Shown piece by piece: positions 1-41,833 of a stretch of 41,833 bases of DNA (positions are counted from its first letter, which is position 1; each line of letters starts with the position of its first letter). The notes under the pieces are model-generated. The model did not search any database. It saw only the letters and a program-made list of their open reading frames with translations, and was not told the origin of the DNA. The position numbers and the translations under genes were made by a program. The stretch spans positions 1 to 41,833 of the IMG/VR virus record IMGVR_UViG_3300005264_000014; one strand, 5' to 3'. The DNA is from a virus.

Positions 1-10
1 GGTCAGACAG
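1..10. repeat. 10-bp terminal direct repeat, left copy
   Basis: The first ten bases, GGTCAGACAG, are identical to the last ten bases of the window (41824-41833). This fits an overlap left by circular assembly, or filled-in 10-nt cohesive ends of a lambda-like cos phage. The sequence alone cannot separate the two. Confidence 0.8.
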
Positions 11-225
11 CAAATAAAAAATTTTTCTGAAATGCAGATTTTGCAGGACAGTGGACAGGGGGGGGGCTAGATCCGTTGTATATCTAGCTTCGCAGAATTG
101 CATTCTTCAAGCTGTTATAGTGTAATATTTGCACCGCCCGAGAAAAAAAAGTGGGTTATCATCCCATGATTTTTAAAACTAGGAAAGTTGTTTAGATGTA
201 ATAACTTATCAGAAAAGGGGGAAGG
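11..225. other. Left-end non-coding region with hairpin and G9 tract
   Basis: No gene is seen before position 226. The region holds GGACAGTGG (46-54), which is also found near the right end, then a run of nine G (58-66). An inverted repeat follows, GCTAGAT (66-72) against ATCTAGC (82-88), with a 9-nt spacer. Joined across the ends to 41707-41833 it forms about 340 bp of gene-free DNA, the natural place for a packaging (cos) site, a replication origin or early control signals. I see no convincing promoter here. Confidence 0.6.
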
Positions 226-678
226 ATGAAGAACTTCCAGGAAAAGTATAAGATTTTATATGATTTATATCTAGGGATTTATAAGATCCTGATGAAAGAA
301 GCCCCTTGTTCCCATATCAAACTTGAAGAAATAGAAGAATTATTCAAGGAAACTTATGAAAAGATCAATAATCTTCTAGGAATTAAGCCTGGGGAAGCTG
401 ATCTTGAAGGGAAATTCTATCATAAAATTGAACTTGAAGGGGAAATTAAGAATGAAACTGGGGATTATGAAGCCCCTGAAATTAGGAAAGGTGGTGATAA
501 TATGACTGAAACAGCTAAAGTAGAAGCTACAAAGCCCCCGAGTAAGAAGGTGTTCAAGTATGAACATGATAAGGATATTGAAGTTTTAAGAAGAATGGCT
601 ACAGCTAAACAAGTTGATGTTGATGGGATAGCCTGGGCTAATGGGAAATGGACTATGTTTTTTCATTACTGGGAATAG
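226..678 (+). CDS. Hypothetical protein, possible internal start
   Basis: This is a 150-residue acidic, lysine-rich soluble protein of unrecognised family. The ATG follows an AAAAGGGGGAAGG ribosome site. The N-terminal 90 residues are predicted helical. The C-terminal 58 residues begin at an in-frame ATG (502) that has its own AAAGGTGGTGA site, so a short C-terminal product may also be made. The last segment, ending GKWTMFFHYWE, is aromatic and looks like a small folded domain. It is the first gene after the genome-end region and is followed by a terminator-like hairpin. Function unknown. Confidence 0.65.
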   Translation: MKNFQEKYKILYDLYLGIYKILMKEAPCSHIKLEEIEELFKETYEKINNLLGIKPGEADLEGKFYHKIELEGEIKNETGDYEAPEIRKGGDNMTETAKVEATKPPSKKVFKYEHDKDIEVLRRMATAKQVDVDGIAWANGKWTMFFHYWE

Positions 679-686
679 ATAACCTG

Positions 687-716
687 GGGGGATGAAGCTG
701 ATCCCCCTGTTCTTTC
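687..716 (+). terminator. Terminator-like hairpin
   Basis: GGGGGAT (687-693) pairs with ATCCCCC (701-707) around a 7-nt loop and is followed by the U-rich tract TGTTCTTTCTT. It lies between the genes at 226 and 736. The tail is interrupted by C and G, so termination may be partial. Confidence 0.55.
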
Positions 717-735
717 TTCCAGGAAGGGGACAAAT

Positions 736-1110
736 ATGAATGATAAGAACTTTACTGAAATGATGATTGAAATGTATAAGGGGGATGAAGAAGATCATAG
801 GAAGATTTTCAGGATCATGTATCTAGTTTTATCTATCCCTTGTATCATATATCAGGGGCTTTCCTATATGCTTTTCTGGAACTGGCTTCTAGTTCCTTTG
901 TTTGGATTAATGAAGATAGCTATCCTTCATGGAATATCTATCAGCTTCCTAGCTACTTTTCTAAAATATGATTCAAAGAATCTAGCAATCTATAAAGATG
1001 TTCTGGATAGATCCAGTTATAAGAAAAGGATTAATCTGTTTATTGTATCAGGTTTCTATATGCCTAGTTTTATAATAATTTTAGCCTTCATCCTGAAGCT
1101 GTTCTTATAG
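736..1110 (+). CDS. Small multi-pass membrane protein
   Basis: A 124-residue protein of no recognised family. It has hydrophobic segments at about residues 28-48, 49-65, 66-80 and 103-124, consistent with three or four membrane helices after a charged cytoplasmic N-terminus. The ATG is preceded by GGAAGGGGACAAAT, the extended ribosome-site motif otherwise seen mainly on early genes. It sits just upstream of a secreted, membrane-anchored protein. The two could act together in the host envelope, for example in superinfection exclusion, but this is inference from context only. Confidence 0.65.
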   Translation: MNDKNFTEMMIEMYKGDEEDHRKIFRIMYLVLSIPCIIYQGLSYMLFWNWLLVPLFGLMKIAILHGISISFLATFLKYDSKNLAIYKDVLDRSSYKKRINLFIVSGFYMPSFIIILAFILKLFL

Positions 1111-1119
1111 GGGGAACAA

Positions 1120-3057
1120 ATGAAAAAGATAATCTTCATCTTCATCCTGTTACTTCCAGCCCTTTTATCTGGGGCTGATAACCTGGGGATCTGGGGGGAA
1201 AAGCTTGATCTTGATATTTCCCCAGGGGGGGATCTGTTCATTTCTTATTCCAGGGGGAATACTATTTATTTCAAATATCAGGAAGGGGGAATCTGGAAGC
1301 CTGAAAAAGTAGTTCAAGGATCTGATGGAAATTATGATTCAAGGTTTCCTTCAAGGCTGGCTGTTGATCAGGAAGGGAATGTTCATTTCAGCTTTGCTAA
1401 TAAATCCAGGAATAAGATTCTTTATAACAAGTTCATCCCTGGAACTGGCTGGGCTGGGCTGGAAGAAGTTCTGAAAGATAAAGATAATCAAGTTAATAAA
1501 TGGGATACACATAGAAATTCTATAAAGGTTAATGGATCAAGGAAAGTTATTATATGCGCTTCAACTGATCAAGCTGTTAAATGTAGGGGGAAAAATATAA
1601 ATGGAAAGTTCAGTTCCTTCCCTGATAAGCTGAAGGAAGATGATTATGAACCTAAGTATCAATTCCTGGGAAGTAACTTGAAGCTTCCTTATATGATCTG
1701 TTTGTATAGCTGGAAAGGTGTTCTTTATGGGAATGAATATAAGGGGAATAACTGGCTTCCTTCTTCTAACTTTACTGGGGACTGTTGTACAAATAATGGA
1801 TCAATCTTTATAGATGATCAGGGGAATATTTATGTATCCTGGATTGTATGGACTGATGAAGGGGAATTTTCAGATCTTCATTATATGGAAAATATAGGGG
1901 GGATCTGGAAACAGCCTGAAGTTATTATATCAGGTTATAATTATTTTGATTGCCCTTATAATTCTGAATGTATGTTTCCTGAAGTAGCTGTTACTTTAAA
2001 TGGAACAAGGATTATAGTTTACAGTTCAGGGGGGGGATCTTCTAAAGTTAAGATAGCTTATAAGAAGCCTGGATCTTCCTGGAAGAAGGAAACTTTATCA
2101 GGATCTTATTCTAATCATTCAGCTATAGCTGTTGAAGGGAATAAAGTTCATGTAGTTTATACAGGGAACAAGATCTTTCATGAAGCTGTAAATTTTGGAA
2201 CAGCTTCAGATCCTACAGCTACACCTTCCCCAGTTCCTTCCCCTACAGCTACACCTGAAGGGGATCTTTATGATCTTCCTATTTATACAGATCTTCTTCA
2301 GGGAAGTACATTAGGAATTGAAAGGGGAACAGGGAAGTTCCTTCCTGGATCTGGCTGGGCTTCAACTGGGGGAAATATACTTTATGATCTGGGGGAAGCT
2401 TCTGAAATGGGCTATTCTTTATTCTTAATAAATGAATGGGAAGCCCCAGCTTCAGGAACAGAAAAGAATCATATAGTATCAGGCTGGGAAGAAGAAGCCT
2501 TTAATCATCATAATCAAACAGGAAGCTTCTGGAATTTAAGAATAGGATCAAGATACAATCCTTTTAAGTTTCTAGCTTCCCCAGCTGGGCTTCTTTCCAG
2601 GAAGGAAATCAGGCTGGGAAATAATTCATTAGTTAATGATGGGGAAGAACACCTTTACAGATTTGAATGGAACAAGGGGAAGATTAGCTTTTTATTTGAT
2701 GGGGATCTTCTTCATACATGGAACTTCCCCAGGATGAAGATCAGATATATATTGATAGGGAAAGATGATCTTTATAACATAACAGATCCAGCCCCAGTAT
2801 TTCATAAAGTAGAAATAGGAAAGCTAGTTTATAGCCTTCCTGATCCTACAGCTACACCTTCCCCCACTTCAACAGCTACACCTTCCCCTGATCCTACTTC
2901 AACAGCTACACCTTCCCCTAGTCCTACAGCTACACCTTCCCCTGATCCTGATCCTGGGGATGATCCCCCTGTTCTTCCTTGTGGAAAGCTAGGGGCTGGC
3001 TTTGGGATGATCCTGGGCTTTATAGGCTTCTGTTATGCTGGAAGGAAAAGATCATGA
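1120..3057 (+). CDS. Secreted beta-propeller/lectin-like protein with C-terminal membrane anchor
   Basis: A 645-residue protein. An N-terminal Sec signal peptide (two Lys, then a run of Ile/Phe/Leu) has a likely cleavage site near residue 19 (SGA). Residues about 20-360 contain repeated 'DQEGNVHFSF' and 'IDDQGNIYVSW' type motifs typical of sialidase/BNR-like beta-propellers. A Pro/Thr/Ser linker (about 362-383) leads to a concanavalin-like domain (about 385-575, with 'YRFEWNKGKISFLFDG'). A second PTATPSP-rich linker follows. The C-terminus has a Cys near residue 621, a Gly/Phe-rich hydrophobic helix and a basic tail, GRKRS. That order (Cys, membrane helix, basic end) resembles tripartite CTERM sorting signals. 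It is not a normal virion component. It probably reaches the surface of the infected cell, as a moron or exclusion factor. The enzymatic or binding target is unknown. Confidence 0.75.
   Translation: MKKIIFIFILLLPALLSGADNLGIWGEKLDLDISPGGDLFISYSRGNTIYFKYQEGGIWKPEKVVQGSDGNYDSRFPSRLAVDQEGNVHFSFANKSRNKILYNKFIPGTGWAGLEEVLKDKDNQVNKWDTHRNSIKVNGSRKVIICASTDQAVKCRGKNINGKFSSFPDKLKEDDYEPKYQFLGSNLKLPYMICLYSWKGVLYGNEYKGNNWLPSSNFTGDCCTNNGSIFIDDQGNIYVSWIVWTDEGEFSDLHYMENIGGIWKQPEVIISGYNYFDCPYNSECMFPEVAVTLNGTRIIVYSSGGGSSKVKIAYKKPGSSWKKETLSGSYSNHSAIAVEGNKVHVVYTGNKIFHEAVNFGTASDPTATPSPVPSPTATPEGDLYDLPIYTDLLQGSTLGIERGTGKFLPGSGWASTGGNILYDLGEASEMGYSLFLINEWEAPASGTEKNHIVSGWEEEAFNHHNQTGSFWNLRIGSRYNPFKFLASPAGLLSRKEIRLGNNSLVNDGEEHLYRFEWNKGKISFLFDGDLLHTWNFPRMKIRYILIGKDDLYNITDPAPVFHKVEIGKLVYSLPDPTATPSPTSTATPSPDPTSTATPSPSPTATPSPDPDPGDDPPVLPCGKLGAGFGMILGFIGFCYAGRKRS
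2212..2958 (+). repeat. PTATPSP-coding degenerate repeats (two blocks)
   Basis: The unit CCTACAGCTACACCTTCCCC and close variants recur at 2212-2255 and again several times at 2845-2945, encoding Thr/Pro/Ser linkers on each side of the concanavalin-like domain. They are probably extended, possibly glycosylated wall- or surface-spanning spacers. Confidence 0.75.
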
Positions 3058-3194
3058 AATGTTATATCTGTAGAAGTAAGGAAGTATATCAGATTAATAA
3101 AGGCTATGCTGGATATTATGGAAAGTTCTGTTCAAACTGTTGTGAAGTATTCTTTACCTTACTTGATATAATCAGGAACAGATTAGATCCATGA
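3054..3194 (+). CDS. 46-residue Cys-rich mini-protein
   Basis: Translation starts at an ATG overlapping the upstream stop (ATGA), behind GGAAGGAAAAG. The product has CYIC near the start and CSNCC near residues 32-36, a spacing consistent with one zinc-ribbon site. Its stop overlaps the ATG of the methyltransferase at 3191. Function unknown. It may be a small nucleic-acid- or protein-binding accessory to the modification cassette that follows. Confidence 0.6.
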   Translation: MKCYICRSKEVYQINKGYAGYYGKFCSNCCEVFFTLLDIIRNRLDP

Positions 3195-3874
3195 AAGAAC
3201 AAATTGAAATAGATGATCTAAAATTTAATATCAGATCTGAAACTTTTGATGAACATACTGTTAGATATGTTCTGAAGAATCATACATACTTCAAACATTT
3301 AGATATAAAAGAAGGTGATAAGATCCTAGATATAGGAATGAACATAGGAACTTTTTCTGTAACAGCTTCTAAAGCTGGGGCTGATGTTACTGGATTTGAA
3401 CCTAATCCTGAAAATTATAATCTAGCCCTAGAAAATATTTCATTAAATAATGTTAAAGTTAAAACATATAATCAGGCTGTTTCTAACAGAAATGGAAGGG
3501 GCTGGCTTTGGCTGAATAATAACAACAGGGGGAATCATTCATTAAAATATTTCAGGGGAAGGGAAAAAATATCTGTTGAAGTAAAAGATATAAAAGATAT
3601 TTTAAGGAAGAATAGTTTTAATAAAATCAAAATGGATTGTGAAGGGGAAGAACTGAACATTATTAGAACTGTTAGGGATTGGAAATCTATCAAGATAATA
3701 AGGCTGGAATATCATAGAAGCTTATTGAAAGATCATAATAATTTTAAGTTAGATGAAATGATAAGGAAGCTTGAAGCTGATGGATTTGAAGTTATAGGAA
3801 GTAGAAAATCTAAATGGCGGGATCAAATGCTAACAGCTATAAGGAAGGATATTCATGAAGAAAGAACAGATTGA
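3191..3874 (+). CDS. FkbM-family SAM-dependent methyltransferase
   Basis: A 227-residue Rossmann-fold methyltransferase. The SAM-binding motif DIGMNIG lies at residues 47-53, the acidic ribose-binding loop FEPNP at 69-73, and the FkbM-type motif KMDCEGEE near residue 150. FkbM enzymes methylate hydroxyl groups of sugars or polyketides. The gene overlaps its neighbours on both sides and is followed by a ParB/Srx-domain gene and a glycosyltransferase. I infer that it methylates a sugar or modified base placed by that cassette. The target (phage DNA, a virion protein or a host glycan) is not shown by the sequence. Confidence 0.8.
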   Translation: MKEQIEIDDLKFNIRSETFDEHTVRYVLKNHTYFKHLDIKEGDKILDIGMNIGTFSVTASKAGADVTGFEPNPENYNLALENISLNNVKVKTYNQAVSNRNGRGWLWLNNNNRGNHSLKYFRGREKISVEVKDIKDILRKNSFNKIKMDCEGEELNIIRTVRDWKSIKIIRLEYHRSLLKDHNNFKLDEMIRKLEADGFEVIGSRKSKWRDQMLTAIRKDIHEERTD

Positions 3875-4544
3875 AATAAACTGTTCTGGGGATCTTGTTT
3901 CCCTGGATCAGTTAGAAGAATTCCAGGGGGATCTGAAAAGCCTTTCTAAAAAGAACTTCAAGATCCTGAAGGATAGAATAAGGAAATATGGCTTTGATTC
4001 CCCCTTGTATGTATGGAAGGATGAAGAAGGAAAGTTTCAGATCCTTGACGGTCATCAAAGATTTAGAACTATAGGAAGGATGATCAAGGAAGGCTTTACA
4101 CTTCCTGAAGGGAAGCTTCCTGTTGTTTATATCCTGGCTGATTCTGTTGAAGATGCTAAAGAAAGGCTTCTAGGATATATATCCCAGTTTGGGGAAATAG
4201 ATCTTCAGGGGCTTCATGAATTTACAGCTGAACTAAACTTTGATGAATGGAAGCTGGAAATAGATCTTCCTGAAGTTAATCTGGAAAAGTTTGAAGAAGA
4301 ATTCCTGAAGGAATTTGAAGATATATATACACCTGAAAAGCCTGAAATAGAATTTTCCCCTGAACTGATGCTGGAACATAATTATGTTATTTTATACTTT
4401 GATGATCCTTTTGATTTTCAAGTTGCTATTGATAAGCTGAAACTGAAGAAAGTTAAATCTGGAATTAAAACTATTAAATCCCAGAAGATAGGATTAGGAA
4501 GGGTTATCCCTGGGAAGGAAGTTATCAAAAGGCTGAAGGGATGA
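3855..4544 (+). CDS. ParB/Srx-domain protein
   Basis: A 229-residue protein whose N-terminal half is a ParB/sulfiredoxin-fold domain: a FDSPLYVW strand, then the signature DGHQRF at residues 65-70. No ParA gene or helix-turn-helix is present, so plasmid-type partition is unlikely. The C-terminal half (about 165-229) contains an alpha/beta region, 'LEHNYVILYFDDPFDF', that I associate with phage proteins encoded next to TAGT-type glycosyltransferases. It overlaps the FkbM gene by 20 bp and the glycosyltransferase by an ATGA junction, so the three are probably translationally coupled. Likely a DNA-modification or nucleotide-dependent enzyme. The exact reaction is unknown. Confidence 0.75.
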   Translation: MKKEQIEINCSGDLVSLDQLEEFQGDLKSLSKKNFKILKDRIRKYGFDSPLYVWKDEEGKFQILDGHQRFRTIGRMIKEGFTLPEGKLPVVYILADSVEDAKERLLGYISQFGEIDLQGLHEFTAELNFDEWKLEIDLPEVNLEKFEEEFLKEFEDIYTPEKPEIEFSPELMLEHNYVILYFDDPFDFQVAIDKLKLKKVKSGIKTIKSQKIGLGRVIPGKEVIKRLKG

Positions 4545-5299
4545 ACATACTGATTCCTACATATAAAAGGGCTAACAGCCTTCTAGGATTTGATTACTTC
4601 AAAGGGGCTAAATATATAGTAGCTGAATCCCAGGCTGATGATTATCTTAAAACAATTCCTTCTTCCAGGATGATAACAATCCCTGATCAGTATGAAGGGA
4701 ATCTAGCTGTTAAAAGGAACTGGATTCTGGATAACTTTGAAAAGCCCCTAGTTATGATAGATGATGATGTTAGAAACATGAAGATCCTGGAAGGAAGATG
4801 TTCTTCAAGTAAATCCTTAAGATATGAAAAGCTCGAGTATGATCTTCTTCTGATCCTGATGGAAAGAATCTGTTCCCTATGTGAAGAACTTAATATAAAG
4901 TTCTGGGGCTGTTCCCAGAAGGATGATGATAGGGAATATAAAGAATTCCTTCCCTTCAGCTTTACAGCCTTCAGCCTGGGGCCGTTTTCTGTTCATCTTG
5001 ATCATCCCTTAAGATATGATGAAAGGCTGGATTCTAAACATGATTATGATATGATGATTCAACAGCTTCATAGATATAAGAAAACTTTAAGAGTAAACTT
5101 TCTAGCTTATTGGAAATATGATAGAAGGGACAATCCAGGGGGATTAGTATCCAGAAGAACTACTGAACATGAAATTAAATATTGTAAAAGAATCATGGAT
5201 AAGTGGGGAAGTAATATCATTCATTATAGGATTCCCCCTAAGAAGCCCACTGATCTTTTACAGCCTTTGAAGTTAAATGTTCCTATAAAGGGAAGCTGA
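4541..5299 (+). CDS. GT-A-type glycosyltransferase, TAGT-like
   Basis: A 252-residue protein beginning MNILIPTYKR, the first strand of a GT-A fold. GNLAVKRNWIL lies at residues 53-63 and the acidic IDDDV (metal/nucleotide-sugar DXD equivalent) at 73-77. A C-terminal KHDYDMM segment may hold the catalytic base. This combination resembles the TET/JBP-associated glycosyltransferases that glucosylate hydroxymethylated bases in phage DNA. No TET/JBP hydroxylase or hmU/hmC synthesis gene is visible here, so either the substrate differs or the hydroxylation step is supplied otherwise. It overlaps the ParB-domain gene upstream and the small terminase gene downstream (TGATG). Confidence 0.7.
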   Translation: MNILIPTYKRANSLLGFDYFKGAKYIVAESQADDYLKTIPSSRMITIPDQYEGNLAVKRNWILDNFEKPLVMIDDDVRNMKILEGRCSSSKSLRYEKLEYDLLLILMERICSLCEELNIKFWGCSQKDDDREYKEFLPFSFTAFSLGPFSVHLDHPLRYDERLDSKHDYDMMIQQLHRYKKTLRVNFLAYWKYDRRDNPGGLVSRRTTEHEIKYCKRIMDKWGSNIIHYRIPPKKPTDLLQPLKLNVPIKGS

Positions 5300-6036
5300 T
5301 GAAAACTAAAAAAGAAGCATTAAAGAAAGCTGAAAGAAAGAAGAAGCCTGTTAAGAAGAAGAAGGAAAAGAAAGTTCCTGAAGTTACTAGATCTAAAACA
5401 AGTAATATAAAAGAACTTCTGGAATCTGGGGAAAGGCTAAAGAAGAAGTTATATCTGGATCTTTTAGTTAAAGTTAAAGATGGAACTATAAAAAATCAAG
5501 AAATGCAAACTATAAAGAATCTGGAAACTGAACTTCAGGCTATTCAGTATAATTCAAAGCCTGATGAAGTAATAGCTTCCACAAGGGCTATAGCTAAATT
5601 ATTTGATGTAAAGGAAAGGCAGATTCATAGATGGGTTAATTCTGGCTGTCCGAAAGTTAAGCCTGGATTCTATAATGTTAAAGAAGTTCTGGAATGGTGG
5701 TTAAAGAATATCTGGGAAGAAACAAGATCTGAAGCTGAAGATACTTCTATTCTGGAAAGTAAAAGAATATACTGGAAGGCTAAAGCTTCCAGGGAAGAAG
5801 TTAAGCATAGCATAGAAAAAGGATCTGTAGTTGTTAAAGAAGATATTTCTAAAGCCTGGGCTTTAAGGCTAGCTGATGTAAGGAAAGCCCTTCTTCAGCT
5901 TCCTGATAGATTAGCCCCTTCCCTTGAAGGTCAAGATTATAATACTATCAGGGAAGAAATCAGGAAGGAAGCTATTAAGATCATGGAAACTTATCAGAGA
6001 AGGGGGAAATTTTGTGAAGAAGAAGAAGAAGGATAA
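5299..6036 (+). CDS. Terminase small subunit, Nu1-like
   Basis: A 245-residue DNA-packaging protein. The first 40 residues are strongly basic (poly-Lys patches). A winged-helix segment lies near residues 95-135: 'RAIAKLFDVKERQIHRWVNSG' followed by a wing and 'VKEVLEWWLKN'. This matches the Nu1 family, which recognises cos sites for the large subunit. The C-terminal half is helical and ends in an acidic EEEEEG tail that overlaps the start of the large terminase gene. It is longer than lambda Nu1 (181 residues) because of the basic N-terminal extension. Confidence 0.8.
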   Translation: MKTKKEALKKAERKKKPVKKKKEKKVPEVTRSKTSNIKELLESGERLKKKLYLDLLVKVKDGTIKNQEMQTIKNLETELQAIQYNSKPDEVIASTRAIAKLFDVKERQIHRWVNSGCPKVKPGFYNVKEVLEWWLKNIWEETRSEAEDTSILESKRIYWKAKASREEVKHSIEKGSVVVKEDISKAWALRLADVRKALLQLPDRLAPSLEGQDYNTIREEIRKEAIKIMETYQRRGKFCEEEEEG

Positions 6037-8002
6037 TAAGTTTTTATTCTTTCCTTATGTTCCTTCAGAAGATGAACTAGCTGTTATGATTCCCCCTGAA
6101 GATCTTACTGTTTCAGAATGGGCTGAAAAATATTTCACATTAGGACAAGATTCAGCTATTAAGGGATTATATAGGCTTGATATGGCTCCGCACTATAAGG
6201 AAATAATGAACAGCTGTTTAAGCCCTACTATCAGAAGAATATCTGTTGGGGCTTCAGCGCAATCAGGAAAAACTACAGCTTTTCAGGCTATACTAGGATT
6301 CTTTTCCCATTTAGAACCTTCCCCCTGTTTGATAACTTTAGCTGATAGGGAAACAGCTGATTTTATATCCAGTAAAAGAATAAAGCCTATGTTTGATGAA
6401 TCCCTTGAACTTTCTAAACTTAAAGATCCTAATGAATGGACACAAACATTAATGAACTTAAAGAATGGGGCTTTCCTAGAAATGGCGTGGGCTAGATCAG
6501 TTGAAAAGCTGGGAACTAGATCTATAAAGCTGGCTTATTCTGATGAAGTTGATAAGCCTGGGTGGTACATAACAACTAAGGAAGCTGGACCGTTATCCCT
6601 GATAGATGAAAGGCTGAACACCTATCCTAATTCTAAACATCTTATTTCTTCAACTTATACAACTGAAGAAGGGAATATTTCAAAGGAACAGGAAAATTCT
6701 GATGCTATCTATGATAGATTTGTTCAATGCTATAAATGTGGATTATATCAGCCCTTAAGATGGAATAATAAATTCTGTTATGGATTTGAAGAAGGATTAT
6801 TTAGGGGGGAAGATGGGAAGCTATATCCTGTAGGAAAGGTTATATGGGAAGGGGGATCTGAAGCTTCCAGGAAACAGATCCTTGAAACTACTAGATATGA
6901 ATGCTGTAACTGTAAAGCCCACTGGAACACATTAGAAAAAAATAATGCTATCAGGAAGGCTTCTAAATGGGTTTCTAGGGAAGAAGCTACAGGCTATGAA
7001 GCCCATATTCATTTCCATATTAACAGGCTGATCAGTTTATTCCCTGGGGGAAGGCTGGAATCTTTAGTTGAACACTGGGTTAGAATCCAGAAGATGAAGA
7101 AGGGGACTAATCAAAGGAAGGAACTTCAAGGCTTTATAAATGGATCTTTAGCTGAACCGTGGAAGAATGTTATATCTTCTGTAGCTGAACTGGAAATTCT
7201 GAAAGCTAAAGCTGAAGATCTTGATCCTTATACTGTTCCTGAAGAAGCCCTATGTTTAGTAGCTTTTATTGATACACAGAAGAATGGCTTCTTTTATATT
7301 GTAAGGGCTTTCAGTAAGGATTTTACAAGCTGGCTTATAGAATATGGACAAGTTTCAAGCTATGATGAACTTGAAGAACTTCTGTTTGAAAGGGTATATC
7401 CTATCAGGGGAACTTCAAGCTTCATGAATATCTGGCGGGCTGGAATAGATGTTATGGGGGGAATCCATGTAGGGGAATCTTTTACTTCAACTGATCAGGC
7501 TGAACTATGGGTTAGGAAATGTCAAGGAAGAAGTTTACAACTGTTTGCATGTAGGGGATCAGTTTCCCCCCTTCCAGGAAAAGCTAAAGCTGGAAAGATC
7601 CTTGATAAAACGCCTTCAGGCTATCCTATCCCTGGGGGATTACAGATCTTTCATTTAGATGGGTTTCAATGTAAAGCTGTATTCCTGGAAAGGCTAGCTA
7701 ATGCTATTAAAAGGGAAGCCTTTCAGCCCGCTTATCTTCATAATCAAACTGGGAAAGATTATGCCTATCAGATAGAAGGTGAAGAACTAAGATTTGATGA
7801 AAAGAAACAGATCCAATATTTTCATGAAGTACATGCTAATCATTATTTAGATTGTGAAGCTGGAATAGTTGCATTAGTAGATTATACATTTCCCAGGGGG
7901 GGAATCAATCTGTTAAGAACTGGAACAGCTGAAAAGAAAAGGAAGCCTGTTAAGAAGAAGCCCAGGTTTCCTATAAAAGTTAATCCCTGGGAAACAAGAT
8001 GA
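6014..8002 (+). CDS. Terminase large subunit, GpA family
   Basis: A 662-residue packaging ATPase/nuclease. I place the start at GTG 6014, which has AGAAGGGGGA six bases upstream; the longer in-frame reading from 5924 lies inside the small-subunit gene. The Walker A-like motif SAQSGKT is at residues 81-87 and the Walker B-like LAYSDEVD at 173-180. A Cys pair at 239/242 and Cys at 297-300 form the zinc site common in GpA proteins. The C-terminal RNase H-like nuclease begins around D420 (AFIDTQKNGFFYIV). It cuts concatemeric DNA and drives it into the prohead through the portal at 8546. Confidence 0.92.
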   Translation: MKKKKKDNKFLFFPYVPSEDELAVMIPPEDLTVSEWAEKYFTLGQDSAIKGLYRLDMAPHYKEIMNSCLSPTIRRISVGASAQSGKTTAFQAILGFFSHLEPSPCLITLADRETADFISSKRIKPMFDESLELSKLKDPNEWTQTLMNLKNGAFLEMAWARSVEKLGTRSIKLAYSDEVDKPGWYITTKEAGPLSLIDERLNTYPNSKHLISSTYTTEEGNISKEQENSDAIYDRFVQCYKCGLYQPLRWNNKFCYGFEEGLFRGEDGKLYPVGKVIWEGGSEASRKQILETTRYECCNCKAHWNTLEKNNAIRKASKWVSREEATGYEAHIHFHINRLISLFPGGRLESLVEHWVRIQKMKKGTNQRKELQGFINGSLAEPWKNVISSVAELEILKAKAEDLDPYTVPEEALCLVAFIDTQKNGFFYIVRAFSKDFTSWLIEYGQVSSYDELEELLFERVYPIRGTSSFMNIWRAGIDVMGGIHVGESFTSTDQAELWVRKCQGRSLQLFACRGSVSPLPGKAKAGKILDKTPSGYPIPGGLQIFHLDGFQCKAVFLERLANAIKREAFQPAYLHNQTGKDYAYQIEGEELRFDEKKQIQYFHEVHANHYLDCEAGIVALVDYTFPRGGINLLRTGTAEKKRKPVKKKPRFPIKVNPWETR

Positions 8003-8235
8003 TAATATATAGAAAAGGATCTGGGGCTATATGTCCTAAATGTAGAAGGAAAGCCCCTGTTGTTTCCAGCCCTAAAGTTAAGGAATATGAAGATAAGATC
8101 CGTTATCATCTTTGTAATTGTGGAAAAAAATTTATGTCTATAGAAAAGATCTATGATAATAACAACAAAGGCTTGATAGTAGCTGATATTGAAAGAAAGA
8201 TTAATGAAATCAGGAACTTATTAAGCCTTCTATGA
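7999..8235 (+). CDS. Ogr/Delta-like zinc-finger protein
   Basis: A 78-residue protein with ICPKC near the start, then a basic linker, YHLCNCGKKFMSIEKI, and a helical tail. The pattern Cys-X2-Cys ... Cys-X-Cys followed by the F-[MI]-S/T-x-E signature matches the P2 Ogr/Delta family of late-gene transcription activators. It overlaps the terminase stop (ATGA) and is the last gene before the promoter-bearing gap in front of the head operon. A role in activating structural genes is therefore attractive but inferred. A Com-like translational role is an alternative. Confidence 0.65.
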   Translation: MIIYRKGSGAICPKCRRKAPVVSSPKVKEYEDKIRYHLCNCGKKFMSIEKIYDNNNKGLIVADIERKINEIRNLLSLL

Positions 8236-8330
8236 TCAGTAAAAATCAATAAAGTTCTTTTCTTCCTTCCTTGACAATCCCCACTTTATAGCCGATAATG
8301 TTACCATATAACCTTATTTAAGGGGGATTT
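8236..8330 (+). other. Intergenic leader of the head operon
   Basis: This 95-bp gap, one of the few in the genome, contains the promoter at 8271-8299 and a TAAGGGGGA ribosome site before the gene at 8331. No gene or terminator is seen in it. Confidence 0.7.
8271..8299 (+). promoter_or_regulatory. Sigma70-like promoter of the head operon
   Basis: A perfect -35 TTGACA (8271-8276), a 17-bp spacer and -10 GATAAT (8294-8299). It points into the gpW-portal-capsid operon, about 30 bp before its first start codon. Its near-consensus form does not require the Ogr-like activator encoded just upstream. Confidence 0.8.
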
Positions 8331-8543
8331 ATGGCTACATTAGATGAACAGATAACAGCCCTTGAAGATGAACTTATTCTTATAGCCCAGAATGGTCAAT
8401 CAATTCAATCAGAACATTATAAACATACAAAGGCTAAACTAGCTGATCTTATGAAGGCTAGATCTATTCTTAAATCTGAAGAAGCTAGATCAAACTTATC
8501 CCTTCAATCAAGATTCAATTATGTTATTCCCAGAAGGATTTAA
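8331..8543 (+). CDS. Head-tail joining protein, gpW-like
   Basis: A 70-residue, mostly helical protein with 'EHYKHTKAKLADLMKARSIL' in the middle. Size, helical content and position directly in front of the portal gene match lambda gpW, which plugs the filled head and provides the site for the tail connector. Sequence similarity is weak, so the call rests mainly on synteny. It is the first gene behind the promoter at 8271. Confidence 0.65.
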   Translation: MATLDEQITALEDELILIAQNGQSIQSEHYKHTKAKLADLMKARSILKSEEARSNLSLQSRFNYVIPRRI

Positions 8544-8545
8544 TT

Positions 8546-10105
8546 ATGGCTTCTATGGATATTCTTACAACTATCAGGAATTATATAAAGCCTTCTAATG
8601 GAAATGGAATAGTTAAAGCTTCTTCTAAATTTGGAAGGCACAATAAAAGGCTAGGGGCTACAGTTCAAGGAACTTTATCTAATCTAGTTACTTCAGCTGT
8701 TTCAAGCTGGCTTTCAGAATATGAAAAGAAAAGAACTAATGAAAGGGCTAACTGGCTGTTTCAAAATGATGCTGTTTCCAGGGGGATCATTAAAAGTTAT
8801 CCTGTTGAAGTTGTTAATATTGGATTAACACCTGTTCCGAAACCTATGTTAAGAATCCTGGGGAAAAGTTATGAATGGGGATCTGAAGCTGAAGAAGTTA
8901 TATTTGATTATTTTGAACTATGGGGCTTATCCCCTGATAACTATTCTGATGTTCAGGAAAGGCTGAACTTTTACATGCTTCAATCTTTAGCTGTTTTTCA
9001 GTGGGCTTTAAATGGGCTAGCTATATTTCAAGTAGCTTATAATGATGATCCTTCCCGCCCCTTGATGTTATCCCTTCTTCCTATATGTTCTTCCAGGGTA
9101 CAAACACCTTCAGATCTAGCTTATAGTTCTGATCTGGAAGTATATGATGGATTTGAACTTGATGAAGTAGGGAAGCCTATAGCTATTTATATTGTAAAGA
9201 ATGGGGATCTTCCCCCCACTTCTGATAACATGGATAGGATTGAAATTAAGAATAAGGAAACAGGCTTTCCTAATGTTCTTCTTATTTCTGATGTTGAAAA
9301 TATAGCTGAATACAAACAGGATTCAATTCTATCTTCCATGATTAAAACTTTAGTAGATTCACAAACCGCCTTTGATGCTACTGTTATTAAGTTTCTAGTT
9401 TCTAATCTATGGACTGTATTCATTGAAAATCAAACTTCCCTTCCTGATTTTAATCAATCTGATGAATGGGAAGATAGGGCTGTTCAAATGGAAATGGGAA
9501 CTATATTACAGGGGCTTCCTGGGGAAAAGGCTTCTGTTATGGCTTCAGAACATCCTGGGCCGAATTATGCTGATATGGTTAAAAGTATCTATGAAAGGCT
9601 GGGAACAGCTACAGGGAAGGGCTTTGAAAATCTTCTTCATTCCTATAATGCTTCCTATTCAGCTTCTAGGGCTAATATAGAAAATGCTGGAATGTATAAT
9701 GATGAAATCAGGAAGATGCTGAATAATAAGTTCAATCAGCCTGTTATGAATATCTTGATCTATGAAATGGCGTTACATAATCTTATTCCTGGGCTTCCCT
9801 TCTTTGAAGTTCAAAGGCTAAAGAATGAAGGGCTTCTTTATGCTTTAACTAAATGTAACTTCCTTCCCCCCCCTGAAAGACCTATTGACAAATATAAAAA
9901 TTCTAGGGCTGATACTGAACAGCTGAATAATCTTACAACTTCTTTAGCTGATATTTACGCTAAGAATAATCAGAACTATAAACAGAAACTAAGGGAAATA
10001 GCTTTAATAGAAAAAGAAAAGAAGGATCTGGAAGATCAATATGGGATCAGCTTCAATCCTGGATCTGAAGAACCTATTGAAGAAACTGCTACAAATGGGG
10101 ATTAA
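8546..10105 (+). CDS. Portal protein, lambda gpB family
   Basis: A 519-residue portal protein. The segment 'RANWLFQNDAVSRGIIKSYPVEVVNIGLTPVP' (about residues 67-99) is the hallmark opening of the lambda-type portal family (PF05136). It is followed by the 'LNGLAIFQVAY' and 'PLMLSLLPICSSRVQTP' strands and a C-terminal helical crown/barrel region with an acidic end. Twelve copies should form the DNA channel that docks the terminase. It is preceded by the gpW-like gene and followed by the protease/scaffold gene, the lambda W-B-C order apart from one small gene. Confidence 0.88.
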   Translation: MASMDILTTIRNYIKPSNGNGIVKASSKFGRHNKRLGATVQGTLSNLVTSAVSSWLSEYEKKRTNERANWLFQNDAVSRGIIKSYPVEVVNIGLTPVPKPMLRILGKSYEWGSEAEEVIFDYFELWGLSPDNYSDVQERLNFYMLQSLAVFQWALNGLAIFQVAYNDDPSRPLMLSLLPICSSRVQTPSDLAYSSDLEVYDGFELDEVGKPIAIYIVKNGDLPPTSDNMDRIEIKNKETGFPNVLLISDVENIAEYKQDSILSSMIKTLVDSQTAFDATVIKFLVSNLWTVFIENQTSLPDFNQSDEWEDRAVQMEMGTILQGLPGEKASVMASEHPGPNYADMVKSIYERLGTATGKGFENLLHSYNASYSASRANIENAGMYNDEIRKMLNNKFNQPVMNILIYEMALHNLIPGLPFFEVQRLKNEGLLYALTKCNFLPPPERPIDKYKNSRADTEQLNNLTTSLADIYAKNNQNYKQKLREIALIEKEKKDLEDQYGISFNPGSEEPIEETATNGD

Positions 10106-10107
10106 TC

Positions 10108-10293
10108 ATGAAGTTATCAGGCTGGAAATCTAAAACAGGATTCATCTTATTAATCCTGGGGATCATCATGAAGGGAACAGCTTCTTCCTTCCCTGATCTT
10201 TCTTCCCTGAATGAAGTGGGGGAAGCTTTGTATAAATCAGGAATGGGGCTGTTAGGAATTGGAATAGCCCATAAAATTGAAAAGAATAAGTAA
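10108..10293 (+). CDS. Small membrane protein between portal and protease
   Basis: A 61-residue protein with one clear hydrophobic helix (about residues 11-23, FILLILGIIM) and a weaker Gly-rich one near residues 43-55, ending in basic KIEKNK. It resembles small unknown membrane proteins often carried by phages, including holin-like ones. Position inside the head operon argues against a lysis role. Function unknown. Confidence 0.6.
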   Translation: MKLSGWKSKTGFILLILGIIMKGTASSFPDLSSLNEVGEALYKSGMGLLGIGIAHKIEKNK

Positions 10294-10302
10294 GGGGGAT
10301 TT

Positions 10303-11502
10303 ATGCCTATTAAGCCTAAAAAGAATGAAGCTAAACAGGATTTTTTAAAAAGATGTATATCCCAGGAAATAGCTTCAGGAATGAAACAGGATCAAGCTTT
10401 TTCTGTTTGTAACTTATCCTGGGATGAAGCTACAGGAAAGAAGGAAAAGCTGAAAGCTATAAATCTGAAAGCTGATGTAGTTAATGAAAAGAATGAAAAT
10501 GGAACATGGCTTCTAGCTGATCCTGGGGATAAGAAGGGGAAAAGAACCTTTCTGATCAATGCCTATACAGGACAACTAATCAAGGGCTTCTTCAGGGATA
10601 TAGTTATTGATCTGAAGGGAATCAGATCTAAAGCTAAGTTCCCTATCTTAAGGGAACATGAAAGAAAATCTATAGTAGGACATAGCTTGAAAGCCTGGGC
10701 TGATAAGGGGAACTATTTGATAAGAAGTGAATATTCAAATGTAACAAAGGATTCCCAGGAAGTTCAGGATCTTATTGATGAAGGCTTTCCATTTCAAGCT
10801 TCTGTAGGAATAAAGCCTGTTAAAGTAAGAAGGCTTATTGATGAAAAGGAATCAGCTAAAGTTAATGGGGAAAAATTAAATGGGCCGTTAGAGATATGGA
10901 CTGAATCCCAGGTGCTAGAAACTTCAGTTTGTTCTTTAGGGGCTGATTCTGATACTGCAACTATAAACTTGAACAAGGAACAGGATGAAGCGTTTGAAGT
11001 TATAGTTGAACAATCTATTAACATTTCAGGGGGAACTTCTATGAAACTAGAAGAATTTCAAAAGGATCATCCTGAACTTTTTAAAGATGTTAAAAAGTTA
11101 GGGATTGATTCAGTTAATGTAGTTTCTTTAAAAAAGGAAGCTATTGATGGGGAAAAGGAAAGGGCTGTTCAGATTCTTTCTGTTGATAATGCGCCTATGG
11201 AAGCAAAGCTTCAGGCTATCAAGGAAGGGCTTACTGTTGATCAGGCTTATAAACTTTTCTGGGAACTTCAGGATACTTCCAGGAAGGAAGAACTGAAAAA
11301 ACTGAAGGAAGAAACACCTGATCCAGTTGAAGCTGAAGCAAAGGATAAGGAAGAAGAAGATGGGAAATCAGCTGATGAAAAGCTTGATCTAGCTATAAGG
11401 GCTTTCATGAAGGATCATAATCTTTCTTATACTGAAGCTTCTAACAGAGTTATCAGGGAAAATCCTGATCTTTATGATAATGCTAGAAAGAAAGGAAAAT
11501 AA
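10303..11502 (+). CDS. Prohead protease fused to scaffold
   Basis: A 399-residue protein. The first 50 residues match a module common at the N-terminus of phage proteases ('KKNEAKQDFLKRCIS...'). The middle part carries REHERKSIVGHS (about residues 110-121) and 'FPFQASVGI' (about 162-170), in line with the His- and Ser-containing motifs of U35/S78-type prohead proteases. From residue 247 onward the chain is charged and helical ('EEFQKDHPELFKDVKKLG'), as expected for a scaffold. The ribosome site is AAGGGGGA. It should process the prohead and direct assembly with the capsid gene at 11883. Confidence 0.75.
   Translation: MPIKPKKNEAKQDFLKRCISQEIASGMKQDQAFSVCNLSWDEATGKKEKLKAINLKADVVNEKNENGTWLLADPGDKKGKRTFLINAYTGQLIKGFFRDIVIDLKGIRSKAKFPILREHERKSIVGHSLKAWADKGNYLIRSEYSNVTKDSQEVQDLIDEGFPFQASVGIKPVKVRRLIDEKESAKVNGEKLNGPLEIWTESQVLETSVCSLGADSDTATINLNKEQDEAFEVIVEQSINISGGTSMKLEEFQKDHPELFKDVKKLGIDSVNVVSLKKEAIDGEKERAVQILSVDNAPMEAKLQAIKEGLTVDQAYKLFWELQDTSRKEELKKLKEETPDPVEAEAKDKEEEDGKSADEKLDLAIRAFMKDHNLSYTEASNRVIRENPDLYDNARKKGK
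11041..11502 (+). CDS. Internal in-frame scaffold product
   Basis: An in-frame ATG at 11041 lies 7 nt after AGGGGG (11028-11033), identical to the strong ribosome sites of this genome. Translation from it would yield only the C-terminal 153 residues, the helical scaffold part of the protease gene. This is the arrangement of lambda C/Nu3. Inferred from sequence and precedent. Confidence 0.6.
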   Translation: MKLEEFQKDHPELFKDVKKLGIDSVNVVSLKKEAIDGEKERAVQILSVDNAPMEAKLQAIKEGLTVDQAYKLFWELQDTSRKEELKKLKEETPDPVEAEAKDKEEEDGKSADEKLDLAIRAFMKDHNLSYTEASNRVIRENPDLYDNARKKGK

Positions 11503-11504
11503 TC

Positions 11505-11867
11505 ATGGCGCAGGCTACCGAATTATTTGGTGAACCTACTTTTACTGTTGATCAAACAGGTGGAGTAGTTGCTAACAGAAGGGTAAAGCTGAAAACAGGA
11601 ACTACTGTTGAATATGCTGGGGATGCCGAAAAGGGGATAGGCTTTACTAGAAGGGATGCTAAAGATACTGAAGAAGTAGCTGTTAGGCTTTGGGCTTCTG
11701 AAGGTGTCTTTATGGTTGAAGTTGAAGAAGATCACCTGGATCTGGCTGATCTTTATGGGGGGGCTAATGGACTGATGAAGGATACTTCTTCAGGTGCTAT
11801 ACTTATGACCGCCCTTGAAGCTAATGCTGAAGGATCTGGATCTGTTGTAAGGGCTATCCCTGTTTAA
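11505..11867 (+). CDS. Capsid decoration protein, DUF2190-like
   Basis: A 120-residue all-beta protein with no signal peptide. The pattern 'GVVANRRVKLKTGTTVEYAGDAEKGIGFTRRDA ... VRLWASEGVFMVEV ... LYG' matches head-stabilising decoration proteins (DUF2190/gpD type) that sit on the outer capsid surface. It lies directly before the major capsid gene, as expected. Confidence 0.7.
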   Translation: MAQATELFGEPTFTVDQTGGVVANRRVKLKTGTTVEYAGDAEKGIGFTRRDAKDTEEVAVRLWASEGVFMVEVEEDHLDLADLYGGANGLMKDTSSGAILMTALEANAEGSGSVVRAIPV

Positions 11868-11882
11868 AGAAAGGAATAAAAT

Positions 11883-12890
11883 ATGGCAATCACACCGACA
11901 CATGATACAGCTATTCAACAGCCTATAGCTTTACAGAAGGCTGTATGGGAAGTACAACAGAAAATGATTATGGCTGGATTTATAGGATTGAAAGTTATGC
12001 CTATCTTCCAGGTTTCTGAATGGTCAGATCATTATACTGTTATGCCGATTGAAGCCCTTTACAATACACATGAAATCAAAAGAAAGGGTGATGGATCTTA
12101 TAACCTTATTTCAGAGAAGTTTGAAATGGGGCATTATAAAACTAAAGAATATGGACTTGAAGCCCATATAGATGAAAGGGAAGCTAAGATTTATGGAAGC
12201 TATTTCAACTATCAACTTCATGTTTCAACTATTCTTATGAATGCTATTATGCGCTCAATGGAAAAGTATATTTCTTCATTATACTTTCCTGGAACTTTTA
12301 CCCCAGCTACAGTAACAACAGCCTGGACTGATGTCGGATCTGATCCGTTTACTGATATTCAAACTGGGAAGAAGTACTTAAGGGATCAGAAGGGGATTAA
12401 TCCTGATGATCTTACACTTGTAACAAATTATGAAAACATCTTGAATCTGATGAATGTTACTAAGGTTATTGATGCTGTTAAAAGTATGTTTCCTGATACT
12501 GATCTTACTGGCGGTGTTGAAGTGAAACACCTGGAAGCATATTTGAAAACACCTATCCTTGTAGCTGGCGCTCAGGAAAATACAGCTAAGAAGAATCAGG
12601 ATGCTTCCCTGGCTGATATATGGGCTAAAGATTATGCTATGCTGGCTGTAATAGCCCCAGAAGGATCTGATATAACAGAACCTTCAGCTGGAAGAACTTT
12701 CCTTTGGAATGAAGGACAATCACAAACAATCATAGTAGAAGAATATGATAAGCCTGAAAACAGGGGAAGAAGATTAAGAGTCCGTTATGATGCTGATCAT
12801 CTTTTCTTAAAATCTTATGATGATTCTGATGCTGTTAAATCAGAAGTTTCTAAAGATACTGTTTACCTGATGGATGGCGTTAATCCTTAA
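11883..12890 (+). CDS. Major capsid protein, gpE-like
   Basis: A 335-residue major head protein. Predicted features fit an HK97-fold, gpE-type subunit: an N-terminal arm, a long helix around 'STILMNAIMRSMEKYISSLY', a beta-rich P-domain and a C-terminal 'GRRLRVRYDADHLFLKSYDDSDAVKSEV' segment. The position after the protease/scaffold and decoration genes is canonical. CpG-containing codons are slightly more frequent here than in neighbours, perhaps reflecting selection for high expression. Confidence 0.85.
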   Translation: MAITPTHDTAIQQPIALQKAVWEVQQKMIMAGFIGLKVMPIFQVSEWSDHYTVMPIEALYNTHEIKRKGDGSYNLISEKFEMGHYKTKEYGLEAHIDEREAKIYGSYFNYQLHVSTILMNAIMRSMEKYISSLYFPGTFTPATVTTAWTDVGSDPFTDIQTGKKYLRDQKGINPDDLTLVTNYENILNLMNVTKVIDAVKSMFPDTDLTGGVEVKHLEAYLKTPILVAGAQENTAKKNQDASLADIWAKDYAMLAVIAPEGSDITEPSAGRTFLWNEGQSQTIIVEEYDKPENRGRRLRVRYDADHLFLKSYDDSDAVKSEVSKDTVYLMDGVNP

Positions 12891-12912
12891 TTCCTGAAAG
12901 GGCTTGAAGCTT

Positions 12913-13254
12913 ATGGGCTTCTATGAAGGATTAGAACATACTGTTCAAGTAGCTGGGGATACTTTTGGATTCCCAGCTACTTATACAACTTCAGGGGGGA
13001 CTGTTATCCCTGATATAATCATTGAACTTCATCCTATTACTGATGATATTTATGTTAGCCTGGATGAAAGGGAAATGAACACTGTTGAAGTATATCATAG
13101 GGCTAAAGTAGCTAAACAACAGTTCAATCCTGTAGTTGAAGAAGCTGGGGCTAACAGAGAAATAAGGATAGCTAAGTTCAAGGTTTCTGATGTTCCTGAT
13201 ATTTCCCCAGGTGATTTTATAACTATTAATTCTGATAAGTGGATTATTATCTAA
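12913..13254 (+). CDS. Head-tail connector-like protein
   Basis: A 113-residue protein. I choose ATG 12913 over the in-frame TTG at 12904 because the AAAGGG ribosome site (12897-12902) is too close to the TTG. The chain is beta-rich, ending 'PGDFITINSDKWIII', reminiscent of lambda FII/ATP-independent head-tail stopper proteins. No firm family assignment. Its stop overlaps the next start (TAATG). Confidence 0.55.
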   Translation: MGFYEGLEHTVQVAGDTFGFPATYTTSGGTVIPDIIIELHPITDDIYVSLDEREMNTVEVYHRAKVAKQQFNPVVEEAGANREIRIAKFKVSDVPDISPGDFITINSDKWIII

Positions 13255-13880
13255 TGCCGATTAAGATAGATGAAAAGAAGTTTCAGGAAGGGCTTAAAGA
13301 AGTTAAAGAACTTTCCAGGAATAGCCCTAAGTATTTCAGGAAGGCTAGGAAATCAGCCCTTCAATCTTGTGGATATTATATGAAACTTCAGATCCAGAAC
13401 TTTATAGAATATGGCGGTGTTAAGCCTGATCTTCATGTTATTACAAGGAACTTCAGGATCAGTAAAGGAAAGTTAAGAAAAAGATCTTCAGCTTTAGCCC
13501 CTGTTCCTTTATTCAAGCTGGGAAAAACTTCAGGCTATCAAGTGAAGGATCAAGGATCTGAAATAAGAACAGGTATAGGAATCAAAAAAACTAAAGTTAA
13601 TGCTGATGTTTTAAGAATGTTAGCTAAACATCAAAAGGGATATATTAGAACACCTTCTAAAGCTGAAAGAAAATTATTAAATAAAGCTTTAATCAAACTG
13701 GGGAAGAAGCCTTTAAGAAGATCAACAACAACTTTCAGAATCCCTTCAAGGGAAGTTATGTCAATAGTATTAAATCAAACTAAAGATTATATTCCTAAAC
13801 TTTATAATGATAGATTTTTTAGAAAGATAGAATCCCTTGTAACTGGAAAAGATACTAAAACAACTAAAGTAGGCTTATAA
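13254..13880 (+). CDS. Minor tail protein Z-like
   Basis: A 208-residue basic protein. The ATG at 13254 overlaps the previous stop and is preferred to the in-frame GTG at 13239. The N-terminus 'KKFQEGLKEVKELSRNSPKYFRKARKSALQSCGYYMKLQIQ' resembles the gpZ/HK97 gp10-like tail-completion proteins that set tail length and join tails to heads. The C-terminus is rich in Lys/Arg. Position between connector and tail-terminator fits. Confidence 0.6.
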   Translation: MPIKIDEKKFQEGLKEVKELSRNSPKYFRKARKSALQSCGYYMKLQIQNFIEYGGVKPDLHVITRNFRISKGKLRKRSSALAPVPLFKLGKTSGYQVKDQGSEIRTGIGIKKTKVNADVLRMLAKHQKGYIRTPSKAERKLLNKALIKLGKKPLRRSTTTFRIPSREVMSIVLNQTKDYIPKLYNDRFFRKIESLVTGKDTKTTKVGL

Positions 13881-13881
13881 A

Positions 13882-14415
13882 ATGAATCATATTCAATTAA
13901 ATACAACTGTTGATCTAGTTCAGGCTGTTGTTAATGCTTTATTAGAAGATGTTAATAAACATGGAATGAACTTCCTGGAATGGTGCTTTGATGCCTTTGG
14001 GAAGTATCCTTCTTTATATGTAGGCTTCAGAAATGATAAACCGCCTGAATATGATCCTACTGATATAATGAATAGCCCCTTCCCCTTAATATCTATCTTC
14101 CATGCTGAAACAGATATGGGGGAAACTAAAGATCCTGTTTATACTATTTCAATAGCTTATTTTGTAGTTAATCAAGATATAACAACTGATGATTCTCATT
14201 CTATGCCTGTTGTAACTTATGAAGGTTTCCTTCAAGTGGAAGCCTTAAGACAACAGGCTGAATATGCTATAATCAGGGGGAAGCTGGAAACAGCTTTAGA
14301 TCCTACAGGGGGATTTTCCTTTGATGAATCGCTTCATCCTTTATATAAATCATATAGTGTAATTAATCCCCAGGGATTAAGAAGCTACTATGAACCACAG
14401 CCTTCAGGGGGATAA
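13882..14415 (+). CDS. Tail terminator/neck protein candidate
   Basis: A 177-residue acidic protein of mixed alpha/beta content, including 'FPLISIFHAETDMGETKDPVYTISIAYFVVNQ'. Location between the gpZ-like gene and the major tail protein, and size, are as expected for a gpU-type tail terminator. I do not recognise family motifs, so the role rests on synteny. Confidence 0.5.
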   Translation: MNHIQLNTTVDLVQAVVNALLEDVNKHGMNFLEWCFDAFGKYPSLYVGFRNDKPPEYDPTDIMNSPFPLISIFHAETDMGETKDPVYTISIAYFVVNQDITTDDSHSMPVVTYEGFLQVEALRQQAEYAIIRGKLETALDPTGGFSFDESLHPLYKSYSVINPQGLRSYYEPQPSGG

Positions 14416-14417
14416 CT

Positions 14418-14600
14418 ATGAAAATTGAAGGAAAAGAAATAGGGGCTATTACAATGGGAATAACTGCTAAGTTTATTGTAATAGTATTTACTGATGGAAC
14501 TACTTCCAGGCTTGAAGGAAGTAAGTTCAAGAAAGTTATGAATAAACAGTTCAAGGCTTCCCTGGAAGCTAAACTTTCAAAACAATTCAAGGAGGAATAA
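14418..14600 (+). CDS. Small conserved-position protein upstream of tail tube
   Basis: A 60-residue protein, beta-strand rich at the N-terminus ('GAITMGITAKFIVIVFTDGTTSRL') and basic helical at the C-terminus. It is preceded by GGGGGATAACT. Function unknown. The end of this gene contains the AAGGAGG ribosome site for the next gene. Confidence 0.55.
   Translation: MKIEGKEIGAITMGITAKFIVIVFTDGTTSRLEGSKFKKVMNKQFKASLEAKLSKQFKEE
14589..14595 (+). promoter_or_regulatory. Perfect Shine-Dalgarno AAGGAGG
   Basis: AAGGAGG (14589-14595) precedes ATG 14604. It is the only canonical AAGGAGG ribosome site I found; all other genes use AAGGGGGA, AAGGGGACA or weaker forms. It serves the major tail protein, one of the most abundant virion proteins, and is one of the rare tolerated GAG words in the genome. 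Confidence 0.75.
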
Positions 14601-14603
14601 CTT

Positions 14604-15584
14604 ATGGCTTGGGCACCGAACATTCCTGAAAATATTAGGAAAAATGGAAGTGGAATAGCTTGGGCTTCTGAAGTTGGATCTGATGAAGTAGGTGTTGATC
14701 TGGGGCACTTTGGGCCGGGAATTGATCTAACACAAGATGTAACTACTGAAGAAGAAACTGATTACAGGAATCCAGGTAGAGGAAAGATTATGTCCGATGT
14801 GACTGAAACAGATCCCCAGCTGGCTTTAGTATTAAGGGAACAATCTGAATTCAATCTTCAGTTATCCCTAATGATGGGGGATTTTGTTGATGATAATCAA
14901 GCTGCGTCTTATATGGATGGGGTTTCTTCAGCTTATACAGCTATTTATAATTATCTTGATCTGGGCTACAGGAATGCTTTCAGCACAAAGATAATTCATG
15001 GAACTGAATCCGCACCTGGCTTTGCTTTAAATGAACCTGTTACTTCTACTTCTGGGGGAACTGGAAAGATAAAGTGGCATGTTACAGATTCTTATGTTGA
15101 AATAGTTAATAAAGGGGGAACATGGGCTGTAGGGGATACAATAACAGGAACTACAACTTCAACTTCCGCTTTGATAACTTCAGTTCAGGAACTTGATGAT
15201 ATTATAGTTTGTGATGCTGAACCTGGAACAGTAAGATATGTTAAAGGAACAGATTACAACTTCTTTCCAGAAGTGGGCTTCTGGGCTATCACAGATTCAG
15301 GATTATCTTCCCCTGTATTTATTTCAGCTGATTATCCAGCTGTTGATAAAAAATTTGCCTTTGGGCTTGCAACTACAACTATTGAAAAGAAGATAACCTT
15401 GATAACTAATGAAGCTGATAGGGGACCGACTTTCAAGTTTACTTTCTGGCGTATGTCCCTGGCTTTGAATGGGGCTATTACAGTTGTAGGGGATGGAATT
15501 GGACTGATTAACCTTACTGGGAAGATCCTGGCTGATTCTGATCAGGCTACAGGTGAACAGTATTACAAGATGGAATACATTTAG
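14604..15584 (+). CDS. Major tail (tube) protein
   Basis: A 326-residue beta-rich protein directly before the tail-chaperone pair and tape measure, the standard tail-tube position. The N-terminus reads 'GIAWASEVGSDEVGVDLGHFGPGIDLTQDV'. The middle carries a small repeat-like beta module, 'TSTSGGTGKIKWHVTDSYVEIVNKG' to 'GDTITGTTTSTSALITSV' (about residues 150-190), which looks like an inserted surface domain. It has the best ribosome site of the genome. No membrane segment or signal peptide. Confidence 0.75.
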   Translation: MAWAPNIPENIRKNGSGIAWASEVGSDEVGVDLGHFGPGIDLTQDVTTEEETDYRNPGRGKIMSDVTETDPQLALVLREQSEFNLQLSLMMGDFVDDNQAASYMDGVSSAYTAIYNYLDLGYRNAFSTKIIHGTESAPGFALNEPVTSTSGGTGKIKWHVTDSYVEIVNKGGTWAVGDTITGTTTSTSALITSVQELDDIIVCDAEPGTVRYVKGTDYNFFPEVGFWAITDSGLSSPVFISADYPAVDKKFAFGLATTTIEKKITLITNEADRGPTFKFTFWRMSLALNGAITVVGDGIGLINLTGKILADSDQATGEQYYKMEYI

Positions 15585-15602
15585 GAAGGAAAAGGGGACA
15601 AT

Positions 15603-16046
15603 ATGACAGAAGAAATAAAAGATGAACTTAATGTAATTATCCCGCCTGTTATCAGGCGGGAAGTTACTTTAATGTTAAAGGATGAAGAAGGGAATCCTTA
15701 TTATAAAGTTGAAGAAGTTATTTCAACTAAAATGAGATTTGGCTTGATGAAGATTGTTAATCCCCTTCTTTTTAAATGTTTCCCTGAACTTATGAATGAA
15801 CTGATAGGAAAAGGGGAAGGAAATCCAGAAACAAAATTAAGTGAACTTTTAACAGCTGGGCTTCAAGTTGTATTTGAAGAAGAAATGGAAAATGTTATTG
15901 ATCTTCTTTCAGCTACACTTGAAAAGCCTGTTTCCTGGATAGAAGCCCTTGATCCTATGGATGGGATCATGTTACTATCAGATTGGATCAATCTTAATAT
16001 GAATATGCTAACAGCTAAAAAGAAAGATCCTGGAAAAAAAAAGTAA
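15603..16046 (+). CDS. Tail assembly chaperone, G-type
   Basis: A 147-residue acidic protein of unrecognised family but with the unmistakable position and layout of lambda gpG. It lies between tail tube and tape measure and ends in a lysine stretch coded by a nine-A run. The zero-frame stop (16044) sits right after the slippery site, so a fraction of ribosomes should continue in the -1 frame to make the longer G-T product. The ribosome site is AAAAGGGGACAAT. Confidence 0.75.
   Translation: MTEEIKDELNVIIPPVIRREVTLMLKDEEGNPYYKVEEVISTKMRFGLMKIVNPLLFKCFPELMNELIGKGEGNPETKLSELLTAGLQVVFEEEMENVIDLLSATLEKPVSWIEALDPMDGIMLLSDWINLNMNMLTAKKKDPGKKK
16037..16043 (+). promoter_or_regulatory. Programmed -1 frameshift site A AAA AAG
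   Basis: The zero-frame codons GGA AAA AAA AAG TAA contain the canonical slippery heptamer A AAA AAG (16037-16043), as in dnaX. A -1 slip reads GTA AGT ATA TCC... without stop until 16271. The alternative +1 frame stops after ten codons, which supports -1. Confidence 0.85.
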
Positions 16047-16273
16047 GTATATCCTGGGGAAAGATCATTAATGAACTTGTTATTAATGGGCATTCCCTAG
16101 AAGCTATAATGAATTATACTTTAGAACAGATCCAGCTGTTCTATAGTTATATTCCTTCTGGAATGAGTAAAGAAGAAAAGGCTGATATGATAGAAGCTGT
16201 TCTAGTGGGGAACTTCCCAGGGAAGAAGGGGAAACATGCTGTAAACTTTATTAATAAATTAAGGAAATCTTAA
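16043..16273 (+). CDS. Tail assembly chaperone, T extension (by -1 frameshift)
   Basis: Seventy-six codons open only in the -1 frame relative to the upstream gene, with no good start of their own, ending immediately before the tape measure start. Fused to the upstream chaperone the product would be 223 residues. The segment is helical ('EAIMNYTLEQIQLFYSY'; 'SKEEKADMIEAVLVGNF') and ends basic. By analogy with lambda gpGT it should bind the tape measure during tail assembly and be absent from the virion. Confidence 0.8.
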   Translation, partial: VSISWGKIINELVINGHSLEAIMNYTLEQIQLFYSYIPSGMSKEEKADMIEAVLVGNFPGKKGKHAVNFINKLRKS

Positions 16274-19200
16274 TTGAGTAATATTATTGATATTATAATA
16301 AGGGCTGATATTGAAGGGGAAGGGAATCTTAAGGATCTGAATAAGGGGCTAGGGAATATGGATCTTTCCATGAAGGGATTAACAACTTCCCTAGCTAAAG
16401 CTACAGCTTCTTTAGGGGCTTTTTATTTAAGCCTTCAGGGAATCAAAAGGGGCTTTACAGAATCAGTAAAATTATTTACTTCCTTTGATGATACTATGCG
16501 GGCTGTTCAAGCTGTTTCTGGGGCTACAGGTCAAGAATTCCAGAAACTAACTGATCTAGCTAAACAAATGGGGGAAGAAACAAGATTCACAGCTACAGAA
16601 TCAGCTGAAGCCTTAAAGATTCTAGCCCAGGCTGGGCTTGAAGCTTCTGAATCTATGGAAGCCCTTCCACAAGTTCTAGCCCTTTCAGCTTCTTCTGGGG
16701 CTGGGCTGGCTGAATCAACTTCTATTCTAACTAGAATAATGGCGGGTTATGGATTAACAGCTAATGAATTAGGTCATGTTAATGATGTTCTAGTTAAAAC
16801 TTTTACTTCTACTAATACAACTATAAATGATCTGGGGGAAACTTTTAAATATGTAGGGCCGTTAGGGAAGGCTTTAGGAATAGATATAGAAGAATTATCA
16901 GCTACTATAGGAATCCTGGGGAATGCTGGAATAGTAGGATCTAAAGCTGGAACAGATCTGAAGGCTATCCTAGTGGCGTTATCAGCCCCTACTAAAAAGG
17001 CTGGAAAGTTATTTAAAAAGTTAGGTGTTGATACTCAAGAGATGGGAATTGATTTAGCTGATTCAGCTTCAGCTTTAGAATCATTAGGTGTAACTGTTCT
17101 GGATAATCAAGGGAAAATGAAGCCCTTTGTAGATATTCTGGAAGAAGTATCTATAGGATTAGCAAAGATTCCAGAAGAAGGAAAAAGATCAGGGATAGCT
17201 ATGGAAATCTTTGGAAAAAGGGCTGGGCCGGCTATGCTGGCTTTAGTTGAACAGGGATCTGGGGCTATAGCTAAACTAAGAAAAGAAATAGATGAAGCTG
17301 GGGGGATAGGAATAAAAACAGCTGAAATAATGGAATCAGGATTAGGGGGATCTTTCAGAAGATTAAAATCTGTAGTTGAATCCCTGGGAATAAATTTTGC
17401 TTCTGAATTTGCGCCCGCCCTTCAGGAACTAACTGAAATAGCTATTGAATTTCTAGCTACTTTCAGAGATACAGCTTTGATCCAGCTGGGGGGATTAGTT
17501 TCTGATGTATTCACATTAGGGGGGGCTTTAAGTGAAGCTGAATCAACAGCCTGGAGTATTAATGAATCTTTCAAAGCTATAGCTTCAGTTATTGGATTAG
17601 TAAGAATAGGCTTACAAACAATAGCTTTAGGATTCAAGGAAGGAATAATAACTGTATTAGATGGAATAGTTACAGCTTTCCAGGCTATAGCTGAAGAAGC
17701 TTCAAAGATTCCCTTCCTGGGGGATAATATAACTAGAAGCTTGAAGGAATCAGCTGATCAGCTTCAGCTTATGAGTTATAACCTTGAACAACAGGTTATA
17801 GAAAATTTTTATGAATATGCTGATTCTGTTACTAAGATTAAAAATGATCTAGCTAAAATGTTTGAAGAAACAAATAAGGGGGGAAAAGAATCAGCTGAAA
17901 CTTATAAGGAAATAAAAAATCAAGTTGATGAACTGGGGAAGAAGTTAATAGATGGGAAAATAACACAGAAGGAATATAATGATACTGTTAAGATCTATGA
18001 ACAGGAAGCTAAAAAGGCTTTCAAGGCTGGATCAACTGAACTTAAAAAGATTACAAAGCTGTTACAGGTGTCAAAAGAAGAAACCACTAAGACCGCACAG
18101 GAAACTGATGTATATCAGAAAAGCATGAAGGAATTAGGAATTTCAGTTGATGAAGTTTCCCAGGGATTAACTGAAACAGGTCAAGCTTCAGTTGATGCTT
18201 TTAATATACTAGCTGAAGGATCAGCTAAAGTAGCTTCCAGAATGAAGGGAACTTCTGAACAAGTAGCTAGATTCCTGGAAGATGTTGAAAAGAAGGGCTT
18301 ACTAGCTGGGGATGCTTTAGTTCATGCGTTTGAAGAAGGGATTGACACAGCTAAAACAGTGGGGGATATTGAAGCCCTTGTTTCAGCTTTAAAGGATGCT
18401 AGGGAAGCTGGGGAAATAACTACTGTAGGGCTAGCTGATGGAATGGAATTAGCTAGGGATAAGGCTTCAGAACTGGCTTCCCAGGCTATAACTACTTCAA
18501 GTGATATAGGATCTTTAGCTAATATAATGAAAGCCATAAAGGAATCTTCCTTTGATTTTGGAAATGAACTTGAACAAAGTTTGATTCCTGAACTTTCAAA
18601 GCTTTCAACTATGGATCTAACTAAACTTCAGAATCAGCTGGATACTTTATTTGATCAAGGAATAGCTGATGCTTCAACTTTTGATAATGTTACTGATGCT
18701 ATAGCTTCAACTTTATCAGAAAAATTAGGTGTTTCAGCTAGGGATTTTGAAACTAATATAACTAGGGCTGTTTCAACTTCTGTAGCTGATCTGGAACTTC
18801 TATCTGAAACAGGAAAAGCTTCTGGGGAAGTTCTTCAGGAAGCCTTTCAGAACATAATAGATAAGGCTGAAACAGAAGAAGATTTTAATCATCTTACTGA
18901 AAAGCTTCAGGAATTTCAGGAACAAGGTGTTCTTTCAGCTGAACAAGTTAAAGAAGCTATGGGGGGGATAAGTGAAGCTGTAGGGGATATTTCCCCTAAT
19001 GTTGATGCAATATCTGAAGGGATGGATCAAGCTACTGTTTCAGCTGGGGAATTTACTGAAGGAATGATTCAATCCCAGGAACAGGCTGATGCTTATATTG
19101 AAAAACAGAATGAAGCTTTCCAGGATCTAAATGCTGGATTTGATGCTGGAACTGTTTCAGCTGATCAGCTTACTGAAGGAACTGATAAAATAACTGAAAA

Positions 19201-20095
19201 TATCAAACAGGCTGAAGAAGCTGCGTTTGATTTAGGGGATGCTGTTGAAGATGCTGGGGATACTTTATCAGCCCCAGTTCTAGTTCCCTGGCCGAGAGAT
19301 ATAGGAAGGGCTGTTGATGAAATAGGTGTTGATCTGAAAAGGCTTCAAGATGTTATCTTTACTGATCATTTAGATGAAATAAGTAAATATGGATCTGAAT
19401 ATGCTTTCAATATAAATAAGCTGTATGATAAAATGAGGCAAATTATAGGGAATACAGCTGATCAGATTGATGAAGTAAGGCTTCAAATGCAATACATGTC
19501 GGAATCTGGGAATGTTGATATAGATACTATTAACAGGATGATAGATGAAATAGAAGTTCTGGATGATGCTACACTGGATGAACTAAGGGGGGAAGTAGCT
19601 GATCTGGAAGATCAGATTGATTCAGCTAGGGAAACAGCTGAAGGCTTTGTTGAAGATTTTACAAGGGAACTTTTACAGCTTGAAGGGGATGCTTTAGAAC
19701 TTGAAAAACATGAATATGAAACAAGGAAGGCTGAACTGGAAGAACTTCTGGAAGGGGCTGTTGATGAAGCTACTAGAAGGGAACTTCAACAGGCTTTGAA
19801 ACTTCTGGAAGAACTTCATAGAAAGAAGCTTGAAGATATTGAAGCTGAAGAAGAAGCTAGAAGGGAATCAGCTGAAAGATCAGCTGAATATGAAGAAAAT
19901 CTTCTGGATAGGGAAGAAGGGGATATTGAACTTACTGATACTGGGGATATAAGAGAAGTAACTAATGTAGTAAATCAAGATATTAATGTTACTATTAATG
20001 CTCCGCATTCAGTTCATGAAGATTATGTTAGGGAAGATGTTGTTCCTATACTTCAGGAAATAGGCTTTGAAGCTACAGGGGGAAATAATCAATAA
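16274..20095 (+). CDS. Tail tape measure protein
   Basis: A 1273-residue protein starting at TTG 16274, directly after the frameshift product's stop, with AAGGAA upstream. Residues about 75-250 match the TP901-1-type tape measure core: 'FDDTMRAVQAVSGATGQEFQKLTDLAKQMG', 'TEALKILAQAGL'-like repeats and 'GYGLTANELGHVNDVLVKTF'. A hydrophobic region follows at about 440-480. The rest is long alpha-helical repeats ('...GEALVHAFEEGID...'), ending in a Glu/Arg-rich coiled coil. It sets tail length and is probably injected with the DNA. Confidence 0.9.
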   Translation: MSNIIDIIIRADIEGEGNLKDLNKGLGNMDLSMKGLTTSLAKATASLGAFYLSLQGIKRGFTESVKLFTSFDDTMRAVQAVSGATGQEFQKLTDLAKQMGEETRFTATESAEALKILAQAGLEASESMEALPQVLALSASSGAGLAESTSILTRIMAGYGLTANELGHVNDVLVKTFTSTNTTINDLGETFKYVGPLGKALGIDIEELSATIGILGNAGIVGSKAGTDLKAILVALSAPTKKAGKLFKKLGVDTQEMGIDLADSASALESLGVTVLDNQGKMKPFVDILEEVSIGLAKIPEEGKRSGIAMEIFGKRAGPAMLALVEQGSGAIAKLRKEIDEAGGIGIKTAEIMESGLGGSFRRLKSVVESLGINFASEFAPALQELTEIAIEFLATFRDTALIQLGGLVSDVFTLGGALSEAESTAWSINESFKAIASVIGLVRIGLQTIALGFKEGIITVLDGIVTAFQAIAEEASKIPFLGDNITRSLKESADQLQLMSYNLEQQVIENFYEYADSVTKIKNDLAKMFEETNKGGKESAETYKEIKNQVDELGKKLIDGKITQKEYNDTVKIYEQEAKKAFKAGSTELKKITKLLQVSKEETTKTAQETDVYQKSMKELGISVDEVSQGLTETGQASVDAFNILAEGSAKVASRMKGTSEQVARFLEDVEKKGLLAGDALVHAFEEGIDTAKTVGDIEALVSALKDAREAGEITTVGLADGMELARDKASELASQAITTSSDIGSLANIMKAIKESSFDFGNELEQSLIPELSKLSTMDLTKLQNQLDTLFDQGIADASTFDNVTDAIASTLSEKLGVSARDFETNITRAVSTSVADLELLSETGKASGEVLQEAFQNIIDKAETEEDFNHLTEKLQEFQEQGVLSAEQVKEAMGGISEAVGDISPNVDAISEGMDQATVSAGEFTEGMIQSQEQADAYIEKQNEAFQDLNAGFDAGTVSADQLTEGTDKITENIKQAEEAAFDLGDAVEDAGDTLSAPVLVPWPRDIGRAVDEIGVDLKRLQDVIFTDHLDEISKYGSEYAFNINKLYDKMRQIIGNTADQIDEVRLQMQYMSESGNVDIDTINRMIDEIEVLDDATLDELRGEVADLEDQIDSARETAEGFVEDFTRELLQLEGDALELEKHEYETRKAELEELLEGAVDEATRRELQQALKLLEELHRKKLEDIEAEEEARRESAERSAEYEENLLDREEGDIELTDTGDIREVTNVVNQDINVTINAPHSVHEDYVREDVVPILQEIGFEATGGNNQ

Positions 20096-23000
20096 TGACT
20101 TGTACAAGATTCCTATACAATGATAAAAATCTTTTAAAGGATGCTGATGTTATAGCTTCTGATATGAAGCCTTCTGAAAATGCTGTAACTATTACAGAAA
20201 TAATCAGAACTGGAACTGGGGCTGTAAGGCTGGGGGGAACTTTTACAGGGGATCAAGATACTGTTTACAGAATAAAGATAGTTACTGATGTTTCTTCACA
20301 AGTAACTATTTCAGAAATAGAATTTCAAGGAATAGGGAATGGGGATCTTACTGAAGCTTTAGCTACTGGGCTTGATGCACAGGATCTTGAAGTTGAACTT
20401 ATAGATCTGGGAACTGAAACAACTTATGCTTTCCTTCCTTTATATGGGGGAATTTTAAGGGCTGTTGTAACTGGGCCGATAGGAAATAATCTTTTCTTAT
20501 CAACTAATACTTCAGGGATAACTAGAACTGATCTTCCCTTTACTGTATTCAATGATATGGGGGAAGATGATAATCAATTTGAAGGATCTGAATATTTCTA
20601 TGGGGATGATTACTGTAAACCTTTGGATGATTTTGGGAATGTTGATCCTACAACTAAAAGAATCAGCTTTGGTACTGATCCCCAGGTGTATAAGATGTAT
20701 AGGGAATGGACTGGCTACAAGTGGATTTATCATATAACACCTTCAATAGTTAGACCTGTTACAGCTGGAACTATTGTTAAGGAAGTTACTGGATCTTATT
20801 CGGCTACTGTTTCTGATGGAATAGATACTGATTCCTTCCCTGGAATAATAACTAGATATGATTTTCTTAATGCTGTTCTAACTACAGCTTCCCTTGTAAC
20901 TTATGAAGGGGCTGTTTCCCAGGATTACACACCTGAAGGAATGGCTACTATAGATTTTGATATTGTTACTGAACCTTTTAACCTTCCTATAATTCCTGAA
21001 GGATCAATATATGTTGAAGAAATTAAATCAACAGATCTTCAGCTTTCAATAGATCCTGATCATCCTACTGAAAAAGTAACTATAGAATGTATCAATAATG
21101 ATTCTGTAACTAATGAAGAATGGTCTGTTAGGGGGGAAGTATCAGGATTAAGGGCTATTAGTGCAACTACTAATATTTTATTTACTGATCCCCTGGGCTA
21201 TGTAGCTTTTAAGATTCCCCCCAGGGAAGCCCCTTCAACTGATGTAGGATTTAGGATTGTAGGAATTGATTATGCTTCCAGGGGCGGGGGGGAATATAAA
21301 CCGCCTATATGTCCTGATCTTTTAACTTTAGGAACTGGGGCTTTACCTAAAACAATAACTTTAGAATATAAAGAAAGGGATGAACTAGCTGATGATTGTG
21401 AATGTGAAGGAACAAGTTATGAAGGACAAGTAAAGCCTTCATGTTTAGGATATTCAGGAAGCTTTTCTGAAGGAGGTGGAATAGTGGAAATTGAAATAAA
21501 AAAGCGTCTTTATGAATTATATAAATGGCGTAATGAATTTATTCAAACTAATGTTTCTGATCTAACTGATTTTACTGGATTTAATGCTGATGCTGGATTT
21601 TACTTCCGTTATGTTGTGGGCTTTGGTTATGATAGGGCTGATATTGATATGTGTAAAAGATTAACAGGTGTATTTCATTCAGCTTTAAATCAGATTCAGG
21701 AACATGAAACAACAGGAATCCAGGAATGGGAATCTGTTAAAACTTATGAAATAGGGAATATAGTTAGGGCTACTAATCCTTTAACTAATTTTTATTTCAA
21801 ATGTACTAAAGATGGGAATTCTGATATTGGGGAACCGCCCTGGGCTACTATTCCTGATATTGGGGATATTATTCAGGATGCAACTACTGAATGGGTTAAT
21901 ATGGGGGAAATTCCTTTAGGGTTATGGGATCAAAGATTTGCTGAAATGAAACTTGATCTTGTTATAATTGAAGGAAGGGAAGGGGGAAAATTCTGGCGCA
22001 ATATGAATCTATATGATACTATTGATTTAATCCATTCAGAAGAATATAAGCCTAATCATGTATATGTTTCACCTGATGATCATATATTTCCTATAGGAAC
22101 TTTACCGCCTGGGTGGCCGTTAGAACCTGAAACACCTATTAATCATCCTTATGTTATTACAACAGTTATAGGGGGAACTTCCCCAGCTTTACCAGAACCT
22201 AACTTTGATCTATTTCCCTATAATACTCATATAGCATTAGGGCCGGACACCTGGGAAGTTATGAAAGTAAAATATGATTATGCTACAAGCTTATCTAAAA
22301 TGTTTGATGCTTTTTCTAGTCATGCTGAATATTTCCTGGATCAATATAGGGTTGAAATGGATAGAATCCTAGTAGCTTCAGATCTTGAACCGATATACCC
22401 TTTTGAATTAGCTGGCATAGGTAGCAGTATTGAAGGCGGTCTATGCTGGCAAGATAAAGAAGCTGAATCCCATTACTGGGAAGTTGAAAATGGGGCTAGG
22501 CTTCCAGCCTTCAATAATGTTGTATATCATTCCTGTATTAATACTTTTGATGAAGATACAGGGGAAGAAGTAGTTGTTCCTACTTTTGAATATGCCTTTG
22601 TTATTAAAGTTGAATGTCCTGTTCATTTAAAAGTAGGGGATAAGATTACACTTCAGATAACAGGGAACTTTAAAACTTATGAAGTAGGGGATAATATTCA
22701 GATCCCTGTTATCTTTTCTAGTCCCCAGGGATTAGCTGGGGGACAAATAGGGAATAATCTTTTAACTTGGCGGGTTTCTGGAACTGTAGATTCATTTATT
22801 GATTATGTATTTGATAAGGATTCCCCTGTTCCCTATTCTGATAATGGGCTTGAATTTCTTATAACACCTGGAACAATCCCCTTTGAATTAACTTCAGCTG
22901 GAACTAAGTTCCTGTTCAGTATTGAATCAGGTCAATTCCAGTATCAAAGGGAATCTCAACCGTGGTCTGGAAATCTGAATATTAATACAGGTGGTGTTCC

Positions 23001-23778
23001 TATAATTGATGGGCTTGAAGCTTTATTCTATCCAGGTCCGAAGCCCAGCTTTCAGATAGATGATCTTTATACTTTCCTAGCTGAACAGAAATATAGCCCC
23101 TTTCATACTATGGATTTTGATGAAGAATTCTTTTCCTGGAATGGATCAACAGTAACTTTAACTTATTATTTTGGGGCTTTAGGGAAGAAGTTTGATTCCT
23201 TTGCTTTATGGCATTCCTTACCTGAAGGAAGTACTGTTCAATTCTATGGATCTAATAATGGAACTTCCTGGGATCTTTTAGATACTTTAGCCTATAATGA
23301 AGATCTGATTGTTTCCTTCCTATCTAGCCCAGTAAATTATAGATGGGTTAGATTATATCTTGATAATGCTACTGATGGGAAGCTTTATCATGTTCATGTT
23401 TCTGAAGCCTGGGATATTTCAGTTCAGCCCCAGAAAGTTGAAATCAATGATAGGTATGCTATGACTTCTGGGGCTGGATATTCAAGATCTGGAAGATACA
23501 TAGGAAGGGGAACTGGGGGAACAGTGGGCTGGAATAGGTGGCTGAAGTTTGAAGATGTAAAAAATATTAAGTCAATGATAAGATACTTGAAGGAAAATAA
23601 TGAAGAACCTTGTATTTTTATTCCTAATCTTTCTTATCCTGATAGATCTTATCTTGTAAAGATTGATACTAATAAATATAATATTACTGATAGATATAAG
23701 TTTGTTCCAGCTGATGATACTAAAGAACCGCAGAATAGATATTCTGTTGAACTTCCACTTGAAGGAATTATTTTATGA
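20095..23778 (+). CDS. Giant tail-tip protein with carbohydrate-binding-like modules
   Basis: A 1227-residue beta-rich protein downstream of the tape measure, the usual place of distal tail and tip proteins. About residues 540-600 read like a carbohydrate-binding insert of the type W-x-YEIGNIV ... YFKCTKDG ... EPPW ... EWVNMG. About residues 1020-1110 ('FDSFALWHSLPEGSTVQFYGSNNGTSW' and following) look like an F5/8C discoidin-like domain. 'CECEG' and 'CLGYSG' near residues 445-460 may form a small metal or disulfide knot. Likely the main host-contact scaffold at the tail tip. The exact family is not recognised. Confidence 0.65.
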   Translation: MTCTRFLYNDKNLLKDADVIASDMKPSENAVTITEIIRTGTGAVRLGGTFTGDQDTVYRIKIVTDVSSQVTISEIEFQGIGNGDLTEALATGLDAQDLEVELIDLGTETTYAFLPLYGGILRAVVTGPIGNNLFLSTNTSGITRTDLPFTVFNDMGEDDNQFEGSEYFYGDDYCKPLDDFGNVDPTTKRISFGTDPQVYKMYREWTGYKWIYHITPSIVRPVTAGTIVKEVTGSYSATVSDGIDTDSFPGIITRYDFLNAVLTTASLVTYEGAVSQDYTPEGMATIDFDIVTEPFNLPIIPEGSIYVEEIKSTDLQLSIDPDHPTEKVTIECINNDSVTNEEWSVRGEVSGLRAISATTNILFTDPLGYVAFKIPPREAPSTDVGFRIVGIDYASRGGGEYKPPICPDLLTLGTGALPKTITLEYKERDELADDCECEGTSYEGQVKPSCLGYSGSFSEGGGIVEIEIKKRLYELYKWRNEFIQTNVSDLTDFTGFNADAGFYFRYVVGFGYDRADIDMCKRLTGVFHSALNQIQEHETTGIQEWESVKTYEIGNIVRATNPLTNFYFKCTKDGNSDIGEPPWATIPDIGDIIQDATTEWVNMGEIPLGLWDQRFAEMKLDLVIIEGREGGKFWRNMNLYDTIDLIHSEEYKPNHVYVSPDDHIFPIGTLPPGWPLEPETPINHPYVITTVIGGTSPALPEPNFDLFPYNTHIALGPDTWEVMKVKYDYATSLSKMFDAFSSHAEYFLDQYRVEMDRILVASDLEPIYPFELAGIGSSIEGGLCWQDKEAESHYWEVENGARLPAFNNVVYHSCINTFDEDTGEEVVVPTFEYAFVIKVECPVHLKVGDKITLQITGNFKTYEVGDNIQIPVIFSSPQGLAGGQIGNNLLTWRVSGTVDSFIDYVFDKDSPVPYSDNGLEFLITPGTIPFELTSAGTKFLFSIESGQFQYQRESQPWSGNLNINTGGVPIIDGLEALFYPGPKPSFQIDDLYTFLAEQKYSPFHTMDFDEEFFSWNGSTVTLTYYFGALGKKFDSFALWHSLPEGSTVQFYGSNNGTSWDLLDTLAYNEDLIVSFLSSPVNYRWVRLYLDNATDGKLYHVHVSEAWDISVQPQKVEINDRYAMTSGAGYSRSGRYIGRGTGGTVGWNRWLKFEDVKNIKSMIRYLKENNEEPCIFIPNLSYPDRSYLVKIDTNKYNITDRYKFVPADDTKEPQNRYSVELPLEGIIL

Positions 23779-24155
23779 TAAAAGAAGAAAAAGAAATAAT
23801 AAATAAACTTCTTAAGGAACTGGATATTATCAGGAAGGAAGAAGATTTTAAAGTATATGGATTTGGGGCTGGCTTTAAATATAATGAATGGTATAAGGAT
23901 CTGGATCAGTTCATTTCTAGCCCTACTATTTCAATGGAAGCTTTGCTTATCTCGAGACATTTAAAAGTATTAGCTGTTAGTTATGCTTTAGTTCAGGGGA
24001 ATGATCTAACATATATAAATCATGTTAGGAATCTTATTGATGAAGGGCTTGATCCTGAACTGAAGAAGAAGATTGAAAAGAATAAGAAACCTGAAAAGAA
24101 GAAAACAACTAAGAAGAAAGCCCCTAAAAAGAAACCTATAAAGAAAAAGAAATGA
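23775..24155 (+). CDS. Small tail-associated protein with poly-Lys tail
   Basis: A 126-residue helical protein. The first 95 residues are ordinary in composition; the last 30 are almost all Lys, Pro and Thr, a flexible cationic tail that could bind DNA, membrane or acidic partner proteins. It overlaps both neighbours by ATGA, so it belongs to the tail-tip translational unit. Function unknown. Confidence 0.6.
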   Translation: MIKEEKEIINKLLKELDIIRKEEDFKVYGFGAGFKYNEWYKDLDQFISSPTISMEALLISRHLKVLAVSYALVQGNDLTYINHVRNLIDEGLDPELKKKIEKNKKPEKKKTTKKKAPKKKPIKKKK

Positions 24156-24493
24156 TATGGATTATAATACATTCAGATCCCCCCAGGATCTTTTACTTAA
24201 AGAAAGATGATTATTCATTCTTTGATAATAAATATCTTTCATATAGGATTCTAGCTAATGTTGAAACAATTAGAAATGATGTTGATGTTTCTATTGATGG
24301 ATCTGGGGAAAATGCTTCTACTAAAGTAAGCTTTCATAATGCTAAAAATCAATTCTATGATCTGTATTCTGAAGATCCCCCACTTCTGGAAGAAGCTGTT
24401 ATCTATAAAGATGATTGGATAAGGCTGTTCAGGGGCTATATAACAGATCTATCCCTGGGGGAATCCACAGCTTCTATAACTATAAAGGCTTAA
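24152..24493 (+). CDS. Tail hub-like protein, N-terminal part
   Basis: A 113-residue beta-strand-rich protein with 'GENASTKVSFHNAKNQFYDLYSEDPPLL' and 'DDWIRLFRGYITDLSLGESTASITIKA', a pattern seen at the N-terminus of baseplate hub/tail-tip proteins. The next gene starts 4 bp after its stop in another frame and reads like the continuation. The pair may be a naturally split hub. Confidence 0.55.
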   Translation: MIWIIIHSDPPRIFYLKKDDYSFFDNKYLSYRILANVETIRNDVDVSIDGSGENASTKVSFHNAKNQFYDLYSEDPPLLEEAVIYKDDWIRLFRGYITDLSLGESTASITIKA

Positions 24494-24497
24494 TGAT

Positions 24498-25562
24498 ATG
24501 GCTGTATTCCCATTAAATGAAAAGATTAACTTAAGAAACAGCTCGGAATGGCCGTCTTATGAAGCTGTAGAAACACTGATTCAAGCTTATGGGACTGTTA
24601 CTATTAAGCCTGTTAGATATGACAACAGGGGCTTTATATGGTTTCTAGCTGATCATCCTATAACAAATGTTCATGAAGTAAGGGATGAAGAAGGGGATAT
24701 AGGCTTTACATGGTATAATGAAATTGATCACCTGGGGAATCAATGTTCTTTCATGGAAACAGATTCTTCCATGAAGGGGATAGAATTCCAGGCTACTATT
24801 GAAGGGAAAAAACATCCTGTAACAGCTAATACTTTAATAAAAGAACCTTCTGATGTTATTACTGATATATTCAATCTGAATCCTAATGTTCAGTTCCAGG
24901 AATCTGATATTGATATTTATAAAAGGGATTGTCAAGAACTGGGGATTCAAATAGATGGAATCCTGGGGGATCATGATCAGAGTACACAATATTACTTCAA
25001 TCAAATTAAGGCTTCTACTGGATCTGTTTGGGGGGGGGCTTTGAAAAACATCTTCAGGATCTTCCCCAGGATAGAAGTTCCTGAAGCTGAATACATAGCT
25101 AAGAATCTTACTAAAAAGAATCTTTATACTGTTAATGCTGTTTCAAATTATAATGATATAAAAACAATCTTAAGGATCAACTATAACTTCAATCATGTTA
25201 CAGGTGTTCCCCAGGAAGTTCTTCAGCTGGAATCTGTTGAAGGTGTTAAAAAATATAGATTAACTAAAGAAGTAAACTTTTACTGGATCCGATCAGGAAG
25301 ATTAGCCTGGAAGATAGGGGAAAGAATTCTGAAGTTCTGGGCTAGAAAAAAATGGAAAGTAACTTTTTCTTCCCAGGAAGAACTTATTTCTGGGGAATAT
25401 TCTAACTTTAATCATCCTGGGATTCCTGGGGATCAGGCTGATTATATGGTATTAAAATCTAATGTTAAGCCCACTGGAACAGGGGGGGATTATTCAATAT
25501 ATATTCCTGTAGGGACTATTCCAGAAGTAGCTATAACTTATCAATCTGAATCCTTTGATTAA
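24498..25562 (+). CDS. Tail hub-like protein, C-terminal part
   Basis: A 354-residue protein. 'TIKPVRYDNRGFIWFLADHPITNVHEVRDEEG' followed by several beta-strands and 'FWARKKWKVTFSSQEELISGEYSNFNHPGIPG' is consistent with a tail-tip hub domain. The ATG lies 4 bp downstream of the preceding stop with only a weak AAAGG site, suggesting termination-reinitiation coupling. No peptidase motif seen. Confidence 0.55.
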   Translation: MAVFPLNEKINLRNSSEWPSYEAVETLIQAYGTVTIKPVRYDNRGFIWFLADHPITNVHEVRDEEGDIGFTWYNEIDHLGNQCSFMETDSSMKGIEFQATIEGKKHPVTANTLIKEPSDVITDIFNLNPNVQFQESDIDIYKRDCQELGIQIDGILGDHDQSTQYYFNQIKASTGSVWGGALKNIFRIFPRIEVPEAEYIAKNLTKKNLYTVNAVSNYNDIKTILRINYNFNHVTGVPQEVLQLESVEGVKKYRLTKEVNFYWIRSGRLAWKIGERILKFWARKKWKVTFSSQEELISGEYSNFNHPGIPGDQADYMVLKSNVKPTGTGGDYSIYIPVGTIPEVAITYQSESFD

Positions 25563-25572
25563 GGGGGAACTA

Positions 25573-26013
25573 ATGCCGAACTTTACAAATGATGGAACTA
25601 AAAGGCTTCATGTTATTGGAATTGATGGAAAGAAAATAACTGTTGAACCTGGGGATGCTTTTGAATCCTATTTAAGATGTGAAAAGATTTTTCCTGATGT
25701 TACTTTAGTAGGGGAAGATCCTTATCTGGAAGAAGTATTTAGGCTTATTGAACTTACTTTTACAATAGCTGAAACACAAGTTATAACATTAACTGATGAA
25801 GAAGTTCTGGAAGCTAAAAGAATTGTTATGTATGCTGGGGGATCAGCCTTTACAGCTGAAATCAGGCTGAATCATGCTTCAGCTTCTATCAGAAGGAAGA
25901 TAGATATTGATAGGGGCTTATTCGGTGTTACTATTGAATTGGATAGACAAGTTCAAACTATTAGAATTACTTCTAATGGGGCTGGAACTTTACATGCTTA
26001 TCCTGAAAGATAG
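25573..26013 (+). CDS. Small beta-rich tail-tip protein
   Basis: A 146-residue protein. ATG 25573 has TTAAGGGGGA upstream and is preferred to TTG 25555, which overlaps the previous stop region. The N-terminal 50 residues resemble a short knob ('KRLHVIGIDGKKITVEPGD') found in phage baseplate-associated proteins. The rest is alternating charged strands. No known family. Followed by the fibre genes. Confidence 0.6.
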   Translation: MPNFTNDGTKRLHVIGIDGKKITVEPGDAFESYLRCEKIFPDVTLVGEDPYLEEVFRLIELTFTIAETQVITLTDEEVLEAKRIVMYAGGSAFTAEIRLNHASASIRRKIDIDRGLFGVTIELDRQVQTIRITSNGAGTLHAYPER

Positions 26014-26022
26014 GGGGAACTA

Positions 26023-28386
26023 ATGAAAAAGATCTTAATACTTTTAATGATAATCTTAATTCTTCCTTCCCTGTTATTAGCCCAGGATCATACTGGAAGA
26101 AGGCACACTGAAGATCATACTGGCTTTCCTGGGGGGGGAACTTTAACTTTTGATAAAGTTTGTGGATTAAGGGAAAATAGCATTCCCTTTGCTGATGCTA
26201 CTGGCTGTTTAGCTGAAGAAAATTCTGATTTTTATTATGATTATTCAACTAATGGTTTCTATGTATCAGGAATTATAACTGGGGGATCACAGGTAAGGGC
26301 TGAAGATGGGGGGGATACCGCCCCTACTTTTTCTTTCACAAGTGATATTGATACTGGAATGTATCTTCATGCTGTTAATACATTAGGATTTTCAACTGTA
26401 GGATCTATGAAGATGATAATAGCCCCTACTTATATTGAAGCTGGGCTTCCATTTAGGGGGGCTGATGGATCATATACTGTTCCTTCTTATACCTTCATAA
26501 ATGATACTAATACAGGCTTCTATAGTTCTTCAGCTGATGTTCTGGGAATATCAACTAAAGGAACTGAAGTAGCTTTATTTGGGGCTGGGGGGGAATTCTA
26601 TTCAAGATTTGGGATTATCCTGGATGATAATACAACTGATAGCCCAGGGATTGATCTTATATCTGGATCTAATAATGATACATGGAACATATATAATAAA
26701 GATGATGCTACAGCTGGGGATTCTGATCTTTATGTAGTTGCACCTAATAACAAAAATTCAGCCCAGGTTATCTTTCAAGGATCTGATACTAAAACATTCT
26801 GTAGTATAGGGGCTGGCGGTCAAGGCTTCTTCAGAACTGGAATTATATGTGGTGAAGCTTCAACTGAAGGAACTGTTTCCTTGAACAGAACTAGCTATGA
26901 AGTTCTTTTAAGACCGCCTGTAACTTTATCAGCTGATTATCATTTCTATTTCCCCCCTAATGATGGGAACAATAATGAAGTTCTTACAACTGATGGGAAT
27001 GGACATACAACTTTTGAAAAGCTGGATGGGGATAATCTAGGCTTTACTGATGATAGTTATTTATATCTTAATACAGCTGGAACTGTAGGGATCAGATATA
27101 ATAGTTCAGGTTATCTTGAAATTAATGAAGATCTTGTTCCTTCTTCTACTTATGATCTGGGAACTGATGCTAATAGATGGGGGGATTTATATCTTTCAGG
27201 ATCTTCTTTACATTTAGGATCTTCTGGGGATGAAGTAGAAATAGGATATAATACAGCTTCAGATTATGTTTCAATTAATCAGGCTGTAGCTATTAACTAT
27301 TCTGGGGCTGATGGAATCCTTACTGTTGATAATCCTACTTCTGGAACTTGGAATCCTACAGGGGCTTTTTATCAAACTGTTACTTCCGATGATGGGGGGG
27401 ATTATAATACTATTTATGTAGCTATGGAAGGGGCTGTAACTACAACTGGAAGCTTGATAGGAATTGATGTTTCAACTAATAATCAGGCTACTTTTACTAC
27501 ACCTAACATTTATTCAGTAAAGGGATCAGCTACTAATAACGGAACTGTTTCAACTAATATGTATGGGGGATACTTTACAGCTTCAGGAACAGCTACACAA
27601 ACAGTAGGAATCTTTGGATCAGCTACAGGGGGAAGTTCTAACTGGGCTGGGTACTTTAATCAAGGTGATGTTTTTATAGCTAACAATCTAAATATGACTT
27701 CTGATGATTTTATATATTTTGATTCAGCTGGAACAAAGGGCTTCAGTTATGATTCAACTGATACAAGGCTTGAAGCTAATGTTGATATTTATTCTAATAG
27801 TTCTTTAGAAATAGGAACAGCTACTAATTATTTTGAAGTTTCTAATTCTGGATCAGTTACACTTTATGGAACTGCTAAAGTAACTAAACAAATTGATAGG
27901 TACGCTTATAATATGGTACCCGTTTCTGGAACTTTTAATTCTGTTGTATGTAATACAGCTGGATCAGTTACTATTGATAGATTAGGATATATGAGAAGCT
28001 TTGATAAAAATGTTGAACATGCTATGGCGTTTACTATGGTTATTCCTACTGATTATGAAGATGGATCTGATTTTAAAATTCATTTACACTGGACTTCATC
28101 TGAAACTACTGGCGGTGTTAGATGGGCTATAGGTGTTAGGCATGTAGCAACAGGGGAAGATTATACACAAACAGAAACATATTATGGCGTTACTGGATCA
28201 GCCCCTAGTACTACTTATTATAGGGAATCTGATGAAGTAACTATTTCAGGATCAGGCGTTGTACATGATGAAGATACACAGATTGTAATATTTAGGGATA
28301 CAGGACATGGCGGGGATGATATTAATGGGGATTGTTATATTTCAAATGTAACTATAGAATACACTTCTAATAAACTGGGGGAATAA
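26023..28386 (+). CDS. Tail fibre-like protein with N-terminal signal peptide
   Basis: A 787-residue protein. Residues 1-21 form a textbook Sec signal peptide (MKKILILLM..., cleavage likely after LLLAQ or LLLA). The body has fibre-type repeats: 'PTFSFTSDIDTGMYLHAVNTLGFST' and the related 'PSYTFINDTNTGFYSSSADVLGIST', then 'SSTYDLGTDANRWGDLYLSGSSLHLGS' and Gly/Thr-rich beta strands. A distinct C-terminal domain begins near residue 625 ('GYMRSFDKNVEHAMAFTMVI') and may bind the receptor. Fibres normally fold in the cytoplasm, so an export signal is unexpected. It may be a displayed decoy or exclusion protein, or the helix may be an anchor. Confidence 0.75.
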   Translation: MKKILILLMIILILPSLLLAQDHTGRRHTEDHTGFPGGGTLTFDKVCGLRENSIPFADATGCLAEENSDFYYDYSTNGFYVSGIITGGSQVRAEDGGDTAPTFSFTSDIDTGMYLHAVNTLGFSTVGSMKMIIAPTYIEAGLPFRGADGSYTVPSYTFINDTNTGFYSSSADVLGISTKGTEVALFGAGGEFYSRFGIILDDNTTDSPGIDLISGSNNDTWNIYNKDDATAGDSDLYVVAPNNKNSAQVIFQGSDTKTFCSIGAGGQGFFRTGIICGEASTEGTVSLNRTSYEVLLRPPVTLSADYHFYFPPNDGNNNEVLTTDGNGHTTFEKLDGDNLGFTDDSYLYLNTAGTVGIRYNSSGYLEINEDLVPSSTYDLGTDANRWGDLYLSGSSLHLGSSGDEVEIGYNTASDYVSINQAVAINYSGADGILTVDNPTSGTWNPTGAFYQTVTSDDGGDYNTIYVAMEGAVTTTGSLIGIDVSTNNQATFTTPNIYSVKGSATNNGTVSTNMYGGYFTASGTATQTVGIFGSATGGSSNWAGYFNQGDVFIANNLNMTSDDFIYFDSAGTKGFSYDSTDTRLEANVDIYSNSSLEIGTATNYFEVSNSGSVTLYGTAKVTKQIDRYAYNMVPVSGTFNSVVCNTAGSVTIDRLGYMRSFDKNVEHAMAFTMVIPTDYEDGSDFKIHLHWTSSETTGGVRWAIGVRHVATGEDYTQTETYYGVTGSAPSTTYYRESDEVTISGSGVVHDEDTQIVIFRDTGHGGDDINGDCYISNVTIEYTSNKLGE

Positions 28387-28388
28387 AC

Positions 28389-29093
28389 ATGAAGAAGATT
28401 ATTTTTATTATAATTTTGTTTTTATTTGTTAGCTATGCTACAGCCCAAACAGTTCAGAAACTTGTTCCAATAATAAAACAGGCTTGGGCTGGGGAAACTA
28501 TTGATATAATGCAACTTCAAGATCCTGAAGCTAATCCAGTTTTAAGGGTTACTTATGAAGGGAATCTTGTTCTTCCTATAGGAAATGTAACAACTTCAGG
28601 AAAACAGATTGAAATAGCTAATACTTCTATTCCTGGGGCTTCTGATGATCTTTATGGAATGAAAATTGATTATACTGGAATAGATCTTGATAATGATCCT
28701 GATCTTTATGGGGAATATATAGCCCTTCCTGGAACTTATGGATCTGGAACTGAAGCTGGGCTTTCAGTTAATGGGGATGGAAGAACAGCTATTCTAGCTT
28801 CTGATTTTGAAGCTGGATACTTTTCTGATGGAACTAGATATTTTAGGGCTTGTACATGGAACAGTTCTTTTCAAGCTGATGGGCTGGGGATATTAAATAA
28901 TAACTATCAAATGAATGTTGATGTTAATGATGTTTCTAATCCCCCTACTGATGCTGAACTTGATTCTATTTATGGATCTGTTAATGATGGATTTACAGCT
29001 TATATAGATGATAATGGGGAAGGATCTAACTTCTATCAAGTTGTTTATAGGAATTCAGCTTGGTATATATTTACAGGAACTAAAGCTTCATGA
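28389..29093 (+). CDS. Second fibre-like protein with signal peptide
   Basis: A 234-residue protein with an N-terminal Sec signal (MKKIIFIIILFLFVSYATAQ, cleavage after ATA or TAQ). The rest ('DPEANPVLRVTYEGNLVLPIGNVTTSGKQIEIAN', 'DLYGEYIALPG', 'DDNGEGSNFYQVVYRNSAWYIFTG') is the beta-rich style of phage tail fibre tips. It starts 3 bp after the larger fibre gene ends, which suggests the two form one complex or pathway. Export, if real, would place both at the host surface or periplasm. Confidence 0.7.
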   Translation: MKKIIFIIILFLFVSYATAQTVQKLVPIIKQAWAGETIDIMQLQDPEANPVLRVTYEGNLVLPIGNVTTSGKQIEIANTSIPGASDDLYGMKIDYTGIDLDNDPDLYGEYIALPGTYGSGTEAGLSVNGDGRTAILASDFEAGYFSDGTRYFRACTWNSSFQADGLGILNNNYQMNVDVNDVSNPPTDAELDSIYGSVNDGFTAYIDDNGEGSNFYQVVYRNSAWYIFTGTKAS

Positions 29094-29112
29094 TCTAAAG
29101 GGGAACTTTATA

Positions 29113-29406
29113 ATGTTTTCTTTATTTTCAAAGGGCTGTTCTGAAGTTCCAGGATCAGCCCCTAAAAAAAAAGATCTGAATAAATCTGATTCCCTTGATG
29201 TTCTGAAAGCCCTTACTGAAGGACTGATAGAAAAAGAAAATGAAATCAGGAAGGAAAGGGATGAAGCTAAGAAGCTGATCAGATCCAGGATCATCCTTCA
29301 TCTTGATCCAGTTGAAGGGAAGATTATAGATGTTAATGAAAGGGCTGAAAGATATTTTGAAAAAGCTGAAGAAGAACTTTTAGGGAAGAAAGTTATACTA
29401 ACATGA
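29113..29406 (+). CDS. Coiled-coil protein ending in a PAS fragment
   Basis: A 97-residue protein. ATG 29113 follows AAAGGGGA; an earlier in-frame ATG (29008) lies inside the fibre gene. Residues about 22-55 form a charged helix. Residues about 58-95, 'RIILHLDPVEGKIIDVNERAERYFEKAEEELLGKKV', match the first half of a PAS domain (the 'GkIidvNeaaeelfGyseeEllGk' signature) but the sheet is never completed. It overlaps the holin-like gene (ATGA). Possibly a remnant captured from a host sensor, or a minimal helix-hairpin module. Role unknown. Confidence 0.6.
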   Translation: MFSLFSKGCSEVPGSAPKKKDLNKSDSLDVLKALTEGLIEKENEIRKERDEAKKLIRSRIILHLDPVEGKIIDVNERAERYFEKAEEELLGKKVILT

Positions 29407-29630
29407 AAGAACAGGAAAAAGACGGCTGGCCGGAATGGTCAAGATTTGTATTGAAGGAACTGGAAAGGCTTAATAGTTGTCAAGCTGATATATATAAGAA
29501 GATCAATCATATATCAGTTGATATAGCTATGTTGAAGGTTAAAAGTGGAATCTGGGGAAGCATAGGGGCTTTAATTCCTATCATTGTTTTTATAATTTAT
29601 CAGATCTTCAAAGGAACAGGAACACCTTAA
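29403..29630 (+). CDS. Holin-like protein, XhlA-type
   Basis: A 75-residue protein with a soluble N-terminal helix ('RFVLKELERLNSCQADIYKKINHISVDIAML') and one C-terminal membrane helix (about residues 50-68, GIWGSIGALIPIIVFIIYQI). The layout matches XhlA/hemolysin-type holin accessory proteins. It lies immediately before the endolysin gene, so a role in membrane permeabilisation for lysis is likely. Confidence 0.7.
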   Translation: MKEQEKDGWPEWSRFVLKELERLNSCQADIYKKINHISVDIAMLKVKSGIWGSIGALIPIIVFIIYQIFKGTGTP

Positions 29631-29631
29631 T

Positions 29632-30060
29632 ATGATTCCCTTATGGCTGAAGATAGCCTTCCAGGAACTTAATAGCTTTATAGCTGAAGAACCTGGGGAT
29701 GAAGATAATCCTAGAATAATAGAATATCTTTCAAGGGTATTCCCTGATAATCAATATCTTCATGATTCTGTTCCCTGGTGTTCAGCCTTTATTGAATTCT
29801 GTTTACAGGAATCAGGTATTATAGGAACTAGATCAGCTTCAGCTAGATCCTGGGCTTCCTGGGAAGAAGAAGATCCTGAAGGGCTTCCTGGATCAATAGC
29901 TGTATTCTGGCGGGAAGATCCTGATAGCTGGAAAGGTCATGTAGGATTCCTGATATGTAAGGATGATCAATCCCTGTTCATCCTGGGGGGAAATCAGAAT
30001 AATGCTGTTACTATCAAGGAATTTTCTTATGAAAGATTATTAACAATTAGAAAGATCTAG
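29632..30060 (+). CDS. Endolysin, TIGR02594/NlpC-P60-like amidase or peptidase
   Basis: A 142-residue cell-wall enzyme without signal peptide. Motifs in order: PLWLKIAFQEL at the start, DNPRIIEYL (25-33), VPWCSAF with catalytic Cys50, 'TRSASARSW', PGSIAVFWR, GHVGF with catalytic His103, and LGGNQ (118-122). These define the TIGR02594 family of Cys/His peptidoglycan hydrolases. The neighbouring holin-like gene should release it at the end of infection. No spanin genes are visible. Confidence 0.88.
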   Translation: MIPLWLKIAFQELNSFIAEEPGDEDNPRIIEYLSRVFPDNQYLHDSVPWCSAFIEFCLQESGIIGTRSASARSWASWEEEDPEGLPGSIAVFWREDPDSWKGHVGFLICKDDQSLFILGGNQNNAVTIKEFSYERLLTIRKI

Positions 30061-30111
30061 CCCTTTTTTTGTCCTGAAAAGTAAAAAAAGATAAAATAAG
30101 GTTAAAAAAGC

Positions 30112-30140
30112 TTGACAAATATAAAATAATATGATATAAC
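30112..30140 (+). promoter_or_regulatory. Sigma70-like early promoter
   Basis: TTGACA (30112-30117), a 17-bp A/T-rich spacer and -10 TATAAC (30135-30140). It shares the run TTGACAAATATAAA with the promoter at 38788. Probably drives the early genes from 30194. The -10 is overlapped by a dyad that may be a repressor site. Confidence 0.82.
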
Positions 30141-30169
30141 TTCTAACGAAGTTAGTAGTTAAGAAGTTA
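30138..30169. promoter_or_regulatory. Operator-like dyad and direct repeats
   Basis: AACTTC (30138-30143) and GAAGTT (30148-30153) form a dyad around TAAC, overlapping the -10 box and the start site. GAAGTTA recurs at 30148-30154 and 30163-30169. Such an arrangement suggests a repressor-binding site. The Cro-like protein encoded at 32765 is one candidate. Confidence 0.55.
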
Positions 30170-30193
30170 AACAGTTTACAGGAAGGGGACAAG

Positions 30194-30406
30194 ATGAAGG
30201 AAGGAACAGGAACAGAACAAATAGAACAAGGATTAAATCAGGAAGATCTGGATAAGATTACTAAGATCTTAAATAAACAAGTTTTAAATTGTATAAAAGC
30301 TGGGATGAATGATCTTGATGAAATCAAGGATGCAATATTTGAAAGATGGGAATCTGAATTTCCTGAAGTTTTAACAGCTTATCTTTACTATTATTTCAAG
30401 GATTAA
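30194..30406 (+). CDS. Hypothetical early protein
   Basis: A 70-residue acidic helical protein ('DLDKITKILNKQVLNCIKAGMNDLDEIKDAIFERWESEFP'). First gene after the early promoter, with AGGAAGGGGACAAG in front of its ATG, and closed by the strongest terminator of the genome. Position, small size and acidity suit an early host-takeover or anti-host factor, but no family is recognised. Confidence 0.6.
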   Translation: MKEGTGTEQIEQGLNQEDLDKITKILNKQVLNCIKAGMNDLDEIKDAIFERWESEFPEVLTAYLYYYFKD

Positions 30407-30413
30407 TCTAATA

Positions 30414-30443
30414 GGCTGGGGATCTTCCCCAGCCCTTTTCTTT
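30414..30443 (+). terminator. Rho-independent terminator
   Basis: GGCTGGGG (30414-30421) pairs perfectly with CCCCAGCC (30427-30434) around a 5-nt loop, followed by CTTTTCTTT. It ends or attenuates transcription from the early promoter right after the first early gene, so that gene would be made in excess over those beyond. Confidence 0.85.
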
Positions 30444-30456
30444 AAAAGGGGACAAG

Positions 30457-30699
30457 ATGAAGGAAGAAGTTAGGAAGGAAAAAATAAGAAAGTTTCAGAA
30501 CCTTACAAGTAATTTTGAAGGGAATGATGAAGCTGAAAAAATAATTGATTCAGCCCATAATAATGCCGATGAAACTACAGGGGAAATATTTATTAATTAT
30601 AATGATGCTTCTGATGAATGGCTTAATATATTTGAATATAGCCTTTATGAATTAGCTGAAGGGGAACTTTTAACTGAAATAGAAAATATTATTCTTTAA
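30457..30699 (+). CDS. Hypothetical early protein
   Basis: An 80-residue very acidic protein, predicted helical, with 'NNADETTGEIFINYNDASDEW' near the centre. The ribosome site is AAAAGGGGACAAG. No family recognised. One of a series of small early proteins sharing the same leader motif. Confidence 0.55.
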   Translation: MKEEVRKEKIRKFQNLTSNFEGNDEAEKIIDSAHNNADETTGEIFINYNDASDEWLNIFEYSLYELAEGELLTEIENIIL

Positions 30700-30714
30700 A
30701 GAAAGGGGACAATC

Positions 30715-31278
30715 ATGAAAAGAACTACAAGAAAACATGTTATAAAAGAAATTATTAAGAAGGAAAATGAAGAAGCCCAGAAGAAAGCCCAGGCTATTGA
30801 ATCTGTTGAAGTTCCTGAAGTTTCAATATGTCCTGAATGTACTGAAGCTTTCCTTCCTATTCATGGAATCCCTGTTTGTAATGAATGTATAGAAAAGAAT
30901 AAGAAAGCAAAGCTACAGAAAGCCCAGGAAAAAACCTTTAAGCTGAACACCTTGAACCTTGATGAAAAGAAAAGCCTAGTTAAAACAGCTACAGCTAGGG
31001 GGGATTTTAATACAGCTGATGTAGTTAGAAAAGCTTATCAAATGAAATGCAAGGAAGAAGAACTTTCCCAGGAAATAGAAAGTATTTCTAGGGATCTGGA
31101 AAGAAAATTTAAGGGGCTAGCTGAAATAATAGCTAGGGGCTTTGAACCTTCTTATCTTTCAGCTGAAGAACTTAATAATATAATGAAGATTAATGTTCTG
31201 ATGAAGGAAATGTTTGAAGTTCATGATAACAGGATATTCCTGGAAGATATTCAGCTTACTGTTAAATATTCATTCTAA
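30715..31278 (+). CDS. Zinc-ribbon coiled-coil protein
   Basis: A 187-residue protein with a basic N-terminal helix, then one zinc-ribbon site, 'ICPECTEAFLPIHGIPVCNECI' (about residues 39-60; two CxxC pairs). A long charged helical region follows to the end. Ribbons of this type occur in nucleic-acid-binding and DksA/TraR-like proteins. The family is not recognised. The ribosome site is AAAGGGGACAATC. Confidence 0.6.
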   Translation: MKRTTRKHVIKEIIKKENEEAQKKAQAIESVEVPEVSICPECTEAFLPIHGIPVCNECIEKNKKAKLQKAQEKTFKLNTLNLDEKKSLVKTATARGDFNTADVVRKAYQMKCKEEELSQEIESISRDLERKFKGLAEIIARGFEPSYLSAEELNNIMKINVLMKEMFEVHDNRIFLEDIQLTVKYSF

Positions 31279-31301
31279 TCAAACTTTAACTAAAGGGGAC
31301 A

Positions 31302-31685
31302 ATGATGAAAACTTTACTTCAAATTTTAACAGATCAGGGAAGCATAATCCAGGAAGATCATAATCTTTATGGGATCAATAGCCTGGGGGAAGTTGTATTT
31401 CTAGGAACTATCTATGATGAAGAAGAAATAGAAGGCTTCCTTACTGATCATCCTGATCCTGAAGGCTGGCTGGAATATATAGTTAAGGATCATGAAGAAG
31501 CTGGGCTGGAATATGAACCTACAGATCTTGAAGAATTCCATAGAAATATTCAGGAAATCAATTCAAGGCTGGATCATATAGAAGAAGGGCTGGAAGAAGT
31601 AGAAGCTGAACTTCAGGAAATATATCCTTCTATGTGTAATGGATCAGTTACACAAGATCTGAATGCTAATTGGTATTCAAGATAA
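31302..31685 (+). CDS. Hypothetical acidic protein
   Basis: A 127-residue strongly acidic protein. The N-terminal half may be a small alpha/beta domain ('NLYGINSLGEVVFLGTIYDEEEIEGFL'). Residues 75-115 form a Glu-rich coiled coil. Two adjacent ATGs (31302, 31305) follow AAAGGGGACA. Function unknown. Confidence 0.55.
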   Translation: MMKTLLQILTDQGSIIQEDHNLYGINSLGEVVFLGTIYDEEEIEGFLTDHPDPEGWLEYIVKDHEEAGLEYEPTDLEEFHRNIQEINSRLDHIEEGLEEVEAELQEIYPSMCNGSVTQDLNANWYSR

Positions 31686-31710
31686 TAACTTCTAATCAAA
31701 GGGGACAAGG

Positions 31711-32088
31711 ATGAAAGCTAAAACAAGTAAAGAATATATGGAAGCCTGGAATGATCATATTGAACAGATCAAGTTTATTAACTGGGATCTTCCAGTTGAT
31801 TCTAAAAAAGCTGATAGGATCATTGAAATAGTTCTGGAACTGAAGGGGATTGTTAAGGAAGTATCTGAAGATATTTATGGGGAAAAGGAAGCTGAACTTA
31901 TCCATAAGTTTGAAGATGAATCTGGGCTGGATTTTGATCCTGATGGGCCGTTACCTTCTGAATGTGAATATTGTTCTAAACTTCTTCAGTTCATCCCTGA
32001 TCATGATTGTTATGGAACAAGGGGGGAAGCTGGGGAAGCTAGGCTTCAATCAGAATATGAACTGGATTACTATTCAGGAAATGAATAG
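31711..32088 (+). CDS. Hypothetical protein with Cys pairs
   Basis: A 125-residue acidic protein with a helical N-terminal half and a C-terminal 'CEYCSKLLQFIPDHDCYG' that could bind one metal ion (Cys-X2-Cys plus His/Cys). The ribosome site is CAAAGGGGACAAGG. It is followed by a terminator hairpin. No family recognised. Confidence 0.55.
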   Translation: MKAKTSKEYMEAWNDHIEQIKFINWDLPVDSKKADRIIEIVLELKGIVKEVSEDIYGEKEAELIHKFEDESGLDFDPDGPLPSECEYCSKLLQFIPDHDCYGTRGEAGEARLQSEYELDYYSGNE

Positions 32089-32098
32089 AACTTTTAAC

Positions 32099-32123
32099 AG
32101 CCTGGGGAAGCCCAGGCTTCTTT
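32099..32123 (+). terminator. Rho-independent terminator
   Basis: AGCCTGGG (32099-32106) and CCCAGGCT (32111-32118) form a perfect 8-bp stem with GAAG loop, followed by TCTTT. It lies between the genes at 31711 and 32142. Confidence 0.75.
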
Positions 32124-32141
32124 CCTTCAAAGGGGACAAGG

Positions 32142-32507
32142 ATGAACTACTTCAGAATAAAAGATTTAACAGAACAGGAAATATCAAGGCTTCTAGTAAA
32201 AGCCCAGGAAGAAGATGATAATGTTATTGAATCAGTTATATTCAAGATAACTACACTTGAAACTAAAATAGCTAGTAAAAGGGCTGAAATAGATAAAAGG
32301 GCTAAACATATCAAGGGGAATATGGAACAGCTTCAACAGGATCTTTATGAACATGGAATTTATAAGCCTGAAGATAGACAACTAAAACAGCTTATAGCTA
32401 ACTTTCATCCTGGATCTTTTATCACTATTTATGAAGATGTTAAAGAACTGAATGATCTGGAAGAACAGGTTTCCTTCCTGAAGAACTTGAACTTTAAGAA
32501 AGGCTAA
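32142..32507 (+). CDS. Hypothetical coiled-coil protein
   Basis: A 121-residue helical protein ('SVIFKITTLETKIASKRAEIDKRAKHIKGNMEQLQQDLYEHG' forms a basic amphipathic helix). Its ribosome site, CAAAGGGGACAAGG, is shared with the gene at 31711. Possibly a host-takeover or nuclease-inhibitor type factor; no evidence beyond structure style. Confidence 0.55.
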   Translation: MNYFRIKDLTEQEISRLLVKAQEEDDNVIESVIFKITTLETKIASKRAEIDKRAKHIKGNMEQLQQDLYEHGIYKPEDRQLKQLIANFHPGSFITIYEDVKELNDLEEQVSFLKNLNFKKG

Positions 32508-32512
32508 CTGAT

Positions 32513-32644
32513 ATGAAGGAAGAAACAATTAATATAGATTGTCCTGAATGTGGAAGCCCTGAAGCTGTTCAAGGTCACTATGGATTTGGATATTATATTG
32601 AATGCTTTGAATGTGATTATTTTGAATCTGATTCTGAAGGATAG
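32513..32644 (+). CDS. 43-residue zinc-ribbon protein
   Basis: A short gene starting 6 bp after the previous stop. The product carries CPECG (10-14) and CFEC (31-34), a single zinc ribbon, with acidic ends. Comparable to small phage ribbons of the 'restriction alleviation' Lar-like type (CPxCG...CxxC), which is a plausible but unproven identity. Confidence 0.6.
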   Translation: MKEETINIDCPECGSPEAVQGHYGFGYYIECFECDYFESDSEG

Positions 32645-32658
32645 AAAGGGGGACTGTA

Positions 32659-32778
32659 TTGAAATTAAGGCTGATCCTGGGGCTAGATTTAGCCCCTGTT
32701 ACATTAACTGATCTTTTCCAGGATGATCATCCCCTGGGAAGGATCTTCTTCTTAAGGGGGACTTATGACGTTAAATGA
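32659..32778 (+). CDS. Possible 39-residue peptide (TTG start)
   Basis: A TTG at 32659 has AAAGGGGGA upstream and opens 39 codons, ending inside the next gene. The peptide is not recognised. The same stretch contains a perfect hairpin and a palindrome, so it may instead be a regulatory leader that happens to be open. Low confidence. Confidence 0.3.
   Translation: MKLRLILGLDLAPVTLTDLFQDDHPLGRIFFLRGTYDVK
32679..32696. other. Hairpin GGGGCTA/TAGCCCC
   Basis: GGGGCTA (32679-32685) and TAGCCCC (32690-32696) form a perfect 7-bp stem with a 4-nt loop but no U-run after it. It could be a weak terminator or a protein or RNA regulatory structure in front of the Cro-like gene. Confidence 0.45.
32721..32732. 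promoter_or_regulatory. Operator-like palindrome, copy 1
   Basis: GGATGATCATCC is a perfect 12-bp palindrome, 32 bp before the start of the Cro-like gene. A second exact copy lies at 35826-35837. The repeated dyad near a helix-turn-helix gene suggests an autoregulatory operator. Confidence 0.5.
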
Positions 32779-32959
32779 ACATATAAAAGCTTTCAGAACT
32801 GAATGGCTTTGTATTACACAAGCTGAATTAGCTAGGCTTCTGAAAGTAACTAAGGCTTCTATCATTTCCTGGGAATCTGGAAGAAGAATCCCAGGATCTT
32901 TATCAGCTGGAAAGATAAAGAAACTAATGAAGGAAAATATGTATGAACTGGAAAGATAA
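32765..32959 (+). CDS. Cro/XRE-type DNA-binding protein
   Basis: A 64-residue protein that is essentially one helix-turn-helix domain: 'ITQAELARLLKVTKASIISWESGRRIPG' (residues 17-44) matches the HTH_3/XRE family. There is no dimerisation or peptidase domain, so it is Cro-like rather than CI-like. AAGGGGGAC precedes the ATG. It is the only classical repressor in the genome and probably controls early transcription through the dyads at 32721, 35826 or 30138. Confidence 0.85.
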   Translation: MTLNEHIKAFRTEWLCITQAELARLLKVTKASIISWESGRRIPGSLSAGKIKKLMKENMYELER

Positions 32960-33188
32960 CATTCCTAGAAGATTCCTGTTACAGAATAGGGAACTTACTT
33001 TAAGAACAAAGGATAAGGAAATAAATCTTCTTTATCATGATGATCAAGATCTGATTGAAATAACTATATTTGAAGATGTTAAAGAAGATGGAAATATGGA
33101 ACAAGTTGATAGCATTGAATTACATGCTTCCCTTGTTCCCTGGCTTGAATTACTTTACACAAGAAACATTAAAAGAAAGGAAAATTAA
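32943..33188 (+). CDS. Hypothetical protein in SSB operon
   Basis: An 81-residue protein overlapping the end of the Cro-like gene by 17 bp. Beta-rich ('RELTLRTKDKEINLLYHDDQDLIEITIFEDV'). The next gene starts one base after its stop. No family recognised. May be an accessory of the SSB-like protein. Confidence 0.55.
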   Translation: MNWKDNIPRRFLLQNRELTLRTKDKEINLLYHDDQDLIEITIFEDVKEDGNMEQVDSIELHASLVPWLELLYTRNIKRKEN

Positions 33189-33189
33189 T

Positions 33190-33807
33190 ATGGGGCTTCC
33201 AGCTAGTGATACAGGAATAAATTTTGAACCTACAGAAGAAGGTGTTCATGAAGCCTTCTGTTATGGTGTTATTGATCTGGGAACACACTATAATGATCAT
33301 TTCAGTAAATCAGTTAGGAAAGTTCTTATTATGTGGGAACTGAAGGATCTTATGATTGAAGTTGAAGAAGATGGGGGAACAGTTGAAAAGCCCAGAGTTA
33401 TAAGCAAAGATTACACCTTAAGCCTAGATCAAAGGGCTATACTAAGGAAGGATCTTGAAAGCTGGCGGGGGAAAAGCTTTACAGCTGAAGAACTGGAAGG
33501 CTTTGATCTGGAAAATCTTATAGGTGTTCCAGCTTCTATTCAGGTTATACACAAGATCAGGGAAGGAAAAAAGCCCTATGCTATTGTTAATAATGTTCTT
33601 CCCCTGAAGATGGAAAAGAATAAGATCAAGCTGTTCAATGATAACTTCTTCTTCAGTTTCTTTGATGATCATAATCTTCCCCCTGGGCTTCCTGAATGGA
33701 TCAGGGATAAGATAAAAGCTTCTGATGAATGGAAGGAAAGGGCTGGGGCTTTCAATGGATCTGATGGATCTGGAACTGATAATGATCATTCTGATATTCC
33801 CTTCTAA
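33190..33807 (+). CDS. SSB-like single-strand DNA-binding protein
   Basis: A 205-residue protein. I choose ATG 33190 over a longer in-frame start at 33070 that would overlap the preceding gene. The core ('KVLIMWELKDLMIEV ... VISKDYTLSLDQRAILRKDLESWRGKSFTAEELEGFDLENLIGVPASIQVIH') is the pattern of phage SSB-like/DUF669-type proteins. The acidic C-terminus SDIPF mirrors the DDDIPF tip of bacterial SSB that recruits partners. It probably coats ssDNA during replication and recombination along with the nuclease at 34583. Confidence 0.75.
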   Translation: MGLPASDTGINFEPTEEGVHEAFCYGVIDLGTHYNDHFSKSVRKVLIMWELKDLMIEVEEDGGTVEKPRVISKDYTLSLDQRAILRKDLESWRGKSFTAEELEGFDLENLIGVPASIQVIHKIREGKKPYAIVNNVLPLKMEKNKIKLFNDNFFFSFFDDHNLPPGLPEWIRDKIKASDEWKERAGAFNGSDGSGTDNDHSDIPF

Positions 33808-33829
33808 AAGGGATTGAAAGGGGACAAGT

Positions 33830-34279
33830 ATGAAGAAATGTATTGAAGAATATAATGAAAAGATGAAAGTTATTAATGATAGATTCCAGGAAATCCTTCC
33901 TATAGTTAAGGAACTGGAAGCTATGGATCTGAATATTCCTGAAGGAAGGCTTAATGGATTTTCTTTTATGTACCACTGGGGGGAAATGCCTTTAGTTCTT
34001 TCCTTATGGGAATGTTCCCTTGAAGATATTCATGATAGTATCCTGAAGCCTATTCATAAAAAGTTCAAATGCTTCTTTCCTGAAATGGAAGTTCAGGGAT
34101 CTATTAAGAAGATCTTCTGGAAAACTGAAATAAGGGGGATTCCCTTTCAGATCCAGCTGATAGAAGCTGTTAATTGTGAATGGAAACAAAGGGATATTGT
34201 TCAGCTGGATAAGTATGATATAGGCTATGAACTTGTATGTTCTGGGGAAGAAGTGGAAGGGGGAATTGATGGGGACTGA
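33830..34279 (+). CDS. Hypothetical protein
   Basis: A 149-residue protein with a helical N-terminus and beta-rich remainder ('FKCFFPEMEVQGSIKKIFWKTEIRGIPFQIQLIEAVNCEWKQRD'). AAGGGGACAAGT precedes the ATG. It overlaps the next gene by 11 bp. Lies between SSB-like and nuclease genes, so a recombination accessory role is possible. Unrecognised. Confidence 0.55.
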   Translation: MKKCIEEYNEKMKVINDRFQEILPIVKELEAMDLNIPEGRLNGFSFMYHWGEMPLVLSLWECSLEDIHDSILKPIHKKFKCFFPEMEVQGSIKKIFWKTEIRGIPFQIQLIEAVNCEWKQRDIVQLDKYDIGYELVCSGEEVEGGIDGD

Positions 34280-34592
34280 TATACATGATCCTGTTATAAC
34301 TGAAGGGGAAAAGGAAGTTACTATTAGTTACTGTTCTGTTGAAAATAAAAGAACCTTTCATGTAATTATTGATAGGGCTTCTTTAAATATCAGGATCTTC
34401 ATTCATACTGGAGTTTATAAGAATAAAGATCATGTTATTACTATAAGGCAATATGGAAACATCTTTGATGAAGAAGCTGAAGTAAAGCTTCCCTGGGATC
34501 TTTTATTTCTAATTTTCAGCCTGATCAATAAACTGGCTGAAGGAAAAGAAGCCCAGGATTTTAAACCTGGAAGGGGGATAACATGCCTTTAA
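34269..34592 (+). CDS. Hypothetical protein
   Basis: A 107-residue protein. ATG 34269 has GAAGGGGGAATTG in front and is preferred to ATG 34227, deep inside the previous gene. Beta-rich with a helical C-terminus ('LPWDLLFLIFSLINKLAEG'). It overlaps the nuclease gene by 10 bp. No family recognised. Confidence 0.55.
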   Translation: MGTDIHDPVITEGEKEVTISYCSVENKRTFHVIIDRASLNIRIFIHTGVYKNKDHVITIRQYGNIFDEEAEVKLPWDLLFLIFSLINKLAEGKEAQDFKPGRGITCL

Positions 34593-35536
34593 CTATGCTA
34601 GAATGTAGGGATGGGAAGAAGATAAAGATAGAAGATTGCCTGAAGCCTGGGGGCTGTAGGATGAAGGAAAGATGCGCCCCTGTTCCTTATTTAAGGGCTA
34701 TTTCTTTTGATAGAGAATTTAAAGGTGTTACACCTTCTGGGGCTGGAAATGGACCGAGATTGATCTTCCTTAAAGCTAAGTTCCCTTATAGTTCTTCCCC
34801 TGATAAAAGGGCGTTTGCTTTACATGGAACTTCTGTTCATGGAAAGTTATCCCTTCATCATTATACTAAGAATGTTTTATCTGAAGAACCTTTAAAGGAT
34901 CATCTTATTGAAGGGATTCCTGATCTTCTGGAAGAAGATGAAAATGATCCTGGCTTCTATATCCTAACAGATTATAAAACTTTTGGATCTTATAAAGTGG
35001 CTGTTAAATGTATGGGGCTTTATAAAACTTCCAGGGATGAACCTGTTCTGGATGAAGAAGGGAATCAGATCATCTTTAAATCTGGGAAAAGGAAGGGACA
35101 AGCTAAAACTAAAAAAGTATATTCTACTGAATATAGGGCTGATCAAGTTGATATGAAATCTGAAGAACTTCAGCTGAACAGGTATAGAATCCTATTCAAC
35201 AGGGAAGGCTTCAAGATAAAGAAGATCAGGCTGTTCTGTATTGTAAGGGATGGGGGACTATACTCGAGTAAACAAAGGGGGCTAGTTCATAACACCTATA
35301 TAATTGATCTGAAGATTCTTCCTGATGAAGAAGTTCTGGGCTTCTATGAAAAGCTGATGGATGAAGTTAATCAGGCTTTCAAGGAAAAGTGGGCTAGGAT
35401 CTGTAATGAATGGGAATCCTGGGAAGGAAGAAGATGTTCAAGCTATTGTGAAGTAAAGGAACATTGTGATGTAATGAAGCTTACTTCCAGGAAGAAGAAC
35501 TGGCTTCCCTATTACAATAACAATTCAATAGGATAG
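34583..35536 (+). CDS. Cas4/RecB-type PD-(D/E)XK nuclease
   Basis: A 317-residue nuclease. Motifs: GTSVHGKL with His86, IEGIPDLL with Asp114, the ILTDYKT active site (Asp130, Lys132), and QLNRY with Gln197. Cysteines near the N-terminus (19, 25, 31) and the C-terminal C-X3-C-X5-C (285, 289, 295) match the iron-sulfur cluster of the Cas4/AddB family. There is no CRISPR array or Cas1, so this is a phage recombination exonuclease rather than an adaptation factor. It lies downstream of the SSB-like gene. Confidence 0.83.
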   Translation: MPLTMLECRDGKKIKIEDCLKPGGCRMKERCAPVPYLRAISFDREFKGVTPSGAGNGPRLIFLKAKFPYSSSPDKRAFALHGTSVHGKLSLHHYTKNVLSEEPLKDHLIEGIPDLLEEDENDPGFYILTDYKTFGSYKVAVKCMGLYKTSRDEPVLDEEGNQIIFKSGKRKGQAKTKKVYSTEYRADQVDMKSEELQLNRYRILFNREGFKIKKIRLFCIVRDGGLYSSKQRGLVHNTYIIDLKILPDEEVLGFYEKLMDEVNQAFKEKWARICNEWESWEGRRCSSYCEVKEHCDVMKLTSRKKNWLPYYNNNSIG

Positions 35537-35545
35537 GATTAATCT

Positions 35546-35719
35546 ATGGAAGAAGAATACAGGAAGCCTATTCAGGTTATGTGTAATAATTGTGAACAGG
35601 AATTTGATGAAGATCTAGTTGAATTTGTAGATATAGAAGAAGATTTTATGGGAAGGGATATATTAACTTTTATATGTCCTGGATGCAAACAGAAAGCTAG
35701 AAGCTTTAGATTAGGATAA
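35546..35719 (+). CDS. 57-residue zinc-ribbon protein
   Basis: A short gene 9 bp after the nuclease. CNNC (13-16) and CPGC (44-47) form a zinc ribbon separated by an acidic segment. The C-terminus is basic (KQKARSFRLG). Not recognised. It precedes the palindrome-rich gap at 35720. Confidence 0.6.
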   Translation: MEEEYRKPIQVMCNNCEQEFDEDLVEFVDIEEDFMGRDILTFICPGCKQKARSFRLG

Positions 35720-35872
35720 TCTTATGATCCTGGGGGATTTGATAACTGAAGCCTATTTATTCGGTTTTAATTTTCAATATCTATTGTGGTGATAGTTCCC
35801 CCCAGGATCTTCCTTCTTCTTCTAGGGATGATCATCCCTGAAGAATGAAAAGAACAGAACAGGGGCTAATAT
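35720..35872. other. Structured intergenic region
   Basis: This 153-bp gap holds an 11-bp perfect inverted repeat, GATCCTGGGGG (35726-35736) against CCCCCAGGATC (35799-35809), with an A/T-rich 62-nt middle, then the hairpin at 35817-35845. No promoter consensus is convincing. A regulatory knot or replication origin are both possible. Confidence 0.6.
35817..35845. promoter_or_regulatory. Extended palindrome, copy 2 of GGATGATCATCC
   Basis: AGGGATGATCATCCCT (35824-35839) is a perfect 16-bp palindrome. With one bulged T the arms extend to TTCTTC (35817-35822) and GAAGAA (35840-35845). The core 12 bp are identical to 32721-32732 upstream of the Cro-like gene. Candidate operator or RNA hairpin. 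Confidence 0.55.
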
Positions 35873-36493
35873 ATGAAGCTTGAAAAGATAATACAGATAA
35901 TTGCTATGATCCTTAATAACTGGAAGGGGATAGCTGAAATAGAAATAGAATGGAAGAATCCTTCTGATAAAGATAGGATAATAGGGAAGGGGCTTCCTGA
36001 TCCTTTTATTGAACCTGGGAACATTCCCTTCCAGGAAGATCCTGATCCTGATCCCTATGTATATGGGAAGAAGAATATAATGAAGCCTTCCAGGGAAGAA
36101 AAGGAAGCTATGAAAGTTCCTGATCTGGATCATATAGCTAAAGGGATAGGGGCTGAATTTAAGTTAATGCCTATTCCTGAACAGGAAGCTTTGAAGGATC
36201 TTTATAGATTCAAGTGGGCTACTGAAGCCCAGCTGGAAAAGATTCAGGAAACTACAGCTTCTTTAAGTAGCTGGCTTGATAAGCTTCAAGGGGCTGATGC
36301 TGGAAAAGATGTTTCTATAAATCAGATCCAGGATCAACTTCTGAAGGTTACTGATTTGATTGATGCTGTTAATACAGAAGCTAGATATATTATAGCTGGA
36401 TTAGAAAGACATGAAGAAAAACTTCTAAAGCTGGAAGGAAGGATTCAGGATCTTGAAAAGAAGATTCCTGATCCTGAAGGGGAACAGTGGTAA
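35873..36493 (+). CDS. Hypothetical protein with C-terminal coiled coil
   Basis: A 206-residue protein. The N-terminal third is helical and charged, the centre is Pro-rich ('KGLPDPFIEPGNIPFQEDPDPDP'), and the C-terminal 110 residues are a Glu/Lys/Leu coiled coil. It starts after the palindrome region and precedes the replication promoter at 36502. Function unknown; possibly a replication-accessory or structural early factor. Confidence 0.55.
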   Translation: MKLEKIIQIIAMILNNWKGIAEIEIEWKNPSDKDRIIGKGLPDPFIEPGNIPFQEDPDPDPYVYGKKNIMKPSREEKEAMKVPDLDHIAKGIGAEFKLMPIPEQEALKDLYRFKWATEAQLEKIQETTASLSSWLDKLQGADAGKDVSINQIQDQLLKVTDLIDAVNTEARYIIAGLERHEEKLLKLEGRIQDLEKKIPDPEGEQW

Positions 36494-36501
36494 AATTTTA
36501 C

Positions 36502-36530
36502 TTGACAAGTTATTTTTATTCCGCTATTGA
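36502..36530 (+). promoter_or_regulatory. Sigma70-like promoter of replication genes
   Basis: TTGACA (36502-36507), a 17-bp spacer and -10 TATTGA (36525-36530). It precedes a leader with a short ORF and then the DUF4373 and DnaC-like genes. Confidence 0.65.
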
Positions 36531-36536
36531 AAGGGA

Positions 36537-36629
36537 AAAGGGGACATAGATGAAAAAGAAACAATCCCTTCAACTATACATTCAATCAAACTTTCTAGGG
36601 CTGGCTTTGCTTTTAAGATTGTCCCCTTT
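36537..36629 (+). other. Leader inverted repeat covering a ribosome site
   Basis: AAAGGGGACA (36537-36546), which is the ribosome site of the small ORF at 36550, is exactly complementary to TGTCCCCTTT (36620-36629). In the transcript this 10-bp pairing would hide the ribosome site. GGGC (36630-36633) and GCCC with TTTTCT after it (36641-36650) could form a competing weak terminator. Confidence 0.5.
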
Positions 36630-36657
36630 GGGCATAGCTAGCCCTTTTCTATTCTGA
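36550..36657 (+). CDS. Possible 35-residue leader peptide
   Basis: An ATG behind AAAAGGGGACATAG opens 35 codons giving a basic start (MKKKQ) and a hydrophobic middle (FLGLALLLRLSPLGIA). Its stop lies just before the ribosome site of the DUF4373 gene. It could be a small membrane peptide or a translated leader that controls the replication genes through the overlapping inverted repeat. Confidence 0.4.
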   Translation: MKKKQSLQLYIQSNFLGLALLLRLSPLGIASPFLF

Positions 36658-36672
36658 AGGGGGAATAGATTA

Positions 36673-37401
36673 ATGTCGAGACCTAATAAACAGGGAATTG
36701 ATTATTTTACCTTTGATGTATACCTGGATGATAAGTTTGAATTAATTGAAGCTACACATAATCTTGAAGGCTTTGCTATAGTTGTTAAGCTTCTTCAGAA
36801 AATATATTCTTATGGATATTACTACAACTGGGGAAGGAAGGAAAAGCTGTTATTTAAAAAGAAGGTTAATGTTAGCATTAACTTAATTGATTCTATCATT
36901 GAAGATTGCTTTGAATTTGAAATATTCAACAGGAAGTTATTTAAGAAACATGAAATCCTTACTTCTTCTGGAATCCAGAAAAGGTATTTCCATGCTATAA
37001 GAAGAAGGAAATCTATAGAAGTTATTGAAGAATATTTATTAGTTAATGTAAACATAATACAAGATAATGTGAACATTAACTTAAGAAAGTTAGACAATAA
37101 TAAACATAGTATAGTAAAGGATAGTATAGTAAAGGATACTAAAGAAAAATATATGGATCATGTATTTCTATTTAGTGAAGAATATCAGAAGCTTCTGGAT
37201 AGATTTGGAAAGAAGGAAGCATTAGAAAAGATAGAATCCTTGAATAACTATCTGGGATCAAAGGGGAAAAAGTATAAATCCCATTATTACACTATATTAA
37301 CCTGGGCTAGAAAAGAAGAAAAGGAAGGATCTGGATCTTTCAAGGCTAAAGGTGTTCCCCGCCCAGGGATGAAATTCCAGAAAGGGGATAAGAAGAAATG
37401 A
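36673..37401 (+). CDS. Replication protein, DUF4373 (Lin1244/Lin1753-like)
   Basis: A 242-residue protein. Residues 5-110 ('GIDYFTFDVYLDDKFELIEATHNLEGFAIVVKLLQKIYSYGYYYNWG ... ILTSSGIQKRYFHAIRRRK') match the Lin1244/Lin1753-like N-terminal winged-helix domain found in phage replication initiation proteins. A SIVKD tandem repeat follows (about 145-156), then a helical C-terminal domain with a basic tail. The pairing with the DnaC-like loader (ATGATG overlap) is the usual DnaD/DnaC-style initiation module that opens the origin and recruits host helicase. Confidence 0.75.
   Translation: MSRPNKQGIDYFTFDVYLDDKFELIEATHNLEGFAIVVKLLQKIYSYGYYYNWGRKEKLLFKKKVNVSINLIDSIIEDCFEFEIFNRKLFKKHEILTSSGIQKRYFHAIRRRKSIEVIEEYLLVNVNIIQDNVNINLRKLDNNKHSIVKDSIVKDTKEKYMDHVFLFSEEYQKLLDRFGKKEALEKIESLNNYLGSKGKKYKSHYYTILTWARKEEKEGSGSFKAKGVPRPGMKFQKGDKKK
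37108..37137 (+). repeat. Two tandem 15-bp repeats
   Basis: AGTATAGTAAAGGAT occurs twice in a row (37108-37122, 37123-37137), encoding SIVKDSIVKD between the two domains of the DUF4373 protein. The short repeat is a variable linker in this family and could vary in copy number. Confidence 0.85.
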
Positions 37402-38054
37402 TGGATATAAAGTTTTTAAAAGCTTATCTGGAAACTTTTGATCAAGATCCTGAACTGTTCCAGGAATACATAAAGGGGCTTGAAGATAAGATGGGAATCC
37501 CTGGGGAATTTATAGGGGCTTCCTGGGATAACTTTGATCTGGGCTTTAATCCTGAAAATAAAGAAGAATATGATTCTATTAAAGCCTTTGGGGAAGTATT
37601 TGATATTGAAGGGAAGCTTGATCTATTCCTTATGGGAAATGTAGGAACTGGAAAAACTAGATTAGTTATTATGGCTGGGAAGGATCTGATCAAACAGGGG
37701 CTTCCTGTTTATTTTGTTAATCAAGCTTTCCTGAACAGAAGGATCAGGGATTTAAGGAAAGCTGAAGGCTGGGATAATTCTGAACAGGCTTATAGGAATT
37801 TCAATGTATTGAAGAAGATCCATGTATTGATTATTGATGATCTGGGGAAGGGGAATATTACACCTGAAATAGTTGAATATACTTCAGATCTGATTGAAGA
37901 AAGGATTCATGAAGGTTATGTAACTTTCATAACTACTAACTTCCAGCTGGAAGAACTGGAAGCTATATTTCTTCCTTCCACTATAGATAGAATAAAAGGA
38001 TCTTCCCTGAACATAGTATTAACTGGGGAATCCTACAGAACAAAGGGGGACTAA
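37398..38054 (+). CDS. dnaC: DnaC/IstB-like AAA+ helicase loader
   Basis: A 218-residue AAA+ ATPase: Walker A GNVGTGKT (80-87), Walker B LIIDD (144-148), sensor I TTN (179-181) and an Arg-finger-like DRIKGS near the end. This is the DnaC-type helicase loader. No phage helicase, primase or polymerase is seen, so it probably loads the host replicative helicase at the phage origin with the DUF4373 initiator encoded just upstream. Confidence 0.88.
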   Translation: MMDIKFLKAYLETFDQDPELFQEYIKGLEDKMGIPGEFIGASWDNFDLGFNPENKEEYDSIKAFGEVFDIEGKLDLFLMGNVGTGKTRLVIMAGKDLIKQGLPVYFVNQAFLNRRIRDLRKAEGWDNSEQAYRNFNVLKKIHVLIIDDLGKGNITPEIVEYTSDLIEERIHEGYVTFITTNFQLEELEAIFLPSTIDRIKGSSLNIVLTGESYRTKGD

Positions 38055-38393
38055 ATGAGCGGGGGAAGCTTTGAATATGTATGTTTCAAGGATGCTGATG
38101 AAATCCTTGATAACTTATGTTATCTTGATAGAATGGTTAAATATCTAAAAGGAACTGGGGCTGATGTTGATGGGGATAGGCTTGAAGATCCTGAAGGGCT
38201 TGAAGATCTAGCTAAAGAAATAGAAATGTTATGGCTGGATCTAAGATCCTTTAAAACTATGATTCAAACTAGGCTAGATAGATTGAAGCCTGTTCTTAAA
38301 GCTATTGAATGGGAAGCTTCTGGGGATATAGGAAGGGATAGCCTTCTAGCAGTATGGAAAGTATTCCTGGAAGGGAAAAGGAAAGGGGACTGA
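38055..38393 (+). CDS. Small phage protein of the MSGGSF type
   Basis: A 112-residue helical protein beginning MSGGSFEYVCFKDADE, an opening I recognise from small conserved phage proteins of unknown role. The ribosome site is AAAGGGGGAC, overlapping the loader's end. The rest is acidic and helical, with a Lys-rich end. No enzymatic motif. Confidence 0.65.
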   Translation: MSGGSFEYVCFKDADEILDNLCYLDRMVKYLKGTGADVDGDRLEDPEGLEDLAKEIEMLWLDLRSFKTMIQTRLDRLKPVLKAIEWEASGDIGRDSLLAVWKVFLEGKRKGD

Positions 38394-38394
38394 T

Positions 38395-38781
38395 ATGAAG
38401 TTTATAAATGATCTGATCAGCTGTAAAGATAGGGTTATGTATATCCTGGAAAACTGGGAAGATACAAGGGATTCTGATAAGCTTCTTTATCTGGCTTATA
38501 TGAACCTATTTCATAATTTAAGGGAAGATATAACCTGTTCTGATAATCCCTATAAGATCCTGAAGGAAAGAACTATGGAAGCTTATTCCTTTGATACTAT
38601 CAGAAGGAACAGGCAACTGATCCAGGCTAAAGGATTGTTCCAGGGGAAGCATAGGAAGGAAAAGGAAGCTGAAGGGGAAATAACTAGGAATACTATACAT
38701 AGTGTTCCTGTAGGAACTACAGCTGAAAATGATCAGCCTGTTCAGATTAGCCTGAATTATTTTGAAGGGGGATCTGAATAA
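38395..38781 (+). CDS. Hypothetical protein
   Basis: A 128-residue protein with a helical N-terminal half ('FINDLISCKDRVMYILENWEDTRDSDKLLYLAYMNLFHNLRED') and a basic central segment ('DTIRRNRQLIQAKGLFQGKHRKEKEAEG'). The order resembles phage proteins linked to helicase loaders, but no motif decides it. AAAGGGGACTGAT precedes the ATG. A promoter follows. Confidence 0.55.
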   Translation: MKFINDLISCKDRVMYILENWEDTRDSDKLLYLAYMNLFHNLREDITCSDNPYKILKERTMEAYSFDTIRRNRQLIQAKGLFQGKHRKEKEAEGEITRNTIHSVPVGTTAENDQPVQISLNYFEGGSE

Positions 38782-38787
38782 TCATAA

Positions 38788-38817
38788 TTGACAAATATAA
38801 ATATAAGGTTAGATTAT
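38788..38817 (+). promoter_or_regulatory. Sigma70-like promoter
   Basis: TTGACA (38788-38793) with -10 candidates TAGATT (38810-38815, 16-bp spacer) or GATTAT (38812-38817, 18-bp spacer). The spacer starts AAATATAAA as in the early promoter at 30112. It points to the gene at 38837 and the right-end operon. Confidence 0.6.
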
Positions 38818-38836
38818 TAGTAGAAAGGGGGAACTG

Positions 38837-39256
38837 ATGAACATACATAGAAGGGGAAAAGTTAAGATCCTGGCTTCTTCCTTGAAAGCTGATCCAGTTA
38901 TTTCTTATCTTGTATCTAAAAAGATCTGGAAGCTGGAAAGGGATTATTACTATAAACATGGAAGATATAAGATCATAGTTAAGAAGGGCTTCAGATTTGA
39001 TCTTTCTTCTATTCCTAGATTCTTCTGGCGTATCATAGCCCCTTTTGAACTTTCTATTTCAGCCCCTTTGATCCATGATATTCTTTATAGATATGATGGG
39101 AAACTTCCCCAGGATCAAGTTAAGCCCTACAAGTTTTATTCCAGGAAGGAAGCTGATCTGTTATTTCTTCAGATCATGAAGGAAGAAGGAATAGTTAAAT
39201 GGCGTAGAACTATAGCTTATAAGGCTGTTAGAATGTTTGCTAGAAGATGGAAGTAA
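38837..39256 (+). CDS. DUF1353 protein
   Basis: A 139-residue basic protein. 'KKGFRFDLSSIPRFFWRIIAPFELSISAPLIHDILYRYDG' (about residues 46-85) matches the DUF1353 signature (G-F-x-[TF]-D-x-[AS]-S-[VI]-P and A-x-x-I-H-D-x-L-Y), common in tailed phages near lysis or replication genes. Function unproven. The AGAAAGGGGGA site gives strong translation just behind the promoter at 38788. Confidence 0.78.
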   Translation: MNIHRRGKVKILASSLKADPVISYLVSKKIWKLERDYYYKHGRYKIIVKKGFRFDLSSIPRFFWRIIAPFELSISAPLIHDILYRYDGKLPQDQVKPYKFYSRKEADLLFLQIMKEEGIVKWRRTIAYKAVRMFARRWK

Positions 39257-39266
39257 GGGGGATCTG

Positions 39267-39467
39267 ATGGGGAAGAAAGAACATATAATTAGAAGATCTT
39301 CAGGTATAGGATTCCTATCAGGCTACAGAAGGGGAAAGCCTAGCTGGGCTTCAGATTATCAGGAAGCTATTAAAGTTGATCATCAAAAGGCTATACTGAT
39401 ATTAACTGAACTGGAAGAACTGGGCTATAAGGTTAATATATGTAGGCTTCAAGGAAGGAAAGTATAA
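39267..39467 (+). CDS. Small basic protein
   Basis: A 66-residue basic protein. ATG 39267 with AAGGGGGA is preferred to the upstream in-frame ATG 39237 inside the DUF1353 gene. The N-terminus is Arg-rich and flexible ('RRSSGIGFLSGYRRGKPSW'); the rest is one helix and strand. Unrecognised; a nucleic-acid-binding role is possible from charge alone. Confidence 0.55.
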   Translation: MGKKEHIIRRSSGIGFLSGYRRGKPSWASDYQEAIKVDHQKAILILTELEELGYKVNICRLQGRKV

Positions 39468-39658
39468 TGGGCTTCTATATACTGGAAATACATAAAAACA
39501 GTAAGGGGGATCTGTATATTGATTCAAGAGTTAAAACTTCCCCCAGGGATCAGGAACATATAATAAGGCTTCTGAACATACTGAAGAAGGAAACTAATGA
39601 AATAGTAAGAAGGGCTTTAATCAGTACTGAAAGGGGAAATAATGGAACAGGATCATAA
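39467..39658 (+). CDS. Hypothetical protein
   Basis: A 63-residue basic protein whose ATG overlaps the preceding stop (TAATG). It overlaps the RuvC-like gene by 17 bp. Alpha/beta, with 'DQEHIIRLLNILKKETNEIVRRALIST' helical. Unrecognised. Confidence 0.5.
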   Translation: MGFYILEIHKNSKGDLYIDSRVKTSPRDQEHIIRLLNILKKETNEIVRRALISTERGNNGTGS

Positions 39659-40172
39659 GAAGATCCTGGGCTGTATAGGTATTGATCCTAATACTAAAGA
39701 TAAGGGAATAGGCTGTTCAGGTATATCTATCATTAATGGGAAACAGGAAATAGTTATAGGATCTGGATATAAAGAAGGATCTGTTATCTTCAGATCATTA
39801 ACAACTATTCATCCTATTGATCAGATCCTTGTATTAGTAGAAGGTCAATATATCCCTGATAAGGCTGGCTGGCTTCAACAACAGAAGATCCTGAAGCTTT
39901 CAAGATCAGCTGGAAGATGGGAACAGATAGCTAATGATTATGGAATTCCTGAAGATAATATAAAGGAAGCTTATCCTTCAGCCTGGATGAAAGCTATAGT
40001 AGGAAACCTGGGGGAAGCTTATACTAAGAAGAAGATGAATGATCTATTAGATCAGATTCTTAAAGCCCAGTTCCCTATTCTTCAAGATCAGAAGCTTAAT
40101 GAACATCAACTTCATTCAGCTGGAATAGCCCTATATGGGATAAGATTAAATCATGGATATATAATGAAATGA
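39642..40172 (+). CDS. RuvC-like Holliday junction resolvase
   Basis: A 176-residue protein with the RNase H-fold layout of phage RuvC-type resolvases: CIGIDPNTK with Asp15, VLVEGQY with Glu67, and a C-terminal 'NEHQLHSAGIALYGI' helix supplying acidic/His residues (Glu154, His155, His158) in place of the usual Asp pair. It should cut branched replication and packaging intermediates. It overlaps the methyltransferase gene (ATGATAA). Confidence 0.8.
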   Translation: MEQDHKKILGCIGIDPNTKDKGIGCSGISIINGKQEIVIGSGYKEGSVIFRSLTTIHPIDQILVLVEGQYIPDKAGWLQQQKILKLSRSAGRWEQIANDYGIPEDNIKEAYPSAWMKAIVGNLGEAYTKKKMNDLLDQILKAQFPILQDQKLNEHQLHSAGIALYGIRLNHGYIMK

Positions 40173-40897
40173 TAAAGCCCTACTATGAAAATGATTATGG
40201 GAAGTTATACCTGGGGGATTGTGTAGAAGTTATGAAGGAACTGGATAGGGAATCTATAGATCTAGTTCTTACTGATCCAGCCTATAAGGTTATATCAGGG
40301 GGGAAGTATGAATGGTATAAAGGAAGCATAATAGAAGAAAATGATGGGAAGATATTTAAACATAATGATATTAAGTTTGAAGAATGGCTTCCCCTTATTT
40401 ATAAACTTCTTAAGGAAAGAACACACTGTTATATTATGTCTAATGTATTGAACCTGAAGGAACTTCTTATTAAAACAGAACAGGAAGGCTTCAAGCTTCA
40501 TAACCTATTGATCTGGGAAAAGAATAATACACTTCCTTCCAGGTGGTACTTAAAGAATGGGGAATATATTCTATTCTTAAGGAAGGGGAAGGCTAAGAAG
40601 ATTAATAATGTTAAATCTAAAACTGTTCATCCATTCCATAACATACACAAGGAAAGGCTTCATCCTACTGAAAAGAACATAGATCATTTCAAGTTCCTTC
40701 TTACTAATTCAACTGATCCAGGGGATATAGTACTAGATCCCTTTTCTGGATCTGGAACAACAGCTGTAGCATGTATGAAAGCTAAAAGAAGATTCATCCT
40801 GATAGAAAAGGATGAAGAATACTGTAATAAGTCTATAAGGAAGATAGAACTACATTCTAAACAGTTATCACTATTTGAAACAATAGGGGAAGCTTAA
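40169..40897 (+). CDS. Orphan DNA methyltransferase (N6-adenine or N4-cytosine)
   Basis: A 242-residue amino-methyltransferase of the permuted (beta-class) order: catalytic motif IV TDPAY (35-39) before motif I DPFSGSGT (190-197), with a LYLGDCVE start and a target-recognition region between. DPAY instead of DPPY is unusual but tolerated in some orphan enzymes. No restriction gene is adjacent. Likely protects phage DNA or regulates it by methylation. GATC is plentiful in this genome, but the target site cannot be read from sequence. Confidence 0.87.
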   Translation: MIKPYYENDYGKLYLGDCVEVMKELDRESIDLVLTDPAYKVISGGKYEWYKGSIIEENDGKIFKHNDIKFEEWLPLIYKLLKERTHCYIMSNVLNLKELLIKTEQEGFKLHNLLIWEKNNTLPSRWYLKNGEYILFLRKGKAKKINNVKSKTVHPFHNIHKERLHPTEKNIDHFKFLLTNSTDPGDIVLDPFSGSGTTAVACMKAKRRFILIEKDEEYCNKSIRKIELHSKQLSLFETIGEA

Positions 40898-41037
40898 TGA
40901 AGCTTATAGCCCTTCTGATGCTATGTATTATATTCATAGTAGTATCAGGGGCTACACTATCATTCCTGTTCTTCCTGGCTGTATATGCTGGGAAGGATAA
41001 GGATAAGAAAGAACAGGGGGAACTATGGGAAGAATAA
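40897..41037 (+). CDS. 46-residue membrane peptide
   Basis: A short gene starting at the methyltransferase stop (TAATG). Two hydrophobic stretches (residues 3-17 and 19-31) probably make one long or two short membrane helices, then a charged tail (GKDKDKKEQGELWEE). It overlaps the next start. Could be a spanin-like or holin-like small protein, or an exclusion peptide; unrecognised. Confidence 0.55.
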   Translation: MKLIALLMLCIIFIVVSGATLSFLFFLAVYAGKDKDKKEQGELWEE

Positions 41038-41399
41038 TAAATAAAGAAGAAGGAAGTACTAAAGGCTATAAGAAGGGGAAAGATCCAGCTGTTAGGGATT
41101 CCAGGAAGTTAGCCCAGAAATATGATAAAGATATTGTATTCTGTATATTCATTGAAAAGAATAAAGAAACAAATGAATATGATGAAGGAACAAGGATAGG
41201 GCTGGCTTCCTATGGTAACAATCCAGGAACAACTTCCCTAGCTAATTATATCAGTAATATATGTATGCAAGTTGTAAGGGGGGAAGTTCATAAGATCATT
41301 AAAACATTAAAGAAGAATAAAGTTGAAGTAGTATCAGAACAGGAAGCTAATAATGTTATTAAGCTTCATGATATGTCTAATCAATTAAAGAAAGGTTAA
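41025..41399 (+). CDS. Hypothetical basic protein
   Basis: A 124-residue basic protein with 'DIVFCIFIEKNKETNEYDEGTRIGLASYGNNPGTTSLANYISNICMQVV' at its centre, an alpha/beta core. It overlaps the membrane peptide gene upstream. AGGGGGAAC is its ribosome site. No family recognised. Confidence 0.55.
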   Translation: MGRIINKEEGSTKGYKKGKDPAVRDSRKLAQKYDKDIVFCIFIEKNKETNEYDEGTRIGLASYGNNPGTTSLANYISNICMQVVRGEVHKIIKTLKKNKVEVVSEQEANNVIKLHDMSNQLKKG

Positions 41400-41403
41400 T
41401 GAT

Positions 41404-41706
41404 ATGGCAATGATAACAGATCATGTTATGTTAAAGGCTGGGGCTACAGTTACACCTGATCAGCCTAGTGAAGTTAAAGAACTGTTAGGATATTGTATCC
41501 AACAGTTTGAAGAAGCTGAAGGAAGGAAGAACAGAAGGCTTTACCATAGGGATCAGATCAGAGATAATATTATACAGGCTGTTCAGCTTATTGATAAGAT
41601 CCTTCAGGATAACAACAGGCTAAAGGATCAGCTGGATCAGCTGAAGGAAATAAAAAAGAAATCAAAGAAGAAGAAGAAGGCTAGCCCCAGAAGGAAGAAG
41701 AAATAA
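41404..41706 (+). CDS. Coiled-coil protein with Lys/Arg tail
   Basis: A 100-residue, last gene before the right end. A helical coiled coil ('RDNIIQAVQLIDKILQDNNRLKDQLDQLKEIKKK') leads into a C-terminal block made almost wholly of Lys/Arg. Such tails bind DNA or RNA. Being beside the candidate packaging/origin region, a role there is conceivable but unproven. Confidence 0.55.
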   Translation: MAMITDHVMLKAGATVTPDQPSEVKELLGYCIQQFEEAEGRKNRRLYHRDQIRDNIIQAVQLIDKILQDNNRLKDQLDQLKEIKKKSKKKKKASPRRKKK

Positions 41707-41781
41707 TGGGACAGTGGTACACTTTGATATATTTTATTTTATTTTTTTAATTAATTAATGGGATAGTGGTACACTTTTGAT
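41704..41781. repeat. Two copies of a 24-26 bp direct repeat with internal dyad
   Basis: TAATGGGACAGTGGTACACT (from 41704) and TAATGGGATAGTGGTACACT (from 41756), each followed by TT(TT)GAT, lie exactly 52 bp apart. Both contain the dyad AGTG-GTA-CACT (41713-41723, 41765-41775). Poly-A/T DNA lies between them. A partial third copy, GGACAGTGG, is at 46-54 across the ends. Likely protein-binding sites near the packaging or origin region. Confidence 0.75.
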
Positions 41782-41823
41782 GAAAATTCGGAAAGGTTCT
41801 TTGAAATATCGGCTCTGTACACG
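41707..41823. other. Right-end non-coding region
   Basis: No gene is seen after 41706. The region holds the two direct repeats, a 28-bp A/T-only stretch (41730-41758, possible melting element) and a CpG-containing end (GAAATATCGG, TACACGGG) unlike the CpG-poor coding DNA. It joins the left-end gap if the genome is circular. Confidence 0.6.
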
Positions 41824-41833
41824 GGTCAGACAG
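41824..41833. repeat. 10-bp terminal direct repeat, right copy
   Basis: GGTCAGACAG, identical to positions 1-10. See the left copy. A 10-nt length fits lambda-like cohesive ends, and the terminase here is of the GpA/Nu1 (cos) type. Confidence 0.8.

Follow-up and report, generated by a model that had tools for sequence, protein, structure and literature searches.

Fibre-like proteins with predicted Sec signal peptides in a metagenomic phage, suggesting that some phages may export fibres before fitting them to the particle

Two adjacent genes for fibre-like proteins, here called P1 and P2, occupy the usual fibre slot between the tail-tip and lysis genes of the viral record IMGVR_UViG_3300005264_000014, which was analyzed as a single stretch of 41,833 nucleotides (the window). 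The proteins begin with predicted Sec signal peptides, as does a third protein encoded elsewhere in the window. The relevant features are the following:

1120..3057, plus strand: third signal-peptide protein, with a weak BNR-like propeller, linkers rich in TPSP and, near the C-terminus, a hydrophobic segment that ends AGRKRS
16274..26013, plus strand: tail module upstream of P1, with the tape measure (Pfam PhageMin_Tail, 3.4e-49) and tail-tip genes, none of which has a signal peptide
26023..28386, plus strand: P1, fibre-like, 787 aa, Sec signal peptide at residues 1-20 with cleavage predicted between LLLA and QD; matches a tail fiber PHROG at 1e-9
26023..26082, plus strand: signal peptide of P1, MKKILILLMIILILPSLLLA, followed by QDHTG; lacks a lipobox cysteine
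27880..28383, plus strand: C-terminal tip domain of P1, matching (tblastn 6e-21; 34% identity) a fibre without signal peptide from a 634-kb phage
28389..29093, plus strand: P2, fibre-like, 234 aa, Sec signal peptide at residues 1-19 with cleavage predicted between ATA and QT
28389..28445, plus strand: signal peptide of P2, MKKIIFIIILFLFVSYATA, followed by QTVQK
28908..29090, plus strand: C-terminal fibre-tip domain of P2, NPPTDAELD...FYQVV...W..F...KA, present in 27 viral loci with or without a signal peptide
29403..30060, plus strand: lysis genes downstream of P2, encoding a one-TM holin-like protein and a CHAP endolysin

Both P1 and P2 display the basic n-region, the hydrophobic core of 10-15 residues and the small residues at -3/-1 of type I Sec signal peptides, with an acceptable Leu at -3 in P1 and a canonical AxA motif in P2. 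In each gene no other start codon stands between the upstream in-frame stop and the ATG. Barring a translation start far downstream within the gene, the hydrophobic segment is therefore the real N-terminus. The mean hydropathy of the h-region reaches 3.9-4.0 in P1, P2 and the 1120-3057 protein, and is at most 3.5 at the start of every other window ORF. Under a strict rule based on our own heuristic scoring (an n-region with two basic and no acidic residues, a hydrophobic core, and the -3/-1 rule), these three were the only proteins retained among the 55 window ORFs; the same rule retained 9 of 200,000 composition-matched random N-termini and, of 9,530 segments taken from inside window proteins, none. 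The original prediction had described an export signal made of MKK, a hydrophobic run and AQ on both fibre-like proteins; its coordinates proved exact, and the assignment of these N-termini as Sec export signals is well supported at the level of sequence. No cysteine lies near the predicted cleavage site of either protein, and a superinfection-exclusion lipoprotein of the Cor or Llp type was ruled out by the absent lipobox and the wrong size. P1 contains six cysteines (residues 47, 62, 260, 276, 643 and 771); their even count would be compatible with disulphide bonding in an oxidising compartment.

Homology to fibre shafts or tips was found for both proteins. The repeats of P1 give weak matches to cyanophage fibres (E-values of 0.02 or worse), and its last ~150 residues are the counterpart of the tip in an ordinary fibre, L003:5125-6486, of the 634-kb phage LR745206.1. 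An alignment-free AlphaFold model of this tip is all-beta and of low confidence (pLDDT 54.5, pTM 0.57), and carbohydrate-binding modules and phage tail proteins are among its fold matches, which are only suggestive. P2 shares 46% identity with a fibre-like protein of a 205-kb phage (L002:5626-6720, in IMGVR_UViG_3300017991_000002), which lacks a signal peptide and instead has a soluble N-terminal domain of ~124 residues at the place of the P2 signal peptide. These two ordinary fibres resemble P1 and P2 in their homologous tips and genomic role but differ in having a soluble cytoplasmic N-terminal domain, whereas P1 and P2 have a signal peptide. Since the same tips also occur on fibres free of signal peptides, the signal peptide stands in for an ordinary N-terminus. 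The tail-fibre repeats originally claimed for both proteins are confirmed for P1 alone; P2 has no repeats, and shows a shaft-type motif together with its tip domain.

Behind the signal peptide of P1 or P2 no N-terminal tail-attachment domain is recognisable, and P2 lacks the 124-aa domain of its L002 relative. Searches of viral contigs returned no direct relative for either P1 or the tail-tip gene, and none of P2 were found among annotated phages. NCBIfam yielded nothing useful, and no solved structure was matched by sequence for P1, the P2 family or the 1120-3057 protein. The structure model of P2 is weak (pTM 0.35), and its fold search gave no match at 1e-3.

The genes are tightly packed: 9 bp separate P1 from the previous stop, 2 bp separate P1 from P2, and 19 bp separate P2 from the next ORF. 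Promoter-like sites in the P1/P2 region are not above chance (25, versus 25.4 in shuffled sequences). Together, the packing and the promoter count imply that P1 and P2 are probably late genes co-expressed with the tail and lysis genes. No other fibre candidate was found among the larger proteins searched in the record, which may be incomplete. Between the fibre and lysis genes sits a PAS-like protein of 97 aa (29113-29406; Pfam PAS, 0.0013); likewise, an annotated PAS-domain protein adjoins the glycoside hydrolase of Cellulophaga phage phi14:2.

A scan with the P2 family recovered the same tip domain in the 27 viral loci listed above, most of which have an ordinary N-terminus on the tip-bearing protein. 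This protein starts with a signal peptide in L005 and L006 (near-identical loci), L009, L015 and L024. In L002, the gene directly after the P2 relative, at 7185-10004, encodes a signal peptide, repeats in common with P1 (6e-10) and a P2 tip (48%). Signal-peptide fibre genes often occur in runs: L009 has three, L015 two and L005 as many as four. Nearly all signal-peptide relatives have Q directly after the cleavage site. Checking for signal peptides on fibres elsewhere, as had been proposed, thus showed that fibre-like genes of unrelated phages encode them too, in no fewer than five further metagenomic loci (L005/L006, L009, L015, L024 and L002) as well as in Cellulophaga phages. Adjoining the signal-peptide fibre gene of the 205-kb phage is another gene for a signal-peptide protein (L002:10023-11048), with weak similarity to the Spherulin4 family (2.4e-4). 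A P2-type tip also occurs at L031:8924-10255, in a contig binned as Candidatus Nitrosotalea; the N-terminus and length of its fibre-like ORF equal those of the viral contig L020, so this contig is probably viral as well.

The closest evidence from virions comes from cultured Cellulophaga phages, whose GenBank records annotate proteins with "experimental MS/MS proteomics analysis." For instance, the four phi10:1 genes behind the tail-tip genes (gp091-094) are all MS/MS-marked and all encode signal peptides. Similarly, gp101-104 of phi19:1 and gp085-087 of phi18:3 are MS/MS-marked as structural and have signal peptides throughout, so that 11 of 11 marked distal tail proteins in these phages start with a Sec signal peptide; the remaining MS-marked head and tail proteins examined in the three phages all lack one. 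The gp093-like proteins, pectate-lyase spikes, are 100% identical across phages at residues 1-45, 97% at residues 46-80 and 34-53% beyond residue 118, while the gp094-like proteins are 85-93% identical at residues 1-45 and then 18-30%. A nearly invariant signal peptide and first mature residues with swapped bodies is, judging from these alignments, what a conserved module for virion attachment would show if it sat just behind an export signal and carried receptor-binding bodies that can be exchanged. Homologues of the spike body in phi14:2 (crAss-like) and phi4:1, at 44-49% identity, have soluble N-termini and lack a signal peptide; phi4:1 gp057 passes the signal-peptide rule but resembles a membrane anchor.

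Like P1 and P2, a run of two in the window, the distal tail proteins of phi10:1, phi19:1 and phi18:3 are encoded by runs of adjacent genes past the tail-tip genes and combine type I Sec signal peptides with fibre or spike modules. They differ in that they were detected in virions and belong to phages of flavobacterial hosts without Shine-Dalgarno use, whereas P1 and P2 are known from metagenomic sequence. Because P1 and P2 show no detectable similarity to gp091-094 (no BLASTP match at E<=0.001), the virion evidence applies to them by analogy of design and position, and the claim concerns a mode of working, not family membership. The arrangement is not general even in Bacteroidota phages, since the fibre-region genes of B40-8 and 11b encode no signal peptide.

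Shine-Dalgarno motifs precede 73% of window genes (29% in the control), compared with 17% of Cellulophaga phage genes (33% in the control). A flavobacterial host for the window phage is therefore unsupported; the host is probably not flavobacterial, and the arrangement would then cross host groups. The closest portal and terminase relatives, from Fusobacterium, Faecalibacterium and Paenibacillus phages, are only 24-27% identical and do not identify the host.

Considering these observations, we propose that P1 and P2 are the distal tail fibres of the phage, or a fibre and its tip. Made late, they would pass through the host Sec machinery and lose their signal peptide on the way. Folding and oligomerisation would take place beyond the cytoplasm, and the fibres would attach to tails as the cell lyses or thereafter. 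By analogy with the Cellulophaga proteins, we give an even chance to this route for P1 and P2, from Sec export to attachment to virions outside the cytoplasm. Assembly onto virions after export was one of several options originally put forward, and it fits best because 11 signal-peptide proteins, analogues of P1 and P2, were detected by MS/MS in Cellulophaga virions. Besides the lack of sequence similarity to the Cellulophaga proteins and the signal-peptide-free fibre genes of B40-8 and 11b, two points weigh against docking: outer-membrane vesicles or secreted protein can contaminate virion preparations and so appear in their MS/MS results, and neither P1 nor P2 has a recognisable tail-docking domain behind its signal peptide.

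The lack of an obvious docking domain and the signal peptides themselves would also suit proteins that are exported but never join the virion, and that instead stay at the host surface or are released, to act as adhesins, decoys or maskers of receptors. The third exported protein with its C-terminal hydrophobic anchor, and the Spherulin4-like signal-peptide gene that comes after a signal-peptide fibre gene in L002, point in the same direction. Nevertheless, such a role would leave the phage without fibres; it also sits poorly with the packing of P1 and P2 in the tail-lysis run, where promoter-like signal is not above chance, and with the detection of counterparts of the same design in Cellulophaga virions. 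We consider it unlikely, though the most serious of the alternatives. Host coating and receptor masking, which the original prediction had also offered, found no positive evidence, and an early role in exclusion is hard to square with the tight packing into the late tail-lysis run.

If the hydrophobic N-terminus were an uncleaved anchor holding a cytoplasmic fibre in the tail tip, this would also explain, without export, why the Cellulophaga counterparts were detected in virions. However, the N-termini have every element of a cleavable signal peptide, the -3/-1 motif among them, and Q follows the cleavage site in nearly all relatives. An N-terminus of KK and 15 hydrophobic residues is normally caught by SRP/Sec, and the homologous spikes of phi14:2 and phi4:1 have ordinary soluble N-termini, which makes an uncleaved anchor rather improbable. 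Very improbable is the chance capture of P1 and P2 beside the tail module as cargo genes for secreted host-type adhesins: similar repeats do occur on bacterial secreted proteins, but the relatives stem from phage fibre loci, the sole genome match is the virus-like contig in an archaeal MAG, and several phages have the arrangement in the same place.

The recurrence of such signals, together with the virion detection of the Cellulophaga proteins, suggests that some phages export fibres before fitting them to the particle. In its broadest form, which we hold tentatively and at somewhat below an even chance, a class of tailed phages from several host groups would send receptor-binding fibres through Sec, fold them in the periplasm or outside the cell, and add them to otherwise finished particles during or after lysis via a conserved mature N-terminal adaptor.

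Known systems offer partial parallels. The phage-encoded proteins Lom of lambda, Llp of T5 and Cor of phi80 are, like P1 and P2, exported and encoded close to receptor-binding tail fibre genes; they are, however, small outer-membrane proteins or lipoproteins and not virion fibres, whereas P1 and P2 are larger, have no lipobox and contain fibre domains. The coat proteins pIII and pVIII of filamentous phages are virion proteins made with Sec signal peptides, as proposed for P1 and P2, but their phages are filamentous and extruded through the membrane, while the window phage is tailed and of a kind assembled in the cytoplasm. To our knowledge, the tails of tailed phages are regarded as assembled entirely in the cytoplasm. 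Open-licence PMC papers yielded no description of tailed-phage fibres with signal peptides, and subscription journals or preprints may hold one. Signal peptides go unmentioned in papers dealing with these Cellulophaga phages or their relatives (PMC8776804, PMC11946311, PMC13288928). The rumen Bacteroides phages Brb01 and Brb02 are reported to encode signal peptides, and no link to fibres was noted there (PMC5723332).

Were fibres exported and attached outside the cytoplasm, a particle could acquire fibres of other phages from the same or neighbouring cells. Disulphides and other modifications made in the envelope could be added to such fibres, and unattached ones could affect host surfaces while the cell has not yet lysed. 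The cultured Cellulophaga strains make the export idea testable now; a proteomic hint is already present in the GenBank notes of their phages, and no discussion of it was found in open-licence PMC papers.

The third exported protein was also part of the original prediction, which placed it at 1120. It has a signal peptide (N-terminus MKKIIFIFILLLPALLSGA followed by DNLG), and its C-terminal hydrophobic segment runs into a basic tail; segment and tail (CGKLGAGFGMILGFIGFCYAGRKRS) resemble a surface-sorting signal. The gene lies far from the tail genes. Elsewhere in the window, a 61-aa protein with a strong hydrophobic segment is encoded at 10108-10293, between the portal gene and the gene at 10303. 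Genes for an FkbM-type methyltransferase, a ParB-like protein and a TET-associated glycosyltransferase (TAGT, 2.9e-9) stand in a row at 3191-5299 and possibly represent a DNA hypermodification set.
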